DNA of 60,752 nucleotides from an uncultured Lachnospiraceae bacterium (GTDB lineage: Bacteria; Bacillota; Clostridia; Lachnospirales; Lachnospiraceae). A model generated the notes under the pieces. The model saw only the letters and a program-made list of their open reading frames with translations. It was not told the origin of the DNA and did no database searches. The position numbers and the translations under genes were made by a program. Within the stretch, counting starts at the first letter, position 1; each line of letters opens with the position of its first letter. The stretch covers positions 1 to 60,752 of the forward strand of contig CANQPJ010000011.1 of the NCBI GenBank assembly GCA_947625755.1. The letters run 5' to 3'. Below are positions 1 to 60,752 of this stretch, piece after piece.

Positions 1-337
1 CAATCTCCAGCGAGAAGTAACGAAGTGGATTCGAGCTGGAGGTTGCTCGTAATTATATGTTAATGCGCGACAATCTCTAGCGAGAAGTAACGAAGTGGAT
101 TCGAGCTGGAGGTTGCTCGTAATTATATGTTAATGCGCGACAATCTCCAGCGAGAAGTAACGAAGTGGATTCGAGCTGGAGGTTGCTCGTAATTATATGT
201 TAATGCGCGACAATCTCTAGCGAGAAGTAACGAAGTGGATTCGAGCTGGAGGTTGCTCGTAATTATATGTTAATGCGCGACAATCACCAGCGAGAAGTAA
301 CGAAGTGGATTCGAGCTGGAGGTTGCTCGTAATTATA
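1..337. repeat. 70-bp tandem repeat, 4.8 copies, continues past the left edge
   Basis: Five head-to-tail copies start at 1, 71, 141, 211 and 281; the last breaks off after 57 bases. Copies are nearly identical. Each carries an 11-base inverted repeat, CAATCTCCAGC and GCTGGAGGTTG, 23 bases apart. Copies 2 and 4 read TCTAG instead of TCCAG. On the plus strand this only turns a C-G pair into a U-G wobble, so an RNA hairpin would survive; copy 5 (CACCAG) loses one pair. No open reading frame fits the repeat. Function unknown. Confidence 0.95.
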
Positions 338-338
338 G

Positions 339-379
339 GCTCTAAACTTTACCTCCCCCCCCCAAGTAAAGTTAAGAGC
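339..379. other. Inverted repeat with a nine-C loop
   Basis: GCTCTAAACTTTAC (339-352) pairs with GTAAAGTTAAGAGC (366-379) with one mismatch, around a loop containing nine consecutive C (355-363). It directly follows the broken last copy of the 70-bp repeat and is followed by T-rich sequence, so it could act as a plus-strand terminator. Role not established. Confidence 0.5.
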
Positions 380-511
380 TTATTTTCTATTATTGTATTA
401 TTTTTGTTTTTTTCACTATATAATTATCCAATTTACTTATTGAATTTCGTATGTCGGTTTGTAGCTTACCAAAATTTTATTTTCTCTCAAAAGAATCTGT
501 TTTTTTACTAA

Positions 512-540
512 TTGACTTATTAAAGGGGATTTGCTAATAT
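512..540 (+). promoter_or_regulatory. Promoter of the putative antitoxin RNA
   Basis: TTGACT (512-517), 17-bp spacer, TAATAT (535-540): a near-consensus vegetative promoter with no open reading frame behind it. It points at the convergent toxin gene, as expected for an antisense RNA with a strong promoter. Expected start near 547. Confidence 0.75.
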
Positions 541-546
541 AAAGAT

Positions 547-633
547 AGAAGAGGTGCTACCGATAGACGGTTAGTCCAAAAATTAGTTAAATTAAAAAAA
601 GTAACCTTTCCTTGGTCAGGCGGTTACTTTTTT
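547..633 (+). ncRNA. Putative type I antitoxin RNA, about 87 nt
   Basis: An RNA from the promoter at 512-540 would run to the hairpin at 594-633 and be about 87 nt long. It is antisense to the 3' end and terminator of the toxin mRNA. Its 5' part (551-577, from GAGGTGCTACC to GGTTAGTCC) is an imperfect inverted DNA copy of 843-875, which is the start of the toxin leader, so both RNAs would begin with a similar element. The convergent layout with a shared terminator recalls the pAD1 par locus (RNA I/RNA II). There, however, the repeats are direct in the DNA, so the pairing scheme may differ here. RNA existence is inferred. Confidence 0.6.
594..633. terminator. Bidirectional terminator shared by toxin and antitoxin RNAs
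   Basis: The A-run plus GTAACC (594-606) pairs with GGTTAC plus a T-run (622-633). An inner CCT/AGG pair lies in the loop. A-run and T-run make it usable in both directions. The toxin stop codon lies in the right arm (624-626). Confidence 0.85.
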
Positions 634-716
634 AGTGTCTTGATATATTCTATTAAAACTGTAACTATGATTGAAATAACCATAAAAACAATAGAAAGGA
701 TTTCAAAATCGTTCAT
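624..716 (-). CDS. Small holin-like type I toxin, 30 aa
   Basis: This short gene encodes MNDFEILSIVFMVISIIV, then TVLIEYIKTLKK. It has a short acidic start, one membrane-spanning segment (about residues 6-22) and a basic tail ending in KK, the pattern of Fst/TxpA/BsrG-like putative holin-like toxins of Firmicutes. A strong GGAGGG (726-731) lies 9 nt upstream of the ATG. The stop codon is built into the terminator stem, also typical of these loci. A long leader of about 160 nt and a convergent promoter for an antisense RNA complete the type I arrangement. Such peptides damage the membrane when the RNA antitoxin is lost. Assignment rests on motif pattern and layout, not on a database match. Confidence 0.8.
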   Translation of the reverse strand: MNDFEILSIVFMVISIIVTVLIEYIKTLKK

Positions 717-875
717 TAAGTAAAGCCCTCCTTTCCTAGATTTTCTTTTACAAGAATTTCTATGTAATCAGAGGGTTCAGGTCTACGCTCCGCTTCGGTC
801 GGCTCTTGCGTGGTCCACTGGACCACACGCCCCTCTGCCAGAGGACTAACCGCCTACCGTTTTCTGGTAGCACCC
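717..875 (-). other. Structured 5' leader of the toxin mRNA
   Basis: On the minus strand the leader begins with GGGTGCTACC at 875 and holds several stable hairpins, including GTGGTCC/GGACCAC around 811-828 and CCTCT/AGAGG pairs around 831-845. It is clearly more GC-rich than its surroundings. Long folded leaders that hide the ribosome site are common in type I toxin mRNAs. Translation control is inferred. Confidence 0.6.
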
Positions 876-881
876 GATATA

Positions 882-910
882 AGTTTACCAAATTTAACAA
901 TATAACGCAA
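882..910 (-). promoter_or_regulatory. Candidate promoter of the toxin mRNA
   Basis: On the minus strand TTGCGT (905-910), 17-bp spacer, TAAACT (882-887), with a G-rich start at 875. The match is weaker than the antitoxin promoter, as expected for the pair. Bases 911-1141 are AT-rich and show no gene. Confidence 0.55.
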
Positions 911-1141
911 TATTTTTTCACAAATTATTTATGTTATTCTATTATTTAATATGTGACATTTATTTCTTCCAACTCTACTCTTATGTTGTCATTCTTTATT
1001 TATTATCAATCCCATTCTTTCATAATAATGATTTACTGATTCATTTTTCTTTTCTATTGCTACTACTTTTCCGCTCTTGCGAATTGGGCTAACGCAAATA
1101 ATAAATTTATTCTGCAAATATACAGTTATACCGGTAGTTTC

Positions 1142-1678
1142 CTACCACTCATATTCTCGAATCTCACAATTTTTTATTCCAAAAGCTGCGAATTCTTCAT
1201 TTGTCATATCATAAAAATAGGACTGAATAATTCTGGAAATTCCATTATGTGCCACCAGCAAATATGTCTTGTCCGGCTCTTCTTTTATTTCATCTAACAG
1301 ATTATATACCCGAGCCGCCAACTGAAGCATCGTCTCCCCTCCGTCAAAAGAATTAACAAAATTCTCCTTTGCTTTTTTAAATTCCTTTCCATCTCTGGGA
1401 GTAGCCTCATATTTTCCAAAATTCTGTTCCTTTAAGCGAATTTCCTCTCTCATCGGAACTTTCGTCTCCTCCGATATATGCCGTGCTGTTTCCGCCGCAC
1501 GAGACAAAGGAGAATACAAAATTTCATCAATGCAGATTCCCTGCTTTTGAATCTCTTTGCCCAAAGCTATCGCCTGCTGATGTCCCAATGGAGTCAACGC
1601 AATATCCGTTGCCCCGCATATTTTATTTTCTACATTCCATATTGTCTGACCATGTCTGGTAAAATATAAATGTGCCAT
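1142..1678 (-). CDS. Histidine phosphatase family protein (phosphoglycerate mutase-like)
   Basis: 178 aa, the usual length for a small cytosolic branch-2 histidine phosphatase (GpmB/CobC/PhoE type). The N-terminal YFTRHGQT holds the RHG motif whose histidine becomes phosphorylated. PLSRAAETA carries the conserved Arg/Glu region, and VAHNG near residue 143 supplies the second catalytic histidine. Substrate cannot be told from sequence: phosphoglycerate, alpha-ribazole phosphate and other phosphoesters are all possible. It starts 14 nt after the YwlG-family gene and shares its direction, so the two are probably one transcript. No good ribosome site precedes the ATG, consistent with translational coupling. 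Confidence 0.85.
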   Translation of the reverse strand: MAHLYFTRHGQTIWNVENKICGATDIALTPLGHQQAIALGKEIQKQGICIDEILYSPLSRAAETARHISEETKVPMREEIRLKEQNFGKYEATPRDGKEFKKAKENFVNSFDGGETMLQLAARVYNLLDEIKEEPDKTYLLVAHNGISRIIQSYFYDMTNEEFAAFGIKNCEIREYEW

Positions 1679-1692
1679 AATCTTTACATATA

Positions 1693-2238
1693 TTATAATA
1701 ATTCTTCATCATAAACTGCTCTGCCGCCACCGATAAATTTCGGTCTCACTCTGGCAGCAAGAACATTTGCCTCTCCAATTTTGTTGTTCTGTAATCTAAC
1801 CGGTACAGCTACCTTCTTCAGATGCATCCCGATTAATGTTCCTCCAATATCAATCCCCGCATCTGCCTTTATCTCCTCCACCGCAACCGGATTCGAAAAA
1901 TTCCTGTAAGCGGTTGTTGCAAAAGAACCTCCCGCCTTTGGCTGCGGCACCACGTTGACAATATCTAAATAAGGAACTGCATCTTTTTCAACAATAATGG
2001 CACGGTTCAGGTGTTCACAACACTGTGCCGCCAAATAAATTCCCTTATCCTGCAAAACACTATAAATTCCTTCAAAAACTGCCTGCGCCACTTCGACATT
2101 GGAATTACTCCCAATCCTGTCTCCGCATACCTCACTCGAAGAACAGCCTGTCACCAGAATTTGTCCTTTTTCCAATCCTGCTTTTTCTACAATTTCCCTT
2201 GCAGTATTTTCTGCCTGTTTTTTAATTAATTGATACAT
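1693..2238 (-). CDS. YwlG/UPF0340 (TIGR01440) family protein
   Basis: 181 aa from the start chosen here, MYQLIKKQAENTAREIV, which has AGAAAGGAAAGAAA before it. A longer reading with seven more residues lacks a ribosome site. Features visible are the conserved segment LVTGCSSSEVCGDRIGSNSN, AAQCCEHLNRAI and DIGGTLIGMHLK. Members of this family are widespread in Firmicutes and annotated only as conserved proteins; no biochemical role is assigned. It is followed by the phosphatase after 14 nt. Confidence 0.8.
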   Translation of the reverse strand: MYQLIKKQAENTAREIVEKAGLEKGQILVTGCSSSEVCGDRIGSNSNVEVAQAVFEGIYSVLQDKGIYLAAQCCEHLNRAIIVEKDAVPYLDIVNVVPQPKAGGSFATTAYRNFSNPVAVEEIKADAGIDIGGTLIGMHLKKVAVPVRLQNNKIGEANVLAARVRPKFIGGGRAVYDEELL

Positions 2239-2344
2239 TTTCTTTCCTTTCTCAAACATTTCAGCAATTTTGATTCAATCGCGAAAGCAATATTTGTAGC
2301 GGAAAATTACTGACATCCATATTATATTTCTATGATAAACTTAC

Positions 2345-2872
2345 CTAAACATATTTTTTTACAAGCTGGATAACTTTTGCCTGTTGCAAAATCAACACAA
2401 CCACAACTCCAAGTACCAGACTTGTCACTCCCTGTATGGCATTACTTCCAATAGAAGCCGCAGCAGCAAGTCCGTAACCGAGAAAAATACTCTCATAAAG
2501 AAAATACCCCGCTATCATCAAAATTTCTGCTGCAATACCACTGAGTACATACCCGGCAATATGATAAACTTTCATTTTTATTACAGTTTTATATATTAAA
2601 AACGCGACAACTGCCATAAGAAATTTGACAATAAACGTACCCGGCGCATAACTCCCATATCCTCCAAGCAAATCAGCAAGGGCAGAACCGATTCCTGCTG
2701 CCAGTCCTCCATATACTCCACCAATCAGCCACGCGGAAAGTAAAACAACCGTATCACCAATATTCACATATCCATTGGTACCCACTGTAGGAACCTTAAT
2801 AATTGAGGTGGCAACGCAGGTAAGCGCCGCAAATAAAGCTGTAAGAACCAATCTTGTTATTTTTTTATTCAT
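2345..2872 (-). CDS. ECF transporter S component (vitamin-type substrate-binding membrane protein)
   Basis: 175 aa, about five or six hydrophobic segments, the size and pattern of S components of energy-coupling factor importers. The N-terminus (MNKKITRLVLTALFAALTCV) has the LxxxALxxAL pattern that contacts the EcfT scaffold. The start has GGGGAGG eight nt upstream; a start 15 codons earlier would not. The central segment GGVYGGLAAGIGSALADLLGG is typical of the family. Substrate is unknown: no recognised riboswitch lies in the leader and no EcfA/T genes are adjacent, so it probably uses shared modules encoded elsewhere. Confidence 0.75.
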   Translation of the reverse strand: MNKKITRLVLTALFAALTCVATSIIKVPTVGTNGYVNIGDTVVLLSAWLIGGVYGGLAAGIGSALADLLGGYGSYAPGTFIVKFLMAVVAFLIYKTVIKMKVYHIAGYVLSGIAAEILMIAGYFLYESIFLGYGLAAAASIGSNAIQGVTSLVLGVVVVLILQQAKVIQLVKKYV

Positions 2873-3002
2873 TGTATAATCCTCCCCGTATTTATAATGT
2901 ACTTCATACCATATCATTATATCAGCGGGTGGTATTACTTATATATTCAATTTATTATAATTTTACAAGACCAGATATGTGGGAAATATTTTAAAATCCT
3001 CT

Positions 3003-4496
3003 TTATTCCTCTTCTGCGTACAGCAATGCGCACCTGACAGCTCTCCTCCAGCCTTTCAGTCTGTTCTCTACCTCCAATTTGTCCATTTGAGGAACAAAGA
3101 CATGTTGAACCCTGTTATTTTTTATAATATCTTCTTTACTGCTCCAATAACCTACAGTCAAACCTGCCAAATATGCCGCGCCCAGTCCTGTGGTTTCAAT
3201 TACTGATGATCTTATAACCTCTGTTCCGGAAATATCTGCCTGAAACTGCATCAAAAGATTGTTACCACTGGCACCGCCATCCACTTTTATCTTATTAATG
3301 GAAACCCCTGCGTCTTGCTCCATTACCTTGAGAACATCATAAGTCTGATATGCCAGCGACTCCAACGTTGCCCGGACAAAATGTTCTCTGGTGCTGCCCC
3401 GGGTCAGTCCCACTACCATACCTCTGGCATTCTGTTTCCAGTAAGGTGCGCCCATTCCTGTAAATGCCGGTACTACATACACATCTCCAGTATCTTCTAC
3501 CTGCCGGGCAATCTCTTCGCTTTCCGGTGCTTTATTTACCAGCCGCATCTGGTCACGAAGCCATTGGATTGCTGCGCCTGCCACAAACACGCTTCCCTCT
3601 AAAGCATATTCCACCTGATTTGTAGATGCTGCGATTGTTGTAATCAGACCATTCTTTGATTGAACCGGATTTTTCCCTGTATTCATTAACAGAAAACAAC
3701 CTGTTCCATAAGTATTCTTCACATCACCTTTATCGAAACAGCACTGTCCAAATAACGCTGCCTGCTGGTCTCCTGCCACGCCGCTAATAGGAATCTTTGC
3801 TCCGACAATATCCGTCGTAGTATAACCGAACATCCCGCCGGATGCCATTACTTCTGGTAACATTAGTTTTGGAATATCCAGCATTTTAAGTAATTCCTCA
3901 TCCCATTTCAACTCATGTATATTATAAATCATGGTTCTGCTGGCATTGGTATAATCCGTAGCATGTATCTTACCGCCACTCAACTTCCACATAAGCCATG
4001 TGTCAATGGTGCCGAATAATAATTGTCCCTTCTCTGCTTTTTCTCTGGCGCCTTCCACATGATTTAATATCCATTGGATTTTTGTCCCGGAAAAATATGC
4101 ATCAGGTACCAGCCCTGTTTTATTTCTTATTGTTTCACCATAACCATCCTTTACCAGTTTATCAATTATTTCAGACGTCCGTCTGCACTGCCAGACAATA
4201 GCATTATAAACCGGCTTTCCGGTTTCTTTATCCCAGACCACCGTTGTTTCTCTCTGATTGGTAATTCCTATTGCCACAATGTCACTCCCATCGATTTGCG
4301 CCTGTTTCATAACTTCCTGCATTGTGCCAAGCTGCGTCATCCAGATTTCCTCCGGATTATGTTCTACCCATCCTGCCTTTGGAAATATTTGCATAAATTC
4401 CTTACTTGCCTGGCATACAATATTTCCATGTCTGTCAAATAAAATAGTTCTTGAACTGGTAGTTCCCTGATCTAACGCCATAATATATCTTCCCAT
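3003..4496 (-). CDS. glpK: Glycerol kinase
   Basis: 497 aa, the standard length. It phosphorylates glycerol to glycerol 3-phosphate with ATP in the cytosol. The N-terminal [18 protein letters not shown] is the FGGY-kinase phosphate-binding segment. [12 protein letters not shown], the FGGY signature region ([13 protein letters not shown]) and [18 protein letters not shown] near the C-terminus all match GlpK. The start MGRYIM was chosen because GGAGGATAAAA precedes it; seven upstream codons have no site. No glpF or glpD is adjacent. Confidence 0.93.
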
Positions 4497-4590
4497 ATTT
4501 TTATCCTCCGTACACAAACTACTTTTAGTTTAATTGTTTTTATATGATTTATCAAGAAAATTACAAAGCAATTTTCCGCACATATAAAAT

Positions 4591-4620
4591 GCCGGAAGAT
4601 TTCACTGGAAACCTTCCGGC
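4591..4620 (-). terminator. Terminator after the SpoIIQ-like gene
   Basis: GCCGGAAG and CTTCCGGC arms with a partly paired inner region (TTTCC/GGAAA) and a short loop lie 15 nt after the stop codon, followed on the minus strand by ATTTTAT. Confidence 0.8.
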
Positions 4621-4634
4621 AGCTTTACTTTTAG

Positions 4635-5417
4635 TTAATCTTCGTAATCAATGAATGACAAAGGATCAACCGGTTCACCATCTTTTGCTATTGCAAAATA
4701 AATGTTGTCCCCTTCTTTTGTATAATATCTTGTAGGCTTATTTACATATGCTATTGTCTGACCTGCTTCAACAAAATCACCTGCTGCCACTTCAGGATTG
4801 ACAATCTGTCCGTATGTTGCAATATAACCGTCTCCAATCGCCTGATTAATGCAAACGCCCAGCTCATCATCTTCGCTGAGGGTAGTGATAACACCATCTG
4901 CTGCAGCCTTAATGGCTGTACCCTGCTTACTCTGAATTACCAGCCCCGGATTGCAGCGATACTCATCTAATGTTGAATAATATACTGTATTCTCCATATC
5001 GTATGGCATAAGAATGCTTCCCTGCACAGGCCATAATAACTGACTGTCTTTATTAAACTCTAACGCTTTAATCTGTGCCGCTGCTTCGGATGACAAACCA
5101 TACATATAATCATCGCCTGTTGCGTTTGATTCCGTATTGGCTTCCACTACGTTACTATTAGCACCAACAACTTCTGTCTCACCCGGCTGGCTGCCTTTAT
5201 ATTCACTGTCGTCTGCTACTCTGTCGCCCTCTGTTGTTGTCTCCTCAATTATCTTCTGTGCCACTTCAATATTTTTTTCATTCGCAGTCGTTACAGTGTT
5301 TTCTGCCTCTCTTAAATTTACATTATTGCCTCTCTGCCCTATAAAATATGTGCCTGTTGCTACGGCTGTTAATGCTATGACGCAGACAATCACTGCTGCA
5401 ATAAATTTTTTATCCAT
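4635..5417 (-). CDS. spoIIQ: SpoIIQ-like sporulation protein with a degenerate M23 peptidase domain
   Basis: 260 aa. An N-terminal membrane anchor (about residues 6-26) is followed by a Glu/Thr-rich linker and a C-terminal LytM/M23-type domain from about residue 125. The zinc-binding residues of active M23 enzymes are not seen: the first motif reads NPGLVIQ where HxxxD is expected, and the last reads IYFAIAK where HxH is expected. This suggests a structural role, like B. subtilis SpoIIQ, which pairs with SpoIIIAH across the two membranes around the forespore. The neighbour upstream is spoIID, the usual clostridial order. MDKKF was taken as start because GAGGTG lies six nt upstream. A forespore-type promoter precedes it. 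Confidence 0.8.
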   Translation of the reverse strand: MDKKFIAAVIVCVIALTAVATGTYFIGQRGNNVNLREAENTVTTANEKNIEVAQKIIEETTTEGDRVADDSEYKGSQPGETEVVGANSNVVEANTESNATGDDYMYGLSSEAAAQIKALEFNKDSQLLWPVQGSILMPYDMENTVYYSTLDEYRCNPGLVIQSKQGTAIKAAADGVITTLSEDDELGVCINQAIGDGYIATYGQIVNPEVAAGDFVEAGQTIAYVNKPTRYYTKEGDNIYFAIAKDGEPVDPLSFIDYED

Positions 5418-5434
5418 ACTCATCACCTCAATGA

Positions 5435-5464
5435 TAGTATGACCCATGTTTTACAGATTTATAC
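5435..5464 (-). promoter_or_regulatory. Candidate forespore (sigma-F/sigma-G) promoter of the SpoIIQ-like gene
   Basis: On the minus strand GTATA (5460-5464) is followed after 15 bp by GGTCATACTA (5435-5444), which fits the sigma-F -10 pattern GGnnAnAnTR in every position. Read as sigma-G, GTATA, 18 bp, CATACTA also fits. It sits just before the ribosome site, giving a very short 5' end. Known spoIIQ genes are forespore-expressed, so this agrees with the gene call. Confidence 0.6.
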
Positions 5465-5479
5465 ACTTTTATACATTTT

Positions 5480-6505
5480 TTAGTAATCGACAATCACACA
5501 ACGATAAAATCTCCGCAGAATATCTTTCCAATCCGACCCATTTTCCGCCAGGCTCCGGGCATATGAAAGACTCATGCCAAAACCATGTCCATATCCTTTT
5601 GTTGTGACTCTGATTCCCTGTTCATACTCTTCCACTTTCATACATGTAGACCTAAGTCCCAACGCTTTAGAAAACAAATCACCATTTATTTTTGTGTCAC
5701 CTATTTTCACCCATAACTGATAACCATTCTCATCAATATTAGAAAAATCCATCATACGGATTAGCTCCTGCACATCACTTTTACTGTCGTCAAACTTTTC
5801 CTTCTTGTCCTTATATATAACAATCCCATTTTTCCTTAACTTTTCAATAAAATTTTTCAATGAAAAATACTTTACACTTAAAAATTCATCTGCCTGCTCG
5901 TCACTTGGACATTTTATGCTTTTCAAATATCCATAATCACTTCCTAATAATTTTTCTCCCTCTCTTGTTTCTCCGTTACTAATTCTTTGAAACAGCGGAA
6001 GAACAATTTTTCCATTGTATTTTAAAACCTTTCCTTTTGTCTTCTCCAATACTTTATCAATACATTGCATTTTTTCTTCATATACCTTCGTTTTGCCTAA
6101 ACCTGTAAAATTGTAAAACATCCCCCAGCCGGAAGCTGCATTTTCTTTTTTATATTCTTCAAACCACATTTCCTGCAATTTTGTATAACTGTAAAAAGGC
6201 AGTCCCAACTCCTGTGCACTGATTTCCTCTTTATTTCCCATAGAATATAAAATATATGAACGAATGACGACAGCCTGTGCCTTTAACAGTTCTATCGGAC
6301 TATCTACATCTAATTGCGCCATTAACACACAGGGGATAAACTGTTCCACATCCATCGTTACCTGATATTTATCATTACTGATTACAACCTGTTTTCCTGT
6401 CTGATAATACTTTCTGCTTTCCCCATTCATTCCACTGGTAATAAATGTAATTGCCACAGTAAATATCATGCCAATAGCAATAACAATTACAATCTTTTTA
6501 AACAT
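5480..6505 (-). CDS. spoIID: Stage II sporulation protein D (peptidoglycan lytic transglycosylase)
   Basis: 341 aa with one N-terminal membrane segment (residues 4-24). SpoIID trims glycan strands during engulfment from the mother-cell membrane. The family core is visible: SPIELLKAQAVVIRSYILYS near residue 75 carries the conserved glutamate, and TKGKVLKYNGKIVLPLFQ matches the middle of the domain. YGHGFGMSLSYARSLAENG followed by WKDILRRFY is the C-terminal signature. The Shine-Dalgarno before the ATG is weak. It ends 62 nt before the SpoIIQ-like gene. No convincing sigma-E promoter was identified. Confidence 0.9.
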   Translation of the reverse strand: MFKKIVIVIAIGMIFTVAITFITSGMNGESRKYYQTGKQVVISNDKYQVTMDVEQFIPCVLMAQLDVDSPIELLKAQAVVIRSYILYSMGNKEEISAQELGLPFYSYTKLQEMWFEEYKKENAASGWGMFYNFTGLGKTKVYEEKMQCIDKVLEKTKGKVLKYNGKIVLPLFQRISNGETREGEKLLGSDYGYLKSIKCPSDEQADEFLSVKYFSLKNFIEKLRKNGIVIYKDKKEKFDDSKSDVQELIRMMDFSNIDENGYQLWVKIGDTKINGDLFSKALGLRSTCMKVEEYEQGIRVTTKGYGHGFGMSLSYARSLAENGSDWKDILRRFYRCVIVDY

Positions 6506-6580
6506 AGCAAATCTTTCGTACTTTCTTATCTGTAATATATGAACAGAAAAAATAAAAAATTCAGGCTTTTACGATAAAAA

Positions 6581-6624
6581 AACAATACTTCATATCAAAC
6601 AAATATCTGATACAAAGTATTGTT
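6581..6624 (-). terminator. Terminator after glycogen phosphorylase
   Basis: AACAATACTT (6581-6590) pairs with AAGTATTGTT (6615-6624), with further pairing inside (ATATC/GATAC region). On the minus strand the hairpin is followed by a run of seven T. Confidence 0.85.
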
Positions 6625-6659
6625 TCTATACGCTGTAATTATATCCGTTAAATGAAAAT

Positions 6660-9134
6660 TTACAGATTTACTTCAACTTTTTCAAGATGCCAGATGTCCT
6701 TGACATACTCTTCGATTGTTCTGTCGGAAGTAAACTTTCCAACGTTTGCAACATTCAGGATTGCTGACTTTGCCCATCCCTCCTGATTCTTGTATGCTTC
6801 CTCCACGCGTCTTTGTGCTTCTGCATAGGACTGGAAATCTTTCAGGATAAAGTAGCGGTCTGCGCAGCCTGTCTCTTCCTTTGTAAGAAGTGAATTGTAA
6901 ATCGGTCTGAACAAATCCGGATTTTCCGGTGAATAGAATCCATTAATCAACTGCATAAGAACCTTTCTGATGTCCATATCAGAATTGAAAATTTCCATCG
7001 GATCGTATCCGCCATTCTGCTCGTACTGAATGACTTCATCTGAAGAAAGACCGAAAATAAATGCATTTTCTTCTCCTACTTCCTCAACAATCTCCACATT
7101 GGCGCCATCCATTGTACCTAATGTCAACGCACCGTTTAACATAAATTTCATGTTGCCGGTACCGGACGCCTCTTTGGAAGCAGTAGAAATCTGCTCTGAA
7201 ACATCAGATGCCGCAAAGATGATTTCTGCATTGGATACACGGTAATTTTCAATAAAGACTACTTTTATTTTTCCATTAATTGACTGGTCATTATTGATAA
7301 CATCCGCCACAGAATTAATTAACTTAATCGTAAGTTTTGCAATCTTATAACCTGCTGCTGCCTTTGCGCCAAAGATAAATGTCCTTGGAGTAAATTCCAT
7401 CTCCGGATGCTCCTTAATTTGATTGTATAAATACATAACATGCAGAATATTCAGTAATTGGCGTTTATATTCGTGCAGTCTCTTAACCTGTACATCAAAA
7501 ATAGAACGCGGGTCAATATCAATTCCGTTATGCTCCTTAATATATTTTGCAAGGCGTATCTTATTCTGATACTTAATATTCATAAATTCAGCCTGTGCTT
7601 TTTTATCATCCGCATAAACTTCAATCCCTTTAATCTTTGAAAGGTCGGTAATCCATTCATCTCCTACTTTGTCCGTAACCCATTGGGCAAGAAGCGGATT
7701 TCCGTGAAGTAAAAATCTACGCTGTGTAATACCATTCGTCTTGTTGTTAAATTTCTCCGGCATCATTTCATAGAAATCCTTCAACTCCTGTTTTTTAAGG
7801 ATTTCTGTGTGAAGTCTTGCTACGCCATTTACTGAATATCCGGCACAGATTGCCAAATGTGCCATTTTAACCTGACCGTCATAAATAATAGCCATTTTAG
7901 CCACCTTATCATGATTTCCCGGATATTTCTGTTCAATTTCAATACAGAATCTTCTGTTAATCTCCTCGATAATCTGATAACATCTTGGAAGCAGGCGGGA
8001 GAACAGCTCAATCGGCCATTTTTCAAGAGCTTCTGCCATAATTGTATGGTTTGTATAAGCAACACATTTTGTTGTAACTTCCCAAGCTTCATCCCACTCC
8101 AGATAATATTCATCCATCAACAGTCTCATAAGTTCTGCAACCGTAAGTGTAGGATGCGTATCATTCATCTGAAATACTACTTTTTCATATAATTTCTTAA
8201 TATCATCATGGTTCTTTAAGTATTTTTTAATAGCTGTCTGAAGTGAAGCGGACACAAAGAAATACTGCTGTTTCAAACGCAGTTCCTTACCTGCGTAATG
8301 GTTATCGTTAGGATAAAGAACCTCTGTAATGGTTTTTGCCAGATTTTCCTGCTCAACAGCCGCCATATAAGAACCCTTATCAAATTCGTCCAGATTAAAA
8401 TGGACAACCGGCTCTGCATCCCAGATTCTTAATGTGTTGACAACATTGTTTCCATAACCAACAATCGGCATATCATAAGGAATCGCCATAACTGCCTGAT
8501 AACCTTCCTGCTCAAAATAGTTACGTCCGTCTCTGTGTTCAATTTTCACTGTTCCGCCAAATCTTACTTCGCAGGCATATTCCTCACGCTTAATTTCCAA
8601 CGGGTTAATATGTCTTAACCAGTCTTCCGGAATTTCTTTTTGGAATCCGTCTTCAATCTTCTGCTGGAACATACCATATTTGTATCTGATACCACAGCCA
8701 TATGCAGGATAATTCAACGTAGCAAGGCTGTCAAGGAAACATGCTGCAAGACGTCCAAGACCACCATTACCAAGAGCCGCATCCGGTTCCTGATCCTCAA
8801 TCACATTCAAATCAAGACCTAATTCTTCAATAGCTTCCCTGATTTCATCCCGGCTGGATAAGTTGATTATCATATTTCCCAATGCTCTTCCCATCAGAAA
8901 TTCCATGGAAAGATAATAAACCGTTCTGCCATCAGCTTTATCGTATGCCTTCTGCGTAGCAATCCACTGGTCAATTACAATATCTTTTACTGCATAAGCT
9001 ACACAGACGAACTTATGTCTGTCACTGACTTCATCCAAAGTTTTCCGATAAAGCATTTTTGCCTGGTCGTTTACACGTTTTTTAAATTCTGCCTTAAATT
9101 TTTCCTTTTGATTGTTTGTCATTTTTTTGTTCAT
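6660..9134 (-). CDS. glgP: Glycogen/maltodextrin phosphorylase
   Basis: 824 aa, normal for GT35 phosphorylases. It releases glucose 1-phosphate from alpha-1,4-glucans using phosphate and pyridoxal phosphate. YYLSMEFLMGRALGNM, AALGNGGLGRLAACFLDSLA and NDTHPT are family signatures. EASGTGNMKFMLNGALTLGT near residue 660 contains the lysine that binds pyridoxal phosphate. The start MNKKMTNNQ has AGGAGAGGG upstream; a reading 48 codons longer would extend toward ileS without a site and exceed the usual size. Not part of the beta-glucan locus, but both pathways yield glucose 1-phosphate. Confidence 0.93.
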   Translation of the reverse strand: MNKKMTNNQKEKFKAEFKKRVNDQAKMLYRKTLDEVSDRHKFVCVAYAVKDIVIDQWIATQKAYDKADGRTVYYLSMEFLMGRALGNMIINLSSRDEIREAIEELGLDLNVIEDQEPDAALGNGGLGRLAACFLDSLATLNYPAYGCGIRYKYGMFQQKIEDGFQKEIPEDWLRHINPLEIKREEYACEVRFGGTVKIEHRDGRNYFEQEGYQAVMAIPYDMPIVGYGNNVVNTLRIWDAEPVVHFNLDEFDKGSYMAAVEQENLAKTITEVLYPNDNHYAGKELRLKQQYFFVSASLQTAIKKYLKNHDDIKKLYEKVVFQMNDTHPTLTVAELMRLLMDEYYLEWDEAWEVTTKCVAYTNHTIMAEALEKWPIELFSRLLPRCYQIIEEINRRFCIEIEQKYPGNHDKVAKMAIIYDGQVKMAHLAICAGYSVNGVARLHTEILKKQELKDFYEMMPEKFNNKTNGITQRRFLLHGNPLLAQWVTDKVGDEWITDLSKIKGIEVYADDKKAQAEFMNIKYQNKIRLAKYIKEHNGIDIDPRSIFDVQVKRLHEYKRQLLNILHVMYLYNQIKEHPEMEFTPRTFIFGAKAAAGYKIAKLTIKLINSVADVINNDQSINGKIKVVFIENYRVSNAEIIFAASDVSEQISTASKEASGTGNMKFMLNGALTLGTMDGANVEIVEEVGEENAFIFGLSSDEVIQYEQNGGYDPMEIFNSDMDIRKVLMQLINGFYSPENPDLFRPIYNSLLTKEETGCADRYFILKDFQSYAEAQRRVEEAYKNQEGWAKSAILNVANVGKFTSDRTIEEYVKDIWHLEKVEVNL

Positions 9135-9158
9135 TGTCCCTCTCCTATTTTCAATGTG

Positions 9159-9184
9159 AAAGGAACGATATAAACCGCTCCTTT
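9159..9184 (-). terminator. Hairpin between ileS and glgP
   Basis: AAAGGAACG (9159-9167) pairs with CGCTCCTTT (9176-9184) with one G-T pair. The following T-run is short, so this may be a weak terminator or a processing hairpin, leaving some read-through into glgP. Confidence 0.5.
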
Positions 9185-9216
9185 TTCTATTCATTCCTGT
9201 CCGTTCAACTAGCTGA

Positions 9217-12200
9217 TTACGAGTTTTTTGAAACACTAAATGTAACTTTTTCGCCATTAATATTCCATTCCTTCTCATACCCGTTTATTCTATCAAATTC
9301 GATATTATCTGCCAACACTTCAGATTTAATTTCGTCAAGATTGCCTTTAATAATGCTCTTAATCTTATCATTGTTAGCAACATTTACCATAATTTTATCC
9401 ATGACTTCAAATCCTGCCTCTTTTCTCATGGTCTGGATTTTACTGATTATTTCACGGACAAAACCTTCTTCTATAAGTTCGTCACTTAAATTGGTGTCAA
9501 GAACCACTGTCAGCTCTCCTTCGCCTTCAGATACATAGCCTTCTACCTGCGCCATATCAATCAGCAGATCATCCATTTCCAAGACAACTTCATTTCCATC
9601 AAAATCAAACTTCAATGGTTCTCCGGCATTTAAAACATCCATTGCGGCATTACCATCCAATCCTGCCAATGCCTCCTTAATCTTTCCTAAAAATCTGCCA
9701 TACTTTGGTCCAACAGTTCTTAATTGTGGTTTAAATGAATAAGATGTAAATGCTCTCACATCATCTGTGAACTCTACTTTTTTTATATTCAACTCATCCG
9801 CAATAATTTCCTTATAAAATTCCGAAAGTTCAAAATCAGCTTTTACAAACATTTTTCCAATCGGCTGTCTGTTCTTAATATTTGACTTATTTCTGCAGGC
9901 GCGTCCAAGAACAACCACTTTCAGGACTCTTTCCATATTATCTTCCAATTTTTTGTCAATATGCGCTTCATTTACTTCAGGAAAATCACAAAGATGTATC
10001 GATTCTTCTGCATTTTTATCTACACTGCGAACCAGATTCTGATAAATATCCTCTGTCATAAACGGAATCATTGGAGCTGCCGCCTTTGCCACTGTAACCA
10101 ATGCAGTGTAAAGCGTCATATATGCATTAATTTTATCCTGCGGCATATCTTTTGCCCAGAAACGCTCGCGGGAGCGTCTTACATACCAGTTGGACATTTC
10201 ATCTACAAATTCATCCAATGCCCTTGCAGCCTCCGGAATACGATAATTTCCAAGGTTGTCATCCACAGCCTTCACCATAGAATTCATCTTGGACAACAGC
10301 CACTTATCCATCACGGATAATTTATTATATTCCAGTTGGTACTTCGTTGGGTCAAATTGGTCAATTTCTGCATAAAGTACATAAAATGCATAGGTATTCC
10401 AAAGTGTTCCCATAAATTTCCGCTGTCCCTCTTCTACAGCTTTTCCATGGAATCTGTTAGGAAGCCATGGAGCAGAATTAATATAGAAATACCAACGAAT
10501 GGCATCTGCGCCATATTTATCCAACGCCTCAAAAGGATCCACGGCGTTGCCCTTTGACTTACTCATTTTCTGTCCGTTTTCATCCTGAACATGTCCTAAA
10601 ACAATAACATTCTTATACGGAGCCTTGTTGAATAATAACGTGGATTCTGCCAACAGCGTATAGAACCAGCCTCTGGTCTGGTCCACCGCCTCCGATATAA
10701 AGTCTGCAGGAAACTGCTGTTCAAACAAATCTTTATTTTCAAATGGATAATGATGTTGTGCAAATGGCATAGCGCCGCTGTCGAACCAACAGTCAATTAC
10801 TTCCGGAACTCTCTCCATGACACCGCCGCACTCCGGACAAGGCATGGTAATCTCATCAATATATGGTCGATGTAACTCGACTGTCTTTGCCCTTTCATCA
10901 CCGGATTTTTCAAACAACTCACGGCGGCTGCCAATAGACTGCATACAGCCACAGTCACACTGCCAGATATTTAATGGCGTACCCCAATAACGGTTACGGC
11001 TTACGCCCCAATCCTGAACATTTTCCAGCCAGTTTCCGAAACGTCCTTTTCCGATACTTTCCGGAACCCAGTTAATCGTATTATTGTTTCGAATCAAATC
11101 ATCTTTTACCGCAGTCATCTTAATAAACCATGACTCGCGGGCATAATAAATCAATGGCGTGTCGCATCTCCAGCAATGAGGATAACTGTGTTCAAATTTC
11201 GGCGCATCAAATAATAATCCTCTTTCATCTAAATCTACCAGCACTTTAGGATCAGCCTTTTTTACAAACAATCCTGCAAACGGAGTTTCATCTGACATCT
11301 CTCCTTTTTCTGTAACCAGCTGCACAAATGGCAGGTCGTAATTCCTTCCCACATTGGCATCATCTTCACCAAACGCCGGTGCAATATGGACAACGCCTGT
11401 ACCATCCGTCAGTGTTACATAGGAATCGCAGGTGATAAAAAAGCCTTTCTTGCGCTGTTTTTCTGCTTTTTCATATGCACATTCGTATAATGGCTCATAC
11501 TCTTTATACTCAAGGTCTTTTCCCTTATATGTCTCTAAAATTTCATAGGCTTTCACGCCCTCTTCTTTATTTTCCAGACCGCCCAGCACAGTATCCAGCA
11601 GCGCAGATGCCATATAATACACGTTTCCATCCCCAGCTTTTACCTTTGCATAATCCTCCACAGGATTTACACAAAGCGCCACATTACTTGGAAGCGTCCA
11701 TGGCGTTGTGGTCCATGCAAGAAAATAGGCGTCTTCACCCTTTACCTGAAAACGGACAATCGCAGAACGTTCCTTCACATCTTTATATCCCTGTGCCACC
11801 TCTTGAGAAGAAAGCGGCGTACCGCAGCGTGGACAATAAGGTACAATTTTAAATCCTTTATACAGAAGGTCTTTATCCCAGATGGTTTTCAGCGCCCACC
11901 ACTCTGACTCAATATAATTATCATCATAAGTGACATAAGGATTATCCATATCTGCCCAAAAACCTACAGTTCCCGAGAAATCCTCCCACATTCCCTTATA
12001 TTTCCACACGCTTTCTTTACATTTATCAATAAATGGTTCCAGTCCGTATTCTTCAATCTGGTCCTTACCATCCAATCCCAATGACCGTTCTACTTCCAAT
12101 TCCACCGGAAGTCCATGAGTGTCCCATCCTGCTTTTCTGGGAACCATACATCCTTTCATGGTCTGATAACGCGGAATCATATCTTTAATGACACGGGTAA

Positions 12201-12378
12201 GAACATGTCCAATATGAGGCTTACCATTGGCGGTAGGAGGACCGTCATAGAATGTATATGTTTTGCCCTTCTTACGGTTATCCATACTTTTGCCAAAAAT
12301 ATCATTGTCCTTCCAAAATTTTTCTGTTGCTTTTTCCCGCTCCACAAAGTTTAAGTTTGTTGATACTTTTTTGTACAT
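9217..12378 (-). CDS. ileS: Isoleucyl-tRNA synthetase
   Basis: 1053 aa class I synthetase charging tRNA-Ile. The HIGH motif is in PPTANGKPHIGHVLTR near residue 55 and the KMSKS loop is in QKMSKSKGN near residue 603. Cysteine pairs CPRC, CDCGC and CPEC suggest zinc sites. Length and the segment TANGKPHIGHVL resemble the IleRS2 (eukaryote-like) class rather than IleRS1 (DGPPYANG). IleRS2 enzymes are known for low sensitivity to mupirocin. GAAAGGAG precedes the ATG. Expression is controlled by a T-box leader. A tree with reference IleRS1 and IleRS2 would settle the class. Confidence 0.95.
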   Translation of the reverse strand: MYKKVSTNLNFVEREKATEKFWKDNDIFGKSMDNRKKGKTYTFYDGPPTANGKPHIGHVLTRVIKDMIPRYQTMKGCMVPRKAGWDTHGLPVELEVERSLGLDGKDQIEEYGLEPFIDKCKESVWKYKGMWEDFSGTVGFWADMDNPYVTYDDNYIESEWWALKTIWDKDLLYKGFKIVPYCPRCGTPLSSQEVAQGYKDVKERSAIVRFQVKGEDAYFLAWTTTPWTLPSNVALCVNPVEDYAKVKAGDGNVYYMASALLDTVLGGLENKEEGVKAYEILETYKGKDLEYKEYEPLYECAYEKAEKQRKKGFFITCDSYVTLTDGTGVVHIAPAFGEDDANVGRNYDLPFVQLVTEKGEMSDETPFAGLFVKKADPKVLVDLDERGLLFDAPKFEHSYPHCWRCDTPLIYYARESWFIKMTAVKDDLIRNNNTINWVPESIGKGRFGNWLENVQDWGVSRNRYWGTPLNIWQCDCGCMQSIGSRRELFEKSGDERAKTVELHRPYIDEITMPCPECGGVMERVPEVIDCWFDSGAMPFAQHHYPFENKDLFEQQFPADFISEAVDQTRGWFYTLLAESTLLFNKAPYKNVIVLGHVQDENGQKMSKSKGNAVDPFEALDKYGADAIRWYFYINSAPWLPNRFHGKAVEEGQRKFMGTLWNTYAFYVLYAEIDQFDPTKYQLEYNKLSVMDKWLLSKMNSMVKAVDDNLGNYRIPEAARALDEFVDEMSNWYVRRSRERFWAKDMPQDKINAYMTLYTALVTVAKAAAPMIPFMTEDIYQNLVRSVDKNAEESIHLCDFPEVNEAHIDKKLEDNMERVLKVVVLGRACRNKSNIKNRQPIGKMFVKADFELSEFYKEIIADELNIKKVEFTDDVRAFTSYSFKPQLRTVGPKYGRFLGKIKEALAGLDGNAAMDVLNAGEPLKFDFDGNEVVLEMDDLLIDMAQVEGYVSEGEGELTVVLDTNLSDELIEEGFVREIISKIQTMRKEAGFEVMDKIMVNVANNDKIKSIIKGNLDEIKSEVLADNIEFDRINGYEKEWNINGEKVTFSVSKNS

Positions 12379-12411
12379 GTTGTACTCCTTTCATTTTGTA
12401 ACTAAAAATAA

Positions 12412-12702
12412 GAAAAAAGCTTCCGTCCCTGTTAAGGACGAAAGCCTGAAAATACTTTGTTATACTATCTTAAACAGCATACTCGGGAATCCCAAATCCA
12501 TCCTTTTATATGTGTTCTCTATAACGGGAGAAACCGTCAGCGCCTACTTGCATGCTATCATCATATTTCGGGCTGCGACTCCGGAGTGATATTCATTTAT
12601 CAGCTACTGGTATCTGACTTCCACCCATATCAGACTCTCTGTAACGTTTACTGATAAACTACTGTCTCTTTCAACGTCTTTGTTAAGAATAATTCAAAAC
12701 CA
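12412..12702 (-). ncRNA. T-box riboswitch (Ile) upstream of ileS
   Basis: The minus-strand leader has the Stem I base TTTATCAG/CTGATAAA, an AGAGAG bulge, a GGGTGGAAGTC terminal region and GAATATCACTCC, in which ATC is the Ile specifier codon. GCAGCCCGAA and AGTAGGC follow as in clostridial T-boxes. It ends in a terminator, GCTTTCGTCC/GGGACGGAAGC plus six T (12412-12447). The usual AGGGTGGNACCGCG box is not found. Its place is taken by AAAGGATGGATTTGGG, where AAGGA can pair with TCCTT of the terminator to make an antiterminator. Uncharged tRNA-Ile is expected to allow read-through. Confidence 0.85.
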
Positions 12703-12708
12703 ATAATT

Positions 12709-12737
12709 ATTTTAGTAAAATAGTTGGATAATGTCAA
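12709..12737 (-). promoter_or_regulatory. Promoter of the ileS T-box transcript
   Basis: On the minus strand TTGACA (12732-12737), 17-bp spacer, TAAAAT (12709-12714). The expected start is near 12702, just before the T-box. Bases 12740-12866 hold no gene and no clear terminator for the CotH gene. Confidence 0.8.
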
Positions 12738-12866
12738 TAGCCGGGAATACTCAAAATCATCAGCAATACCACCACAAACGATATTCCATACGGAAAACCT
12801 TTTCCAACTGTTTTTTTCATATTTTTATTGGATATATCCACAGAATAGATACACCCATTCACTCCT

Positions 12867-15569
12867 TTATTTCATTATTACCCTTTTTCTCCTGCTCCAA
12901 CGGCCATATGTCTTTTTACCGCCTGCAAATTTTACTCCCCGTACTTTGACATAAAGCCTTTTTGCCTTTTTGAATTTTCTGACAGGTAACAGGACTTTTG
13001 CTTTCTTAACCAGTTTCACAACTGTTTTCTTTTTTTTGAACTTTCTTGTTGGAGAAATTTTCACCTGATATTTTGTGACATTCTTCAACCGCTTAAATGT
13101 AAGTTTTATTTTTCCGGCATTCTTCTTTTTTAATGCTATTTTTACTTTTCCTTTTGCAATCTTTTTATGCTTTGCATCCGTACCATTTCCACCTGTAGCG
13201 GAAGGTTTGGTTTCTTTTGACTTCGTTGTTTGCTGGGTCGTGTCGTCCAAAACTACAGCCGTAGTTGTAACTTTTCCGGCAGTCTCCGTTGGAATTGTTT
13301 CGGTAGTAGCTTCCGTTGGAGTTGCTTCGGTAGCAGTCTCTGTCGGCATTGTTTCAGTAACAGTCTCTGTCGGCATTGTTTCAGTAACCGGCGGAACCGG
13401 TTCCGGCTTGCTATCTTCATATGCCTGCTCCATATCAATTCCCCACTCACTGCACAACCATATATTCCTATTGTCCAGCCAGTTTTGTAAAAATGTAATC
13501 GGCTGCTGCCATGTAGTCCATCCGGATTCTGCCGCATAGCTGTAGCCATCATCATTCGTCAAAGACCAGCCTGCGCCTAACGTTTCCTCACTCATATAAT
13601 TTCTTTCAAAAGACTTCCCATAATTTTCTAACAGATTCCGGATACTTATTATTGTTTCTGAATCGCTTCTGTAAATATTCTGAATTTTGTACTGCAATTC
13701 CTTATATCTGCTTTTTACCTTATTGTAAAATGTCTGATGTTTCAACAACTGCCGATACCAATTCATACTCTGGCAGTAATATCCTTTATAGCTGACACCG
13801 TCCACATAATAATCGGTATAGTAAGAAGACTTACAATTTCCGCTGGACAAATCATAATCCCAGCACGGTCCTGCATACACCTTATTATCCTTGATATAAA
13901 ATCTGGTAGAACTAAAATTAAAATCAGCGTTCTTAAACAACTCATTGACAATATAAAAATTGACAAAAGTGTCTTCATCCATATAATTTAAAATCTCATC
14001 ATAATTCTGACTTTGAAGCGCTGTTTCAAAATCATTCAGATAATTCTTTACTTTTTCAATTTTCTGATTTACCTGCTCATCCGTTAAATCATCACCTTTT
14101 TCCGGGTCATTAACATCAAATGTAGTTCTCAATACATCTGTTGTAAAATGGTCTACATCCGGTTCATTTCTTGTGCCGAGTTCCAAAAGAATGTCATTAC
14201 TTTCTGCATTATACGCATCAATATCCACTCTTTCCTTCTTGGCTTCCACAGCTTCTGTCACCAGATAATTTCCACAGAACTTTCCGTTGAGATATACTTC
14301 TGCAAACCGGCTTTCGCAGTTATACTGTACGCCAATCTCCTCTGCAAAATCATATACCAGACTATTTCTAATCAGCGACTTGTCAAATGAGTTTGCCAGA
14401 AGACACCATTTCTTTGCTTTTCCCATGCCTAATAACTTTTGCTTACTGCTCAATTTTATATTCCAAGGTTTTTTCGGTGCACCCGCAGTGGTATTGCCTC
14501 TGATTTTTATATTACTACTGCTGTCCACCAACGCATCATTCTTTCCTCCATCTTTATCTATTACAGAAACCGTAACATCCGGATTTTTATGATATTCGTT
14601 CGATATGCTGTTTTCCGTATCAATATAAATTTGGGCAATATCCGTATAAGTTCCGGCAGTTCCTTTGACAGTAAATCCGGCGCTTATCATGGCAGATTCT
14701 TTTCCGGAAGCATCTGTGTTTGCCACATACAAAGTATGCTGTCCTTCCGATAAATTTCCAACATCTTCCTTTGTCAGACAGTATCCCGAACCTTCAACTG
14801 TTTTTACTTTATTTTGTTTATTGTCAATGTATACATTATATCCATAAGACTCTGACGCCTCGTTAAAGTACATCATATATTTTCCGGTATATTTGTAATA
14901 ATCTCTAACCTTGAGATTGGATAATACCGGAACTACTTCTCCTTGAGGGTCTCTTCCAAAAAATCCAATTTCATAAATAGAATCCCCATACCCCGTAGTT
15001 CTGGCTATACAGTAAATTCTTATGGTGCGCACCTGAATTTCTTTAGAAAGTGTAAGATTATCCGTTCTTTTTCCATGCGTATCAACCACCTGGGTGAGCG
15101 TTTGAAAAATATTTCCATCGGCTGAAACTTCCACCCTATATTCTTTTGCTGAAGCAGCTTCCCAGTAGATAGCAATATCCTTTACAGAATACAGATTACC
15201 CAAATCTACTGTTAAATATTGAGGGTCCTCTCCGTGCTCTGACTCCCATCTGCTTGTCATATTACCATCAATCGCTTTGGCGGCTGCCTCTTTCTCTGAT
15301 GATGCATAAGCTGTTACGCCGTCATATTTCGCATAATTTTGATATGATATTCCTTCAATCATCATGTTGCCGGACGATAATGCCCCAACAATCTCATTAT
15401 CTCCCCCGTTTACAATCTTCTGTTCCACTGTCACACCTGTCAAATCCACAGACAGCTCTTCTGCCTTCACATCTGACATTCTAATCCAGCCCGGCATTAC
15501 ATTTACTGAAGTGACAATCAGCATCACTGATAAAAAGAAAGATACGATTATTTTACTCTTATTTTTCAT
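12867..15569 (-). CDS. Secreted CotH-type kinase with F5/8C domain and lysine-rich tail
   Basis: 900 aa from MKNKSK, chosen because AGGAGG lies upstream. Signal peptide (about 1-30); F5/8 type C (discoidin-like) domain about 75-205; Fn3-like segment about 215-310; CotH domain about 320-710; Thr/Glu/Pro repeats (TETMP, TETATEA) 720-800; lysine-rich tail 805-900. The CotH part shows KIRGNTT, KPWNIKL, EVYLNGKFCGNYLVTE and GPCWDYDLSSGN. CotH proteins are atypical secreted kinases of spore coats and of cellulosome-like systems. Target unknown. The tail is shared with three other secreted proteins in the window. It could phosphorylate surface proteins or simply be a scaffold. Transcribed after the small tail-only gene but separated from it by a hairpin. 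Confidence 0.85.
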   Translation of the reverse strand: MKNKSKIIVSFFLSVMLIVTSVNVMPGWIRMSDVKAEELSVDLTGVTVEQKIVNGGDNEIVGALSSGNMMIEGISYQNYAKYDGVTAYASSEKEAAAKAIDGNMTSRWESEHGEDPQYLTVDLGNLYSVKDIAIYWEAASAKEYRVEVSADGNIFQTLTQVVDTHGKRTDNLTLSKEIQVRTIRIYCIARTTGYGDSIYEIGFFGRDPQGEVVPVLSNLKVRDYYKYTGKYMMYFNEASESYGYNVYIDNKQNKVKTVEGSGYCLTKEDVGNLSEGQHTLYVANTDASGKESAMISAGFTVKGTAGTYTDIAQIYIDTENSISNEYHKNPDVTVSVIDKDGGKNDALVDSSSNIKIRGNTTAGAPKKPWNIKLSSKQKLLGMGKAKKWCLLANSFDKSLIRNSLVYDFAEEIGVQYNCESRFAEVYLNGKFCGNYLVTEAVEAKKERVDIDAYNAESNDILLELGTRNEPDVDHFTTDVLRTTFDVNDPEKGDDLTDEQVNQKIEKVKNYLNDFETALQSQNYDEILNYMDEDTFVNFYIVNELFKNADFNFSSTRFYIKDNKVYAGPCWDYDLSSGNCKSSYYTDYYVDGVSYKGYYCQSMNWYRQLLKHQTFYNKVKSRYKELQYKIQNIYRSDSETIISIRNLLENYGKSFERNYMSEETLGAGWSLTNDDGYSYAAESGWTTWQQPITFLQNWLDNRNIWLCSEWGIDMEQAYEDSKPEPVPPVTETMPTETVTETMPTETATEATPTEATTETIPTETAGKVTTTAVVLDDTTQQTTKSKETKPSATGGNGTDAKHKKIAKGKVKIALKKKNAGKIKLTFKRLKNVTKYQVKISPTRKFKKKKTVVKLVKKAKVLLPVRKFKKAKRLYVKVRGVKFAGGKKTYGRWSRRKRVIMK

Positions 15570-15619
15570 TATATAACAACCTCCTGAATATATATTTTCA
15601 TGCTTTTCCATATATGAAT

Positions 15620-15654
15620 AAAGGGTGTACTTCTGTTATTTATGTACACCCTTT
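15620..15654 (-). terminator. Hairpin between the tail-only gene and the CotH gene
   Basis: AAAGGGTGTAC (15620-15630) pairs perfectly with GTACACCCTTT (15644-15654) around a 13-nt loop. The minus-strand T-run is short (TTTATTC), so termination may be partial. Confidence 0.65.
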
Positions 15655-15669
15655 CCGTCTTTTTATTTT

Positions 15670-16275
15670 TTATTTTTTTATTTTAATTCTTTTTACTCCG
15701 GACCATCGACCATAATACTTTGTTCCATTAACCATTCTGACCGCTCTCGCCCTCACATAAAGTTTTTTCCTGTTCTTTATTTTTTTATCGGAAATTTTTG
15801 TATTTATTTTTCTTACTGTCCGCCGGATTAATATTTTTTTGAATTTTTTATTTTTGGCAACCTGTACCTGATACTTTTTTACGCCCTTTATCCTTTTCAG
15901 TTTTAAAGATATTTTTGCAGACCCCTTTTTTCTTACTACCTTTTTTACTCTTGTCTTTCCTACCTTAACTCCTTTTGTGGTTTGAAGAGGGGTACTAGTG
16001 GTAGTAATATCTGAATCCGTACCAGAGGTCATCTTATCTGTGGCAACAATACCTGTAGTTATCTTCTGTTCTGTATCTGTAGTTATCTTCTGTTCTATAT
16101 CTGTAGTGGCTGTTTCACCGGAAGGTGGCTGAACAGATGTTGTAGATGTTGCCGGTGTATGTGACTGCTGCCATGGATTCGGGCACACATCACCATCACT
16201 ATCCTGACTGGCGGCTACCGAAATTGTAATTCCCAATATAAATACTGTAAATAAAATTACACAACATTTTCTCAT
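15670..16275 (-). CDS. Small secreted protein made almost only of the lysine-rich Fn3-like tail
   Basis: 201 aa from MRKCC (GAAGGTG upstream). Signal peptide about 1-24, then a Thr/Ser/Gln-rich linker with repeats such as TTDIEQKITTDTEQKITT (about 45-95), then the basic domain of about 95 residues to the end. No catalytic or other binding domain is visible. The tail shows VKKYQVQV, KKLYVRARA and YYGRWSGVKRIKIKK, which align with the C-terminal ends of the CotH, 1317-aa and GH81 proteins. It may be a free wall-binding module, a competitor for anchoring sites, or the remnant of a larger protein. The 74-bp repeat array lies directly upstream. Confidence 0.8.
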   Translation of the reverse strand: MRKCCVILFTVFILGITISVAASQDSDGDVCPNPWQQSHTPATSTTSVQPPSGETATTDIEQKITTDTEQKITTGIVATDKMTSGTDSDITTTSTPLQTTKGVKVGKTRVKKVVRKKGSAKISLKLKRIKGVKKYQVQVAKNKKFKKILIRRTVRKINTKISDKKIKNRKKLYVRARAVRMVNGTKYYGRWSGVKRIKIKK

Positions 16276-16383
16276 ATATAACACCTTCAATTCAAACACT
16301 ATTCTTATTTAAGATTTTATCATTTACAAATAAAATAAGCAAGCACGAAAAATCTATGGAAATTTCATGGTGGGCGGAATGCA

Positions 16384-17090
16384 TTACATATGTTTCTTGC
16401 AAAACAAGACAAATATATATGTAAATTCTTGGGGAATCCATGATGAGCGAGAATGCATTACATATAACTTTTATAAAACAAGACAAATATATATGTAAAT
16501 TCTTGAAATATCCATGATGGGTGAGTATCAATTACATATATTGTTTGCAAAACAAGACAAGTCTATATGTAAACTCTCGGGAAAATTCCTAACTGGGAGA
16601 AGCAATTACATATATTTCTTGCAAAACAAGCCAGATATATATGTAAATTCTTGGAAAATTCCTAACTGGGGAGAACCAATTACATATATTTCTTGCGAAA
16701 CAAGACAAGTCTATATGTAAACTCTCGAGAAAATTCCTAACTGGGAGAAGCAATTACATATATTTCTTGCGAAACAAGCCAGATATATATGTAAATTCTT
16801 GAAATATCCATGATGGATAGGAATCAATTACATATATCCTTTACAAAACAAGACAAATATATATGTAAATTCTTGAAATATCCATGATGGGTGAGAATGC
16901 ATTACATATATTTCTTGCAAAACAAGCCAGATATATATGTAAATTCCTGGAAAATTCCTAACTGGAGAGAACCAATTACATATATCCTTTACAAAACAAG
17001 ACAAGTATATATGTAAATTTTGGGCAAATCCATAACAACTTAACATATATTACATATCTATATCAAAATATAAAATGCTAATATATGTAA
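16384..17090. repeat. Array of ten 41-nt hairpins at exact 74-bp period
   Basis: Units start at 16384, 16458, 16532, 16606, 16680, 16754, 16828, 16902, 16976 and 17050, always 74 bp apart. Each is TTACATAT, 25 nt, ATATGTAA (41 nt in total), with small changes in some arms; many have an inner CTTG/CAAG pair. The 33-nt linkers come in two sequence types (with CCATGATGG or with ATTCCTAACTGGG) of the same length. 74 is not a multiple of three, so open frames across it are accidental. The array fills the space between the 1317-aa gene's terminator and the tail-only gene. The last unit is followed by ATTATAAATAT-GCAGGA, also found at 53293. Confidence 0.97.
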
Positions 17091-17162
17091 ATTATAAATA
17101 TAGCAGGAGAATAGAGTTTACAAAAGACTATTCAGAATAATTATCCAATAAATATAGAAAAA

Positions 17163-17198
17163 CAGAACCTACATCCGAATTAACGGATGCAGGTTCTG
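17163..17198 (-). terminator. Terminator after the 1317-aa gene (AGAACCTGCATCCG type)
   Basis: CAGAACCTACATCCG (17163-17177) and CGGATGCAGGTTCTG (17184-17198). In the minus-strand RNA the single difference is a G-U pair; on the plus strand it would be an A-C mismatch, so the hairpin is kept in the gene's sense. CTGTTTTTC follows. The same hairpin occurs at 48801 and 53365. Confidence 0.85.
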
Positions 17199-17252
17199 CT
17201 ATCCAAGGACTTTTTACAGCCCCTTCAAATAATAAATGAACGAATCATTTAA

Positions 17253-20200
17253 TTATTTCTTTTTAATTTTAATTTTTTTCGGTTTTGACCATTTTTTAGC
17301 TCCAACCGCTCTTACTCTTACATACAGTTTCTTCTTATTTCTGAACTTCTTGTTTGTAACAGTTACTTTTATCTTCTTAACTGTTTTTCTAACAAGAATC
17401 TTCTTGAATTTCTTCTTTGTAGAGAACTGTACTTTGTACTTCTTCGCACCTTTTACTCTCTTGAAAGTAATCTTAACCTTCTTGGAGCCCTTCTTCATAT
17501 ATGCTTTTCTTACTTTTGTCTTCTTCAGGGCTTTCTTTGTCGTTGGTTTTGGTGTTGCCTTTGGTGTTGTAGTTTCAGGACCTACACTTGGCTTATCTGA
17601 CTGCTGTGGTGTTGTTACTCCACCGGCATCTGGTGTTTCAGACGGAGTCTGTGGATCAACATCACTTGGTGTCTGTGATTCTGGTGTCTCAGATGGAGTT
17701 TCTGGATTAACTGTTGTAGGATATACTACATTTCCTTCTTCATCTGTTACTTTCAGATTACCAAAATCTAATACTGTATCTACAGCAGTAAATGTTAAGT
17801 CAAATGTAACTGTTGCAGTTCCTTCTGCAGTTGCTTTTACTTCTATGGTCTCTGTTGCTCTCTCGCCAGCACCCAGAACTTTTGTCTCGCCTGAATTATA
17901 GAGATACTTACCATCAACGCCGGATGAATATATATCCCAAGTGAAATTATATGTTGCATCAGGTGTTAATCCTGTAACAACTTTCTGAAGCTGTAATCCC
18001 CAGTAATTCCAATTACTACATGTATCATGACGTACTGCAATGTGGTCAGGATCTTCCGGATCGATTGCAGCAGATGCTGTACCGCTCCATGTTCCTTCAT
18101 ATACATTATAACCACCTACAGTGTACCAACCTGTATCTAAACCTTCTGCAGCAGGATAAGTTGCAACACCTGTCAATCCCTCTGTAGGAAGTGGCTGAAG
18201 TTGTGAATCAGATTCAGGTTCTGTTTCAGATTCTGTTTCTGATGTAGAACCTTTGTCTTCAATATTAACTGTTAATGTCTGACCTTCTGTTTCCTTGCCA
18301 TTAAGTACTGCTGTAATCTTGATTGTGTGCTCGCCCGGTGTTTCAAACTTATATGTAAGAGTTTGTGGTTCAATACCAGTCCAATCCGGCTGTAACACGC
18401 CATCAATATATACATTATATACCTGTCCTAATTCCATCTGTTCCGGACTCTGCTGCCATGTAAATGTAACAGTATCACCATCCTGTGACTGAACGGATGC
18501 GCCGGTTACTTCGATTGGCTCTTTAGGAAGTTCAGCTTTTGCAAATACTGCCATCTCATATACGCTTGTGCCATATGAGTTTGCATTTACGCTAAATTCT
18601 GTTACTACAACTTTAACATACTGTGCTTCCACCTCTTCAAAGTTTACTTCCGAAATTAAATTTTCTGCACTTGCTGTTCCGGATGCAACTGGTGCGTCGC
18701 CATATTGCTCATCTGCTCCTGCTACATATACATCAAATTTTGCTGCAAAAGAAGCCTCAAACGAGATGAGTACCTGACCAATTGTCTTAACTTCGCCAAG
18801 GTTGACACCAAAGTATTCCTGACCTACAGCATGATCTTCTCCTGCTGGTGATGCCTGCCATCTTGATGTCAGATTTCCATCTACAATATTCTTTGCATCA
18901 TTTCCTGAACTTACAAAAGCTGTTTTATTCTTTGCATAGTTGTCTTCAGATGTGAATTTGGCTGCTAATTGAGCTGATGCCGCTTCTTCCGGTGTCAATT
19001 CAGGAATTTGAATTTCTTTAATTCCTCTTGCAATTAATTGACCGCCCTCATCATATGCTACAACAATAAGCTTCTGTGTGGTTCCCGGTTCGCCGGCAAT
19101 ATGGTCTACACTTTTTGCGTCTCTCTTTTCAAATTTCCATCCATTGTGATATGCTGTTGCAATATGTTCTTCATCTTCTACATCAATATATGAAGTATAA
19201 TTTTTTGCACCTTCTACTTCTTCCCAATGAACTTCATAATATTTCTTATTTTCATTTTTATCATAAGAGAATGTAGGTTCATTAATTGTTATCTCTTTAT
19301 CTGCCGGAAGAGTTGTAGCTGTCTCTGTTGGATCCGGCTCGGAAATATCAAACTGAACATCTGATACTGTAATTGTATATGGTGCTGAAATCTCTCCATC
19401 ATCAGCATTTTTACCTAATGGCATATAAATCTTAACTGTATCTGCTTTTGCAGTAAACTTATATGTAAAAGTAGCACCTTCCGGTGTTGCAGTAACATTT
19501 CTGTTAATTGCTGCTCCATTTGTAAATTCAATCGGAACTACTTTATTTTCTGTTGACTGAATCTTTAAGGTCAATGTGTATGTCTGTCCGTTTTCTACTG
19601 CTATATTCTCTAACAGTGCGCCATAATTATACTGTTCTGCATCTGCCGGAATATTTTCTACTTTAAATCCATATCCATTATACTCTGAAGGCTCTAAACC
19701 TGATGTATCTGCTGTCTGAAGTGACCACTTATATCCTGAAAGTGCAACATCACCTTTTTCCTCCGGTTCAGGTTCTGCTACATCTTCTTCAAATTCAGCA
19801 GTGAAGTTAAAGTTTGTATCAGCTTCTATTCCGTCAAGACCTAAGACAATCGTTGGAGCAGTTACGTTAGAAGTATAAGGAATAGTAATCTCATGCGTTC
19901 CCTCTTCTAAAGTTACGCTATTATCCTGCCCATTAATCTGGAAGTTAAACTGTCCTGCTTTATCCGTTGTATAATTAATCTTAATATTATACTTCTGGTC
20001 AGGTGCTTTTAATTTCAAAAGCTCTGCTGCACCATCAATCTTTGCCTGAAGCTGCCATGTCTGCTTATTATTTGCTGATACTTTTGCATCAAAGGTAATC
20101 TTTGTTCCTTCTACAGTACCTTTGTACTTCATTGCATTTGCATCGCTTCCTGCAAAGGCTGACCAAGGAGTAGTATCCGTCCACACTGAACTCTGTGTAG

Positions 20201-21206
20201 AATAATACCCTTCTTCATCTGCTGTAGCAGGTGTCGTTGTAGTCGGTGAAGTCGGATTATCATTTTCCGTATATGTAATACTATTAATTGTAATTTTAGT
20301 ATTATCCTTAACTTCTGAAAACTCGAATATAATCTGAGCACCCTGTGCACTCGCCTTGAATTTACCTGTAGCAACGTTAGGACCTGCAGTATATGAATTT
20401 CCGGTCAGTACAGAGTTGGATTTTTCTTCTTTTGTGTTTAATTTTCCTGCTTCTCCTTCAACAGTATAATCAACTTTATACTCGTAATCTTTTCCTTCTG
20501 TCAATTGTTTCAGAGGAGATTTCACCTGAATTCCCCACAATATATTTGAGGATTTTTCAACATCAATTACGATAGAAGATTCTGTTGCTTCAGAAAAATA
20601 TAATTTTCCTTTTTGTCCACCGGCTCCTCCTACATAGAAGTCCCACTGTTCATCAGGTTTTTCTGAAGACTGTAGATGTGTTTCGCCCAAGCTCTCACCA
20701 TCTACTATCACTCTGCCCTGCTCATCCATAGGAAGTGTAGTTGTTTCCTGTTGTGTAGTTGATGGTGTTACAATTTCACCAGCGGTTCCATCTGCATAGT
20801 AAACATAACATGTATATGTTCCCATTGCATCTGTTACAGTAAATTCTGTTTCCTGTGCAGTAAATGCGTCAAGGTGAATTGCAATACCTCCACCCTGCAA
20901 ATCATAATTTTCCTCTCCTAAAGAGCTGGTTGTTATGGCTGCCGGGAAAGTCACATAAATACTATCCGCCGTTGCAAATCCCGGTCTCTGGATATTAACC
21001 GGACTAACTCTGCCATCTTCACAGTAAAATTTATACTTGTTTGTATAGGTTCCGCCACCGGCACCATCGCCCAAGAAATCAACACCACTCCATTCTGGTG
21101 CTGCTGCTTTTACTGCAGTGTCATTGTAAAACGTCAATGAACTTACAACCATTGCGACTGCACATACAACCGCTAATACTTTTTTCATTGTTTTACTAAG
21201 TTTCAT
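17253..21206 (-). CDS. Large secreted multidomain carbohydrate-binding-type surface protein with lysine-rich tail
   Basis: 1317 aa; AAAGGAG precedes the ATG. Signal peptide 1-34. Four beta-rich segments resembling CBM4/9-like modules lie at about 165-320, 335-480, 490-640 and 1010-1150. Fn3-like segments are at about 650-745 and 900-985, and an F5/8C domain is at about 750-890 (NIVDGNLTSRWQAS, YFGVNLGEV). A Pro/Thr/Ser linker (1155-1220, repeats of TPSETP) and the lysine-rich domain (1222-1317) end the protein. No glycosidase or other catalytic motif is seen. Likely job: holding polysaccharide at the cell surface. Its promoter closely resembles that of the transport operon, linking it to beta-glucan use. 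CBM family calls are tentative. Confidence 0.8.
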   Translation of the reverse strand: MKLSKTMKKVLAVVCAVAMVVSSLTFYNDTAVKAAAPEWSGVDFLGDGAGGGTYTNKYKFYCEDGRVSPVNIQRPGFATADSIYVTFPAAITTSSLGEENYDLQGGGIAIHLDAFTAQETEFTVTDAMGTYTCYVYYADGTAGEIVTPSTTQQETTTLPMDEQGRVIVDGESLGETHLQSSEKPDEQWDFYVGGAGGQKGKLYFSEATESSIVIDVEKSSNILWGIQVKSPLKQLTEGKDYEYKVDYTVEGEAGKLNTKEEKSNSVLTGNSYTAGPNVATGKFKASAQGAQIIFEFSEVKDNTKITINSITYTENDNPTSPTTTTPATADEEGYYSTQSSVWTDTTPWSAFAGSDANAMKYKGTVEGTKITFDAKVSANNKQTWQLQAKIDGAAELLKLKAPDQKYNIKINYTTDKAGQFNFQINGQDNSVTLEEGTHEITIPYTSNVTAPTIVLGLDGIEADTNFNFTAEFEEDVAEPEPEEKGDVALSGYKWSLQTADTSGLEPSEYNGYGFKVENIPADAEQYNYGALLENIAVENGQTYTLTLKIQSTENKVVPIEFTNGAAINRNVTATPEGATFTYKFTAKADTVKIYMPLGKNADDGEISAPYTITVSDVQFDISEPDPTETATTLPADKEITINEPTFSYDKNENKKYYEVHWEEVEGAKNYTSYIDVEDEEHIATAYHNGWKFEKRDAKSVDHIAGEPGTTQKLIVVAYDEGGQLIARGIKEIQIPELTPEEAASAQLAAKFTSEDNYAKNKTAFVSSGNDAKNIVDGNLTSRWQASPAGEDHAVGQEYFGVNLGEVKTIGQVLISFEASFAAKFDVYVAGADEQYGDAPVASGTASAENLISEVNFEEVEAQYVKVVVTEFSVNANSYGTSVYEMAVFAKAELPKEPIEVTGASVQSQDGDTVTFTWQQSPEQMELGQVYNVYIDGVLQPDWTGIEPQTLTYKFETPGEHTIKITAVLNGKETEGQTLTVNIEDKGSTSETESETEPESDSQLQPLPTEGLTGVATYPAAEGLDTGWYTVGGYNVYEGTWSGTASAAIDPEDPDHIAVRHDTCSNWNYWGLQLQKVVTGLTPDATYNFTWDIYSSGVDGKYLYNSGETKVLGAGERATETIEVKATAEGTATVTFDLTFTAVDTVLDFGNLKVTDEEGNVVYPTTVNPETPSETPESQTPSDVDPQTPSETPDAGGVTTPQQSDKPSVGPETTTPKATPKPTTKKALKKTKVRKAYMKKGSKKVKITFKRVKGAKKYKVQFSTKKKFKKILVRKTVKKIKVTVTNKKFRNKKKLYVRVRAVGAKKWSKPKKIKIKKK

Positions 21207-21246
21207 TAGATTTCTCCTTTCATTTTTTTACTCATTTTAGGGTAAT

Positions 21247-21328
21247 ACTACCCTTTTATCCAATGATATAATTATTTTAACACAAGTATATGTGCAATTC
21301 AACTAATTTTACTTTATAAAAACGTTTT
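21247..21328 (-). promoter_or_regulatory. Promoter and LacI-type operator-like palindrome of the 1317-aa gene
   Basis: On the minus strand: palindrome AAAACGTTTT (21319-21328), then TTGAAT, a 17-bp spacer (TGCACATATACTTGTGT), TAAAAT. The order and much of the sequence repeat upstream of the transport operon at 46175-46232. AAAACGTTTT has the central CG usual in LacI-family operators. The regulator is inferred to be the LacI protein of this locus. Confidence 0.6.
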
Positions 21329-21370
21329 AATTTATATAATTTCGACAGTATTTTTTTTAATATCGGTATT

Positions 21371-22282
21371 TCATTTTTGCATTATAAGCTTTGGTGTCCG
21401 GTCCACTTTATAGATTCCCCAATTTTTTTCAGCCTCGTTTGGACGGTTTCCACCTTTCCATGGTTCATCAAAGGCTTCAAACATATACGCGATAATTTTT
21501 TCACTGTCCGTCCAATTCCAGAACGCATCATAATATTTCTTCTGGTTTTCTTCGTTTGCCTGTCCTTCTTTCATCTGGGTGAAATCTGCGCAGTCCGTTG
21601 CCCATCCCACTTCAGAAAACAGAATAAACTTGTCCCGATACATTTCTTTGATTTTGGCATACCATTCTTTATTGACTTCTAACGCCTCATCTACTGTATT
21701 TCCATACCATAATGGATAGGAATGAATACTTATAATATCCAGATGTTCTGCCAGTTCTTTCAAATGCTCCCATTCGAAAGCTCCTTCATTAAATGTTACC
21801 GGTTTGCCGGTTCCTTTTTTTAGCCTGTCTGCGAATGTAATCAATCGTTTTTCCGGCACATTATTGGCACCCCATCCCGGAGTATTTTCATTGCCCACAG
21901 AGACTACATTAATTACATCAGAGTATTCATTTGCAATCCGGATTAGTTTTTCAATATTTCCATCATTGCGTTCTGCTCTCTGCGCCAGTTCCTCCTCGGA
22001 AAAATCTGTTTTCATCCATGGGCATCCCGGATTATTGACTTCGGAAATCAAATCAGGACCAAGCATCATTTTCATATCAAGCCCCAAATCTCTTATTACC
22101 TGACACGTCATTCTGGAATAATCTATCGGGTCATACATTCTGATATATTGAAATCCCAATTCATTTAAAATTTTTAAATCTTCTACAATCTGTTCATATG
22201 TAGGATACTGACACGTCTTGGGACTTTGTCCCTCTCTATATCCTGAATAGCAGATGGCTCTTCCCCATTCCATCATCTTCAT
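21371..22282 (-). CDS. GH17 family glycoside hydrolase (beta-1,3-glucan active), cytosolic
   Basis: 303 aa with no signal peptide. It shows a GH17-like TIM barrel: YIRMYD near the start, VSVGNEN near residue 131 with the acid/base glutamate, and ILFSEVGWATD near residue 223 with the nucleophile glutamate (plant and fungal GH17: SESGWPS). GH17 enzymes cleave or transfer on beta-1,3-glucans. Being cytosolic and 37 nt behind a GH94 phosphorylase, it probably trims imported laminari-oligosaccharides into lengths the phosphorylases can use; a transglycosylase role is possible. AGGAAAGAGAGG precedes the ATG. No clear terminator follows. Confidence 0.8.
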   Translation of the reverse strand: MKMMEWGRAICYSGYREGQSPKTCQYPTYEQIVEDLKILNELGFQYIRMYDPIDYSRMTCQVIRDLGLDMKMMLGPDLISEVNNPGCPWMKTDFSEEELAQRAERNDGNIEKLIRIANEYSDVINVVSVGNENTPGWGANNVPEKRLITFADRLKKGTGKPVTFNEGAFEWEHLKELAEHLDIISIHSYPLWYGNTVDEALEVNKEWYAKIKEMYRDKFILFSEVGWATDCADFTQMKEGQANEENQKKYYDAFWNWTDSEKIIAYMFEAFDEPWKGGNRPNEAEKNWGIYKVDRTPKLIMQK

Positions 22283-22319
22283 GTACCTCTCTTTCCTTTT
22301 TACTGTATTTTATTCTTCA

Positions 22320-25016
22320 TTAACCAAGAATTGCCGTAATCTGACTCTTATCTCCCAGCTTGTCCACATCTTCTTTTGCGATGGTGTCCACCTGTCCGTA
22401 TAACTCTCCGTCAATATATATTTCTTTTACTCTGTAGTTATCTGCTTCCAATCCAAATGGATTCTGATAAGTAACGGTAATGTTTACACCGCGGAACATG
22501 CATGTGGCACTTGCCATTCCATTTTCAAACTGTTCTGCCAGCAGTTTCGGCTGAAGCTTTATGGCTCCCATCTCTCCTTTAATGCCATACATCTCGTTGA
22601 GAACCGTCAATAACAACCAGCTGGCTGCACCGGTCAGATAATGATACATTCCCTGACCTCTCTGATTTACATATTCCGGCACTCCCGGATAAATTCCGCT
22701 TTGATTGTAATCATTACAATGCCTATACAATGTGTGAATTACTTTATATCCTTCTTTTGCAAATCCTCTGCGGTACAGCGCATTGGCATACATAACAGCC
22801 ATATGTGAAAATACTGCGCCATTTTCTTTATGTCCAAAGGCAAATCCAAACATCCTTCCAAAATCTGTTTTTACTTCCTTAAAATCCGTATTCAGTCTGT
22901 ATCCGCCGATGCTTTCATCATACAGATACGCATCTGCGCTTTTTATGATTTCTGATACCTGTTCCCTGTCAGCAACCTCTGACATAATGGTAAAGACCTG
23001 ACCGGTGAGCATCATCCGCACGCCACTTTCAAAATCTCCTTCTACTGCTTTACCGCTGTTATCATAATATCCGTTAAACCATGCATTTCCTTTTTTGTCA
23101 TGAATCCACTCTGTCTCCCGGATATGGCTGCCAATCCAGTATGACATTGCATCCAATACTTCGCATAATTCATCACACTTTATTTCCACCTTTTCGCCTG
23201 TGATAATATGACGGACCGCCTCACAATACTCATTCAGGACTGCGTTTTTTTCTCCAATATTGTCATATATCTGCTTATCTGCATGAATTAATATCATCAA
23301 TTCTTTTGCAAGAAAAACAGAGTCCTTTCCTGTTTTCTCCGAATACGCTCTGATGTCATTGGATAGATTTTTTAGGTTGCCGGCATATAAGGCTGTAAAA
23401 GCAACACTTTCTCCACGCTCCTCTGCCATATCCAGACCATCATTCCAGTCAGCCCCGCGTAATTTAATATGATTATGTTCACCCACATCAAAAAATGATG
23501 TAAGATGCTGTATCAGCAAATGCTCCAGAACAGTTCCCCTGTAAGGCTCCGCCTCCTCTGTCATCTGCTTATTGCCTCTGGAATCGTTCCATCTTTCATC
23601 CCATTGCTCTCCTCTGTGAATCTGCGCATCTTTAAAATATGTATTTTCCTCACAGAGAAATTCTATATCTCCGGTCTGCTGTATATAGAGGCTGGTAGTA
23701 AGATAAGGCCATGCTCCGTGGTCCATCCACACTCTTACAATATTATTTCTGTCTGCAATAAATTCTCCCTGTTTGGAACCGATGATTGTAGCGTTTGTTC
23801 CGTCCAGCCGGACTCCGCCAAAATTATCAATTAACATCTGACGTACCTGCTCCGGCTCCATAATAAGCAGAGCCAGACAATCCTGCCAAAGATCTCTCCA
23901 GCCTCTTCCACCTTTACCATAATCATGGTGGGGAAGGAAGGAACATCCGTAAATTCTCCGAAGCATTGGTTGAAAGTTTACCCAATGCATCCAGTTATCG
24001 AAATCGGTATCCGCAGAACGATAGCTTACATTAATTTTGTCCTGCCAATGTTGTTTTGTTTCAGACAACATATTGTCAAAATGTTTGGTGATTAAATATT
24101 TTTTGCTGATTTCTGTAATATCTGCCTCGGATTCCCCATATCCCAAAGCTACAATATAGCTTCTCTTTTCTTGTGGCTGTAATGTGGCATCCTGAAACCG
24201 AATAGCTGCCACAGTTTCATATCCGTCCACCTGTTGTCCTGCCTGATATGGCAATGGTTTATTTTTCATTATGTAATACGGATTTTCAAAATTTCCACCT
24301 TTTCCTATAAACTCTTCCGTAACAGGGCAGAAACTGATTGGAGAAACCATCTCTCCATCCACTTCTTCTTTTGCCAATGCTCCGTAATATATCGTATTTT
24401 TATTATGTCCCCGTTCATCAAATGTAAGTGTGGGATAAATCATAATACCATTTTTTACTGTATATGTTCTATGGAGAAGAGATGTTACATGTCTGTGGTC
24501 TCTGATATTTGAAGCAGAGCGGGCGTACATTGGAATTGCCACTGTTGCTGTAATAGTCTGCGGCTGATCTGATGTGTTGATAATTTCAAATTTTGTCAGC
24601 TCGACCTTTTCTTCTGTCTCCGGAACAAAACTGGTCATTACTGCCTTTAATTGCATTTCGTCAGATTCTCTCTCTACCTGATGCCACATAATTCCGGCAG
24701 TTAATTTTACTTTTTCTTTGTCCTCATCAAAGAGTTTTGCCTGTTGCCTGCTGGAACGTCCGGTGACCGACCATGCCCCTTTTCCTTCCACATACACCCA
24801 GAAATTTCTTGAAGATTTGTTGTTATGCAGGTTCTCACTGCTTACCGGCTCCAATAAAAATGTATTTTGATTCAGCTTAATGTCGCCACCCAAATCCGGT
24901 GTGATGGAACTCATCATTCCTGCTTCATTCGCCAATGGGAAATACATATAACTGGTCAGGTCAGGATTGTCCAATGTAAATGTTCCCTTTTTATCCAAGT
25001 ATTTTAAATCACTCAT
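22320..25016 (-). CDS. GH94 phosphorylase, probably laminaribiose phosphorylase
   Basis: 898 aa, cytosolic. GH94 enzymes split beta-glucosides with phosphate, giving glucose 1-phosphate. Seen: GRGWRDLWQDCLALL, NNIVRVWMDHGAWPYLTTSLY and LRGADWNDGLDMAEERGES near residue 523, which holds the catalytic aspartate. Length is close to that of known laminaribiose phosphorylases (about 900 aa) and above most cellobiose phosphorylases (about 810). Neighbouring GH17, GH16 and GH81 genes also point to beta-1,3 linkages. TAGGAGG precedes the ATG. First gene of a two-gene operon with GH17, with its own operators. Cellobiose phosphorylase remains the alternative. Confidence 0.8.
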   Translation of the reverse strand: MSDLKYLDKKGTFTLDNPDLTSYMYFPLANEAGMMSSITPDLGGDIKLNQNTFLLEPVSSENLHNNKSSRNFWVYVEGKGAWSVTGRSSRQQAKLFDEDKEKVKLTAGIMWHQVERESDEMQLKAVMTSFVPETEEKVELTKFEIINTSDQPQTITATVAIPMYARSASNIRDHRHVTSLLHRTYTVKNGIMIYPTLTFDERGHNKNTIYYGALAKEEVDGEMVSPISFCPVTEEFIGKGGNFENPYYIMKNKPLPYQAGQQVDGYETVAAIRFQDATLQPQEKRSYIVALGYGESEADITEISKKYLITKHFDNMLSETKQHWQDKINVSYRSADTDFDNWMHWVNFQPMLRRIYGCSFLPHHDYGKGGRGWRDLWQDCLALLIMEPEQVRQMLIDNFGGVRLDGTNATIIGSKQGEFIADRNNIVRVWMDHGAWPYLTTSLYIQQTGDIEFLCEENTYFKDAQIHRGEQWDERWNDSRGNKQMTEEAEPYRGTVLEHLLIQHLTSFFDVGEHNHIKLRGADWNDGLDMAEERGESVAFTALYAGNLKNLSNDIRAYSEKTGKDSVFLAKELMILIHADKQIYDNIGEKNAVLNEYCEAVRHIITGEKVEIKCDELCEVLDAMSYWIGSHIRETEWIHDKKGNAWFNGYYDNSGKAVEGDFESGVRMMLTGQVFTIMSEVADREQVSEIIKSADAYLYDESIGGYRLNTDFKEVKTDFGRMFGFAFGHKENGAVFSHMAVMYANALYRRGFAKEGYKVIHTLYRHCNDYNQSGIYPGVPEYVNQRGQGMYHYLTGAASWLLLTVLNEMYGIKGEMGAIKLQPKLLAEQFENGMASATCMFRGVNITVTYQNPFGLEADNYRVKEIYIDGELYGQVDTIAKEDVDKLGDKSQITAILG

Positions 25017-25039
25017 AATTTGCCTCCTAATACCTCAAA

Positions 25040-25053
25040 TGAAAGCGCTTGCA
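25040..25053 (-). promoter_or_regulatory. cre-like site (CcpA) upstream of the GH94-GH17 operon
   Basis: TGAAAGCGCTTGCA fits the CcpA consensus TGWAARCGYTWNCW at every position. It lies 23 nt before the GH94 start codon, downstream of the candidate promoter, a position for roadblock repression when better sugars are present. A LacI-family operator is the alternative, since the two site types overlap. Confidence 0.65.
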
Positions 25054-25078
25054 CCTCCATCTGAAGCACAAACCCACA

Positions 25079-25097
25079 GTTGAAAGTTTCTTTCAAC
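25079..25097 (-). promoter_or_regulatory. Perfect 19-bp palindrome, candidate operator of the GH94-GH17 operon
   Basis: GTTGAAAG-TTT-CTTTCAAC, perfect arms of eight. It lies between the candidate promoter (TTGTAA at 25154-25159 with TATTAT at 25132-25137, 16-bp spacer) and the cre-like site. The cognate regulator is unknown; it differs from the AAAACGTTTT motif of the other glucan promoters. Confidence 0.5.
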
Positions 25098-25167
25098 TTT
25101 TTCTCTTTCTCTGAATATGTCTCTTTTGATTATAATACCATAAAACCTTTTCATTACAACTATATTT

Positions 25168-25504
25168 TTACATATATGAACTTGTATTTGTTCATTATCC
25201 CTATGTAACATATTTTCATTTTTCATGTACCTTTTGGATTGTTACATGTATGTTTTTCATTTCTTCTAAAATAGATATGTAATTCTTTCTCGTTCTCCAT
25301 GTATTTTGGGGATTGTTACATATACATTTTTCATTTCTTCAAGAATAGATATGTAATTCTTTCTCATTCTCCATGTATTTTCCGGATTGTTACATATACA
25401 TTTTTCATTTCTCCATGGATAGATATGTAATTGTTTCTCGTTCTCCATACTTTTCGGGGATTGTTACATATACATTTTTCATTTTTCCACGAATAGATAT
25501 GTAA
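25168..25504. repeat. Array of five 41-nt hairpins at exact 74-bp period
   Basis: Units start at 25168, 25242, 25316, 25390 and 25464 and each ends 40 nt later. Arms are TTACATAT/ATATGTAA with small changes (TTACATGT in unit 2, CTATGTAA in unit 1). The inner part differs from the 16.4-kb array (CATTTTTCATTTCT...), but hairpin length, period and the linker end GAGAA(N)CAA (minus strand) are the same. It fills the gap between the end of the PD-(D/E)XK gene and the promoter of the GH94 operon. Confidence 0.96.
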
Positions 25505-25517
25505 TTCTTATTTTGTA

Positions 25518-26339
25518 TTAACACATCAAGTATTTTTCAATGATTTCATCAACAAGTTTAAAATCCAAGACACATTTCTCCGTTTCATATGTGCTAATCA
25601 ACTTATCTCCCGGATATATACCGCTTTTTATATATTGATTAATCTTTTTTACTGATTTCTCACAATAATCTTTATCACTCATTAATCCAAAATGTTCCCA
25701 ATAATACTCTTTTCTCGTATATTTATTAAGCAGAACAAAATCCGGACGTATATAACCGAACCCTTTTAACATTAACGGACATTCATATACATAGGGTATT
25801 TCCATTCCATAAAATTTATCTGCTAGTATTTTCTCTGACTTTGAGCGAACAAGCTCGCCCTTTTCTGTCCAAACTCCCTGCTCTTCAGTTAGTACATACC
25901 TGTCTGTTATAAACTTTGACAAACTATCTTTTTCTTTAAGCTTATTATCTTCCCATTGTTTCGCATATAACTTCATCGGCGCAATGTAGGGTTCGACATA
26001 TATCCGCTTTGCATCCGGCATATTTTCATATATTTGTTCAATTTTCTCCGGACTGTATAAATTTAAAAAATGTTCAATATTTTTTATTTGTTCACCTATT
26101 TTGGGCAAGCTTTTCTTTACATATTCTTTTTGCAAAATTTCCTTTACAAGATTTCTGTCTTTCTTTTTTATATAGCATCCATGGGCGCTGGTTTCCTTTG
26201 TCTTCCGATAATATTGATATGTATTATGATTTTTAATTACAACGATTGTCCCTTCCGGTGCCGACTCAATCTGTGCAAGCCCACTTTTTTCCCATTCTTT
26301 CAAAATTTTCAATTCCTTTTCCAGTATTTCCTTAATCAA
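25518..26339 (-). CDS. PD-(D/E)XK nuclease-like protein of unknown function, flanked by repeat arrays
   Basis: 273 aa. The start is TTG with GAGAGGTG five nt upstream. N-terminal half (1-135) is Lys/Glu-rich and helical. The C-terminal half looks like a restriction-endonuclease fold: LVRSKSEKILADKFY (helix with glutamate), YVYECPLML, YIRPDFVLLN with the aspartate, then YYWEHFGLMSDKDYCEKS, where Glu-x-His stands in the E-x-K position, and YPGDKLISTYE. Related proteins are common as hypothetical proteins in gut Firmicutes, to my knowledge without a known role. It is the only gene between two blocks of 74-bp hairpin repeats, which suggests, without proof, that repeats and protein are functionally linked. 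It also interrupts the glucan locus between the two phosphorylase genes. No signal peptide. Confidence 0.65.
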   Translation of the reverse strand: MIKEILEKELKILKEWEKSGLAQIESAPEGTIVVIKNHNTYQYYRKTKETSAHGCYIKKKDRNLVKEILQKEYVKKSLPKIGEQIKNIEHFLNLYSPEKIEQIYENMPDAKRIYVEPYIAPMKLYAKQWEDNKLKEKDSLSKFITDRYVLTEEQGVWTEKGELVRSKSEKILADKFYGMEIPYVYECPLMLKGFGYIRPDFVLLNKYTRKEYYWEHFGLMSDKDYCEKSVKKINQYIKSGIYPGDKLISTYETEKCVLDFKLVDEIIEKYLMC

Positions 26340-26586
26340 TTACACCTCTCATTTCCTATACCAATGTATATTTTGCACTTTGCGTTAATTTAATATGTAT
26401 TAAACTACATATTTTATGAGATATTATGTGTAATCTGTAAATTTTTTATTAACTGTTTTATCTTTGGTAAATTAAGAGGTCAGCACTACATTGTAAAATA
26501 ATATTCTATGGTAGAAGTATGAATCGGTGAAATATAAATTAATCATTGAAGCATTTATATGTAAACTTGCCCGCATGATTAAACTT

Positions 26587-26690
26587 TTACATATGACATT
26601 TTTTGCATGATTGAACCTTTACATATAACTTTCCTGCATGATTGAATCTTTACATGTAAATTTCCCCGCACGATTGAATTTTTACATATA
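26587..26690. repeat. Single-site repeat: four TTTACATATA boxes at 32-bp period
   Basis: TTACAT boxes start at 26587, 26619, 26650 and 26682 (32, 31, 32 bp apart), separated by a conserved GCATGATTGAA-type segment. A TATATGTAAA box at about 26566 precedes them. The spacing equals the distance between the two arms of the 41-nt hairpins (32 bp, three helical turns). Bases 26340-26560 hold only AT-rich sequence and presumably the promoter of the nuclease-like gene. Confidence 0.85.
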
Positions 26691-26756
26691 AATTTCTATT
26701 TACTTACATTGATTTATATGTAATTTTTTCTTGTCGGATAACTCTATTCTTCTTTT

Positions 26757-26871
26757 TTACATATAACATCTCTTTAATAATGGAAATGTATATGTAAAAA
26801 TTTGGCAAATGCGTTGTGCAGGGTGAAAAATTACATATATTTTTGCTTTAATACTGTTGCTTTATATGTAA
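26757..26871. repeat. Two 41-nt hairpins 74 bp apart
   Basis: Units 26757-26797 and 26831-26871 have the same 41-nt length and 74-bp offset as the other arrays. The second unit's right arm TATATGTAA continues into the 27-bp repeat block. Confidence 0.9.
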
Positions 26872-27006
26872 CAAGCCACGACGATGCTTTATATGCAAGA
26901 AATCCTAGTGTCGGTTTATATGTAACAAGCCTCAGCGCTGCTCTATATGCAAGAAATCCTAGTGTTGCTTTATATGTAACAAGCCCCGGCACTGCACTAT
27001 ATGCAA
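26863..27006. repeat. 27/54-bp repeat alternating TATATGTAA and TATATGCAA
   Basis: TATATGTAACAAGCC boxes end their GTAA at 26871, 26925 and 26979 (54 bp apart). TATATGCAAGAA boxes lie exactly 27 bp after each (26898, 26952, 27006). Linkers are similar but not identical. The last half-unit runs into the terminator at 27009, and the segment AGAAATCCTAGTG of earlier units corresponds to AGAAGTCCCGGCAC in the terminator arm. Confidence 0.9.
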
Positions 27007-27008
27007 GA

Positions 27009-27038
27009 AGTCCCGGCACACATCTGTGTGCCGGGACT
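27009..27038 (-). terminator. Terminator at the end of the 11-gene glucan operon
   Basis: AGTCCCGGCACAC (27009-27021) and GTGTGCCGGGACT (27026-27038), perfect 13-bp stem with a four-base loop, 24 nt after the phosphorylase stop. The minus-strand tail is only moderately T-rich. Confidence 0.8.
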
Positions 27039-27061
27039 TTCCTCAACTCTTATTATATTGT

Positions 27062-30000
27062 TTATTCAAAATAAACTGTAATCTTATTGATTTTTCCATC
27101 ACGGACAGCTTCTGCCAATTCGCCGGTTATCCTGCTTTCTGTGGCAACTGTCTCACCGTTTATTTCAACTCTTGAAACTTTTGCGGCATCTTCGCCATAA
27201 GTATTTTTTCCTGTGTTATTTACATATGTTACATCACATGTAGAAAGAAGTCTGAATGTAACTTTTCCCTCATCAAACAGCCAGTTGGCAATCTTTGGTT
27301 CAAAGTTTAATACCAGTCTGCCGTCTTCATATGTAAATACCTTGCCACCCATCATCATTTCAATCCACATGGAAATCATTTCTGTCGTAGAACCGGAAAG
27401 TCTTGCAACAAAACCTCTTCCGTGAATATCTTCGTTAGGGTTGACACTGGAAGCAAGGAAGGATGAATTTTCAAGTGTACTCCTTCCATACATATTTGGA
27501 TCTAAAAATGGAATCAGAGCTCTTGTAATTGTCTCATAATACTCATCATACAGTCCTGCCTTAATCATCGCCAGAATGTATTTATATTCCATATGCAGGA
27601 ACACATTTTCTCTCTCCTGCCATCCCGGTGTAAATGCACGGCAACGTCCATTTTCCATAGAACATTCTTCGATGGATGCGGAGGTCTTGTACATTGCCAG
27701 TTTCTGATCATAAAGCCCTGTCTGTTTCACTTTATTGAACATATCCCGGGCTGTTTTTGTATCGACATATCCCATCATTCGAGCCGGTCCTTCGAGGAAG
27801 TAAGGCAGCGGAACTGACTTAAATTTCTTAACCTTTACTTTTGGTAGTCCATAGTGGCTGATAACAGCCTCTCCGTTTTCATCTACAACCGGTTCAAAAT
27901 CTACTGCTTCATGCGTAATATAGGTTGGAACAAGTCCATTTCCCATCTCAACAGCCTTCTCGATACCTTTATCAATCTTCTCTGCAAAAGCCTTGAATAC
28001 TTCTACAATATGGGCTTTGCCAACTGTATTCTTGTCTCCGCAAAGATACAGTTTTACAGATTCTCTGTATTTTTCCCTAACGGATGCTACTTCATCCCAA
28101 TACTGGAAGTCATCCAGTCTGCCTGCATTATATTCCTGTAATAAAGCGTAGACATCATCCATATATTTTTCAATTTGTACCGGCATTACGATATAATCCT
28201 CTTTGCCGCTTTCAAAATTATCTACAATGAATTTAACCAGTCTCTTTAACTCGAATGTCTCCGGTGTACCGGAACCGAATAATCCCGGAAGTCCATTCAT
28301 GGCATCGTTCCAGCCCGGCTTTCCGCCTTCCATTTCCACGCCAATACCGTCAACATCTAACTGTGCAAACTTGGACAGCGCCAGTATAATCATTTTGACT
28401 GCAAGCGTAGTATATGCCACTTCATGATTTGGTTCTTCCTTTAACCAGTTGGTTGCCCACTTGTTAAATCCCGGACGTGCAAGTTTTTCTTCATCTTCCA
28501 CTTCCATACCATACTGACGGACATCACCTTTTTTATTGATGACGTATTTTTCATCTCTTGGTACTACGAAAGCAACACTGTCATAAAACTTGTATGTATT
28601 ATCCTCAAACAATAACTCGTCCAGCTTATCCGGGAAAATACTCAGATAGTTATCTATCAAATCCATGTTGTAATCCCAGTGGTCACTCCAGTAACCTTCA
28701 CCAAATCCGGCTTCAATGTTCTGCTCACAGCTATTTAATATTTCTGCAATGAAATCACCATCATCAATTTTTACATCCAGTCCCAGCTTTGCGATTGTAT
28801 TTGAAATCTGTCCCGGTGTAAACTTACCGTCTACAATCTTTTCAATGGCAGAAGCATCACCATTAATATTTTCTTTTACATATGCTTTTACATCTGCCTC
28901 TTTTCCTGCGGTCACCTCAAACAGACTTGGTCTTACTTCCAATGGATTATAACCATCTGCCTGTATTAAGCTAAAGAATGTCTTTACATTGAACTCTCCG
29001 ACATCTTTATTGAAAAATACATCATTTCTTCTATTCTGTGAAACATCACGGAAGTTTCCATTACCCTGTGAATAATATTCTGCGGCAATGGAGAAGAAGT
29101 TGTAATCTCTTTCCGGATCTCCGTGTTTTCTGCTGAACAAATGAATAATTGATTTGTTGCCGTCTTTGTTGAGAACATACGGATAACCGCCACGGAGGAA
29201 GTTATCCAGATAACATTGTTCAATATACTGGTCAAACTTTCCGGCAGCCGTGTGTGTCTTTACGTCAGAAGTAAAACTGTCTGCCAGCTCTTCTGCTTCC
29301 ACAAACTTATCCGCAATATATCCCGGCTGTGTAAATGTGTCAATCTTTGCGTTAATCTGTTCTTCTGAACCGGCAAATCCTATCATTGTGTCAAAAGTAA
29401 TCGCTTCCCCTGCAGCCACCTTTTCTTTCAAAGGTGTAAATCCACATGGTACTTTATTTGCAAAACACTGTTTTTTCGCCTTGACTGCCTCAATTCCACC
29501 TTCAACAAATCTTACCGGCGTCATCAGGGACAAATCATATCCGAACACAGTATCTACATCATAGATGACATCCTGTAATTTTCCGTCTCTGATTGTAAGG
29601 TAATAATAGCCTCCCTCAACATCGGATACCTCTGCGGAATCCTTTGTGGATGCCCTCAAGGTATAATATGGAACTTTGTTGTCCAGATTTTTGATATATG
29701 CCCAGCTTTTAAACAGGTTGGACATCTCTTTAAATTCTCCGTTGGAAATTCCATAGGTAATAATTTTTGGAAGACCATCGATGATTTCTATTTCTTTTTC
29801 CGTATCTGAAATATTTTTCACCGATACCTGCCTGATTAAAGCGCCAATGCTTTCATTTGGAAGGATAAAGTAATTTACTGTCACTTCAATTCCGTACTTT
29901 TCATTTGTTTCAATAATTTTAAAACTGTTTTTGTTCATTCTAATCTGGCGTTTTGCCTCTTTTTCATATTTGAAAAACGGTTCATAATATTCGCCATCTA

Positions 30001-30250
30001 TTTTTAAGAATGTACGAAAACCTTTCACTGTTGTATTTTCAAAAGCTGTATTTGCTGAATTGAACTCCATAATGGCATTGCCTTTGTTGTCAATACCAAA
30101 ACTGTTCATGCCCTGTCCTCTGTTGGTGTAAAATGTCCACATTGGAATACCTTTTACACCTGCAAGACCCGGTAAAAAGCTTGAAAAAGCGGGCATTTTA
30201 TCATAATCATCTATTACAAATGTCTGTCCTTCAAGTCTATAATTCTCCAT
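27062..30250 (-). CDS. Long GH-Q clan phosphorylase, probably GH149 or GH161 beta-1,3-oligoglucan phosphorylase
   Basis: 1062 aa, cytosolic, often named cellobiose phosphorylase in databases. Distinctive parts are the N-terminal FASFLPG-like segment (SSFLPGLAGVKGIPMW, NRGQGMNSFGI), the middle DNFLRGGYPYVL and GKPGWNDAMNGLPGLFGS near residue 650 with the expected catalytic aspartate. These differ from classical GH94 and resemble the longer beta-1,3-glucan phosphorylases of GH149/GH161. The surrounding laminarinase genes support that substrate. It would shorten imported beta-1,3-oligoglucans, releasing glucose 1-phosphate, while the GH94 enzyme handles laminaribiose. A beta-1,2-oligoglucan phosphorylase is the main alternative. 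Last gene of the operon, 12 nt after lacI. Confidence 0.75.
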   Translation of the reverse strand: MENYRLEGQTFVIDDYDKMPAFSSFLPGLAGVKGIPMWTFYTNRGQGMNSFGIDNKGNAIMEFNSANTAFENTTVKGFRTFLKIDGEYYEPFFKYEKEAKRQIRMNKNSFKIIETNEKYGIEVTVNYFILPNESIGALIRQVSVKNISDTEKEIEIIDGLPKIITYGISNGEFKEMSNLFKSWAYIKNLDNKVPYYTLRASTKDSAEVSDVEGGYYYLTIRDGKLQDVIYDVDTVFGYDLSLMTPVRFVEGGIEAVKAKKQCFANKVPCGFTPLKEKVAAGEAITFDTMIGFAGSEEQINAKIDTFTQPGYIADKFVEAEELADSFTSDVKTHTAAGKFDQYIEQCYLDNFLRGGYPYVLNKDGNKSIIHLFSRKHGDPERDYNFFSIAAEYYSQGNGNFRDVSQNRRNDVFFNKDVGEFNVKTFFSLIQADGYNPLEVRPSLFEVTAGKEADVKAYVKENINGDASAIEKIVDGKFTPGQISNTIAKLGLDVKIDDGDFIAEILNSCEQNIEAGFGEGYWSDHWDYNMDLIDNYLSIFPDKLDELLFEDNTYKFYDSVAFVVPRDEKYVINKKGDVRQYGMEVEDEEKLARPGFNKWATNWLKEEPNHEVAYTTLAVKMIILALSKFAQLDVDGIGVEMEGGKPGWNDAMNGLPGLFGSGTPETFELKRLVKFIVDNFESGKEDYIVMPVQIEKYMDDVYALLQEYNAGRLDDFQYWDEVASVREKYRESVKLYLCGDKNTVGKAHIVEVFKAFAEKIDKGIEKAVEMGNGLVPTYITHEAVDFEPVVDENGEAVISHYGLPKVKVKKFKSVPLPYFLEGPARMMGYVDTKTARDMFNKVKQTGLYDQKLAMYKTSASIEECSMENGRCRAFTPGWQERENVFLHMEYKYILAMIKAGLYDEYYETITRALIPFLDPNMYGRSTLENSSFLASSVNPNEDIHGRGFVARLSGSTTEMISMWIEMMMGGKVFTYEDGRLVLNFEPKIANWLFDEGKVTFRLLSTCDVTYVNNTGKNTYGEDAAKVSRVEINGETVATESRITGELAEAVRDGKINKITVYFE

Positions 30251-30262
30251 AATAATCTCCTT

Positions 30263-31261
30263 TTATTTGCGTTTTTCGCATGAACTTCTGTAAACCATTT
30301 TCGGTGAAAGTTTCGTAACAGTACCACTCTTGTCACCTTCATCATTTAACAATCTGAATAGTTCATTTGCGCTTGCACTACCCATTTCTGTGATTGGGCT
30401 GTGTACCGTTGTCAAAGGTACACTGTAATATGCACTAATTGTGCTGTCATCATATCCAATTACGCTTACCTGTGCAGGAACTTTTATTCCTACATCCTGT
30501 AATGCCTTTATACATCCCCATGCCATCTCGTCATTCGCACAAAACATTGCATCCGGTAATTTAATTCCGCTGGATAATACCGAACGCATCTCACTGTATG
30601 CCAATGCTTCTTCATAATAGCCTCTTAAAACAATGTCTTCATCAATTGGGAGATTGTTCTTCTGCATCATTTCAACATATCCCTGATAACGATGTTTGTC
30701 ATCTCCCGAGTCATTTCCATGCATATATCCAATTCGTTTGTGACCTAATTTGACCAGATAATCTACTGCCATGGAGGCTCCGAGCCTATCATCAACTAAC
30801 ACGCCGGAAATATTTTTTCCTTTACTATCTCTGTCAATAAATACCATAGGAATATTGACTGTGGCAATTCTTTTTACATAGTCTCCCGTTAAATCTTCAT
30901 GGTAGATAATCGCTCCTGCGACACCTGATGCAATAATCATTCTGTAAATTTCATCCGGTGAGTTATCATTGCTCACGTAAATATTCAGTAAATAATTATT
31001 TAACTTACACTGTAAATGAATTGCCTGCGTCAATACGTTATAGAAATCACCCTGTAAGCTTGTTAAAAAGAGGCCTATTGTATTTTTTCTATTGGATTTT
31101 AACAGTTTTGCATTCATGTTGGGTATGTAATGAAGTTTTTCTACAGCATTCAGCACCCTTTGTTTGGTCTCTTCACTTACGATGTCCGCATTGTTGAACA
31201 CATTCGATACTGTTGAGATTGCCACGCCTGCTTCGCGGGCAACATCTTTTATTGTAACCAT
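30263..31261 (-). CDS. LacI-family transcriptional regulator of the glucan locus
   Basis: 332 aa; start MVTIKDV chosen for GGGAGGTTATTG upstream. The DNA-binding domain TIKDVAREAGVAISTVSNVFNN (residues 3-24) includes the helix-turn-helix, and the hinge helix follows at NAKLLKSNRKNTIG. The rest is a periplasmic-binding-protein-like sugar sensor (DRDSKGKNISGVLVDD, GYMHGNDSGDDKHRYQGY, DAMFCANDEMAWG). It lies inside the operon between GH16 and the phosphorylase, so it is probably autoregulated through the operon promoter. The AAAACGTTTT-like palindromes at 21319 and 46221 are its likely targets. Confidence 0.9.
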   Translation of the reverse strand: MVTIKDVAREAGVAISTVSNVFNNADIVSEETKQRVLNAVEKLHYIPNMNAKLLKSNRKNTIGLFLTSLQGDFYNVLTQAIHLQCKLNNYLLNIYVSNDNSPDEIYRMIIASGVAGAIIYHEDLTGDYVKRIATVNIPMVFIDRDSKGKNISGVLVDDRLGASMAVDYLVKLGHKRIGYMHGNDSGDDKHRYQGYVEMMQKNNLPIDEDIVLRGYYEEALAYSEMRSVLSSGIKLPDAMFCANDEMAWGCIKALQDVGIKVPAQVSVIGYDDSTISAYYSVPLTTVHSPITEMGSASANELFRLLNDEGDKSGTVTKLSPKMVYRSSCEKRK

Positions 31262-31307
31262 ACAATAACCTCCCATTTCTATTGATTAAGCGTAAAACAG
31301 CATCTCT

Positions 31308-32678
31308 CTACTGATAAACTCTTACCCAGTCTACATACATCTTATCCTGATAAATATCATTTACTGCACCGGAATCATATGTTTTTGTTCCTACTTTGGT
31401 CCAGTAGTTGGTTCCAACCTGTCCGCCCAAAGTTCCTCCAACTGCACAGTTGATAATCAGATAAAACGGTTTATCAAATGGCCATACATCCTTATTGCCT
31501 GTTCCACCATATCTGCCTGGATCGTATGTCCATGTTTCCTTACCGTCAATCGTGAAGGTAATCTTATTTGATGTCCATATGATTCCATATGTGTGATATG
31601 CGGAAGTAGCAGTGGAAAGTACTGTATCTTCATGTTTATTGCCCAGGCTGGTAGGCATGCCATTGTATTTCTGCGTATGAATCGACTGCGGAATCATTGT
31701 CTTTGACGCATCCTTTGTTGTTTCGAGAATATCTATTTCTCCACATTTTGGCCATGCACCATAATTAGACTGATTGCCTAACATCCAGCAGGCTGCCCAT
31801 GTTCCCTGTCCTTTTGGAAGTTTTGCCCTGAACTCTACCTTACCATATGTAAATGAATACTGATTTCTTGTCCAAAGTTTTGTTGAGAAAATCTGTCCAT
31901 TGACTACTTTCTTTGTTTTGGGATTATACTCAAACTGTGGTTTGATAAGCAGATTGCCATCCTTTACCTCACAGTAATCCATCTGATAATTCTGAAGCTC
32001 ATTGTTGCCATATCCGCCGGCACCAGTTGCGCCATCATTATTCCATTTTGTAGTGTCAAGTGCTTTTCCATTAAACTCATCATTCCATACCAGCTTGCGG
32101 ACTTTTTCACTCACTACACTGGAATATTTTGCACTGTCATATGTTTTATTGCCTGATTTTGCATTGGCTTTTACTTTGAAATAATATGTTGAACCCGGAT
32201 TTAAATTATTTAACACGTATGTGGTTGTCTTTCCAATCTTAACGCTCTTAAATCCGCCAGTAGAACTTGTTGAATAGTACACCGTATATCCTGTTGCATA
32301 TTTTACGGAGCTCCATTTCAACTGAACACCTTTGTCGGTAAGGTTTTTAGCTGTTAATCCTGTTACATTTGCCGGAATAACCTTTACTGTTACTTTCTTT
32401 TTTGATTTTTTTACCTTAACGGTAATTTTACATGTTCCCGGTTTCTTTGCCGTAATCTTACCTTTTTTATTTACTGTTGCAATTTTTTTGTTACTTGATG
32501 TAAACTTGGCGCCTTTTTGTTTTACTTTAATCTTGCTGGTTTTCTTTACCACCAGAGTCACTTTTTTCTTTGATTTAATTGTAACCTTTGCATTGGTCTC
32601 TGTAGGATTGATACTAATTACTGAAACAACCATAGCCAGAACTAATACATAAGTCATAATTTTCTTTAATACTTTCAT
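31308..32678 (-). CDS. Secreted GH16 endo-beta-1,3-glucanase (laminarinase type)
   Basis: 456 aa. Signal peptide 1-29; a lysine-rich Big2-like domain about 30-105 (SSNKKIATVNKKGKITAKKPG); Fn3 about 108-193; GH16 about 195-456. The GH16 part shows LVWNDEFNG, WAACWMLG and CGEIDILETTKD near residue 315. The E-I-D-I-L-E spacing with the extra residue is that of laminarinases; lichenases read EIDIE. It therefore cuts beta-1,3-glucan outside the cell. The very basic Big2 domain may bind the wall, as the basic C-terminal tails of other proteins here might. It sits between the second permease pair and lacI. Confidence 0.9.
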   Translation of the reverse strand: MKVLKKIMTYVLVLAMVVSVISINPTETNAKVTIKSKKKVTLVVKKTSKIKVKQKGAKFTSSNKKIATVNKKGKITAKKPGTCKITVKVKKSKKKVTVKVIPANVTGLTAKNLTDKGVQLKWSSVKYATGYTVYYSTSSTGGFKSVKIGKTTTYVLNNLNPGSTYYFKVKANAKSGNKTYDSAKYSSVVSEKVRKLVWNDEFNGKALDTTKWNNDGATGAGGYGNNELQNYQMDYCEVKDGNLLIKPQFEYNPKTKKVVNGQIFSTKLWTRNQYSFTYGKVEFRAKLPKGQGTWAACWMLGNQSNYGAWPKCGEIDILETTKDASKTMIPQSIHTQKYNGMPTSLGNKHEDTVLSTATSAYHTYGIIWTSNKITFTIDGKETWTYDPGRYGGTGNKDVWPFDKPFYLIINCAVGGTLGGQVGTNYWTKVGTKTYDSGAVNDIYQDKMYVDWVRVYQ

Positions 32679-32708
32679 TGTTTTGCCCTTTCATTCATAG
32701 AATTTTCA

Positions 32709-32735
32709 GATTCAGGTACCAGAGGCACCTGAATC
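32709..32735. other. Intercistronic hairpin before the GH16 gene
   Basis: GATTCAGGT (32709-32717) pairs with ACCTGAATC (32727-32735), inner ACC/GGC partly paired, 10 nt after the permease stop. In the minus-strand sense it has little T-run, so it may be an mRNA-processing or partial-termination element that adjusts GH16 level against the transporter. Confidence 0.6.
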
Positions 32736-32745
32736 CGTATCTTTT

Positions 32746-33699
32746 TTATTCACCTGTGATACCTGTATTCTCGATACCTTCAATGAACTGTTTCTGTACA
32801 CATGCATACAACAACAACAGCGGAGCTATCGCAATCAATGTAGCCGCCATACGATTGGCTTCATTGACTGAATTTCCTGTGGATGCCATACCGTTATCAA
32901 ATACCGCCAGTTTGCCCGGAAGTAAAGTAAGCGCATCACCTGTCATAATGTTAGTTGTATATGTTTCATTCCAGTTAAATACGAATGAAAACAGAAATAC
33001 TACTAATATGGTTGATATGGATAATCTGATAGCTACGTGATAGAACACTTTCAAAGAACCTGCCCCATCAATCATTGCTGCTTCGTCTAATGATTTTGGA
33101 ATCATATTGAAGAAGTTATAGAATATTAATATCAACATTGTTGAATATGTACCCTGTCCCAATACAGACATTAAAATCTGTGGAATCACCGTATTAATAA
33201 GTTTAATTCCAATTATGTTTTCCACTGTTGTAAATACTATAATTCTAGGAATTGTTACAAGTGGAATTGGTATAATAAATGCAATAATCAGCATAACGAA
33301 CCAGATATTGCGTCCCTTAAATGTATATCTTGACATTGCAAACGCTGTGGTTGCAGATACTGCTGTCTGGCAGATTGCCAGCAATGCGGAGAACCATATG
33401 GAACTAAACAAGGAACCCGGTACTCCTAAAGTTGATATTGCATTCTTAAAATTGTCTAAAGTTGCATGCTTTGCAATCCATGTAATTGACGGATCAATCA
33501 AATCTCTTGCCTGCATGATTGACTTTGACAGCATCTCAAGTATTGGCTCCAAAAAGATAAATCCAATACAGATAAGAACAAAATATATTGCTATTTTTGA
33601 TACAATCTGAACACCTTTAAACTTTTTGAATTTAGCAAAGTTAAACTTTTTCAACACTGACAAATTAAGTTTCTTTGCTATATTATTTTTATTTGCCAT
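32746..33699 (-). CDS. Carbohydrate ABC transporter permease, MalG type (pair 1)
   Basis: 317 aa with about six membrane segments. The EAA loop that docks the ATPase reads EAAMIDGAGSLKVFYHVAIRL. The N-terminus is long and basic (KFNFAKFKKFKG). Overlaps the preceding permease by 11 nt and has GAAGGAGG upstream. Together with the 370-aa permease it forms one of two transmembrane pairs in this operon; which binding protein serves which pair cannot be read from sequence. Confidence 0.88.
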   Translation of the reverse strand: MANKNNIAKKLNLSVLKKFNFAKFKKFKGVQIVSKIAIYFVLICIGFIFLEPILEMLSKSIMQARDLIDPSITWIAKHATLDNFKNAISTLGVPGSLFSSIWFSALLAICQTAVSATTAFAMSRYTFKGRNIWFVMLIIAFIIPIPLVTIPRIIVFTTVENIIGIKLINTVIPQILMSVLGQGTYSTMLILIFYNFFNMIPKSLDEAAMIDGAGSLKVFYHVAIRLSISTILVVFLFSFVFNWNETYTTNIMTGDALTLLPGKLAVFDNGMASTGNSVNEANRMAATLIAIAPLLLLYACVQKQFIEGIENTGITGE

Positions 33700-34801
33700 A
33701 TAACTTTGCCTCCTTCTTCTGATGTCTCTGCTGGGCAGCTAATCTCTTCTGCTGCTGTTTTTCCAGCTTCTTTAATTTCTTTTCCTGTTTCTGTCTTGCC
33801 TTAATGTCTTTTGGTTTTCTGTCTTTAAATAAGATAAACACAAATCCGACAATAATCAGAACAATAACACTGTAAATCCATGCGTAGGTTGCTGCAAAAC
33901 CCAGTCCGGTACCGGTTTCACCAGTCTTTTCCTCAATCAGGTCATAAAGAGGATTGATGGAACCAAACATACCCAGCTGAATTACCGTAAATACTGTAAT
34001 AATCAGTCCTGTCTGCTTCAGCATTGGAATAGTAATCTTCCACATAATCTGCCATGCATTAGCTGAATCAATCTTTGCAGCCTCATAAATACTTCCGTTA
34101 ATCTTCTGCAGTCCGTTGATAAACAATACGATTGGAATGCCGGTAAACCAAAGTATAATGGATAGCTGGTCAAAAATCCCCGCCAGCGCATGCGCCAATC
34201 CGGATGAATAGCTTTCAATAATCTGCATGATAAAAATGTTTGAGTAAGCTGTTGCCTGCTCTCTTGCCGCAGCCAGCTGGTCAGCGGCTGAAACCGTTTC
34301 TCCTGCAGACTGTACTGTCATAATCTGTTCCATAACAGGACCTGACATAATTACTACCGGCAGGAAATACAATGTTCTTAAAATTCCTTTTCCTGTTTTA
34401 ATCTTGGATAACAGGTAAGCAATGATAAATGATAACACCACAACAATAAACGTATATGGAATAATCATTTTCAGGTAGTTAAGCACTGCCGGTGAAAACT
34501 CACTGTTTCCCACAAAAGCATTAATATAATTCTTCACGCCTGTAAAGGTAAAATCATATCCTAACGCCGTCGTCTTTACATTGGTAAAACTCAGGTAAAC
34601 CGTAAAGAACAGCGGAAACAGTGTAAAGATTACAAACCCCACAATCCATGGAGCCATAAACATATAGCCTGACCGGTCCTGTCTTTGCTGGTATGTTCTC
34701 ATCTTCTTGGTCTTTGCCGGTTTTTCTTTCTTTACTTTCGGCTTTTTCTCTGTTTTTGGAGTTGTCTTAACTTCTGCTGTTTTTTTCATTTCTTCAGCCA
34801 T
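33689..34801 (-). CDS. Carbohydrate ABC transporter permease, MalF type (pair 1)
   Basis: 370 aa, longer than usual, with Lys-rich cytosolic extensions at both ends (residues 8-35 and from about 328 to the end). The EAA loop reads EAAKIDSANAWQIMWKITIPML; the usual glycine is serine here. The extracytosolic loop between early segments carries an insertion (TVQSAGETVSAADQLAAAREQ). The start ATG overlaps the stop of the DUF5696 gene (TAATG), indicating translational coupling. Confidence 0.85.
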   Translation of the reverse strand: MAEEMKKTAEVKTTPKTEKKPKVKKEKPAKTKKMRTYQQRQDRSGYMFMAPWIVGFVIFTLFPLFFTVYLSFTNVKTTALGYDFTFTGVKNYINAFVGNSEFSPAVLNYLKMIIPYTFIVVVLSFIIAYLLSKIKTGKGILRTLYFLPVVIMSGPVMEQIMTVQSAGETVSAADQLAAAREQATAYSNIFIMQIIESYSSGLAHALAGIFDQLSIILWFTGIPIVLFINGLQKINGSIYEAAKIDSANAWQIMWKITIPMLKQTGLIITVFTVIQLGMFGSINPLYDLIEEKTGETGTGLGFAATYAWIYSVIVLIIVGFVFILFKDRKPKDIKARQKQEKKLKKLEKQQQKRLAAQQRHQKKEAKLYGK

Positions 34802-37338
34802 TATTGAACACCTCCTTCCACAACCTGAGCACTTAATTTTGCTACCTTGCTGCTGCCTACAGTTACATTATCGTTTGTATAGTTGATAATAATTGTTTTT
34901 ATATTGCCGTCTTTCTCATATGTATTGGCAATGACACCATCTGCGATAACCTTTCTTCCTGTCCAGTTATAACCAATCACCTGTGACAATGGTTCATTTA
35001 CTGTTGTGTAAATATCATGCACTAAATCTTCATACTGCTCAAATTCCGTTGAATAGTAATCCGAAGATTTTGTTGCTGACAGTAAATATGATGGTTGTTT
35101 TGTCAATACAAAAGATGGATTCAGATTATAATCAATCATTCTCAACTGGTCTGCTGCACTGTAGAATGAGAAGTTTGCATAAGGTGCATATACTTCCATT
35201 GTTCCATGCAGTACCATCTGTAAAAATGGAACTGTGTCTGTTTCATATACATACTGTGAAGTTCCTACCGCTGACTGTAAGTAACGGTCTGTATACTTCC
35301 ACAAATATTTGTTTGGAGATACCAGATTTACTTTGGTATCATTTTTCTTCATATCATCTAAAGCCTTCTGGTAATATGTAATGGCATCTGTTACAGTACT
35401 CTCAACGCCATCACTGTCATAAGAACTTACCAGAACATTTGAAGCGCCATCAATCGTAAACGACTTACTGCAGTCTCCCATATCTTCATATAAATCTGTT
35501 ATCCATGATGCTGTTTTCTCCGGTAATGCGTAACCAAATTCTGCAACCGGTACATTCTTCGGAAGTACAGTAGACTGGTCTACCTCTAAATATTTTGTAT
35601 TCAGATGTTTTGCAGCATTGCCATAGTAACCAAGCATATCCTCATTGATTGTTGTAAACTCTCTGGAGAAGGATATATCTACGCCCTGTTTCGTATATTT
35701 ATCCATCAAATCTTTGAATTCTGACTTTGAGCCTACACTGCTTGAAATACTGGTACTATTTGGTTTGGACAATGTCTCGCCGCCACTTTGCCAGCCAATC
35801 AGACCTGTGTTGATGTTTTTAATTCCTTTTCCCATAAGAGTCGCTAATATATCATCTACATCGCCGGCAGATGTCACTGCAACTTCCTGTGTTGAGAATA
35901 CACCCTTCTTTGAGTCTGACATAAGGAAATCTATTCTGATTGGAATTTCATTTCCCTGCTGGTTAACCTCCGTTAAAACTTTCTCATCAATCAGGTGTTG
36001 TCTGTATGCCTTTGCCATTCCTACATAATCAGCAGATGGCGTTCCATCACTGCCGTCACCGTTGAGGAACTGATACGTCAAATCAATATCAAATGTGTTA
36101 GGATCATCCTGTATCTTTCTGTAAGATTCTCCTGCCTGATTAATAACCTGATAAAATTCTGCATTGTATGTAAATGCCGCATAAGCGTATGTATATCTGA
36201 TTTCTCCATCATCTGTTGACGCCGGCACTGCATTAAGTGTCATATATTCATCGCCCTTGTCAGCGTATGCCAGAAATGCTGCCTGTGTTCCATCACCTTG
36301 AGAAATACCAAATACCGGCATTGTCGGATCTTTAACCGGAACTACATCATCAGCCACGGACTGATATGTCAGCTGCTTGGATGGATCTGCATTATATACT
36401 GCGCCTTCATATGGTGTAAATTTTGCTTTGTTATCCTGGAATCTGATTAATGCTCCGCTTCCATCAGGAATCAGTGCATAACCTGGCGTAACTTTCTTTG
36501 CCTTAACCTTTACCCAGTCTTCTTCTTTATTGTCAAAATACTTTAAGGCGCCGCCGCTTGCTCCGAGGAAAGGTGTAACAAGCACCTGTTTTACCTGTCC
36601 TATGCCATCACCTGTAATTTCTTTATATGGCACACTATAGTTGATTTTTCCCTCTTCGCCAAATGTAATATATACATTCATTCCAAGTTCCTTATCATCT
36701 AAATCAAATTTACATTCTAACTTGTAGATATGATTTGCCTCATCCTCTACCTGCAGACCGGATGTTCCGTCACTATCATCCTCTGCCGCTGATGAAACTC
36801 TTGTTGTCTTCATACTCTTACCGCTTCCGGTAAAGTATTCCACTGTTAATAAGGAATTGGCATATGCCGCAAACTGGTCATTCTGGAAAGAAGAATCAAT
36901 TGGTGAATTGGCAATTTCTTCTACCTGCTTTATTTTCTGTGCATTGCTGCCTTCCAAATCCAATTCGTCAGCATAATCAATAATATCCTCGTTGTTACCT
37001 TCCTCTTTTGCGTCTTTTACAATGTCAAACGCTTCTTCTATCTGTGACGGAAGAGGTGTATCAATACCTGTTTTCCAAACATATCCTGTCTTTGTGTTTT
37101 CGACTGCGATAATATCTCTGTCGTCACGGAAATAATATTTGTAATCTCCTACCTGACATAACAACTGATATGCCGAAGTGACCTCCAAATCAGATGTCAC
37201 TTTGTCCGGAGCAGGTCTTGTATCTCTGTTTGTATTAAGGAATGCAGCTCCTACTGCTACTCCCAATGAAAGGACACATAAGATGCTCACAACAAAGACT
37301 GTAATTTTTAATTTTCTTTTTCTACTAGCCTGTAACAT
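34801..37338 (-). CDS. DUF5696 domain membrane-anchored extracellular protein
   Basis: 845 aa. One N-terminal membrane segment (about 10-32) then an extracytosolic body. The first part is beta-rich (DYKYYFRDDRDIIAVENTKTGYVW). The second half has a glycosidase-like barrel pattern (INTGLIGWQSGG, DKYTKQGVDISFSREF, KYLEVDQSTVLP, EFGYALPE) typical of DUF5696 proteins. Function unproven: it could be an oligosaccharide-trimming enzyme at the membrane or a permease partner. It overlaps both neighbours (14 nt upstream, TAATG downstream), so it is tightly co-translated with the NHL/Yip1 protein and permease pair 1. Confidence 0.75.
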   Translation of the reverse strand: MLQASRKRKLKITVFVVSILCVLSLGVAVGAAFLNTNRDTRPAPDKVTSDLEVTSAYQLLCQVGDYKYYFRDDRDIIAVENTKTGYVWKTGIDTPLPSQIEEAFDIVKDAKEEGNNEDIIDYADELDLEGSNAQKIKQVEEIANSPIDSSFQNDQFAAYANSLLTVEYFTGSGKSMKTTRVSSAAEDDSDGTSGLQVEDEANHIYKLECKFDLDDKELGMNVYITFGEEGKINYSVPYKEITGDGIGQVKQVLVTPFLGASGGALKYFDNKEEDWVKVKAKKVTPGYALIPDGSGALIRFQDNKAKFTPYEGAVYNADPSKQLTYQSVADDVVPVKDPTMPVFGISQGDGTQAAFLAYADKGDEYMTLNAVPASTDDGEIRYTYAYAAFTYNAEFYQVINQAGESYRKIQDDPNTFDIDLTYQFLNGDGSDGTPSADYVGMAKAYRQHLIDEKVLTEVNQQGNEIPIRIDFLMSDSKKGVFSTQEVAVTSAGDVDDILATLMGKGIKNINTGLIGWQSGGETLSKPNSTSISSSVGSKSEFKDLMDKYTKQGVDISFSREFTTINEDMLGYYGNAAKHLNTKYLEVDQSTVLPKNVPVAEFGYALPEKTASWITDLYEDMGDCSKSFTIDGASNVLVSSYDSDGVESTVTDAITYYQKALDDMKKNDTKVNLVSPNKYLWKYTDRYLQSAVGTSQYVYETDTVPFLQMVLHGTMEVYAPYANFSFYSAADQLRMIDYNLNPSFVLTKQPSYLLSATKSSDYYSTEFEQYEDLVHDIYTTVNEPLSQVIGYNWTGRKVIADGVIANTYEKDGNIKTIIINYTNDNVTVGSSKVAKLSAQVVEGGVQ

Positions 37339-39388
37339 TTCTTATAATCTCCTTTCCTACTGTTAATAAGAAGTCATATAACTGCTCCCACATGATAATT
37401 ACTACGAGGACAACAATGGCTGCAATCAACATGAATACAACTGTGATAATCAGACTGAGTACCATCTGTTTAAAATCATAGTCATGTACTGTTGCAAGAC
37501 CTTCAAAAATAACTGCCACGGTCCATCCTACACCGATTATCATAATCACTGTCAGTATAAATGCTTCGTTGTATGTTAATACATATGACATTCCAATTGT
37601 AATCAACATACTGAACATGGCAGGCATCAGTCCGTATGCCGGAATCATAAATACCTGTTTCAATGTTCCGTCACCATCTGTAATAGATGTTACCAGATAG
37701 TTACAGATAATGAATAAAATAAGTATTGCGAAAAATCCTACAACAACTGCTCCCATATCCATATCTTCTACATCTGTATACTGGTATATAAATCCTTTAC
37801 TGGTCTGATATAGCATGTATACTCCAAAGAATATGATATATATCACTAATGCAGCCAGTGGGGAACCGTTCTTTCCGACTCTAATGTCATAATATCTGTC
37901 AATCGGATGTTTTGTACATTTGAATGAATATCCAATCTCTCCGATAACAGGAAGTTTTTTCAGTTTCTGCCCCAATGCTTTCCGTTTTCTTTTTATTACT
38001 TTCTTCTTATCTATAAGTCCGATAACAATCTTTAAGATAACAAGAAGAATAATGACAATCAGGGCAATACTCAAATTCTGCTGCAATGATTTGTTTCTTA
38101 CTTCCCAGAAAGCATCGGAATAACCGGTTCTGTTTCCTGCAATTTCAAAATGCTCCATAGCCTTATCATATTCTTCATAGTTGAAATATGCTTTGGCTAC
38201 TCCATTATGTGCCAGCACGGACATCTGGTTCAGTCTTAATACATAACTCCAATCCTTCAATGCACTCTCATAATCGCCATCTTCATATTCCTTAAGCGCC
38301 GCATAAATGGTTGTTGCATATTCTGTTGGTGTAAATGACTGAAGGAATCCTTTCTCTCCGTCTGCTGTCCAGATATTTCCTGCTTTGTCAATCGCAATAG
38401 TAGTAAGCGATGAGAAAAGACCGGATACGTCTTTTTCTCCTGCTTCCTCGCCGAAGTTGAATATCATTTCTCCGGACATTGTGTATATCCATATGTAACC
38501 TTTTGTATCACAAGTATAGATAACGCCATTTTCATCAACTGTCACATCGGTTAATGCATCAGATGTGGTAACAGGATTGTTAAACATGTTGGTACCATTT
38601 GTACTGTGTTTCTTTAAGAGGTCGTCTCCGGTACCCATACAGGTTGAATAAGCAGTACCTTCTCCGTCTACATATACATTGGAAAATGTTGACGGCAATG
38701 TGTTCAGCAGCTCTGAATTTTTTTCCTGTTCTTTTGTATATATCAGTTTCAGAAATACCTGCTGTGGCGACAGCCTTGATTTGTTTGATGTAAAGTATCC
38801 CAGAAATTCGCCTGTGTTTGCTAACTGGATAACACCGTTATACACACCTTCTGAAACAATATATAAGTTATTACCGCTATCTACGGCAATCTTACTTGGT
38901 TCATAGTTGGTGTCAGCAAATATCGGAGCTGTCGGCTTATCATACTGCCTTACATATTTGTAGTTTTTATCAAAACGGAAAACTGTTTTTGCGCCTGTAT
39001 CGGCAACATAGATTTCTCCGTTTTTTGTTCTGTAGATTCCTTTTGGATTTTTAAATCCGGCAAATCTACTGTCTTGAACACTGTCCTGATTCAGTATTTT
39101 CACAACTTTTTCAGTATCCAGATTGTAGATTACAATCCTTGCATTGCCGGTGTCGGCAATGTATACCAGATTATTTTCATCAATAACCATATCTTCCGGA
39201 TTCTGTAACCCCAAATCTGTAATTGTTCTGTCCGGTAAATAAGCATCCTGTGTTCTTACTAAATCGCCTTCATCATCCAATGTATAGGAATAACTCGTAG
39301 CCTGTGAAGCCGAAACAGGAAGCATCGACATTACCACAAATGCCAGTGCGAGGAACAGAACCAATGATTTGTTTAATATTTTTTTCAT
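37325..39388 (-). CDS. NHL beta-propeller / TPR / Yip1-domain membrane protein
   Basis: 687 aa. Signal peptide 1-28; NHL-type beta-propeller about 40-345, seen as repeats such as NPEDMVIDENNLVYIADTGN and NPKGIYRTKNGEIYVADTGA. A TPR-like pair of helices lies at about 365-430 (YESALKDWSYVLRLNQMSVLAHNG). A membrane segment at 441-461 is followed by a cytosolic stretch and a Yip1-type domain with about five membrane segments (490-680). The propeller therefore lies outside and the Yip1 part in the membrane. Proteins of this make-up sit beside sugar ABC permeases in Clostridia, but no function is established. It could be an assembly factor or sensor of the transporter. Confidence 0.75.
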   Translation of the reverse strand: MKKILNKSLVLFLALAFVVMSMLPVSASQATSYSYTLDDEGDLVRTQDAYLPDRTITDLGLQNPEDMVIDENNLVYIADTGNARIVIYNLDTEKVVKILNQDSVQDSRFAGFKNPKGIYRTKNGEIYVADTGAKTVFRFDKNYKYVRQYDKPTAPIFADTNYEPSKIAVDSGNNLYIVSEGVYNGVIQLANTGEFLGYFTSNKSRLSPQQVFLKLIYTKEQEKNSELLNTLPSTFSNVYVDGEGTAYSTCMGTGDDLLKKHSTNGTNMFNNPVTTSDALTDVTVDENGVIYTCDTKGYIWIYTMSGEMIFNFGEEAGEKDVSGLFSSLTTIAIDKAGNIWTADGEKGFLQSFTPTEYATTIYAALKEYEDGDYESALKDWSYVLRLNQMSVLAHNGVAKAYFNYEEYDKAMEHFEIAGNRTGYSDAFWEVRNKSLQQNLSIALIVIILLVILKIVIGLIDKKKVIKRKRKALGQKLKKLPVIGEIGYSFKCTKHPIDRYYDIRVGKNGSPLAALVIYIIFFGVYMLYQTSKGFIYQYTDVEDMDMGAVVVGFFAILILFIICNYLVTSITDGDGTLKQVFMIPAYGLMPAMFSMLITIGMSYVLTYNEAFILTVIMIIGVGWTVAVIFEGLATVHDYDFKQMVLSLIITVVFMLIAAIVVLVVIIMWEQLYDFLLTVGKEIIRNVTG

Positions 39389-39399
39389 TTTCTGCCTCC

Positions 39400-40269
39400 T
39401 TACTTGATACCGGAACTTGCCATTGTGTTCATAACCTTAGACTGCATACATATGAATATTACCAGGTTTGGAATAAACATAATCAGGTTGGCTGCTGCCA
39501 CCATACCGGCTGCTGCCACTGCGTTATTAACACCAATGGAATTCACGTAATATGTTAATGTTCTTAATGCTTCGTTTGTTATATAGTTGTTTGATGTTTC
39601 CACGTTGCCCCATACCTGCTGGAATGTAAGAACAACGGAAGTTGCCAGCGCCGGCTTGGTAAGAGGAATGATAACTTTTCTCAGGATTACAATATCTCCC
39701 GCTCCGTCTACCACCGCTGCTTCAATGAGTGCATCCGGTATGCCGTCCACAAACTGCTTAACCAGGAACAAACCTACCGGCATGGCAATCAATGGAAGAA
39801 TGTGTGCAAACCATGTATTGTATGCACCAAGATTTACTATAATTAAGTAACGTGGAATACCAACTGCTGTTGCCACAAACATAAGAGCCATCTGGTTGAT
39901 TTCCCACAAGGCGCCTTTAATTTTGAATTTCTTCTTGGAAAAAACATAAGCCGCCATAATTGTGATAATTAAGTTTAATACCACCGTAAGTACTGTAACA
40001 ATCAATGAATTCAGGAAATATCTCGACATTGGAATGCCGGTAGAACCCGCTAAATTCATAAGATTTTTAAAGTTATCCATTGTAGGATTCTGTACAAAAA
40101 TCGTTGGTGGGAATCTGAATAATTCTCCAAGTGGCTTAAACGCTTGATTTATCAAATATATTACAGGAATAATCATGAATATTGATAAAGGAAACGCTAT
40201 AGCATGGAACTTTAACTGTCCCTTTGAAAATCTTGAAGGATTAATTCTATTACCTTGAAAATTTGCCAT
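39400..40269 (-). CDS. Carbohydrate ABC transporter permease, MalG type (pair 2)
   Basis: 289 aa, about six membrane segments; EAA loop EAAVVDGAGDIVILRKVIIPL. AAGGAGG upstream of the ATG, 16 nt after the preceding permease. Not a close copy of the 317-aa permease (different N-terminus, shorter), so the two pairs are not a recent duplication. Confidence 0.88.
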   Translation of the reverse strand: MANFQGNRINPSRFSKGQLKFHAIAFPLSIFMIIPVIYLINQAFKPLGELFRFPPTIFVQNPTMDNFKNLMNLAGSTGIPMSRYFLNSLIVTVLTVVLNLIITIMAAYVFSKKKFKIKGALWEINQMALMFVATAVGIPRYLIIVNLGAYNTWFAHILPLIAMPVGLFLVKQFVDGIPDALIEAAVVDGAGDIVILRKVIIPLTKPALATSVVLTFQQVWGNVETSNNYITNEALRTLTYYVNSIGVNNAVAAAGMVAAANLIMFIPNLVIFICMQSKVMNTMASSGIK

Positions 40270-40285
40270 TTACTTTTCCTCCTTT

Positions 40286-41227
40286 CTAATACTCATCTTT
40301 TTCTGTAAATAACTTGTTAGCTACCTGACTGCATATCCATACGAGACACAAGAGCGCTACGGAAACTGCCGCTGCATAACCCATCTCATATCGTACAAAT
40401 GCGTAGTCATCAATATGGTTGGCAATCAACTGTCCGGAATATTCCGGTGTCGGGTTGGCGCCTGCCAAAGCTACACCAATCCAGCCCATGTTGAATGCAT
40501 TTACGATGGACATAACCGCACCGAATAACATCTGCGGTTTCATGGATGGAACAGTGATATAAATAATTTCCTGTGCCCTGTTCTTGATACCGTCCACATA
40601 AGCTGCTTCGTAAAGTTCCTGATCGATATTCATGATACCGGAGAGCATTGACAAAAATCCGATACCCATCGATGACCATAACGATACGAAAATCATGATA
40701 ATCATAAAGTAGTCCGAGGAAATCAACCATTGTATCGGTTGATTGATAAATCCTAATTTCTGCAGATATGCATTGGCAAGACCACTTTGGTCACCGGAAA
40801 AGATTGTTTTCCAGATAACCTGAATCATAATCTGTCCTACCATGGAAGGTGTGTACATTGCCAAGGCATATAGGGTTCTTGCTCTCGGAGTAACCTGCGC
40901 CAAAATCCATGCCATAATAAATGATAATACATATCCACCCACACCTACTACGATAGCGTAGAGGACTGTGTTTGGAAGTACATATTTCATAAATACTTCA
41001 TCACCTGTAATCAATGTTATGTAATTCGTCATTCCTGCAAAGGAAGGTGTATTAATAACATCAAAATATGTGAATGACAATCCTATTGCAATAATAATCG
41101 GCAACAGGATAAATGTGAAAAACAACAAAGCGTAAGGGAGCATAAGTAAAAATGAATGAAATCCTTCCGACTGAGTGAATTTCTTGAAACTCTTCGGCTG
41201 TTCTACAGCTACAGTTGTACTAGTCAT
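40286..41227 (-). CDS. Carbohydrate ABC transporter permease, MalF type (pair 2)
   Basis: 313 aa from ATG (MTSTTVAVEQ). A GTG two codons earlier is less likely because GGAGGT sits at good distance from the ATG. About six membrane segments; EAA loop EAAYVDGIKNRAQEIIYITVP. The start overlaps the end of the large binding-protein gene by 8 nt. Confidence 0.88.
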   Translation of the reverse strand: MTSTTVAVEQPKSFKKFTQSEGFHSFLLMLPYALLFFTFILLPIIIAIGLSFTYFDVINTPSFAGMTNYITLITGDEVFMKYVLPNTVLYAIVVGVGGYVLSFIMAWILAQVTPRARTLYALAMYTPSMVGQIMIQVIWKTIFSGDQSGLANAYLQKLGFINQPIQWLISSDYFMIIMIFVSLWSSMGIGFLSMLSGIMNIDQELYEAAYVDGIKNRAQEIIYITVPSMKPQMLFGAVMSIVNAFNMGWIGVALAGANPTPEYSGQLIANHIDDYAFVRYEMGYAAAVSVALLCLVWICSQVANKLFTEKDEY

Positions 41228-44200
41228 TTGCACTTACCTCCTCTCCCGGATCTGCCTTTGCTTTCTCCTGATTTTGTTTTATCCAGTCATAACCTTGTAA
41301 CTTGAACTTCTTAATCATCTTTCCGTCTTTGTCATAATATCCAAGCTCCTGCATCTTACGGACAATTTCTTTGTTAACATCATTCTTTGCCTCGTCTGTA
41401 GCTACTTGCGCTGATGTGCCGTCAAATACCATTGTTGTCCAAATATTAGAAATTGTTCTTTCAAGCAGATACTGTCCCGGTGTTCTCGTTACGTCAGTTA
41501 CCCAGTCTATCTGTTCTGTAATAATCTTCTTATCAGCTTCATCCATAGGGTTATTATCCAATGCCGCTCTGTTTGCTGATAACCAGAAGAATGTCTTTCC
41601 ATAGGAAGAACGAAGTGTATATGTATATTCTGTCTGAACATCTTTACTGGTCCACCATTTCATGAACTCCCATGCTGCTTCTTTTCTGTCACAGGCTTTA
41701 AAAATAACTCCGCCCGTTCCATTTGCTACGAAAGTTCTATTGATGACACCGTCTTCCTGTTTGGTTCCCAGATATTTGGAAATAGCCCATTTACCATTCA
41801 ATTCCTGGGCACCGTTTTTAATCAACGTATAATCTTCCATACCGATAATACCGATAGGATTTACAGAATATCTAAATGAGTTAAAGAAGTTCTGTACGGA
41901 TGTCTCAAGAGAATATTTTGTAAATAAGTCTCCTAATAACTGTAATCCCTTCACGGATTTCTTTGTATCAATACCCGTAGTAACCAATCCTTTATCGTCC
42001 TGTACATACAGCTCTCCTCCATTCTGCAATGCCATAGGGGCTGTCTGATAGAACCACTTGTATCCTGTTACGCCATTAGCGATATTGTGGTAGAAGTTCA
42101 TTCCGTATCTCTGCAATGTTGGGAGAATATCAATAAGCTCTTCCCATGTATCCGGTACTTTCAGTCCCAGACTGTCAAAAATATCGGACCTGTATACCAC
42201 CGTATTGAAATCTGTGGTCTCCGGAATTGCGTAAACTCCTTCATTATATACATATGATACAAATGCACCCGTTGGGAATCTTCTGGCTGTTGTCCAGAAA
42301 TCATCAAATTTTGTTAAATCATATAAAGCGCCACGGCTTGATAAATCAAATGGTAAATAAGACATCAGTCCCAGTGCAATATCCGGAGTCTCATTCGCTG
42401 CAATCGCCAACGTCAGTTTCGCCGGATCAGGCATGGTAGAAATTTTTACTTTAATATCCTTGCCGGTCTTTTCCTTATAATATGGAACAAACTCTGTATC
42501 TGCCATCTTTTGTAACAAATCTACATGCGTAATCGCTCTGTTAACCCAAATAGTTATTGTATTTTCATCATTATCAACCGTTGTAGCGTATTTTTCAGAA
42601 GTAAAGGTATTTACCAGCGTTCTGATAGATGTCCAAAGCGAGCCTCCCATGGAAGCATTGGCTCTGCCAATCTGTCCCTTGTCAGCTGTAACATATATTC
42701 TGTCCAACGTAAAACCATTTGAGGTTACTTCTGTTGTAAAGTTACTCAACGCAACCAGTATGGAGTTATCTGCTCCGGTGAGTTCCTCTGTATGAAGTGC
42801 AATATCGTCCGGATATTCCTTCATTGTATCGATATATTCTTCCGCCTGGTCCAGATATGTCAGAATTGCGCCGCTGTTTCCATTCGGTGAATAATCCTGA
42901 AGCATAAATCTGATGTGCTGAATAATTGTTTCATATGCATTCAGATACTTAACAATATTTGGAATATATTTTGTCATCTTCCAGTTACGTTCCGTATCGA
43001 CATCGCTGCCCGTAATCTTTGTGATTTCTAATTGAAAATCTGTAATATGTTTCTGCATAATCAAAGCATATGTGTATGCTTCCATCACCGGCTGATTTTC
43101 CTGTTTGATGGAAATTGTGTGAACTCCCTCGGTCAAATAGAAGTTGTAGTTGTTTCCGTCTTTGTCAGCCAATGTCAGATTCTCATATCCTGATGCCACA
43201 GGAGCAAATGCATAATTATATAACTCCTTAAATGGAACTGCTCCATCCAGCTTTATGGTTTCAAAAGTCTGGAACTCTTTCTTTTCATTAGAATAATGGA
43301 ATGTAATATTGTAATTACCTGCTTTTTTTACATTAATCTTGTATGTAACTTCAATACCTGCCGCAGCCCATTTTAATGTATTTAATTTTTCATAATCTAT
43401 GTTGAATCTTGTAAGTGAATCTTCTGCATCTGTGCCATAAACGGCATCTGTTGAATTTTTATTTGAATAATATACTGCATCCACAACCATTGCATTTTCC
43501 GAATCTTTAATTAACTCTGCATCGCTATGCTGTGCTGCATATTCTTTATAAGAAACTGTGTCATCAATAGCAGCTTCCACCTTCATATTTCCAAGTGCCA
43601 ATCCGCCGGATGATACATTTTCTATTTCAATGGTATTTTCGCCTTTTTCCAACATAAAGGCTAACGGAGTGGTCGAAACATATGTATTATTGTAAAGATA
43701 TGTATTAATCCATTCCTGTACTCTTTCCTGGCTCGGTGCCATTTCATCACCGTAGCTGTCTAACGGAAATTCTTTTTTGTCTTCACTGCCTACAAAATTA
43801 TCATCTTGCGTGTCCTTCCAAATGATAGGCAGTGCAATGGTATTCATTTCAGTATACTGTACTTTTCCATTTACAGTTGCACTTACGGTATAATCTGACA
43901 ACGACTCTCCAACAGAGATATAATCAATATTCAGATAATACAGACCTGCTTCCGAAACATTTACTTTGTATGTAGCAGTGTCTTTATAATCTAATTCTTT
44001 CATCCGTCCTTTATAATCCTGTACGTTTTTCGGGACAGAGCTTTTGCTTTTATTTTGTTTGTAATATTGTTTTGCATTAATGCCGTTGTTTAGTTCTGCA
44101 TCATATTTTCCCTTGCCGGTTTTGGTGTTCTGTTTAATAAAATCGGTGTAATATACCTCCGCCTTTTCTCCTTTACTCAAATATGATGTGTTAAGTAATT

Positions 44201-44333
44201 TATATGCTTCTTCCAGTTTCTGACCGTCTACATCCTTGATGTATGTAGCGTCTTCGCCTCTGAGGAAGAAAACACATACAACCGCAACAATGATAACTAA
44301 TGCAATAACACCAGTAATAATCTTTTTTTTCAT
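41220..44333 (-). CDS. Membrane-anchored giant solute-binding protein with two N-terminal CBM-like domains
   Basis: 1037 aa from MKKKIITG (AAAGGAAGG upstream). A single N-terminal membrane segment (about 4-24) anchors it; there is no lipobox. Two beta-sandwich regions (about 30-260 and 275-440) resemble CBM6/35-type modules (TATYKVNVSEAGLYYLNIDY, ITYKINVKKAGNYNITFHYS have the same pattern). A helical stretch follows, then an extracellular solute-binding domain from about 590 (ITIWVNRAITHVDLLQKMAD, ETPDIALGLMSYLP, FEVWTS-like WEFMKWWTS). Such fusion could let the importer hold a long glucan while feeding its end to permease pair 2, whose genes follow directly. Ligand inferred from context. Confidence 0.8.
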   Translation of the reverse strand: MKKKIITGVIALVIIVAVVCVFFLRGEDATYIKDVDGQKLEEAYKLLNTSYLSKGEKAEVYYTDFIKQNTKTGKGKYDAELNNGINAKQYYKQNKSKSSVPKNVQDYKGRMKELDYKDTATYKVNVSEAGLYYLNIDYISVGESLSDYTVSATVNGKVQYTEMNTIALPIIWKDTQDDNFVGSEDKKEFPLDSYGDEMAPSQERVQEWINTYLYNNTYVSTTPLAFMLEKGENTIEIENVSSGGLALGNMKVEAAIDDTVSYKEYAAQHSDAELIKDSENAMVVDAVYYSNKNSTDAVYGTDAEDSLTRFNIDYEKLNTLKWAAAGIEVTYKINVKKAGNYNITFHYSNEKKEFQTFETIKLDGAVPFKELYNYAFAPVASGYENLTLADKDGNNYNFYLTEGVHTISIKQENQPVMEAYTYALIMQKHITDFQLEITKITGSDVDTERNWKMTKYIPNIVKYLNAYETIIQHIRFMLQDYSPNGNSGAILTYLDQAEEYIDTMKEYPDDIALHTEELTGADNSILVALSNFTTEVTSNGFTLDRIYVTADKGQIGRANASMGGSLWTSIRTLVNTFTSEKYATTVDNDENTITIWVNRAITHVDLLQKMADTEFVPYYKEKTGKDIKVKISTMPDPAKLTLAIAANETPDIALGLMSYLPFDLSSRGALYDLTKFDDFWTTARRFPTGAFVSYVYNEGVYAIPETTDFNTVVYRSDIFDSLGLKVPDTWEELIDILPTLQRYGMNFYHNIANGVTGYKWFYQTAPMALQNGGELYVQDDKGLVTTGIDTKKSVKGLQLLGDLFTKYSLETSVQNFFNSFRYSVNPIGIIGMEDYTLIKNGAQELNGKWAISKYLGTKQEDGVINRTFVANGTGGVIFKACDRKEAAWEFMKWWTSKDVQTEYTYTLRSSYGKTFFWLSANRAALDNNPMDEADKKIITEQIDWVTDVTRTPGQYLLERTISNIWTTMVFDGTSAQVATDEAKNDVNKEIVRKMQELGYYDKDGKMIKKFKLQGYDWIKQNQEKAKADPGEEVSAND

Positions 44334-44426
44334 TGTTGTCCTTCCTTTTGCCACAAAAGCGGAACTACATAAGTGGTAATTCCGCAATTGCATATTTGAT
44401 TAATAATATATTTCAACTAAAACCTT

Positions 44427-46100
44427 TTATTTAAATTTTGCTGAATCAAAGTTATAATATTCAACCAGTGCATCCTGAAGCTGTTTCTTCGCTGTCTGGA
44501 TTCTCTTGTTACATGATGTATTCCAATCAGATAATCTTGATTTAACATTATCTGCCCAGTTCTTATCTGTAAACCATGCTCCTGCTACGCTTTCCTGACC
44601 ACAGTTAATCCATTCATAAAGAGTTGCTTTTGACTCGCCGTTTTCTGTAACTGTTGAATACCAGCATTTATCAATGTAATCCCATGTACTTCCTTCTTTA
44701 TAGATTTCAAGAACTTTGTTCCATCCTTCTTTATCCTTATAAACCTTATGCGCATCCAGTTTATTCCAAATATCCATCTGCTGGTCATAAAGTTCTCCGT
44801 TTACTACAGGAAGTGTATCTCCGGCTGCCTTTTTCGTCTGATTGTTTTCTGTCCATTCCTGATCGAAAACAGCTTGTTTTGCCTGAGTTGTCGCTGTCCA
44901 GAATGAAGCGAATGTGTATGTAACATCCAGCTTTGCTTTTTCAGAATCACTCATTTCAGGATTCTTGTCATCTAAAGCATAGTTATGTAAACAAATAGGA
45001 TCCATTACAAGACGAATTGTGTTTTCAGCATAATCTGTACTTGGGTATGGATAGAAATCCCAATCTGTTGATTTGATGTATGCATCGCTTTCTTTCGCGG
45101 ATTCATCAGCACCTGCTGTTAAGTACCAAGGGTCTTCAAAGTTAACCAATGTTCTGTTGTTACAGAAATAGAACCATGAATATGCGCTTGATTCTGCAAC
45201 GATGTCCTTTGTAAGTTTTCCTGCACCGTCCGCAACATCAATTGATACTTCAGCCCATTTTGGCAGGTACTCCAGTAAGCTCTTAACCTGCTCGCTGTTT
45301 AAATCTACTGTGTCATTTTCTGTGATGGATTTGTTAATACTGTCACAACCCATGCTTACAATATCCAAAGGTGTTCCTTTTGCTCCCCAGAAGCTGGTTC
45401 CGTCTGCCTTCTTAACAAATCTTGTAAATTCGTCAATATCCCAATCCGGGTCAGGAACGTTAATGTTATGATCTTCTGCCAACGCTTTATTTACCCAGAT
45501 ACCATGTGGAATTGTGTATGATGGAAGTCCTGCCTGGAATCCAAAGTAATTTAACTGTTTCATAAGAGATGGATTGTATGCTTTATAAAGATCATCATCT
45601 TTATATACAGACAGGTCAGCTACCAGACCTTTCTTAATATCTCTGATAACATCTGTGGAACCCCAAATATCAGGATATTTTCCGTATTTTGCTTTGAAAT
45701 TCTCCATTTCCTCTTCCCATTTTGGAGTGTTATACTGATCCGGATCACCGGCTTTGGACCAAAGGTTTATTTTAATATTCGGATATGCTTCATGGAATTT
45801 TTTAGCTACCGCATAAACCTGTGCAACATTGCTGGCTGTAATCTTCTTAATATCAGATAATTTTTTTCCTGCTGCACTGTCCGGATTTCCAATATCCTCA
45901 TAGTACTCTCCATCGCCGGACCATACCATGATAGATACCTCGCCTTTTGTATCTGATTTCAATCCGGTAGTTACTCCGATTTCGTTAGCGTTCTCGCTAA
46001 CTTTGCCTCCATTGTCCTTGCCGCATCCTGCTAATATCATAGATGAGCCCAGAACAACTGTTAGTGATAAAGCTAATGCTTTACGGCCTAATTTTTTCAT
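44427..46100 (-). CDS. Extracellular solute-binding lipoprotein (sugar ABC importer)
   Basis: 557 aa; first gene of the 11-gene operon, with a strong AAGGAGG. Lipobox LAGC with the lipidated Cys at residue 26. The body is a family-1-type solute-binding protein: EVSIMVWSGDGEYYED, AYPNIKINLWSK and YPDIWGSTD. Tryptophan-rich segments suit sugar stacking. Ligand probably a beta-1,3-glucan oligosaccharide by context. As first gene it is likely the most abundant product of the operon. Confidence 0.87.
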   Translation of the reverse strand: MKKLGRKALALSLTVVLGSSMILAGCGKDNGGKVSENANEIGVTTGLKSDTKGEVSIMVWSGDGEYYEDIGNPDSAAGKKLSDIKKITASNVAQVYAVAKKFHEAYPNIKINLWSKAGDPDQYNTPKWEEEMENFKAKYGKYPDIWGSTDVIRDIKKGLVADLSVYKDDDLYKAYNPSLMKQLNYFGFQAGLPSYTIPHGIWVNKALAEDHNINVPDPDWDIDEFTRFVKKADGTSFWGAKGTPLDIVSMGCDSINKSITENDTVDLNSEQVKSLLEYLPKWAEVSIDVADGAGKLTKDIVAESSAYSWFYFCNNRTLVNFEDPWYLTAGADESAKESDAYIKSTDWDFYPYPSTDYAENTIRLVMDPICLHNYALDDKNPEMSDSEKAKLDVTYTFASFWTATTQAKQAVFDQEWTENNQTKKAAGDTLPVVNGELYDQQMDIWNKLDAHKVYKDKEGWNKVLEIYKEGSTWDYIDKCWYSTVTENGESKATLYEWINCGQESVAGAWFTDKNWADNVKSRLSDWNTSCNKRIQTAKKQLQDALVEYYNFDSAKFK

Positions 46101-46174
46101 TTTTATTCATCCTCCTTATTTGAAAAAATTTTTTCACCTACATTAGAATTCACATAGTGATATTCTTGTTAATA

Positions 46175-46232
46175 ATTTTATCACAACAATATGTACAAAT
46201 CAACAATAGAAAAGCATTTTAAAACGATTTTT
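46175..46232 (-). promoter_or_regulatory. Promoter and operator-like site of the 19-kb glucan operon
   Basis: On the minus strand TTGATT (46198-46203), 17-bp spacer (TGTACATATTGTTGTGA), TAAAAT (46175-46180). AAAACGATTTTT (46221-46232, plus-strand reading) lies 17 bp upstream of the -35. The spacer motif ACATAT-TTGT and the TAAAATwATTA end repeat in the 1317-aa promoter, so the two are probably co-regulated. The rest of 46101-46401 is AT-rich with no gene. Confidence 0.65.
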
Positions 46233-46401
46233 ATTGTACTTTTTTAACAATCTATTCTTATCGTTTACATAATTTAAGCATTATTTTTAACTATTTTCTA
46301 CAAATAAGTCGTATTTACTTTATTCACAATAACTAGATATAGAAAAATGTTTTTTTGAAATACATGATATAGAAAAGTCATTCAAACTTTATAAAAAAAG
46401 A

Positions 46402-46435
46402 AAAAAGGAATTTTCATTTCTGAAAATTCCTTTTT
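46402..46435. terminator. Terminator after the wall-anchored CBM protein
   Basis: Perfect 15-bp stem AAAAAGGAATTTTCA / TGAAAATTCCTTTTT with a four-base loop; A- and T-runs on both sides make it bidirectional in principle. It lies 54 nt after the minus-strand stop codon. Confidence 0.85.
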
Positions 46436-46489
46436 ATGTACATATTGTACGCTTTTGCCTCAATATGTGTTATATACATATTTCAAAAA

Positions 46490-47272
46490 TTAGTCGTTTT
46501 CTCTTTTTCTGGCAAATACAACGATAACTGCTGCTGCAAGAATTGCTGCTGCTCCGCAAGCGATAGGTGTAAAGTCACCGGTTGCTACTGATGTAGTAGT
46601 TGTGCTGACTGTGCTCTGTGTTGAAGCCTCATTTCCACCTGCAGGTGCTGCCGGTGCTGCGCCTTCTTCTGCAAGAGAATAATCGCTACATGTAATTACA
46701 GTAAATACTTTCTTATGTGGACCGGAATCTCCGCCTGCATCTTTCTTGGCTGCAATCTTCTTTGCTCCACCTGCATATGCATAGTGTGCCTTTCCGTCTG
46801 TGCTCTCTCTGTCACCAAAATCACCGCCGAATCCGAAAGTGATTGTATCAGCGTTATTTTCAGCTGTGAAAGTCTCGTCTACAGTTGTTTCACTGCCTTT
46901 TGTCAACCATATCCATTTTCCAAAAGCAAAACTTTCTTTCTTTGCAATCTTGATAAATACCCATTTATCACAACCGCTGGATTTAAGCTTGCATGTAATA
47001 TGGTATTTTTTACCTTTTACAATGTCGACTTTACGTGTCATCTGGGCTCCCCAGATACCGCCCCAGCCTACCTGTTTCAGCTCTGCTGTCCATCCTGATT
47101 CTGTAATATTTTTAACTACTCCGTCGGCTGCTTCATACCAGGTATGTCCCGGTTTTCCATCAAATCCTAAATAATCTGTCCATCCGGCTGTTGCTGCAAA
47201 AGTGCTTACACACATACCAACTGTAAGAGCAAGTGCTAAAACTGCCGCTGAAATCTTCTTAAAAGTTTTCAT
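46490..47272 (-). CDS. Cell-wall-anchored protein with a CBM4/9-like domain
   Basis: 260 aa. Signal peptide 1-26 (ends TFAA). A beta-sandwich module (about 28-205) with many Trp (HTWYEAADGVV, GWTAELKQVGWGGIWGAQM, GKKYHITCKLKSS) resembles CBM4/9. A Thr/Ser linker follows, then VATGD, a hydrophobic stretch and the tail ARKREND. The end looks like a relaxed sortase signal (usual LPxTG/PxTGD) with membrane segment and basic tail. It could display a glucan-binding module on the wall. AGGAGG precedes the ATG. It is transcribed on its own, just upstream of the transport operon. Confidence 0.8.
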   Translation of the reverse strand: MKTFKKISAAVLALALTVGMCVSTFAATAGWTDYLGFDGKPGHTWYEAADGVVKNITESGWTAELKQVGWGGIWGAQMTRKVDIVKGKKYHITCKLKSSGCDKWVFIKIAKKESFAFGKWIWLTKGSETTVDETFTAENNADTITFGFGGDFGDRESTDGKAHYAYAGGAKKIAAKKDAGGDSGPHKKVFTVITCSDYSLAEEGAAPAAPAGGNEASTQSTVSTTTTSVATGDFTPIACGAAAILAAAVIVVFARKREND

Positions 47273-47321
47273 TATATGTTCCTCCTCTTAATATAAATGC
47301 GAACTATCGCTATTTAAACTT

Positions 47322-47350
47322 ACTATATCACGAACCTATGATTAATTCAA
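47322..47350 (-). promoter_or_regulatory. Promoter of the wall-anchored CBM protein
   Basis: On the minus strand TTGAAT (47345-47350), 17-bp spacer, TATAGT (47322-47327), about 50 nt before the start codon. No CG-centred palindrome or cre site is visible near it. Confidence 0.65.
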
Positions 47351-47504
47351 TAAATAAAAACAATTTTTTTATTACTTCGGAATTTTCACTAATTTTATTT
47401 TCAATGAACTGTATAAATTTACTAAACATAAATGGAATTCAGTTGATTTCATGGAATATTGTGGTAACATATTTTTAGATAAAATACAATTATCGGAGGT
47501 TTTT

Positions 47505-48224
47505 ATGATACGTTTCATTTTACTACTTATTTTTCTTATTATATATTTTTTGATTTCTTTGCCGATACAGTTGGCTGAACTGATAATAGAAAAATTTAAT
47601 ATGAATGTAAGAAACAAAAGCAGCCTTGCGTTTGTTAATTTTGGTTTAAAATGCGTCCTATGGATATCGGGTGTAAAGCTGGAAGTAAACGGATATGACA
47701 ATATTCCAAAAGACAGGGCTGTATTATTTATAGGAAATCATACCAGTTATTATGACATCATTGTTACATATCCTTTAATGCAGCGTCCTACAGGTTATAT
47801 CGCAAAAAAGGAAATGAAAAAGATTCCTTTTTTAAGCTGGTGGATGTATTTTGTTAATTGTATATTTATAAACAGAGATAATCCCCGGGATGGTCTGAAA
47901 TCTGTTCTTAAAGCTGTAGAAATGATTGAAAACGGAATATCCATTTTTCTTTTTCCCGAGGGTACGCGTTCCAAAGACTGCCGGCTGGCTGAATTTAAAG
48001 ACGGCGGCTTTAAAATCGCCACCAAATCAAAGTGTCCCATTATACCGGTAGGTATTCAGGGAACATATGATATTTTTGAAAAACATATTCCTTTTATCAA
48101 ATCATCCAAAGTCATTATTAATTTTGGTGAACCTATTTTCACGGAAACCATGAGCCGTGCAGAAACCAAATGTCTTCCTGAAATGGTAAAAGAAAAAGTA
48201 AAGGAACTTTCCAATCAGGAATAG
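47505..48224 (+). CDS. plsC: 1-acyl-sn-glycerol-3-phosphate acyltransferase
   Basis: 239 aa from ATG with ATCGGAGG upstream; an 18-codon longer reading lacks a site. Transfers a second acyl chain to lysophosphatidic acid at the membrane. N-terminal membrane segment; GNHTSYYD near residue 79 is the catalytic H-x4-D motif; FLFPEGTRSKD is the glycerol-phosphate-binding motif; IIPVGIQGTYD is the fourth block. First plus-strand gene after a long minus-strand stretch, divergent from the CBM protein. Confidence 0.92.
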   Translation: MIRFILLLIFLIIYFLISLPIQLAELIIEKFNMNVRNKSSLAFVNFGLKCVLWISGVKLEVNGYDNIPKDRAVLFIGNHTSYYDIIVTYPLMQRPTGYIAKKEMKKIPFLSWWMYFVNCIFINRDNPRDGLKSVLKAVEMIENGISIFLFPEGTRSKDCRLAEFKDGGFKIATKSKCPIIPVGIQGTYDIFEKHIPFIKSSKVIINFGEPIFTETMSRAETKCLPEMVKEKVKELSNQE

Positions 48225-48301
48225 AACCTTTTAACATCTATTGTAAATTAACCTGTTAAATGTTAAAATATCACAAGATTAGTTAAATATGGAGGTACAA
48301 A

Positions 48302-48763
48302 ATGATTTACAACACACCATTGATAGCCCTTGGATGGCTTTCCATTACGCTTATTGTCATTGCAGTTGTACTTTTAGCAGCTGTCATTGTACTATATTTC
48401 GTAGGTAAAAAAGCAGAAAAAAAACAGTCTGAACAACAGCATATTATGGAGGAAAATTCCCAGCTGATCAGCTTATATGTTCTGGACAAAAAGAAGTTAC
48501 GTTTAAAAGACGCCGGTCTGCCAAGTATTGTAATGGAGCAGGCGCCAAAATATGCCAGACGGGCAAAACTGCCAATTGTAAAAGTCAAAGCCGGTCCTAA
48601 AGTTATGAATCTGATTGCCGATGCAAAAGTTTATGAGACCATTCTTCCAAAACAGGAAGTAAAAGCAAAGGTCAGCGGTATTTATATCACGTCTTTTCGG
48701 AGAATCCGTGGTCCGGTATATGAGCCTAAGAAAAAGAAAAAACTTTTTGGAAGAAATAAATAG
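48302..48763 (+). CDS. Small membrane protein of unknown function
   Basis: 153 aa, ATGGAGG before the start. One N-terminal membrane segment (about 12-35), then a charged coil (KKAEKKQSEQQHIMEENSQ) and a compact Lys-rich beta-type domain ending in PKKKKKLFGRNK. I do not recognise the family. It follows plsC by 77 nt in the same direction and may be co-transcribed. The hairpin and 74-bp array lie directly behind it. Confidence 0.75.
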   Translation: MIYNTPLIALGWLSITLIVIAVVLLAAVIVLYFVGKKAEKKQSEQQHIMEENSQLISLYVLDKKKLRLKDAGLPSIVMEQAPKYARRAKLPIVKVKAGPKVMNLIADAKVYETILPKQEVKAKVSGIYITSFRRIRGPVYEPKKKKKLFGRNK

Positions 48764-48800
48764 TATGAAAAGGAGATATTTTAAAACTCCTTATTAGACA

Positions 48801-48836
48801 GAACCTGCATCCGCTAACGCAGATGCAGGTTCTTTT
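48801..48836 (+). terminator. Terminator of the AGAACCTGCATCCG type
   Basis: GAACCTGCATC (48801-48811) and GATGCAGGTTC (48822-48832), perfect 11 bp, then TTTT. The same hairpin, inverted, stands at 53365 and, in variant form, at 17163. A short second hairpin (AAGGAG/CTCCTT, about 48771-48792) precedes it. Confidence 0.85.
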
Positions 48837-48927
48837 AATTGCTGATTTCCGTGCAAGTCCTAAAATTACATCTTTTAGACTTTTTTAACTGTATTTTGTA
48901 AGCTCTGTTTTCTGCTATATTTATAAT

Positions 48928-49400
48928 TTACATATATTTGTATTTTATAGTTTTATATAAATATGTAATATATTTTTACTTACTAGGGATTTCTCAAAAT
49001 TTTACATATGTGTTTAGCTTGCTTTGTAAAAGATATATGTAATGTATTCTCCCTAGTTGGGAATTTTCCCAGAATTTACATATAGACTTATCTTGTTTTG
49101 TAAACAATATATGTAATTCATTCTCGCCCATCATGAATTCCCAGAAATTTTACATATGTATTTAGCTGGTGTTGCTGAAAATATATGTAATTGATTCTCG
49201 CCCACCATGGATTCCTCAAGAATTTACATATAAACTTGGCTTGTTTGGCAAGAAAAATATGTAATTGATTTCCACCCACCATGGATTCCTCAAGAATTTA
49301 CATATACATTTATCTTGTTTTGCTAACAATATATGTAATTGATTCTCACCCACTATGAATTCCCAAAGAATTTACATGTATTGGCAACTTGGCAAAAACT
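48928..49400. repeat. Array of six full and one broken 41-nt hairpins at 74-bp period
   Basis: Units start at 48928, 49002, 49076, 49150, 49224, 49298 and 49372, all 74 bp apart; the first six are exactly 41 nt. The seventh is cut by TTGGCAACTTGGCAAAAAC, which is also found inverted at 52824-52842. Linkers carry CCCACCATGG or CCCATCATG. Polarity is opposite to the arrays at 16384 and 52883. With the hairpin at 48801 it forms the left copy of an inverted pair around the ABC genes. Bases 48840-48927 hold module sequence shared with 53300-53360. Confidence 0.97.
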
Positions 49401-49406
49401 ATTATG

Positions 49407-49437
49407 AAAAAATTTCACACTCCTTTTTATGAAACTT
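49407..49437 (-). terminator. Terminator of the ABC-2 operon
   Basis: AAATTTCA (49410-49417) pairs with TGAAACTT (49430-49437) with one G-T pair; the minus-strand hairpin is followed by a T-run. It lies 40 nt after the last permease. Confidence 0.6.
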
Positions 49438-49476
49438 CCTCTATTTGCTAATTTTTACTATGGCTCTTATATTTTC

Positions 49477-50625
49477 TTACCCTATCTTTCGTCTTCTTCT
49501 GGCAACGATATTGGTCAGTATAACAAAAAATACTGAAAATGCTGCCAGCACACCCATATTAATGAGAATCGGTTTCAACGTTTCAAGGTTAAATTGTTCT
49601 AAAGTCTGTAATGCATCATTGATACTTACATAATAGTAAGTAGGAATTACATGTGCAATTTGAAGAATCGTATCCGGCAGCCATTTCATTGGAACAAATA
49701 CACCACATAAAAAACTGGAGCCCAATGCAATCACATTGACAATTCCATTGATTGCCTCTTTATTCTGAACAATAGTTCCGATAAAAAATGCGATTGTTGT
49801 TGCACAGACAGTTAACAGAAAAGAATTTATTATGTAAATCAGACCATGCAGACTGAACATTACATCACCTGCAAGAACAAAACTGATACCTACATAAAAA
49901 ATCCATAGTAATAGTGAATAACAACAGTTGGACAACAATAATAATCTGTTATGTTTTTTATAATTCATCTTGCTGACTGCAATTCTTTTTCTTATTTTTT
50001 CTTGATGAAAACTGTTTAATATCAGACTGACTATCAGTAATAAACAAGCCAAGATACTATAACTTGCAAAATTATAATAATAAGTCGCCTTGGATAATGC
50101 ATTTGTATCTAAATCTGAAGTCATTTCTACTTCTGTTTTTTTCGATAAGGTATTATGAATTTTACGAATTAACTCCTCTTCATCTTTTACACTTTTTTGA
50201 TATGTATTCGCAACTTTTATATACCTTGATAAAATCATTTCTTCAAAGGATGCCTTATAATCTCCGGTACTTTTTATTTTAAGTTCCGGATTTTTCCCAT
50301 CCATAAAGTCTTTACGATAGTGTTTCGGAATATAAATGACATAACTCACATCTCTGTAAAACAAAGCATCATTAATTTTTTCCTCATCATTCTCTATATC
50401 AATGATATTGCTGTTATCTGTGATATATTGAATCAGATTTTTTGTAATCCCTGTTTTTTCATCATAATTGATAATCAAAACATCCGGCTTACTGGGAGTA
50501 AAACTCATATTGTTTTCACTCGTCTGCATATTTGCGATACCAAATACAAGTAAAATGACTGTATATAAAATTACAAGAAATTTATTTTTATTTAATATTT
50601 TTAAAAATGTTCTAAATACTATCAT
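49477..50625 (-). CDS. ABC-2 type transporter permease, second subunit
   Basis: 382 aa: one N-terminal membrane segment, a large extracytosolic domain (about 45-180), then about five membrane segments, the layout of ABC-2 (YhaP/DrrB-like) permeases. NGIVNVIALGSSFLCGVFVPMKWLP is the typical conserved turn. Ends in a basic tail RRRRKIG. Overlaps the other permease by 14 nt, with AAGGAGG before its ATG. Substrate unknown (lipid, peptide or drug export are the usual options). Confidence 0.85.
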   Translation of the reverse strand: MIVFRTFLKILNKNKFLVILYTVILLVFGIANMQTSENNMSFTPSKPDVLIINYDEKTGITKNLIQYITDNSNIIDIENDEEKINDALFYRDVSYVIYIPKHYRKDFMDGKNPELKIKSTGDYKASFEEMILSRYIKVANTYQKSVKDEEELIRKIHNTLSKKTEVEMTSDLDTNALSKATYYYNFASYSILACLLLIVSLILNSFHQEKIRKRIAVSKMNYKKHNRLLLLSNCCYSLLLWIFYVGISFVLAGDVMFSLHGLIYIINSFLLTVCATTIAFFIGTIVQNKEAINGIVNVIALGSSFLCGVFVPMKWLPDTILQIAHVIPTYYYVSINDALQTLEQFNLETLKPILINMGVLAAFSVFFVILTNIVARRRRKIG

Positions 50626-51793
50626 ATTTCTGCCTCCTTAAACAAAAGAATGAAATTGAAATAAGCAGGAAAGCAAAAATCAATAAACTTATTATGTTAA
50701 ACCAATATCTTCCAAATGTATCGTAATAATATAAAGAATAAAATCCATCAGTAATCATACCTGCAGGATTCAGCTTATTGATGACAGGAATATTTTTATC
50801 TATAACATATTTCATTGTAATTCCCATCATTCCGGACAGGAAGCAGCCAAGCATTGTAAATGCAATCAAAATACCGGTCTTTGTATTTTCTTCTGCTTTA
50901 AACACTGTTCCCACAAAAGTGCCAAGGGACAACCCCGCAAAACTTCCGGTCAATGCAAGTAAGATAATAAATCCGGTCTGATTTCCATAATCTACGTTTA
51001 AGACAAAAATTGTATATATAAATAATATTGCAAGTCCAATCAACTGTACAAGGTAACCCGCCAAGAGACTGCTTAAAACAATCATACCTTTTCTCGCCGG
51101 TGAGACTGCAATCCTTTTGCCTTTATAAGACATATTTGCCAAAGCCTGATTAATAGATACCATACTCAACATTCCTCCATATAAACAGGTCATTGCAATC
51201 AGCGTATAAAATTCAATCACTGTTTCACTTAAATTCTTATTCGAAATATTTTTTAATTTTACATTGCTCTCTTTTACCGACTGTTCTGCTTTTTGTACAA
51301 TTTTCTTTGTGTCTATTAAACCATTGCCGGAAGAAATTTCTTTTTTCATTTCTATCGCTGATATATTTTTTACCAAGTCTGCTGTCTGTTCTATTTCTTC
51401 TGTTATATATTTAAATATTGTTTCATCCATTCCACTCGAGGCAAAAGATAATACCGGCTTTTCTTTTTTTATTTTCATATATCCAACGATTTCACCTTCG
51501 CTCAACATTTCTTTTGCTTTTTTTTCAGAAGTATACCGCGTGTAAAATAACCGATCCGGATTGTTTTTGTCACTCAATTCTTTAAAGGCGGTTTTGTACG
51601 TTTCATTTTGATTAAAATCTTCATTTTGAACAATCGCTATGTCAATCACATCCAGCTTTTCACTGTTTTCAATATTGGAAAAAGCCATCTGAAACAGTGT
51701 TCCTAAAATTATCGGAAACGCAAAAGTCCAAAATATCAGCATCTTATTTTTAAAAAGTGTTATGAAAGAATATTTAAAATGATGTAAAAACAT
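50612..51793 (-). CDS. ABC-2 type transporter permease, first subunit
   Basis: 393 aa with the same topology as the next permease: an N-terminal membrane segment, an extracytosolic domain about 45-205, then about five segments. LIAFTMLGCFLSGMMGITMKYVIDKNIPVINKLNPAGMITDG is spread over the family-typical last third. The ATG follows the ATPase stop directly (TAAATG). The two permeases probably form a heterodimer. Confidence 0.85.
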   Translation of the reverse strand: MFLHHFKYSFITLFKNKMLIFWTFAFPIILGTLFQMAFSNIENSEKLDVIDIAIVQNEDFNQNETYKTAFKELSDKNNPDRLFYTRYTSEKKAKEMLSEGEIVGYMKIKKEKPVLSFASSGMDETIFKYITEEIEQTADLVKNISAIEMKKEISSGNGLIDTKKIVQKAEQSVKESNVKLKNISNKNLSETVIEFYTLIAMTCLYGGMLSMVSINQALANMSYKGKRIAVSPARKGMIVLSSLLAGYLVQLIGLAILFIYTIFVLNVDYGNQTGFIILLALTGSFAGLSLGTFVGTVFKAEENTKTGILIAFTMLGCFLSGMMGITMKYVIDKNIPVINKLNPAGMITDGFYSLYYYDTFGRYWFNIISLLIFAFLLISISFFCLRRQKYDSI

Positions 51794-52732
51794 TTAGTCC
51801 CGAAGCTCCTTCCCTGTCAGTTTCAAAAATACGTCATTCAGTGTAGGTCTTTCTGAATAGATTTTTGTATAATGAATCCCCTCTTTTTTTAAATAATCAA
51901 TCATATCAACCAGATTATTTCTGCCCTCTTTATATGTAATCAGCAGACTGTTTCCATTGTATATGACCTCTGCCACATGAGGCAGCTGTTTTATCTGTTC
52001 CACATATTGCTCGCTTAAACCGGTTACACCGACAGTAACTTTTTCCTCAATTTTTGCAAGTTCTTTCAGCTCATCCGTCGTACCGGAAGCAAGGACTTTC
52101 CCCTTATCAAGGATAATGACTCTGTCGCAAAGAATTTCTACCTCTTCCATATAATGCGTTGTATAAACGATAGTTGCTCCACTATCCCGTAACTGTTTAA
52201 TTCCATCCAGAATATGATTTCTGCTTTGCGGATCCACAGCAACTGTCGGTTCATCTAAAAATATGAGCTGCGGTTTATGTGCAATCCCACAGGCAATATT
52301 TAATCTTCGTAACAGTCCTCCGGACAATTTTTTCGGATAAAACTTTTTATAATCTTCTAATCCAACTAACCTGACTGCATCTTCAATATATTTTTTTCTT
52401 ACAGTCTTATCCTTTATATAAAGACCGCAGAAATAATCAATATTTTCATATACGGTCAGTTCATCAAAAACCGATACTTCCTGAAACACAACGCCAATTT
52501 TTGATTTTATGTTGTAGGAATCCGGATGCATTAACTCGCCAAATATCTTAATTGTACCCTGCTGAAACTCTAACAAAGATAAAATACAATTAATTGTCGT
52601 AGATTTACCGCTTCCGTTGGGTCCGAGCAGTCCTAATATTTCTCCCTCGCGAACCTCAAAGGACAAATTATCAATGGCTTTTAGTTCTTTATATTGTTTC
52701 ACCAGATTTTTTACTTCTATGATATGATTCAT
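51794..52732 (-). CDS. ABC transporter ATP-binding protein (DrrA/CcmA-like exporter type)
   Basis: 312 aa from MNHIIEVKNL, chosen for GGAGAAG at good distance. An in-frame extension of 50 codons would run into repeat sequence and is rejected. Walker A GLLGPNGSGKST, Q-loop FQEVSVFD, signature LSGGLLRRL, Walker B LIFLDEPTVAVDP and the switch histidine in YTTHYMEE are all present. The C-terminal domain (about 225-312) ends in NDVFLKLTGKELRD as in multidrug/antibiotic export ATPases. Powers the two permeases that follow. Confidence 0.92.
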   Translation of the reverse strand: MNHIIEVKNLVKQYKELKAIDNLSFEVREGEILGLLGPNGSGKSTTINCILSLLEFQQGTIKIFGELMHPDSYNIKSKIGVVFQEVSVFDELTVYENIDYFCGLYIKDKTVRKKYIEDAVRLVGLEDYKKFYPKKLSGGLLRRLNIACGIAHKPQLIFLDEPTVAVDPQSRNHILDGIKQLRDSGATIVYTTHYMEEVEILCDRVIILDKGKVLASGTTDELKELAKIEEKVTVGVTGLSEQYVEQIKQLPHVAEVIYNGNSLLITYKEGRNNLVDMIDYLKKEGIHYTKIYSERPTLNDVFLKLTGKELRD

Positions 52733-52788
52733 CGTTCTTCTCCATTTCGTTGCATCTTTAAATAATTTATCTGCTTCTTTATCAGTAA

Positions 52789-52817
52789 ATTTTATCTTTT
52801 TTTGGGAATATAAGCAA
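52789..52817 (-). promoter_or_regulatory. Candidate promoter of the ABC-2 operon
   Basis: On the minus strand TTGCTT (52812-52817), 17-bp spacer, TAAAAT (52789-52794). It lies just inside the inverted repeat copy at 52822, so promoter and genes would stay together if the block inverted. Confidence 0.5.
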
Positions 52818-52882
52818 GCTGTTTTTGCCAAGTTGCCAAGCATAGATGTAAATTTTTGGGAATGCATGATGGGGAGAATCAA

Positions 52883-53293
52883 TTACATATATTGTTTAAA
52901 AGACAAGCCAAGTAGATATGTAAAATTTGCGGGAATCCATGGTGGGTGGGAATCAATTACATATATTTTTTGTAATTCAAGCGAAGTCTATATGTAAAAT
53001 TTCTGGAAATCTATAGTGGGTGAGAATCAATTACATATACTTTTTATAATTCAAGCCAAGTATATATGTAAAATTTGTGGGAATCCATGGTGGGTGGGAA
53101 TCAATTACATATTTTTCTTGCCAAACAAGCCAAGTCTATATGTAAATTCTGGGGAAATTCCTAACTAGGGAGAATACATTACATATATCTTTTACAAAAC
53201 AAGCCAGACACATATGTAAAATTTTGAGAAATCCCTAGCAAGTGAAAATATATTACATATTTATATAAAACTATAAAGTAATAATATATGTAA
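52883..53293. repeat. Array of six 41-nt hairpins at exact 74-bp period
   Basis: Units start at 52883, 52957, 53031, 53105, 53179 and 53253, all 74 bp apart and 41 nt long. A damaged seventh right arm (ATGTAA near 52851) precedes them. Linkers carry CCATGGTGGGTGGG. The last, AT-rich unit is followed by ATTATAAATATGGCAGGA, closely matching 17091-17110. The segment GTTTTTGCCAAGTTGCCAA at 52824-52842 marks the inner end. Confidence 0.97.
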
Positions 53294-53364
53294 ATTATAA
53301 ATATGGCAGGAAACAGAGCCTACAAAAGATGTAATTTTAAAACTCGCACGGAAATCAACAAAGA

Positions 53365-53400
53365 CAGAACCTGCATCCGCTAATGCGGATGCAGGTTCTG
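53365..53400 (-). terminator. Terminator after the GH81 gene (AGAACCTGCATCCG type)
   Basis: CAGAACCTGCATCCGC (53365-53380) and GCGGATGCAGGTTCTG (53385-53400), perfect 16-bp stem, four-base loop, then TCTTTGTT on the minus strand. Homology to the 17.2-kb copy continues on the gene side (TTTTTACAG-CCCT) up to near the stop codon. Confidence 0.87.
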
Positions 53401-53428
53401 CTAACAAGAACATTTTTACAGTCCCTAA

Positions 53429-56400
53429 TTATTTTTTTATTCTGACTCTCTTAATTGCTGACCATTTTCCGTTAACTCTCCGGTTTCCATCGAACTTAAA
53501 AGCACGGACTCTTACAAACAATTTTTTCCTGTTCTTTAATTTTTTGGATTTAATTGTTATTTTTGTTTTCTTCGAAATTCTCCGGACAAGAGCCTTTTTG
53601 TTCTTTTTCGCATTTTTTCTGGTCTTGTAAATTACTACCAGATATTTCTTTGCTCCGGTAATCTTCTTTAATCTGATTTTGACTTTCTTGGCAGCTTTTT
53701 TCTTAACTATAATTTTCTTAATTTTGGCTTTACCCGGTGCCTTTACCGATGTTGTAGATTTTGCCTCCGGTGTGGATGTGACAACTTTTTTCGTGGTGGT
53801 CTCCACTGCCTGACCATCTTTTTTCGTGGTGGTCTCTGTTGCCGGATTGTCATTTTCCGTAGTTTTCTGTTCTTTCCTTGTAGTAACATCCTGTGTTACA
53901 ACCGGGCGGTCATCAACATCATCATCCTGATCCGACTCTGTCGGTCTGCTGCCCTCTTTAATGCTGATTTTACCTGTCACGCCCTTTGACTCAATACCGT
54001 TTAATACAGCGGTAACTTTTACTGTATGAGAACCGCCGTCTAATGCAGTATATGTTCTTGTTCCGGCGACTTCCAGATTCATATCCTTAATATCATCATC
54101 AATGTAAATTCTATAAGTTTCGCCATTACTGTTATCGCCTTGGAAGGATACCTGAATTGCTCCATCTGCCGGACTGGATAATGACAATCCGTATGGTTCT
54201 TTCGGCATGAATTTATCTGCCTTACCCATCACTGCAATCTCGCGGAGCTGATACCCGTATCCTGCTGATTTCTTTGTAAAGTGAATTTTCACATACTGGA
54301 CATCTGTCTGGGTATACCGTGTTGTATCTACTTTTACCTCTACCGGCGATGCATAAGCTATATCTTGCACCGCAGCTACTGTCTCATATTGGCTTCCATC
54401 TTTAGAAAATTCAATCGTGAAGTCTTTTGCATAAGTATTCTCATTGTCAAATGCCAGCAATACTTCTTCAATTTCTTCCGCTGCAACACTCTTTCCAAGT
54501 GTAAGGGTGATGGATGCATCTTCTACACCCCATACGGTTTCAACCTTATCGCCATTAATATCACCATCCGTCAGATCCTGTGGGTCCTGACTGCCTTCTA
54601 AAGTGTAGATTTTATCTACCTTTACTTTTGCTCCTTTTGCAAAATTCCTTCCTGTGTCTACATAATCCCTCAAGGAACCGTCATCTACATCTACACTTCT
54701 GGAAATCCCCTCTGAAAGTTTTCCGTCATAGTAAGAAACTGCTTTTACGGTATGCTTTCCAGCGGTTACCTTCATGGTTCCCTTGCCGGCATTAATCAAA
54801 TCTGTTGATTTCACGCCGTCTAAGAAAAGTACATATTTATATCCGTTCTGTCCGGCGCCTGCAATAATTTCATAGTCAATCTGGAATGGATTGGTTGATG
54901 TTACAACAAAGTTTTCCGGATTATCACAGTGTTCGATTTCTACCTCTTTTGCAGACATTTCTGTAGATAAAACAGCTACTTCCCGCATCTGGAATCCATA
55001 GTCTTTGTGTCCTTCCAGTGTGATTTTAATATATCGGGTTGTACTTAATTTGTCAGAGTAGTTTTTCAATGGAATTGTAAACAATCCATTGTCAGAGCCT
55101 TCATAGGTCATCCCCTTAATTGTATCAACATCTACAAAATCAATTCCCGTATCTGATAATGAAATCTTATAATCTCCACAGAATGTAAGAACATTAACAT
55201 ATTTAATTGCTACTGTATCAATTCCATCTGTATTATAGTTTGCACCCAAATCGATTAATACATACTCTGATTTTTGTGAGGCATCTCTGCCGGTGCATAC
55301 AAAATTACCGTCTATGTTTCCATCGGTTAGTACTCCGGTTGTCTGGCTGCCTTCTCCCGAATACATGGAAGAAACGGAAGAGAACTTGCCAAGTGCAAGA
55401 TTGTATTTTGCATCAGTAATCATTTCCTTAATGGTAGCCTGCGGACCGACGGTTACGGTACATGTACCTTTCTTTCCTGCAATTGTTACGGTTATCGTTG
55501 CTGTTCCTTCGCTTTTTGCCGTCAGTGTACCGTTATCGTTAACTGATACAATACCTTCATTATCAGAAGCCCATTTAGCAGTTGTATCATCCGTTGTATC
55601 TGCCGGTGTAATAACTGCTTCTACTGTATCAGATGATTTGTTCTTCATAGTAAGAACGGAAGGTTTAATTTCTACTTTTGTTACATGTTTTGGTTCACTG
55701 ACAGTAACCTTACATGTAGCCTTCCTGCCGCCTGTAACAGTGGCTGTAATGACAGCCTCGCCCTTTGCTTTTCCTGTTACCAAACCATTCTCATTTACTG
55801 ATGCGATACGGTCTGCGCTCGAACTCCATGTTACCTTCTCTGCTGTCAGTGGAGCAAGCTGTACTGTATTTCCAATCGCAATATTAGCAGATTCAAGATT
55901 GAGTCCCAAAGTGCCTTTAATTAAAATGGTTGAAACCGTAACATCTGAAAGAAGCATTTTCTCTCTGTAAGTCACCGCTTTGACCTGTGTAGAGCTGTCT
56001 ACAACAAACGGTTTCGTATATGTTTCTGAATCCTCTGTAGGATCCGTTCCATCTGTGGTGTACTTAATTTCAGCACCTTTTACTGCTGTAGATAAGGTAA
56101 CGGTCTGTGCCTTATCATAAGTACCGGAAGCCGGTGTGATAGTCGGGGCTTTTGCCTGATTTGCACCGTATACTTCAAATTCAAAAATTCTATATCCATA
56201 CTGCGTAGCTCTCTTAACTCCCTGCATTCTCACATATCTGGCTCTTACTGCATCAAATGTGGTAGTAACAGTTCCCACAGCTCCTGATTCTGCTTTTACT
56301 GTGGTCCATGTTGAGCCATCTGTAGAAATCTGTATGTTATACTTGCTGGCAAAGGCTGTTTCCCAGTTGATTTTCACGGTATTAATTGCCTTTGCGCTTC

Positions 56401-59400
56401 CCAAATCTATCTGTATCCACTCATCATTTTCTTCTGCAGCCTGCCATGATGATGTATAGTCTCCATCCACAATAGTATATGCCGTATCCTGTTTAGAACT
56501 TGCCGTGACCTGCTTTCCAAGAGCAAGATTTTCACTGCTTTCGATTGCATCACCATTAATCTCAAAAGCTGCCGAGCCATATGCGGAATCAATATTTCCA
56601 TCCTTAATTGCTATAGCTTTTACAGTACAATTACTGGATACCATAAATCTTCCCGTGTACTCTGTGGAATTTTTTGTAGGAGCTGTTCCATCTGTCGTGT
56701 AATAAATTTTTGCTCCTTCCGTACTACAGTTTAACTCAACAATCTGCGTATCTTCAAAGCGGACGGTACCGGAAGCATTCTCTTTTACTTCACCATCCTG
56801 AAGTCCTATCGAGCGGATAGTTGGCGTGGCTGTCTGTACATAGTTCATTCCGCCTGCCGGATTAATATCAAAGTGAACCAGTGATTTTCCACTTACCTTT
56901 GCTTTTCCTATCACATCACCTGACTTAGGCTCCACGATTGTAACAGTCTTTGTGGCTGTTGTCGGATTCCAAACTTCACCGGTGTATGTATAACCGCTTT
57001 CTTCATCACCCTTCTTATATACGGAACCGGTTAATGTCTGTCCTACAATCACATAGTCATTTGTTCTATATCCTAACTGATCCATTGCAGAAATAAACCA
57101 TAACGTGTTGGCTCTGTCTTCACTTTGCACCTTGTCTGTATTTTTTTCAAATAATTCATAAGCTGCCTTCGGGTCAGTCTGGGAAAGCATTGGCCATGTA
57201 ATATGCTGCCATCCGGTATCCGGTGTCGGATATTCTTCGGCTGTTTTTTGTTCTTTCTCAATATATTCATTAATCTCTTCTTCAGATTTGCCCTGATTGC
57301 GATATTCTTCCACCCGCTTGTTCATATTAATCAGAACTTTTCTTCTGGCATCTTCCGTGTCATTCCAAAGTCCCTGATACATGTTTTTACATTTGTCCTG
57401 ATACATACCATAATTGGTCAGGTATTCTGAAATCGGGAGCCACTGAATGCCATATACATAAATCGGCTGTCCGCCAAAGAATGTACCATAGCTGTAACTT
57501 GCGCCATAAATCTGTCCTGTTCCTTCGAATGGATAGCCTTCAAGCCAGTTATCACCGTCATAATCAAACCAATACTGTTCAATCGCTTCCATCTCCGTGG
57601 TGAACCCGTATGCACCTGCATCAATATACTTCTGATTCTGTGAGGTCTCACCCCATAGATACATTCCTACCCAGCTGAACAATGATTCGCTTGCTGATTC
57701 CTGGTTGTTTCCATCGTCATTATCTGCGTATCCTCCTGCCCATGAATGTCCGGAATACTGGTCAAAAGCTCTGAACTTACAGAACATATTCCCGTCATTT
57801 TCCGGTTCTTCCGGGTCAGCGTAATCCCGTACCAATAGTTCAATCATATCCTTATAATCGTTATAGAAAGTCCTATCATAACTAGCAAGCACAGATGCAC
57901 CAAACATAAAATATCCATAGGTAAAGTGATGGTCACAGATTGCCGCATTGGCACCAAAGGAACTTTCCGGATAATATAATGTACCCCAGTCCTTATTATA
58001 AATCAGATAACACCTGTCACCATCGCCACTGTAGGTGAACCAGTCTACCATAATTTTTTTCAATTTTTTAAGTAATCCGTCACGAATTTCCGCTTCACCA
58101 ATCTGGTCTGCCATCAGAGCGCTGATTGCCAATGGGTGAACTGCTTTTCCCTGCCAGTAAGCATCCGCATTTGGATTGGTGCCTAACTGGTTTAATACAA
58201 CATTTAGATAGTCCTTTGCTTCAGAACTGTCAAACATACTACTGTTTGGTCTTGCAAACGTTGGAAGCAGTCCTGCGAACTGCTGTGTTGTAGTCAGTAC
58301 ATTTGCAAACTTTGCTTTCATTTTTCCCCGGATTGAACCATATACCGCATCCGGATTGTCTGTATCCGTAGAATGTTTCCACTGATGCGGATAAAATGCC
58401 TGCATTGTCACATCACTAAATCCATTTCTTTTTACCTTCGTGGAAACTGTGTATGTTGTATCAATCTTTGATGTTTTTTTATCATAAGTGTACCCAACCT
58501 GGGTATCTGTTACAAATGCGTAACCATGCTGATAATATGTATTTAAGTCTGCCTTTGCAGTCATGGCTCCAAAGGACATATATGCATTATCTTTCGATGA
58601 AAACTCTACCTTTAATGTAGTCTTTGAACCCACCGTAACTGCAGTAAACTTTGTTCCCTCCGGTACGGTTACTGCAAAATATGAACCATCATTTCCGGCT
58701 CTTGTATTTTCTTCATCTACAGACTTAAATCCCAGATGGTCAGTTATAATGCTTTCTCCTGCATTGTTCAAAATTGTATTTCCGTTTCCGTCAAAAATTT
58801 CTTTAATGGAATTTGAGTTAATAAATACAATCTGATTATCTTTGTATTCTGTAAAAATATATGGAGAACCCTTAACAAAAGTGGACTTCATTTTCAGTCC
58901 CTCTTCATCACAGAGTCCTAAATCTACAGAGTAGTCCCCATATCCTTCTACCCTGTCATAACCTGTAGCTGCCAGAAAATTGTCAGGCGCTACATAAAAA
59001 TCTATGGTTTTTTCCGTATAATATCCCACACCAAGGTCTTCTTCTTTTCTCTCGTCCATAAATCCCTGGGACGCCAAAATCACGCCGAGACCTTTCTTGG
59101 AATATACCGCTTTTAGCGGATGGATAACATCCATATTTCCATAGGTTTTAATCATTGCGGATGACCACCAGCTGTTAGAATCAATAGGAACCTTTACCTT
59201 TTCTTCATTTACGAATGTTGGAAGCTTGTTCAGCTCTTTTTTTATTTCCCCGGAAATATAAGAACCCTTTCCATTCGGATTATTAATAATCTGTCTGGTT
59301 GGAAGAGGCGCAATACTCTCATTGGTCTTGCTGTCGCCCTCTTTATATTCGTATACCTCCAGTTCTCTCAATCCAAAGCCGCTTCCATGCTCTACTTTTG

Positions 59401-60652
59401 AATAGGTCAGCACTCTCACATATCTGACATTTGTCTGGTAACAGGTAACATTATCTATAATACCGGTATATCCCCTAAACTGTCTGTGAATGGTCTTCCA
59501 TGTCTTACTGTCACTGGAAACTTCAAAATCATATATTTTACCGGCATCATCATTAAATCTTGCAACAACACGTCCAATCGTATATGCTTTTCCTAAATCT
59601 ACATACAGCCATTGGTCTTCCTCTCCCTGATAGGATGTAAAAGAAGTGTCTGTTTTTCCGTCCACTGCATTTTCCGGTTTAATCTGATTATATGCATCTT
59701 CCGTAATATTACCGGAGGAATCTTTCATCCACCATTCATCTCTTGTTCCGGAACATTTCACCGGCTGATTCAGGGCAAGGTTCGTTCCATAATTTTCCGG
59801 TCTTTTATTCGCTCCGCCGGTTCCCCAAACCTGAAATTCCCATAAAGAGCTGCCATAGTTTGTAGCTCTTTGTGTTGTAATTATTTTTACATACCGCCCT
59901 GTAGTCTTGCTGAGCTCACTGGAGTCAATAGTCTGCTTTAAGGCAGCCTCTGTATCCACCTTGATGCCATTATCTCCGCTGGCGTCCTCTTTGGATTCAA
60001 AAGTAACTTCCCCGCTTCCTACAACAGCATCCGATGTTTTGTTGTAAGCAACTACTTTCAAGGTATGCGTACCCGGTTTCATTCTAATATCACCCCAAGT
60101 CCTGTCACAATGATCAAATCTATAATTATCTCCTGCCGCATAAGCAATCTGATCATCTACCAGAACATCAAAAACCGCATCATCTACACCAGTCCAATTA
60201 ATATTGTATTGATGTTCTCCGGTATCCTCACGGGTACCTATATACTTGTAGGAAACAGCTAAATCTGTATAGCCGCCTACATTTTTTCCTTTCGTATATA
60301 CAGTTGTCCAATTTGTTTCATCATCTGACACCTGTATGTCATAATATTTGGCATAAGCCGCTTCCCAATGTAAATATATGTGATCAATGGTTGCTACTTT
60401 TCCCAAATCTACATACATCCATTCATTCTTATCATCCCCATCTGCCTGCCATCTTGTAGATTCATTTCCATCTACCGCAGCACTTTCATTACTTCCGGAG
60501 CTGACATAAACAGGTCTGTCTAAAGAAAGATTGTATGGTGTATTATCCTCGTCTGCTGCTGTAACAGTAAACAGTTGTGTCTGCGGACAGACAGTAAGTA
60601 CCATTACCAATGCCATAACGAGAGATAATATCTTTTTAATTCCTCTGTTCAT
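53429..60652 (-). CDS. Giant secreted GH81 endo-beta-1,3-glucanase with many accessory domains and a lysine-rich tail
   Basis: 2407 aa, against 700-1200 for common GH81 enzymes; GAGGAGG precedes the ATG. Signal peptide 1-33. F5/8C domain 40-280, split by an inserted Fn3-like segment about 115-220. Second F5/8C 285-430. GH81 about 470-1195, with CDHHFTYGYFMFGASVL near residue 907 (conserved Asp) and NNQESASESLF near 985 (conserved Glu pair). Chitobiase-C-like 1275-1365 and 1500-1575, F5/8C 1370-1500, Big2 1580-1650 and 1655-1740. F5/8C-like 1745-1890 and 1985-2130, Fn3-like 1895-1975 and 2135-2210. Thr/Glu linker with TTKKDGQAVETTTKK, lysine-rich tail 2310-2407. It would attack insoluble beta-1,3-glucan at the surface. 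Domain edges are approximate. Confidence 0.9.
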   Translation of the reverse strand: MNRGIKKILSLVMALVMVLTVCPQTQLFTVTAADEDNTPYNLSLDRPVYVSSGSNESAAVDGNESTRWQADGDDKNEWMYVDLGKVATIDHIYLHWEAAYAKYYDIQVSDDETNWTTVYTKGKNVGGYTDLAVSYKYIGTREDTGEHQYNINWTGVDDAVFDVLVDDQIAYAAGDNYRFDHCDRTWGDIRMKPGTHTLKVVAYNKTSDAVVGSGEVTFESKEDASGDNGIKVDTEAALKQTIDSSELSKTTGRYVKIITTQRATNYGSSLWEFQVWGTGGANKRPENYGTNLALNQPVKCSGTRDEWWMKDSSGNITEDAYNQIKPENAVDGKTDTSFTSYQGEEDQWLYVDLGKAYTIGRVVARFNDDAGKIYDFEVSSDSKTWKTIHRQFRGYTGIIDNVTCYQTNVRYVRVLTYSKVEHGSGFGLRELEVYEYKEGDSKTNESIAPLPTRQIINNPNGKGSYISGEIKKELNKLPTFVNEEKVKVPIDSNSWWSSAMIKTYGNMDVIHPLKAVYSKKGLGVILASQGFMDERKEEDLGVGYYTEKTIDFYVAPDNFLAATGYDRVEGYGDYSVDLGLCDEEGLKMKSTFVKGSPYIFTEYKDNQIVFINSNSIKEIFDGNGNTILNNAGESIITDHLGFKSVDEENTRAGNDGSYFAVTVPEGTKFTAVTVGSKTTLKVEFSSKDNAYMSFGAMTAKADLNTYYQHGYAFVTDTQVGYTYDKKTSKIDTTYTVSTKVKRNGFSDVTMQAFYPHQWKHSTDTDNPDAVYGSIRGKMKAKFANVLTTTQQFAGLLPTFARPNSSMFDSSEAKDYLNVVLNQLGTNPNADAYWQGKAVHPLAISALMADQIGEAEIRDGLLKKLKKIMVDWFTYSGDGDRCYLIYNKDWGTLYYPESSFGANAAICDHHFTYGYFMFGASVLASYDRTFYNDYKDMIELLVRDYADPEEPENDGNMFCKFRAFDQYSGHSWAGGYADNDDGNNQESASESLFSWVGMYLWGETSQNQKYIDAGAYGFTTEMEAIEQYWFDYDGDNWLEGYPFEGTGQIYGASYSYGTFFGGQPIYVYGIQWLPISEYLTNYGMYQDKCKNMYQGLWNDTEDARRKVLINMNKRVEEYRNQGKSEEEINEYIEKEQKTAEEYPTPDTGWQHITWPMLSQTDPKAAYELFEKNTDKVQSEDRANTLWFISAMDQLGYRTNDYVIVGQTLTGSVYKKGDEESGYTYTGEVWNPTTATKTVTIVEPKSGDVIGKAKVSGKSLVHFDINPAGGMNYVQTATPTIRSIGLQDGEVKENASGTVRFEDTQIVELNCSTEGAKIYYTTDGTAPTKNSTEYTGRFMVSSNCTVKAIAIKDGNIDSAYGSAAFEINGDAIESSENLALGKQVTASSKQDTAYTIVDGDYTSSWQAAEENDEWIQIDLGSAKAINTVKINWETAFASKYNIQISTDGSTWTTVKAESGAVGTVTTTFDAVRARYVRMQGVKRATQYGYRIFEFEVYGANQAKAPTITPASGTYDKAQTVTLSTAVKGAEIKYTTDGTDPTEDSETYTKPFVVDSSTQVKAVTYREKMLLSDVTVSTILIKGTLGLNLESANIAIGNTVQLAPLTAEKVTWSSSADRIASVNENGLVTGKAKGEAVITATVTGGRKATCKVTVSEPKHVTKVEIKPSVLTMKNKSSDTVEAVITPADTTDDTTAKWASDNEGIVSVNDNGTLTAKSEGTATITVTIAGKKGTCTVTVGPQATIKEMITDAKYNLALGKFSSVSSMYSGEGSQTTGVLTDGNIDGNFVCTGRDASQKSEYVLIDLGANYNTDGIDTVAIKYVNVLTFCGDYKISLSDTGIDFVDVDTIKGMTYEGSDNGLFTIPLKNYSDKLSTTRYIKITLEGHKDYGFQMREVAVLSTEMSAKEVEIEHCDNPENFVVTSTNPFQIDYEIIAGAGQNGYKYVLFLDGVKSTDLINAGKGTMKVTAGKHTVKAVSYYDGKLSEGISRSVDVDDGSLRDYVDTGRNFAKGAKVKVDKIYTLEGSQDPQDLTDGDINGDKVETVWGVEDASITLTLGKSVAAEEIEEVLLAFDNENTYAKDFTIEFSKDGSQYETVAAVQDIAYASPVEVKVDTTRYTQTDVQYVKIHFTKKSAGYGYQLREIAVMGKADKFMPKEPYGLSLSSPADGAIQVSFQGDNSNGETYRIYIDDDIKDMNLEVAGTRTYTALDGGSHTVKVTAVLNGIESKGVTGKISIKEGSRPTESDQDDDVDDRPVVTQDVTTRKEQKTTENDNPATETTTKKDGQAVETTTKKVVTSTPEAKSTTSVKAPGKAKIKKIIVKKKAAKKVKIRLKKITGAKKYLVVIYKTRKNAKKNKKALVRRISKKTKITIKSKKLKNRKKLFVRVRAFKFDGNRRVNGKWSAIKRVRIKK

Positions 60653-60752
60653 ATATATTCCTCCTCGTATAATATTTTTTATATTAAAATTTAATAGTTA
60701 CTTTAATTAATCAATCGGTTTGCTAATGCCCATGATATAATTGCTCTATGTC

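Follow-up and report, generated by a model that had tools for sequence, protein, structure and literature searches.

Phased arrays of inverted DNA boxes and a linked family of nuclease-like genes in Lachnospiraceae and Treponema

The window, that is, the whole 60,752-nt stretch of an uncultured Lachnospiraceae genome analysed here, carries five arrays of paired inverted boxes (TTACATAT and ATATGTAA) at nearly constant distances (Table 1). This locus raises the question of what the arrays serve and what keeps their geometry.

Array geometry in the window and in other genomes

The earlier note on this DNA had counted 29 units, each 41 nt long and with a 74-bp period, at five loci, and our count agreed, with 10 units at 16384, 5 at 25168, 2 at 26757, 6 at 48928 and 6 at 52883. 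Its phrase "no exception in period" was too strong, because 63- and 75-bp steps and a 42-nt unit occur in the array at 26.6-27.0 kb, with same-orientation boxes 54 bp apart as a further break, and its arm distances of 32 and 42 bp became 33 and 41 bp when measured from box to box. Absent from it were the nuclease-like gene between arrays 2 and 3 and the special terminal unit which, together with a leader, closes three of the arrays (17050, 48928 and 53253). One of the five units of array 2 has a one-base change in a box; array 4 lies between convergent genes and is followed by a degenerate unit, and array 5 has a degenerate unit on its left side. Within single arrays, the inner spacers and linkers of adjacent units resemble each other, which does not fit CRISPR, with its near-identical repeats and unrelated spacers.

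Table 1. Positions of the features in the window and loci of the recurrent nuclease-array cassettes
Feature	Position or loci	Strand	Description
Array 1	16384..17090	+	10 units x 41 nt, 74-bp step; special terminal unit 17050-17090
Leader and terminator-like hairpin (17164-17198) of array 1	17091..17198	-	3' end of gene 17253..21206(-)
Array 2	25168..25504	.	5 units, 74-bp step, directly downstream of nuclease gene
Gene for PD-(D/E)XK nuclease-like protein	25518..26339	-	273 aa; TTG start as listed; between arrays 2 and 3
Array 3	26557..27013	.	Upstream of nuclease gene, irregular: 63-, 74- and 75-bp steps, followed by 54-bp box distances
Terminator-like hairpin (48800-48834) and leader of array 4	48800..48927	+	Behind gene 48302..48763(+)
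Array 4	48928..49338	-	6 units, 74-bp step; terminal unit at 48928
Array 5	52883..53293	+	6 units, 74-bp step; terminal unit 53253-53293
Leader and terminator-like hairpin (53366-53399) of array 5	53294..53399	-	3' end of gene 53429..60652(-)
Cassettes behind guaA	L181, L185, L186, L195, L200, L202, L204, L206, L209, L228		
Cassettes behind rpsI	L134, L161, L169, L172, L173, L188		
Cassettes behind rlmD	L166, L167, L170, L174, L175, L187		

Further repeats were observed in the window. At 26856-27013, adjoining the nuclease-flanking array, 54-bp sub-repeats carry single-orientation boxes that alternate with TATATGCAAG, and at the contig edge (1-337) lies a separate 70-bp tandem repeat (4.8 copies, 98% matches) without TTACATAT boxes. 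A similar basic C-terminal domain is common to the large secreted-looking proteins at 12867-15611, 15670-16299, 17253-21206 and 53429-60652; in some relatives (L310, L311, L313), small ORFs that precede rpoB have endings similar to it.

A genome-wide scan of the window genome revealed 209 exact TTACATAT-N20-30-ATATGTAA units, compared with 0 for the backwards-read control pattern. The stretches holding 45 arrays contained 199 exact units (235 if at most one box mismatch was allowed), with unit widths of 40-43 nt and steps of 73-76 bp or, one turn less, 63-64 bp; three long steps (138, 138 and 223) fell at places of missing units. Genome-wide copies were thus regularly spaced, and the random spacing that the earlier note had named as a refutation did not appear. 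In several contigs of the assembly (C5, C20, C29 and C40; L096-L127), an array lies no more than a few hundred bases from the contig end; arrays may therefore be places at which the assembly breaks.

Nor were the arrays restricted to one assembly, the second refutation named there. At least one unit was present in 10 of the 39 relatives searched, with 9-29 units in four (G002, G012, G013, G014) and 1-2 in six, and copy numbers varied widely among related genomes (209, 29, 27, 17, 9, 1, 0). A scan of a species-genome collection for an inverted box pair with a third box behind it returned 61 stretches; several of these were single matches in unrelated bacteria with other spacings, which we take as chance. 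Clear arrays were found in Eubacterium/Agathobacter-type, Butyrivibrio and Pseudobutyrivibrio genomes and in Treponema. In these species the boxes lie 31-34 or 43 bp apart within a unit and mostly 31-32, 41-43 or 52-54 bp apart between units, distance classes that differ by about one helical turn. Spacer sequences differ among these arrays, and at two loci (L071 and L038) the boxes are exact while the spacers diverge.

The nuclease-like gene family and its upstream arrays

The gene between arrays 2 and 3 is single-copy in the window genome. Pfam and NCBIfam gave no model above cut-off in 17 of 17 family members, only scattered weak matches, and a sequence search of the partner protein against solved structures likewise returned weak matches only. 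The active-site residues were invariant in 118 family members, with E215 in 117. The predicted C-terminal fold was nearest to I-Bth0305I, Bax1, TnsA and Vsr, and a Foldseek search with the protein model gave no match with E below 0.001. By predicted fold and active-site residues, the partner family is placed in the PD-(D/E)XK nuclease superfamily, and its members presumably cut DNA. Unlike I-Bth0305I-type (EDxHD/Vsr-like) homing endonucleases, Bax1, TnsA and VRR_NUC, it has a large N-terminal part without a recognised fold: no confident model was obtained for this half, nor was a DNA-binding fold recognised in it. Also unlike I-Bth0305I-type enzymes, no intron or intein context was found in the nuclease flanks read. 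To our knowledge, an upstream phased array such as the one beside this family is not known from homing endonucleases.

The distribution of the family was assessed with a profile built from 17 members, with at most eight candidates scored per genome in the order scan. The gene was present, often in several copies, in 68 of 294 genomes of the order and 35 of 393 genomes of the class; 11 of the 39 relatives carried homologs (27-85% identity, up to six per genome). At three Treponema loci (L071, L038, L055) the TTACATAT arrays adjoin a gene homologous to 25518..26339(-) at 33% identity, and a fourth homologous copy adjoins an array in L091; homologs beside TTACATAT arrays were seen in both Treponema and Eubacterium.

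Among viral contigs, a first scan found the family in 0 of 47 candidate stretches and a second found the nuclease domain alone in 8 of 192. Eight plasmid records matched the C-terminal part, mostly within AAA-ATPase or helicase genes, and two records of the phage collection matched the partner protein. Bases 380-1069 of MT839528.1, an unannotated 4.2-kb faecal "Bacteriophage sp." record, encode a relative that aligns with 89% of the protein at 27.6% identity. Neither partition nor replication genes recurred in the nuclease gene clusters seen. Plasmid partition and iteron arrays of the sopC/parS type are tandem inverted-repeat sites beside the gene of their binding protein; unlike these, the nuclease arrays are chromosomal, occupy many loci per genome and go with a nuclease-like protein.

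Array and gene were linked well beyond the window. Of the first 29 homolog loci, all from relatives, 19 had a tandem array just upstream with its own word and period, one had an array downstream only, and nine had none by the test used. At 118 loci, we looked in the 800 bp upstream for the 8-mer most abundant in both orientations, with the maximum of 40 Markov shuffles as control. The shuffle maximum was exceeded at 79 of the 118, strongly so at 63, while 55 were without a strong upstream array by this test. In 39 of the 63 strong arrays, no more than 100 bp separated the last box from the called start codon. In a paired test on 500 bp, a strong array was found upstream in 28 of 53 loci versus downstream in 2 of 53; window array 2 accounts for one of these two. 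Similarly, a later set from outside the order had a strong upstream array at 15 of 20 loci. Three loci were left out before these counts: L158 (repeats L140), L159 (repeats the window) and L142, a cut gene with a TTACATAT array next to it, which means that one positive is missing from them; L131 and L232, with less than 150 bp upstream, were left out before the 118-locus test.

Box words, helical periods and dispersed arrays

Each gene goes with its own box word. Within genomes, the box 6-mer was common to none of 34 paralog pairs, and across the family word sharing dropped with protein identity, from 12 of 19 pairs at 70% or more to 7 of 52 at 50-70%, 6 of 96 at 40-50%, 17 of 1327 at 30-40% and 4 of 459 below 30%. 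Nuclease-array cassettes recur behind the same three housekeeping genes, guaA, rpsI and rlmD. At rlmD, four strong-array loci with 58-72% identity carry four different words, and at rpsI two such loci with 67% identity carry two, so words appear to change in place. At least three nuclease lineages, only about 30-40% identical, sit at guaA; because they are so divergent, this place seems to have been used repeatedly.

Families with unrelated words had periods near 52-54, 62-65, 71-75, 83-86, 94-95 and 125 bp, with a best-fit grid of 10.35-10.5 bp. For the modal same-orientation step at 59 loci (4 of the 63 strong loci had no such step of 40-135 bp), the Rayleigh R was 0.824 at 10.4-10.5 bp with phase near zero, and fell to 0.754 at 11 bp and 0.379 at 9 bp; p-values for this grid are rough, because related loci are not independent. 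The safer figures are the word-family count and the later set. With one value for each of 33 word families (4 of 37 had no usable step), R was 0.818 at 10.5 bp and best at 10.35, whereas 2000 uniform draws under the same scan reached at most 0.551. The later set gave 14 values (42, 50-54, 63-64, 73-74, 86 and 125; 1 of 15 strong loci had no usable step) with R 0.815 at 10.5 bp. Steps within loci including skipped boxes gave R 0.79 over 40 values, a figure inflated by box-skipping steps; with skipped boxes taken out, the 16 off-modal steps gave R 0.66, and 14 of 16 were within 2 bp of a multiple of 10.5. A small control of 13 unrelated tandem repeats from the fetched stretches showed no grid (R 0.164). 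These results support an array geometry that follows the DNA helix and is kept in place of spacer sequence, as the earlier note had proposed.

Arrays of the cognate word were also found far from the nuclease in all three nuclease-bearing genomes examined (the window genome G000, G020 and G269), the latter two having been picked, in a non-random choice, for their clear words. In G020 (word ATTACGTG), 18 of 25 exact units lay away from the nuclease locus at nearly constant 71-bp steps, and in G269 (word ATTACTAG) 14 of 21 did so at nearly constant 52-bp steps; each genome had one array between divergent genes. G000 has many dispersed copies with a common hairpin, the special terminal unit and a leader that reaches about 110 bp at most, the hairpin lying on the side of the flanking gene's 3' end. 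This terminator-like hairpin (AGAACCTGCATCCGC stem) recurs at many G000 arrays with compensatory stem changes, and one copy (L108) has a wholly different stem.

We classified the genes flanking 44 arrays with a mechanical ORF caller, nuclease-flanking arrays excluded and one array flagged inside a called ORF: 15 pairs were convergent, 24 codirectional and one called divergent, and four had one side unknown. The one called divergent is the rplL-rpoB array, which is really codirectional, the plus-strand ORF being antisense. This array was missing at that place in 19 of 19 relatives with a readable region upstream of rpoB (12 of these 19 stretches yielded no rplL, and one further relative was unparsable).

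Candidate explanations

We consider it reasonably probable that the nuclease-like protein has these cognate, helix-phased arrays as its duplex-DNA sites. Because of the word-gene pairing and the helical grid, duplex-DNA binding is the best-supported step of this proposed mechanism: with inverted 8-10 bp boxes at whole-turn spacing, copies of the protein encoded by 25518..26339 and its relatives could sit in a row along one side of the helix and bind jointly. The array at the nuclease's own locus probably represses its promoter and would so keep the nuclease in check. Array copies, in G000 mostly with terminator hairpin and leader, may have spread between genes, mostly to the 3' ends of genes; they would be non-autonomous elements with a present or former dependence on the nuclease, whose cutting and subsequent repair would spread or maintain them. 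Whether this amounts to a new class of genome system, in which PD-(D/E)XK families, each with its own palindromic word, assemble on one face of phased promoter arrays and propagate them as several insulated pairs per genome, we put forward tentatively, as plausible but short of probable.

The nearest parallel is REP/REPIN with RAYT. As described in PMC3116915 and PMC8049555, dispersed intergenic palindromic repeats are tied there to a gene flanked by those repeats, with several families per genome, and REPINs occur in E. coli genomes without RAYT (PMC8049555). Palindromic intergenic repeats that are both dispersed and at the enzyme gene were likewise confirmed in G000, G020 and G269, and nuclease arrays persist in some genomes without a detected enzyme, as is described for REPINs. 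Unlike REP repeats, ours are tandem arrays of inverted boxes on 10.5-bp helical steps, and the nuclease families are often multi-copy and recur at few places. None of 17 members had a Pfam or NCBIfam match to the RAYT (Y1/HUH tyrosine) transposase at E up to 1, and the C-terminal model is PD-(D/E)XK-like.

The chromosome organiser or silencer proposed in the earlier note stays a rival, in our estimate an unlikely one. Dispersed arrays would then serve nucleoid architecture, insulation behind terminators or transcription control through a phased binder, nuclease-like or another protein, that does not act by cutting. Up to 209 units of strict geometry in one genome and the placement of arrays mostly at gene 3' ends suit such a role. 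So do G014 and G002, which, like the genome of L078, have TTACATAT arrays and gave no nuclease match; G014 is 98% complete, and arrays can therefore outlive the gene or do not need it. Against an organiser stand the invariant nuclease residues, the wide differences in copy number between related genomes and the rplL-rpoB array absent from its place in every readable relative.

That the protein is a defence or toxin-like nuclease, kept inactive by its own arrays as decoys and then set free or directed against invaders, appears distinctly improbable. The C-terminal ~110-115 residues of the partner protein match the end of the PADLOC candidate PDC-S68 (E 1.4e-24) and are homologous to it; the match covers profile positions 1101-1218 of 1221, the last tenth only, and the full length of ~1200 aa that would mark a PDC-S68 member is lacking. 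Several mutually distinct pairs per genome and the cassettes behind the three housekeeping genes would also fit defence, but no conserved defence partner gene was found within 2.5 kb of nuclease loci, and the dispersed arrays exceed the needs of a simple decoy.

That the units act as hairpin RNA, the ladder suggested in the earlier note, is very doubtful. Hairpins could form from the palindromic units, the array adjoins a nuclease-like gene, and a precedent exists in the stem-loop arrays of TIGR-Tas, where, as in our arrays, palindromic units lie beside the gene for a DNA-targeting protein (PMC12045711). Unlike TIGR-Tas, the nuclease arrays show DNA-helix spacing, and the 10.5-bp grid, with its lower R at 11 bp, speaks against an RNA role because free RNA gives no reason for such steps. 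A Nop domain was absent from 17 of 17 members (Pfam scan, E up to 1), the box C and D words (TGATGA and CTGA) occurred in at least half of the units in only 2 of 58 arrays (4 of 58 with TGATG), and the window gave 0 Rfam matches at the gathering threshold. The helical part of the earlier interpretation thus stands, and the RNA ladder found no positive support. Neutral tandem duplication, with the regular period as a memory of recent copying, agrees with units of one array often being near-copies, but is scarcely credible given exact boxes beside diverged spacers, families of different words on one grid that unrelated tandem repeats do not follow, and the strong placement upstream of one gene family.

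The pairs of nuclease and cognate array appear to form a widespread family undescribed within the open-access literature searched, where no title describing the array layout was found. If the proposed duplex-DNA reading is true, they would be a widespread, unnamed protein-DNA recognition system of gut Clostridia and rumen and gut Treponema. Dozens of box words, each with one protein, would provide a natural library for how proteins read DNA and how words change, and a possible source of orthogonal DNA-binding parts. They would also offer an independent case of the question posed by REP/RAYT, why bacteria keep an enzyme together with scattered repeats.
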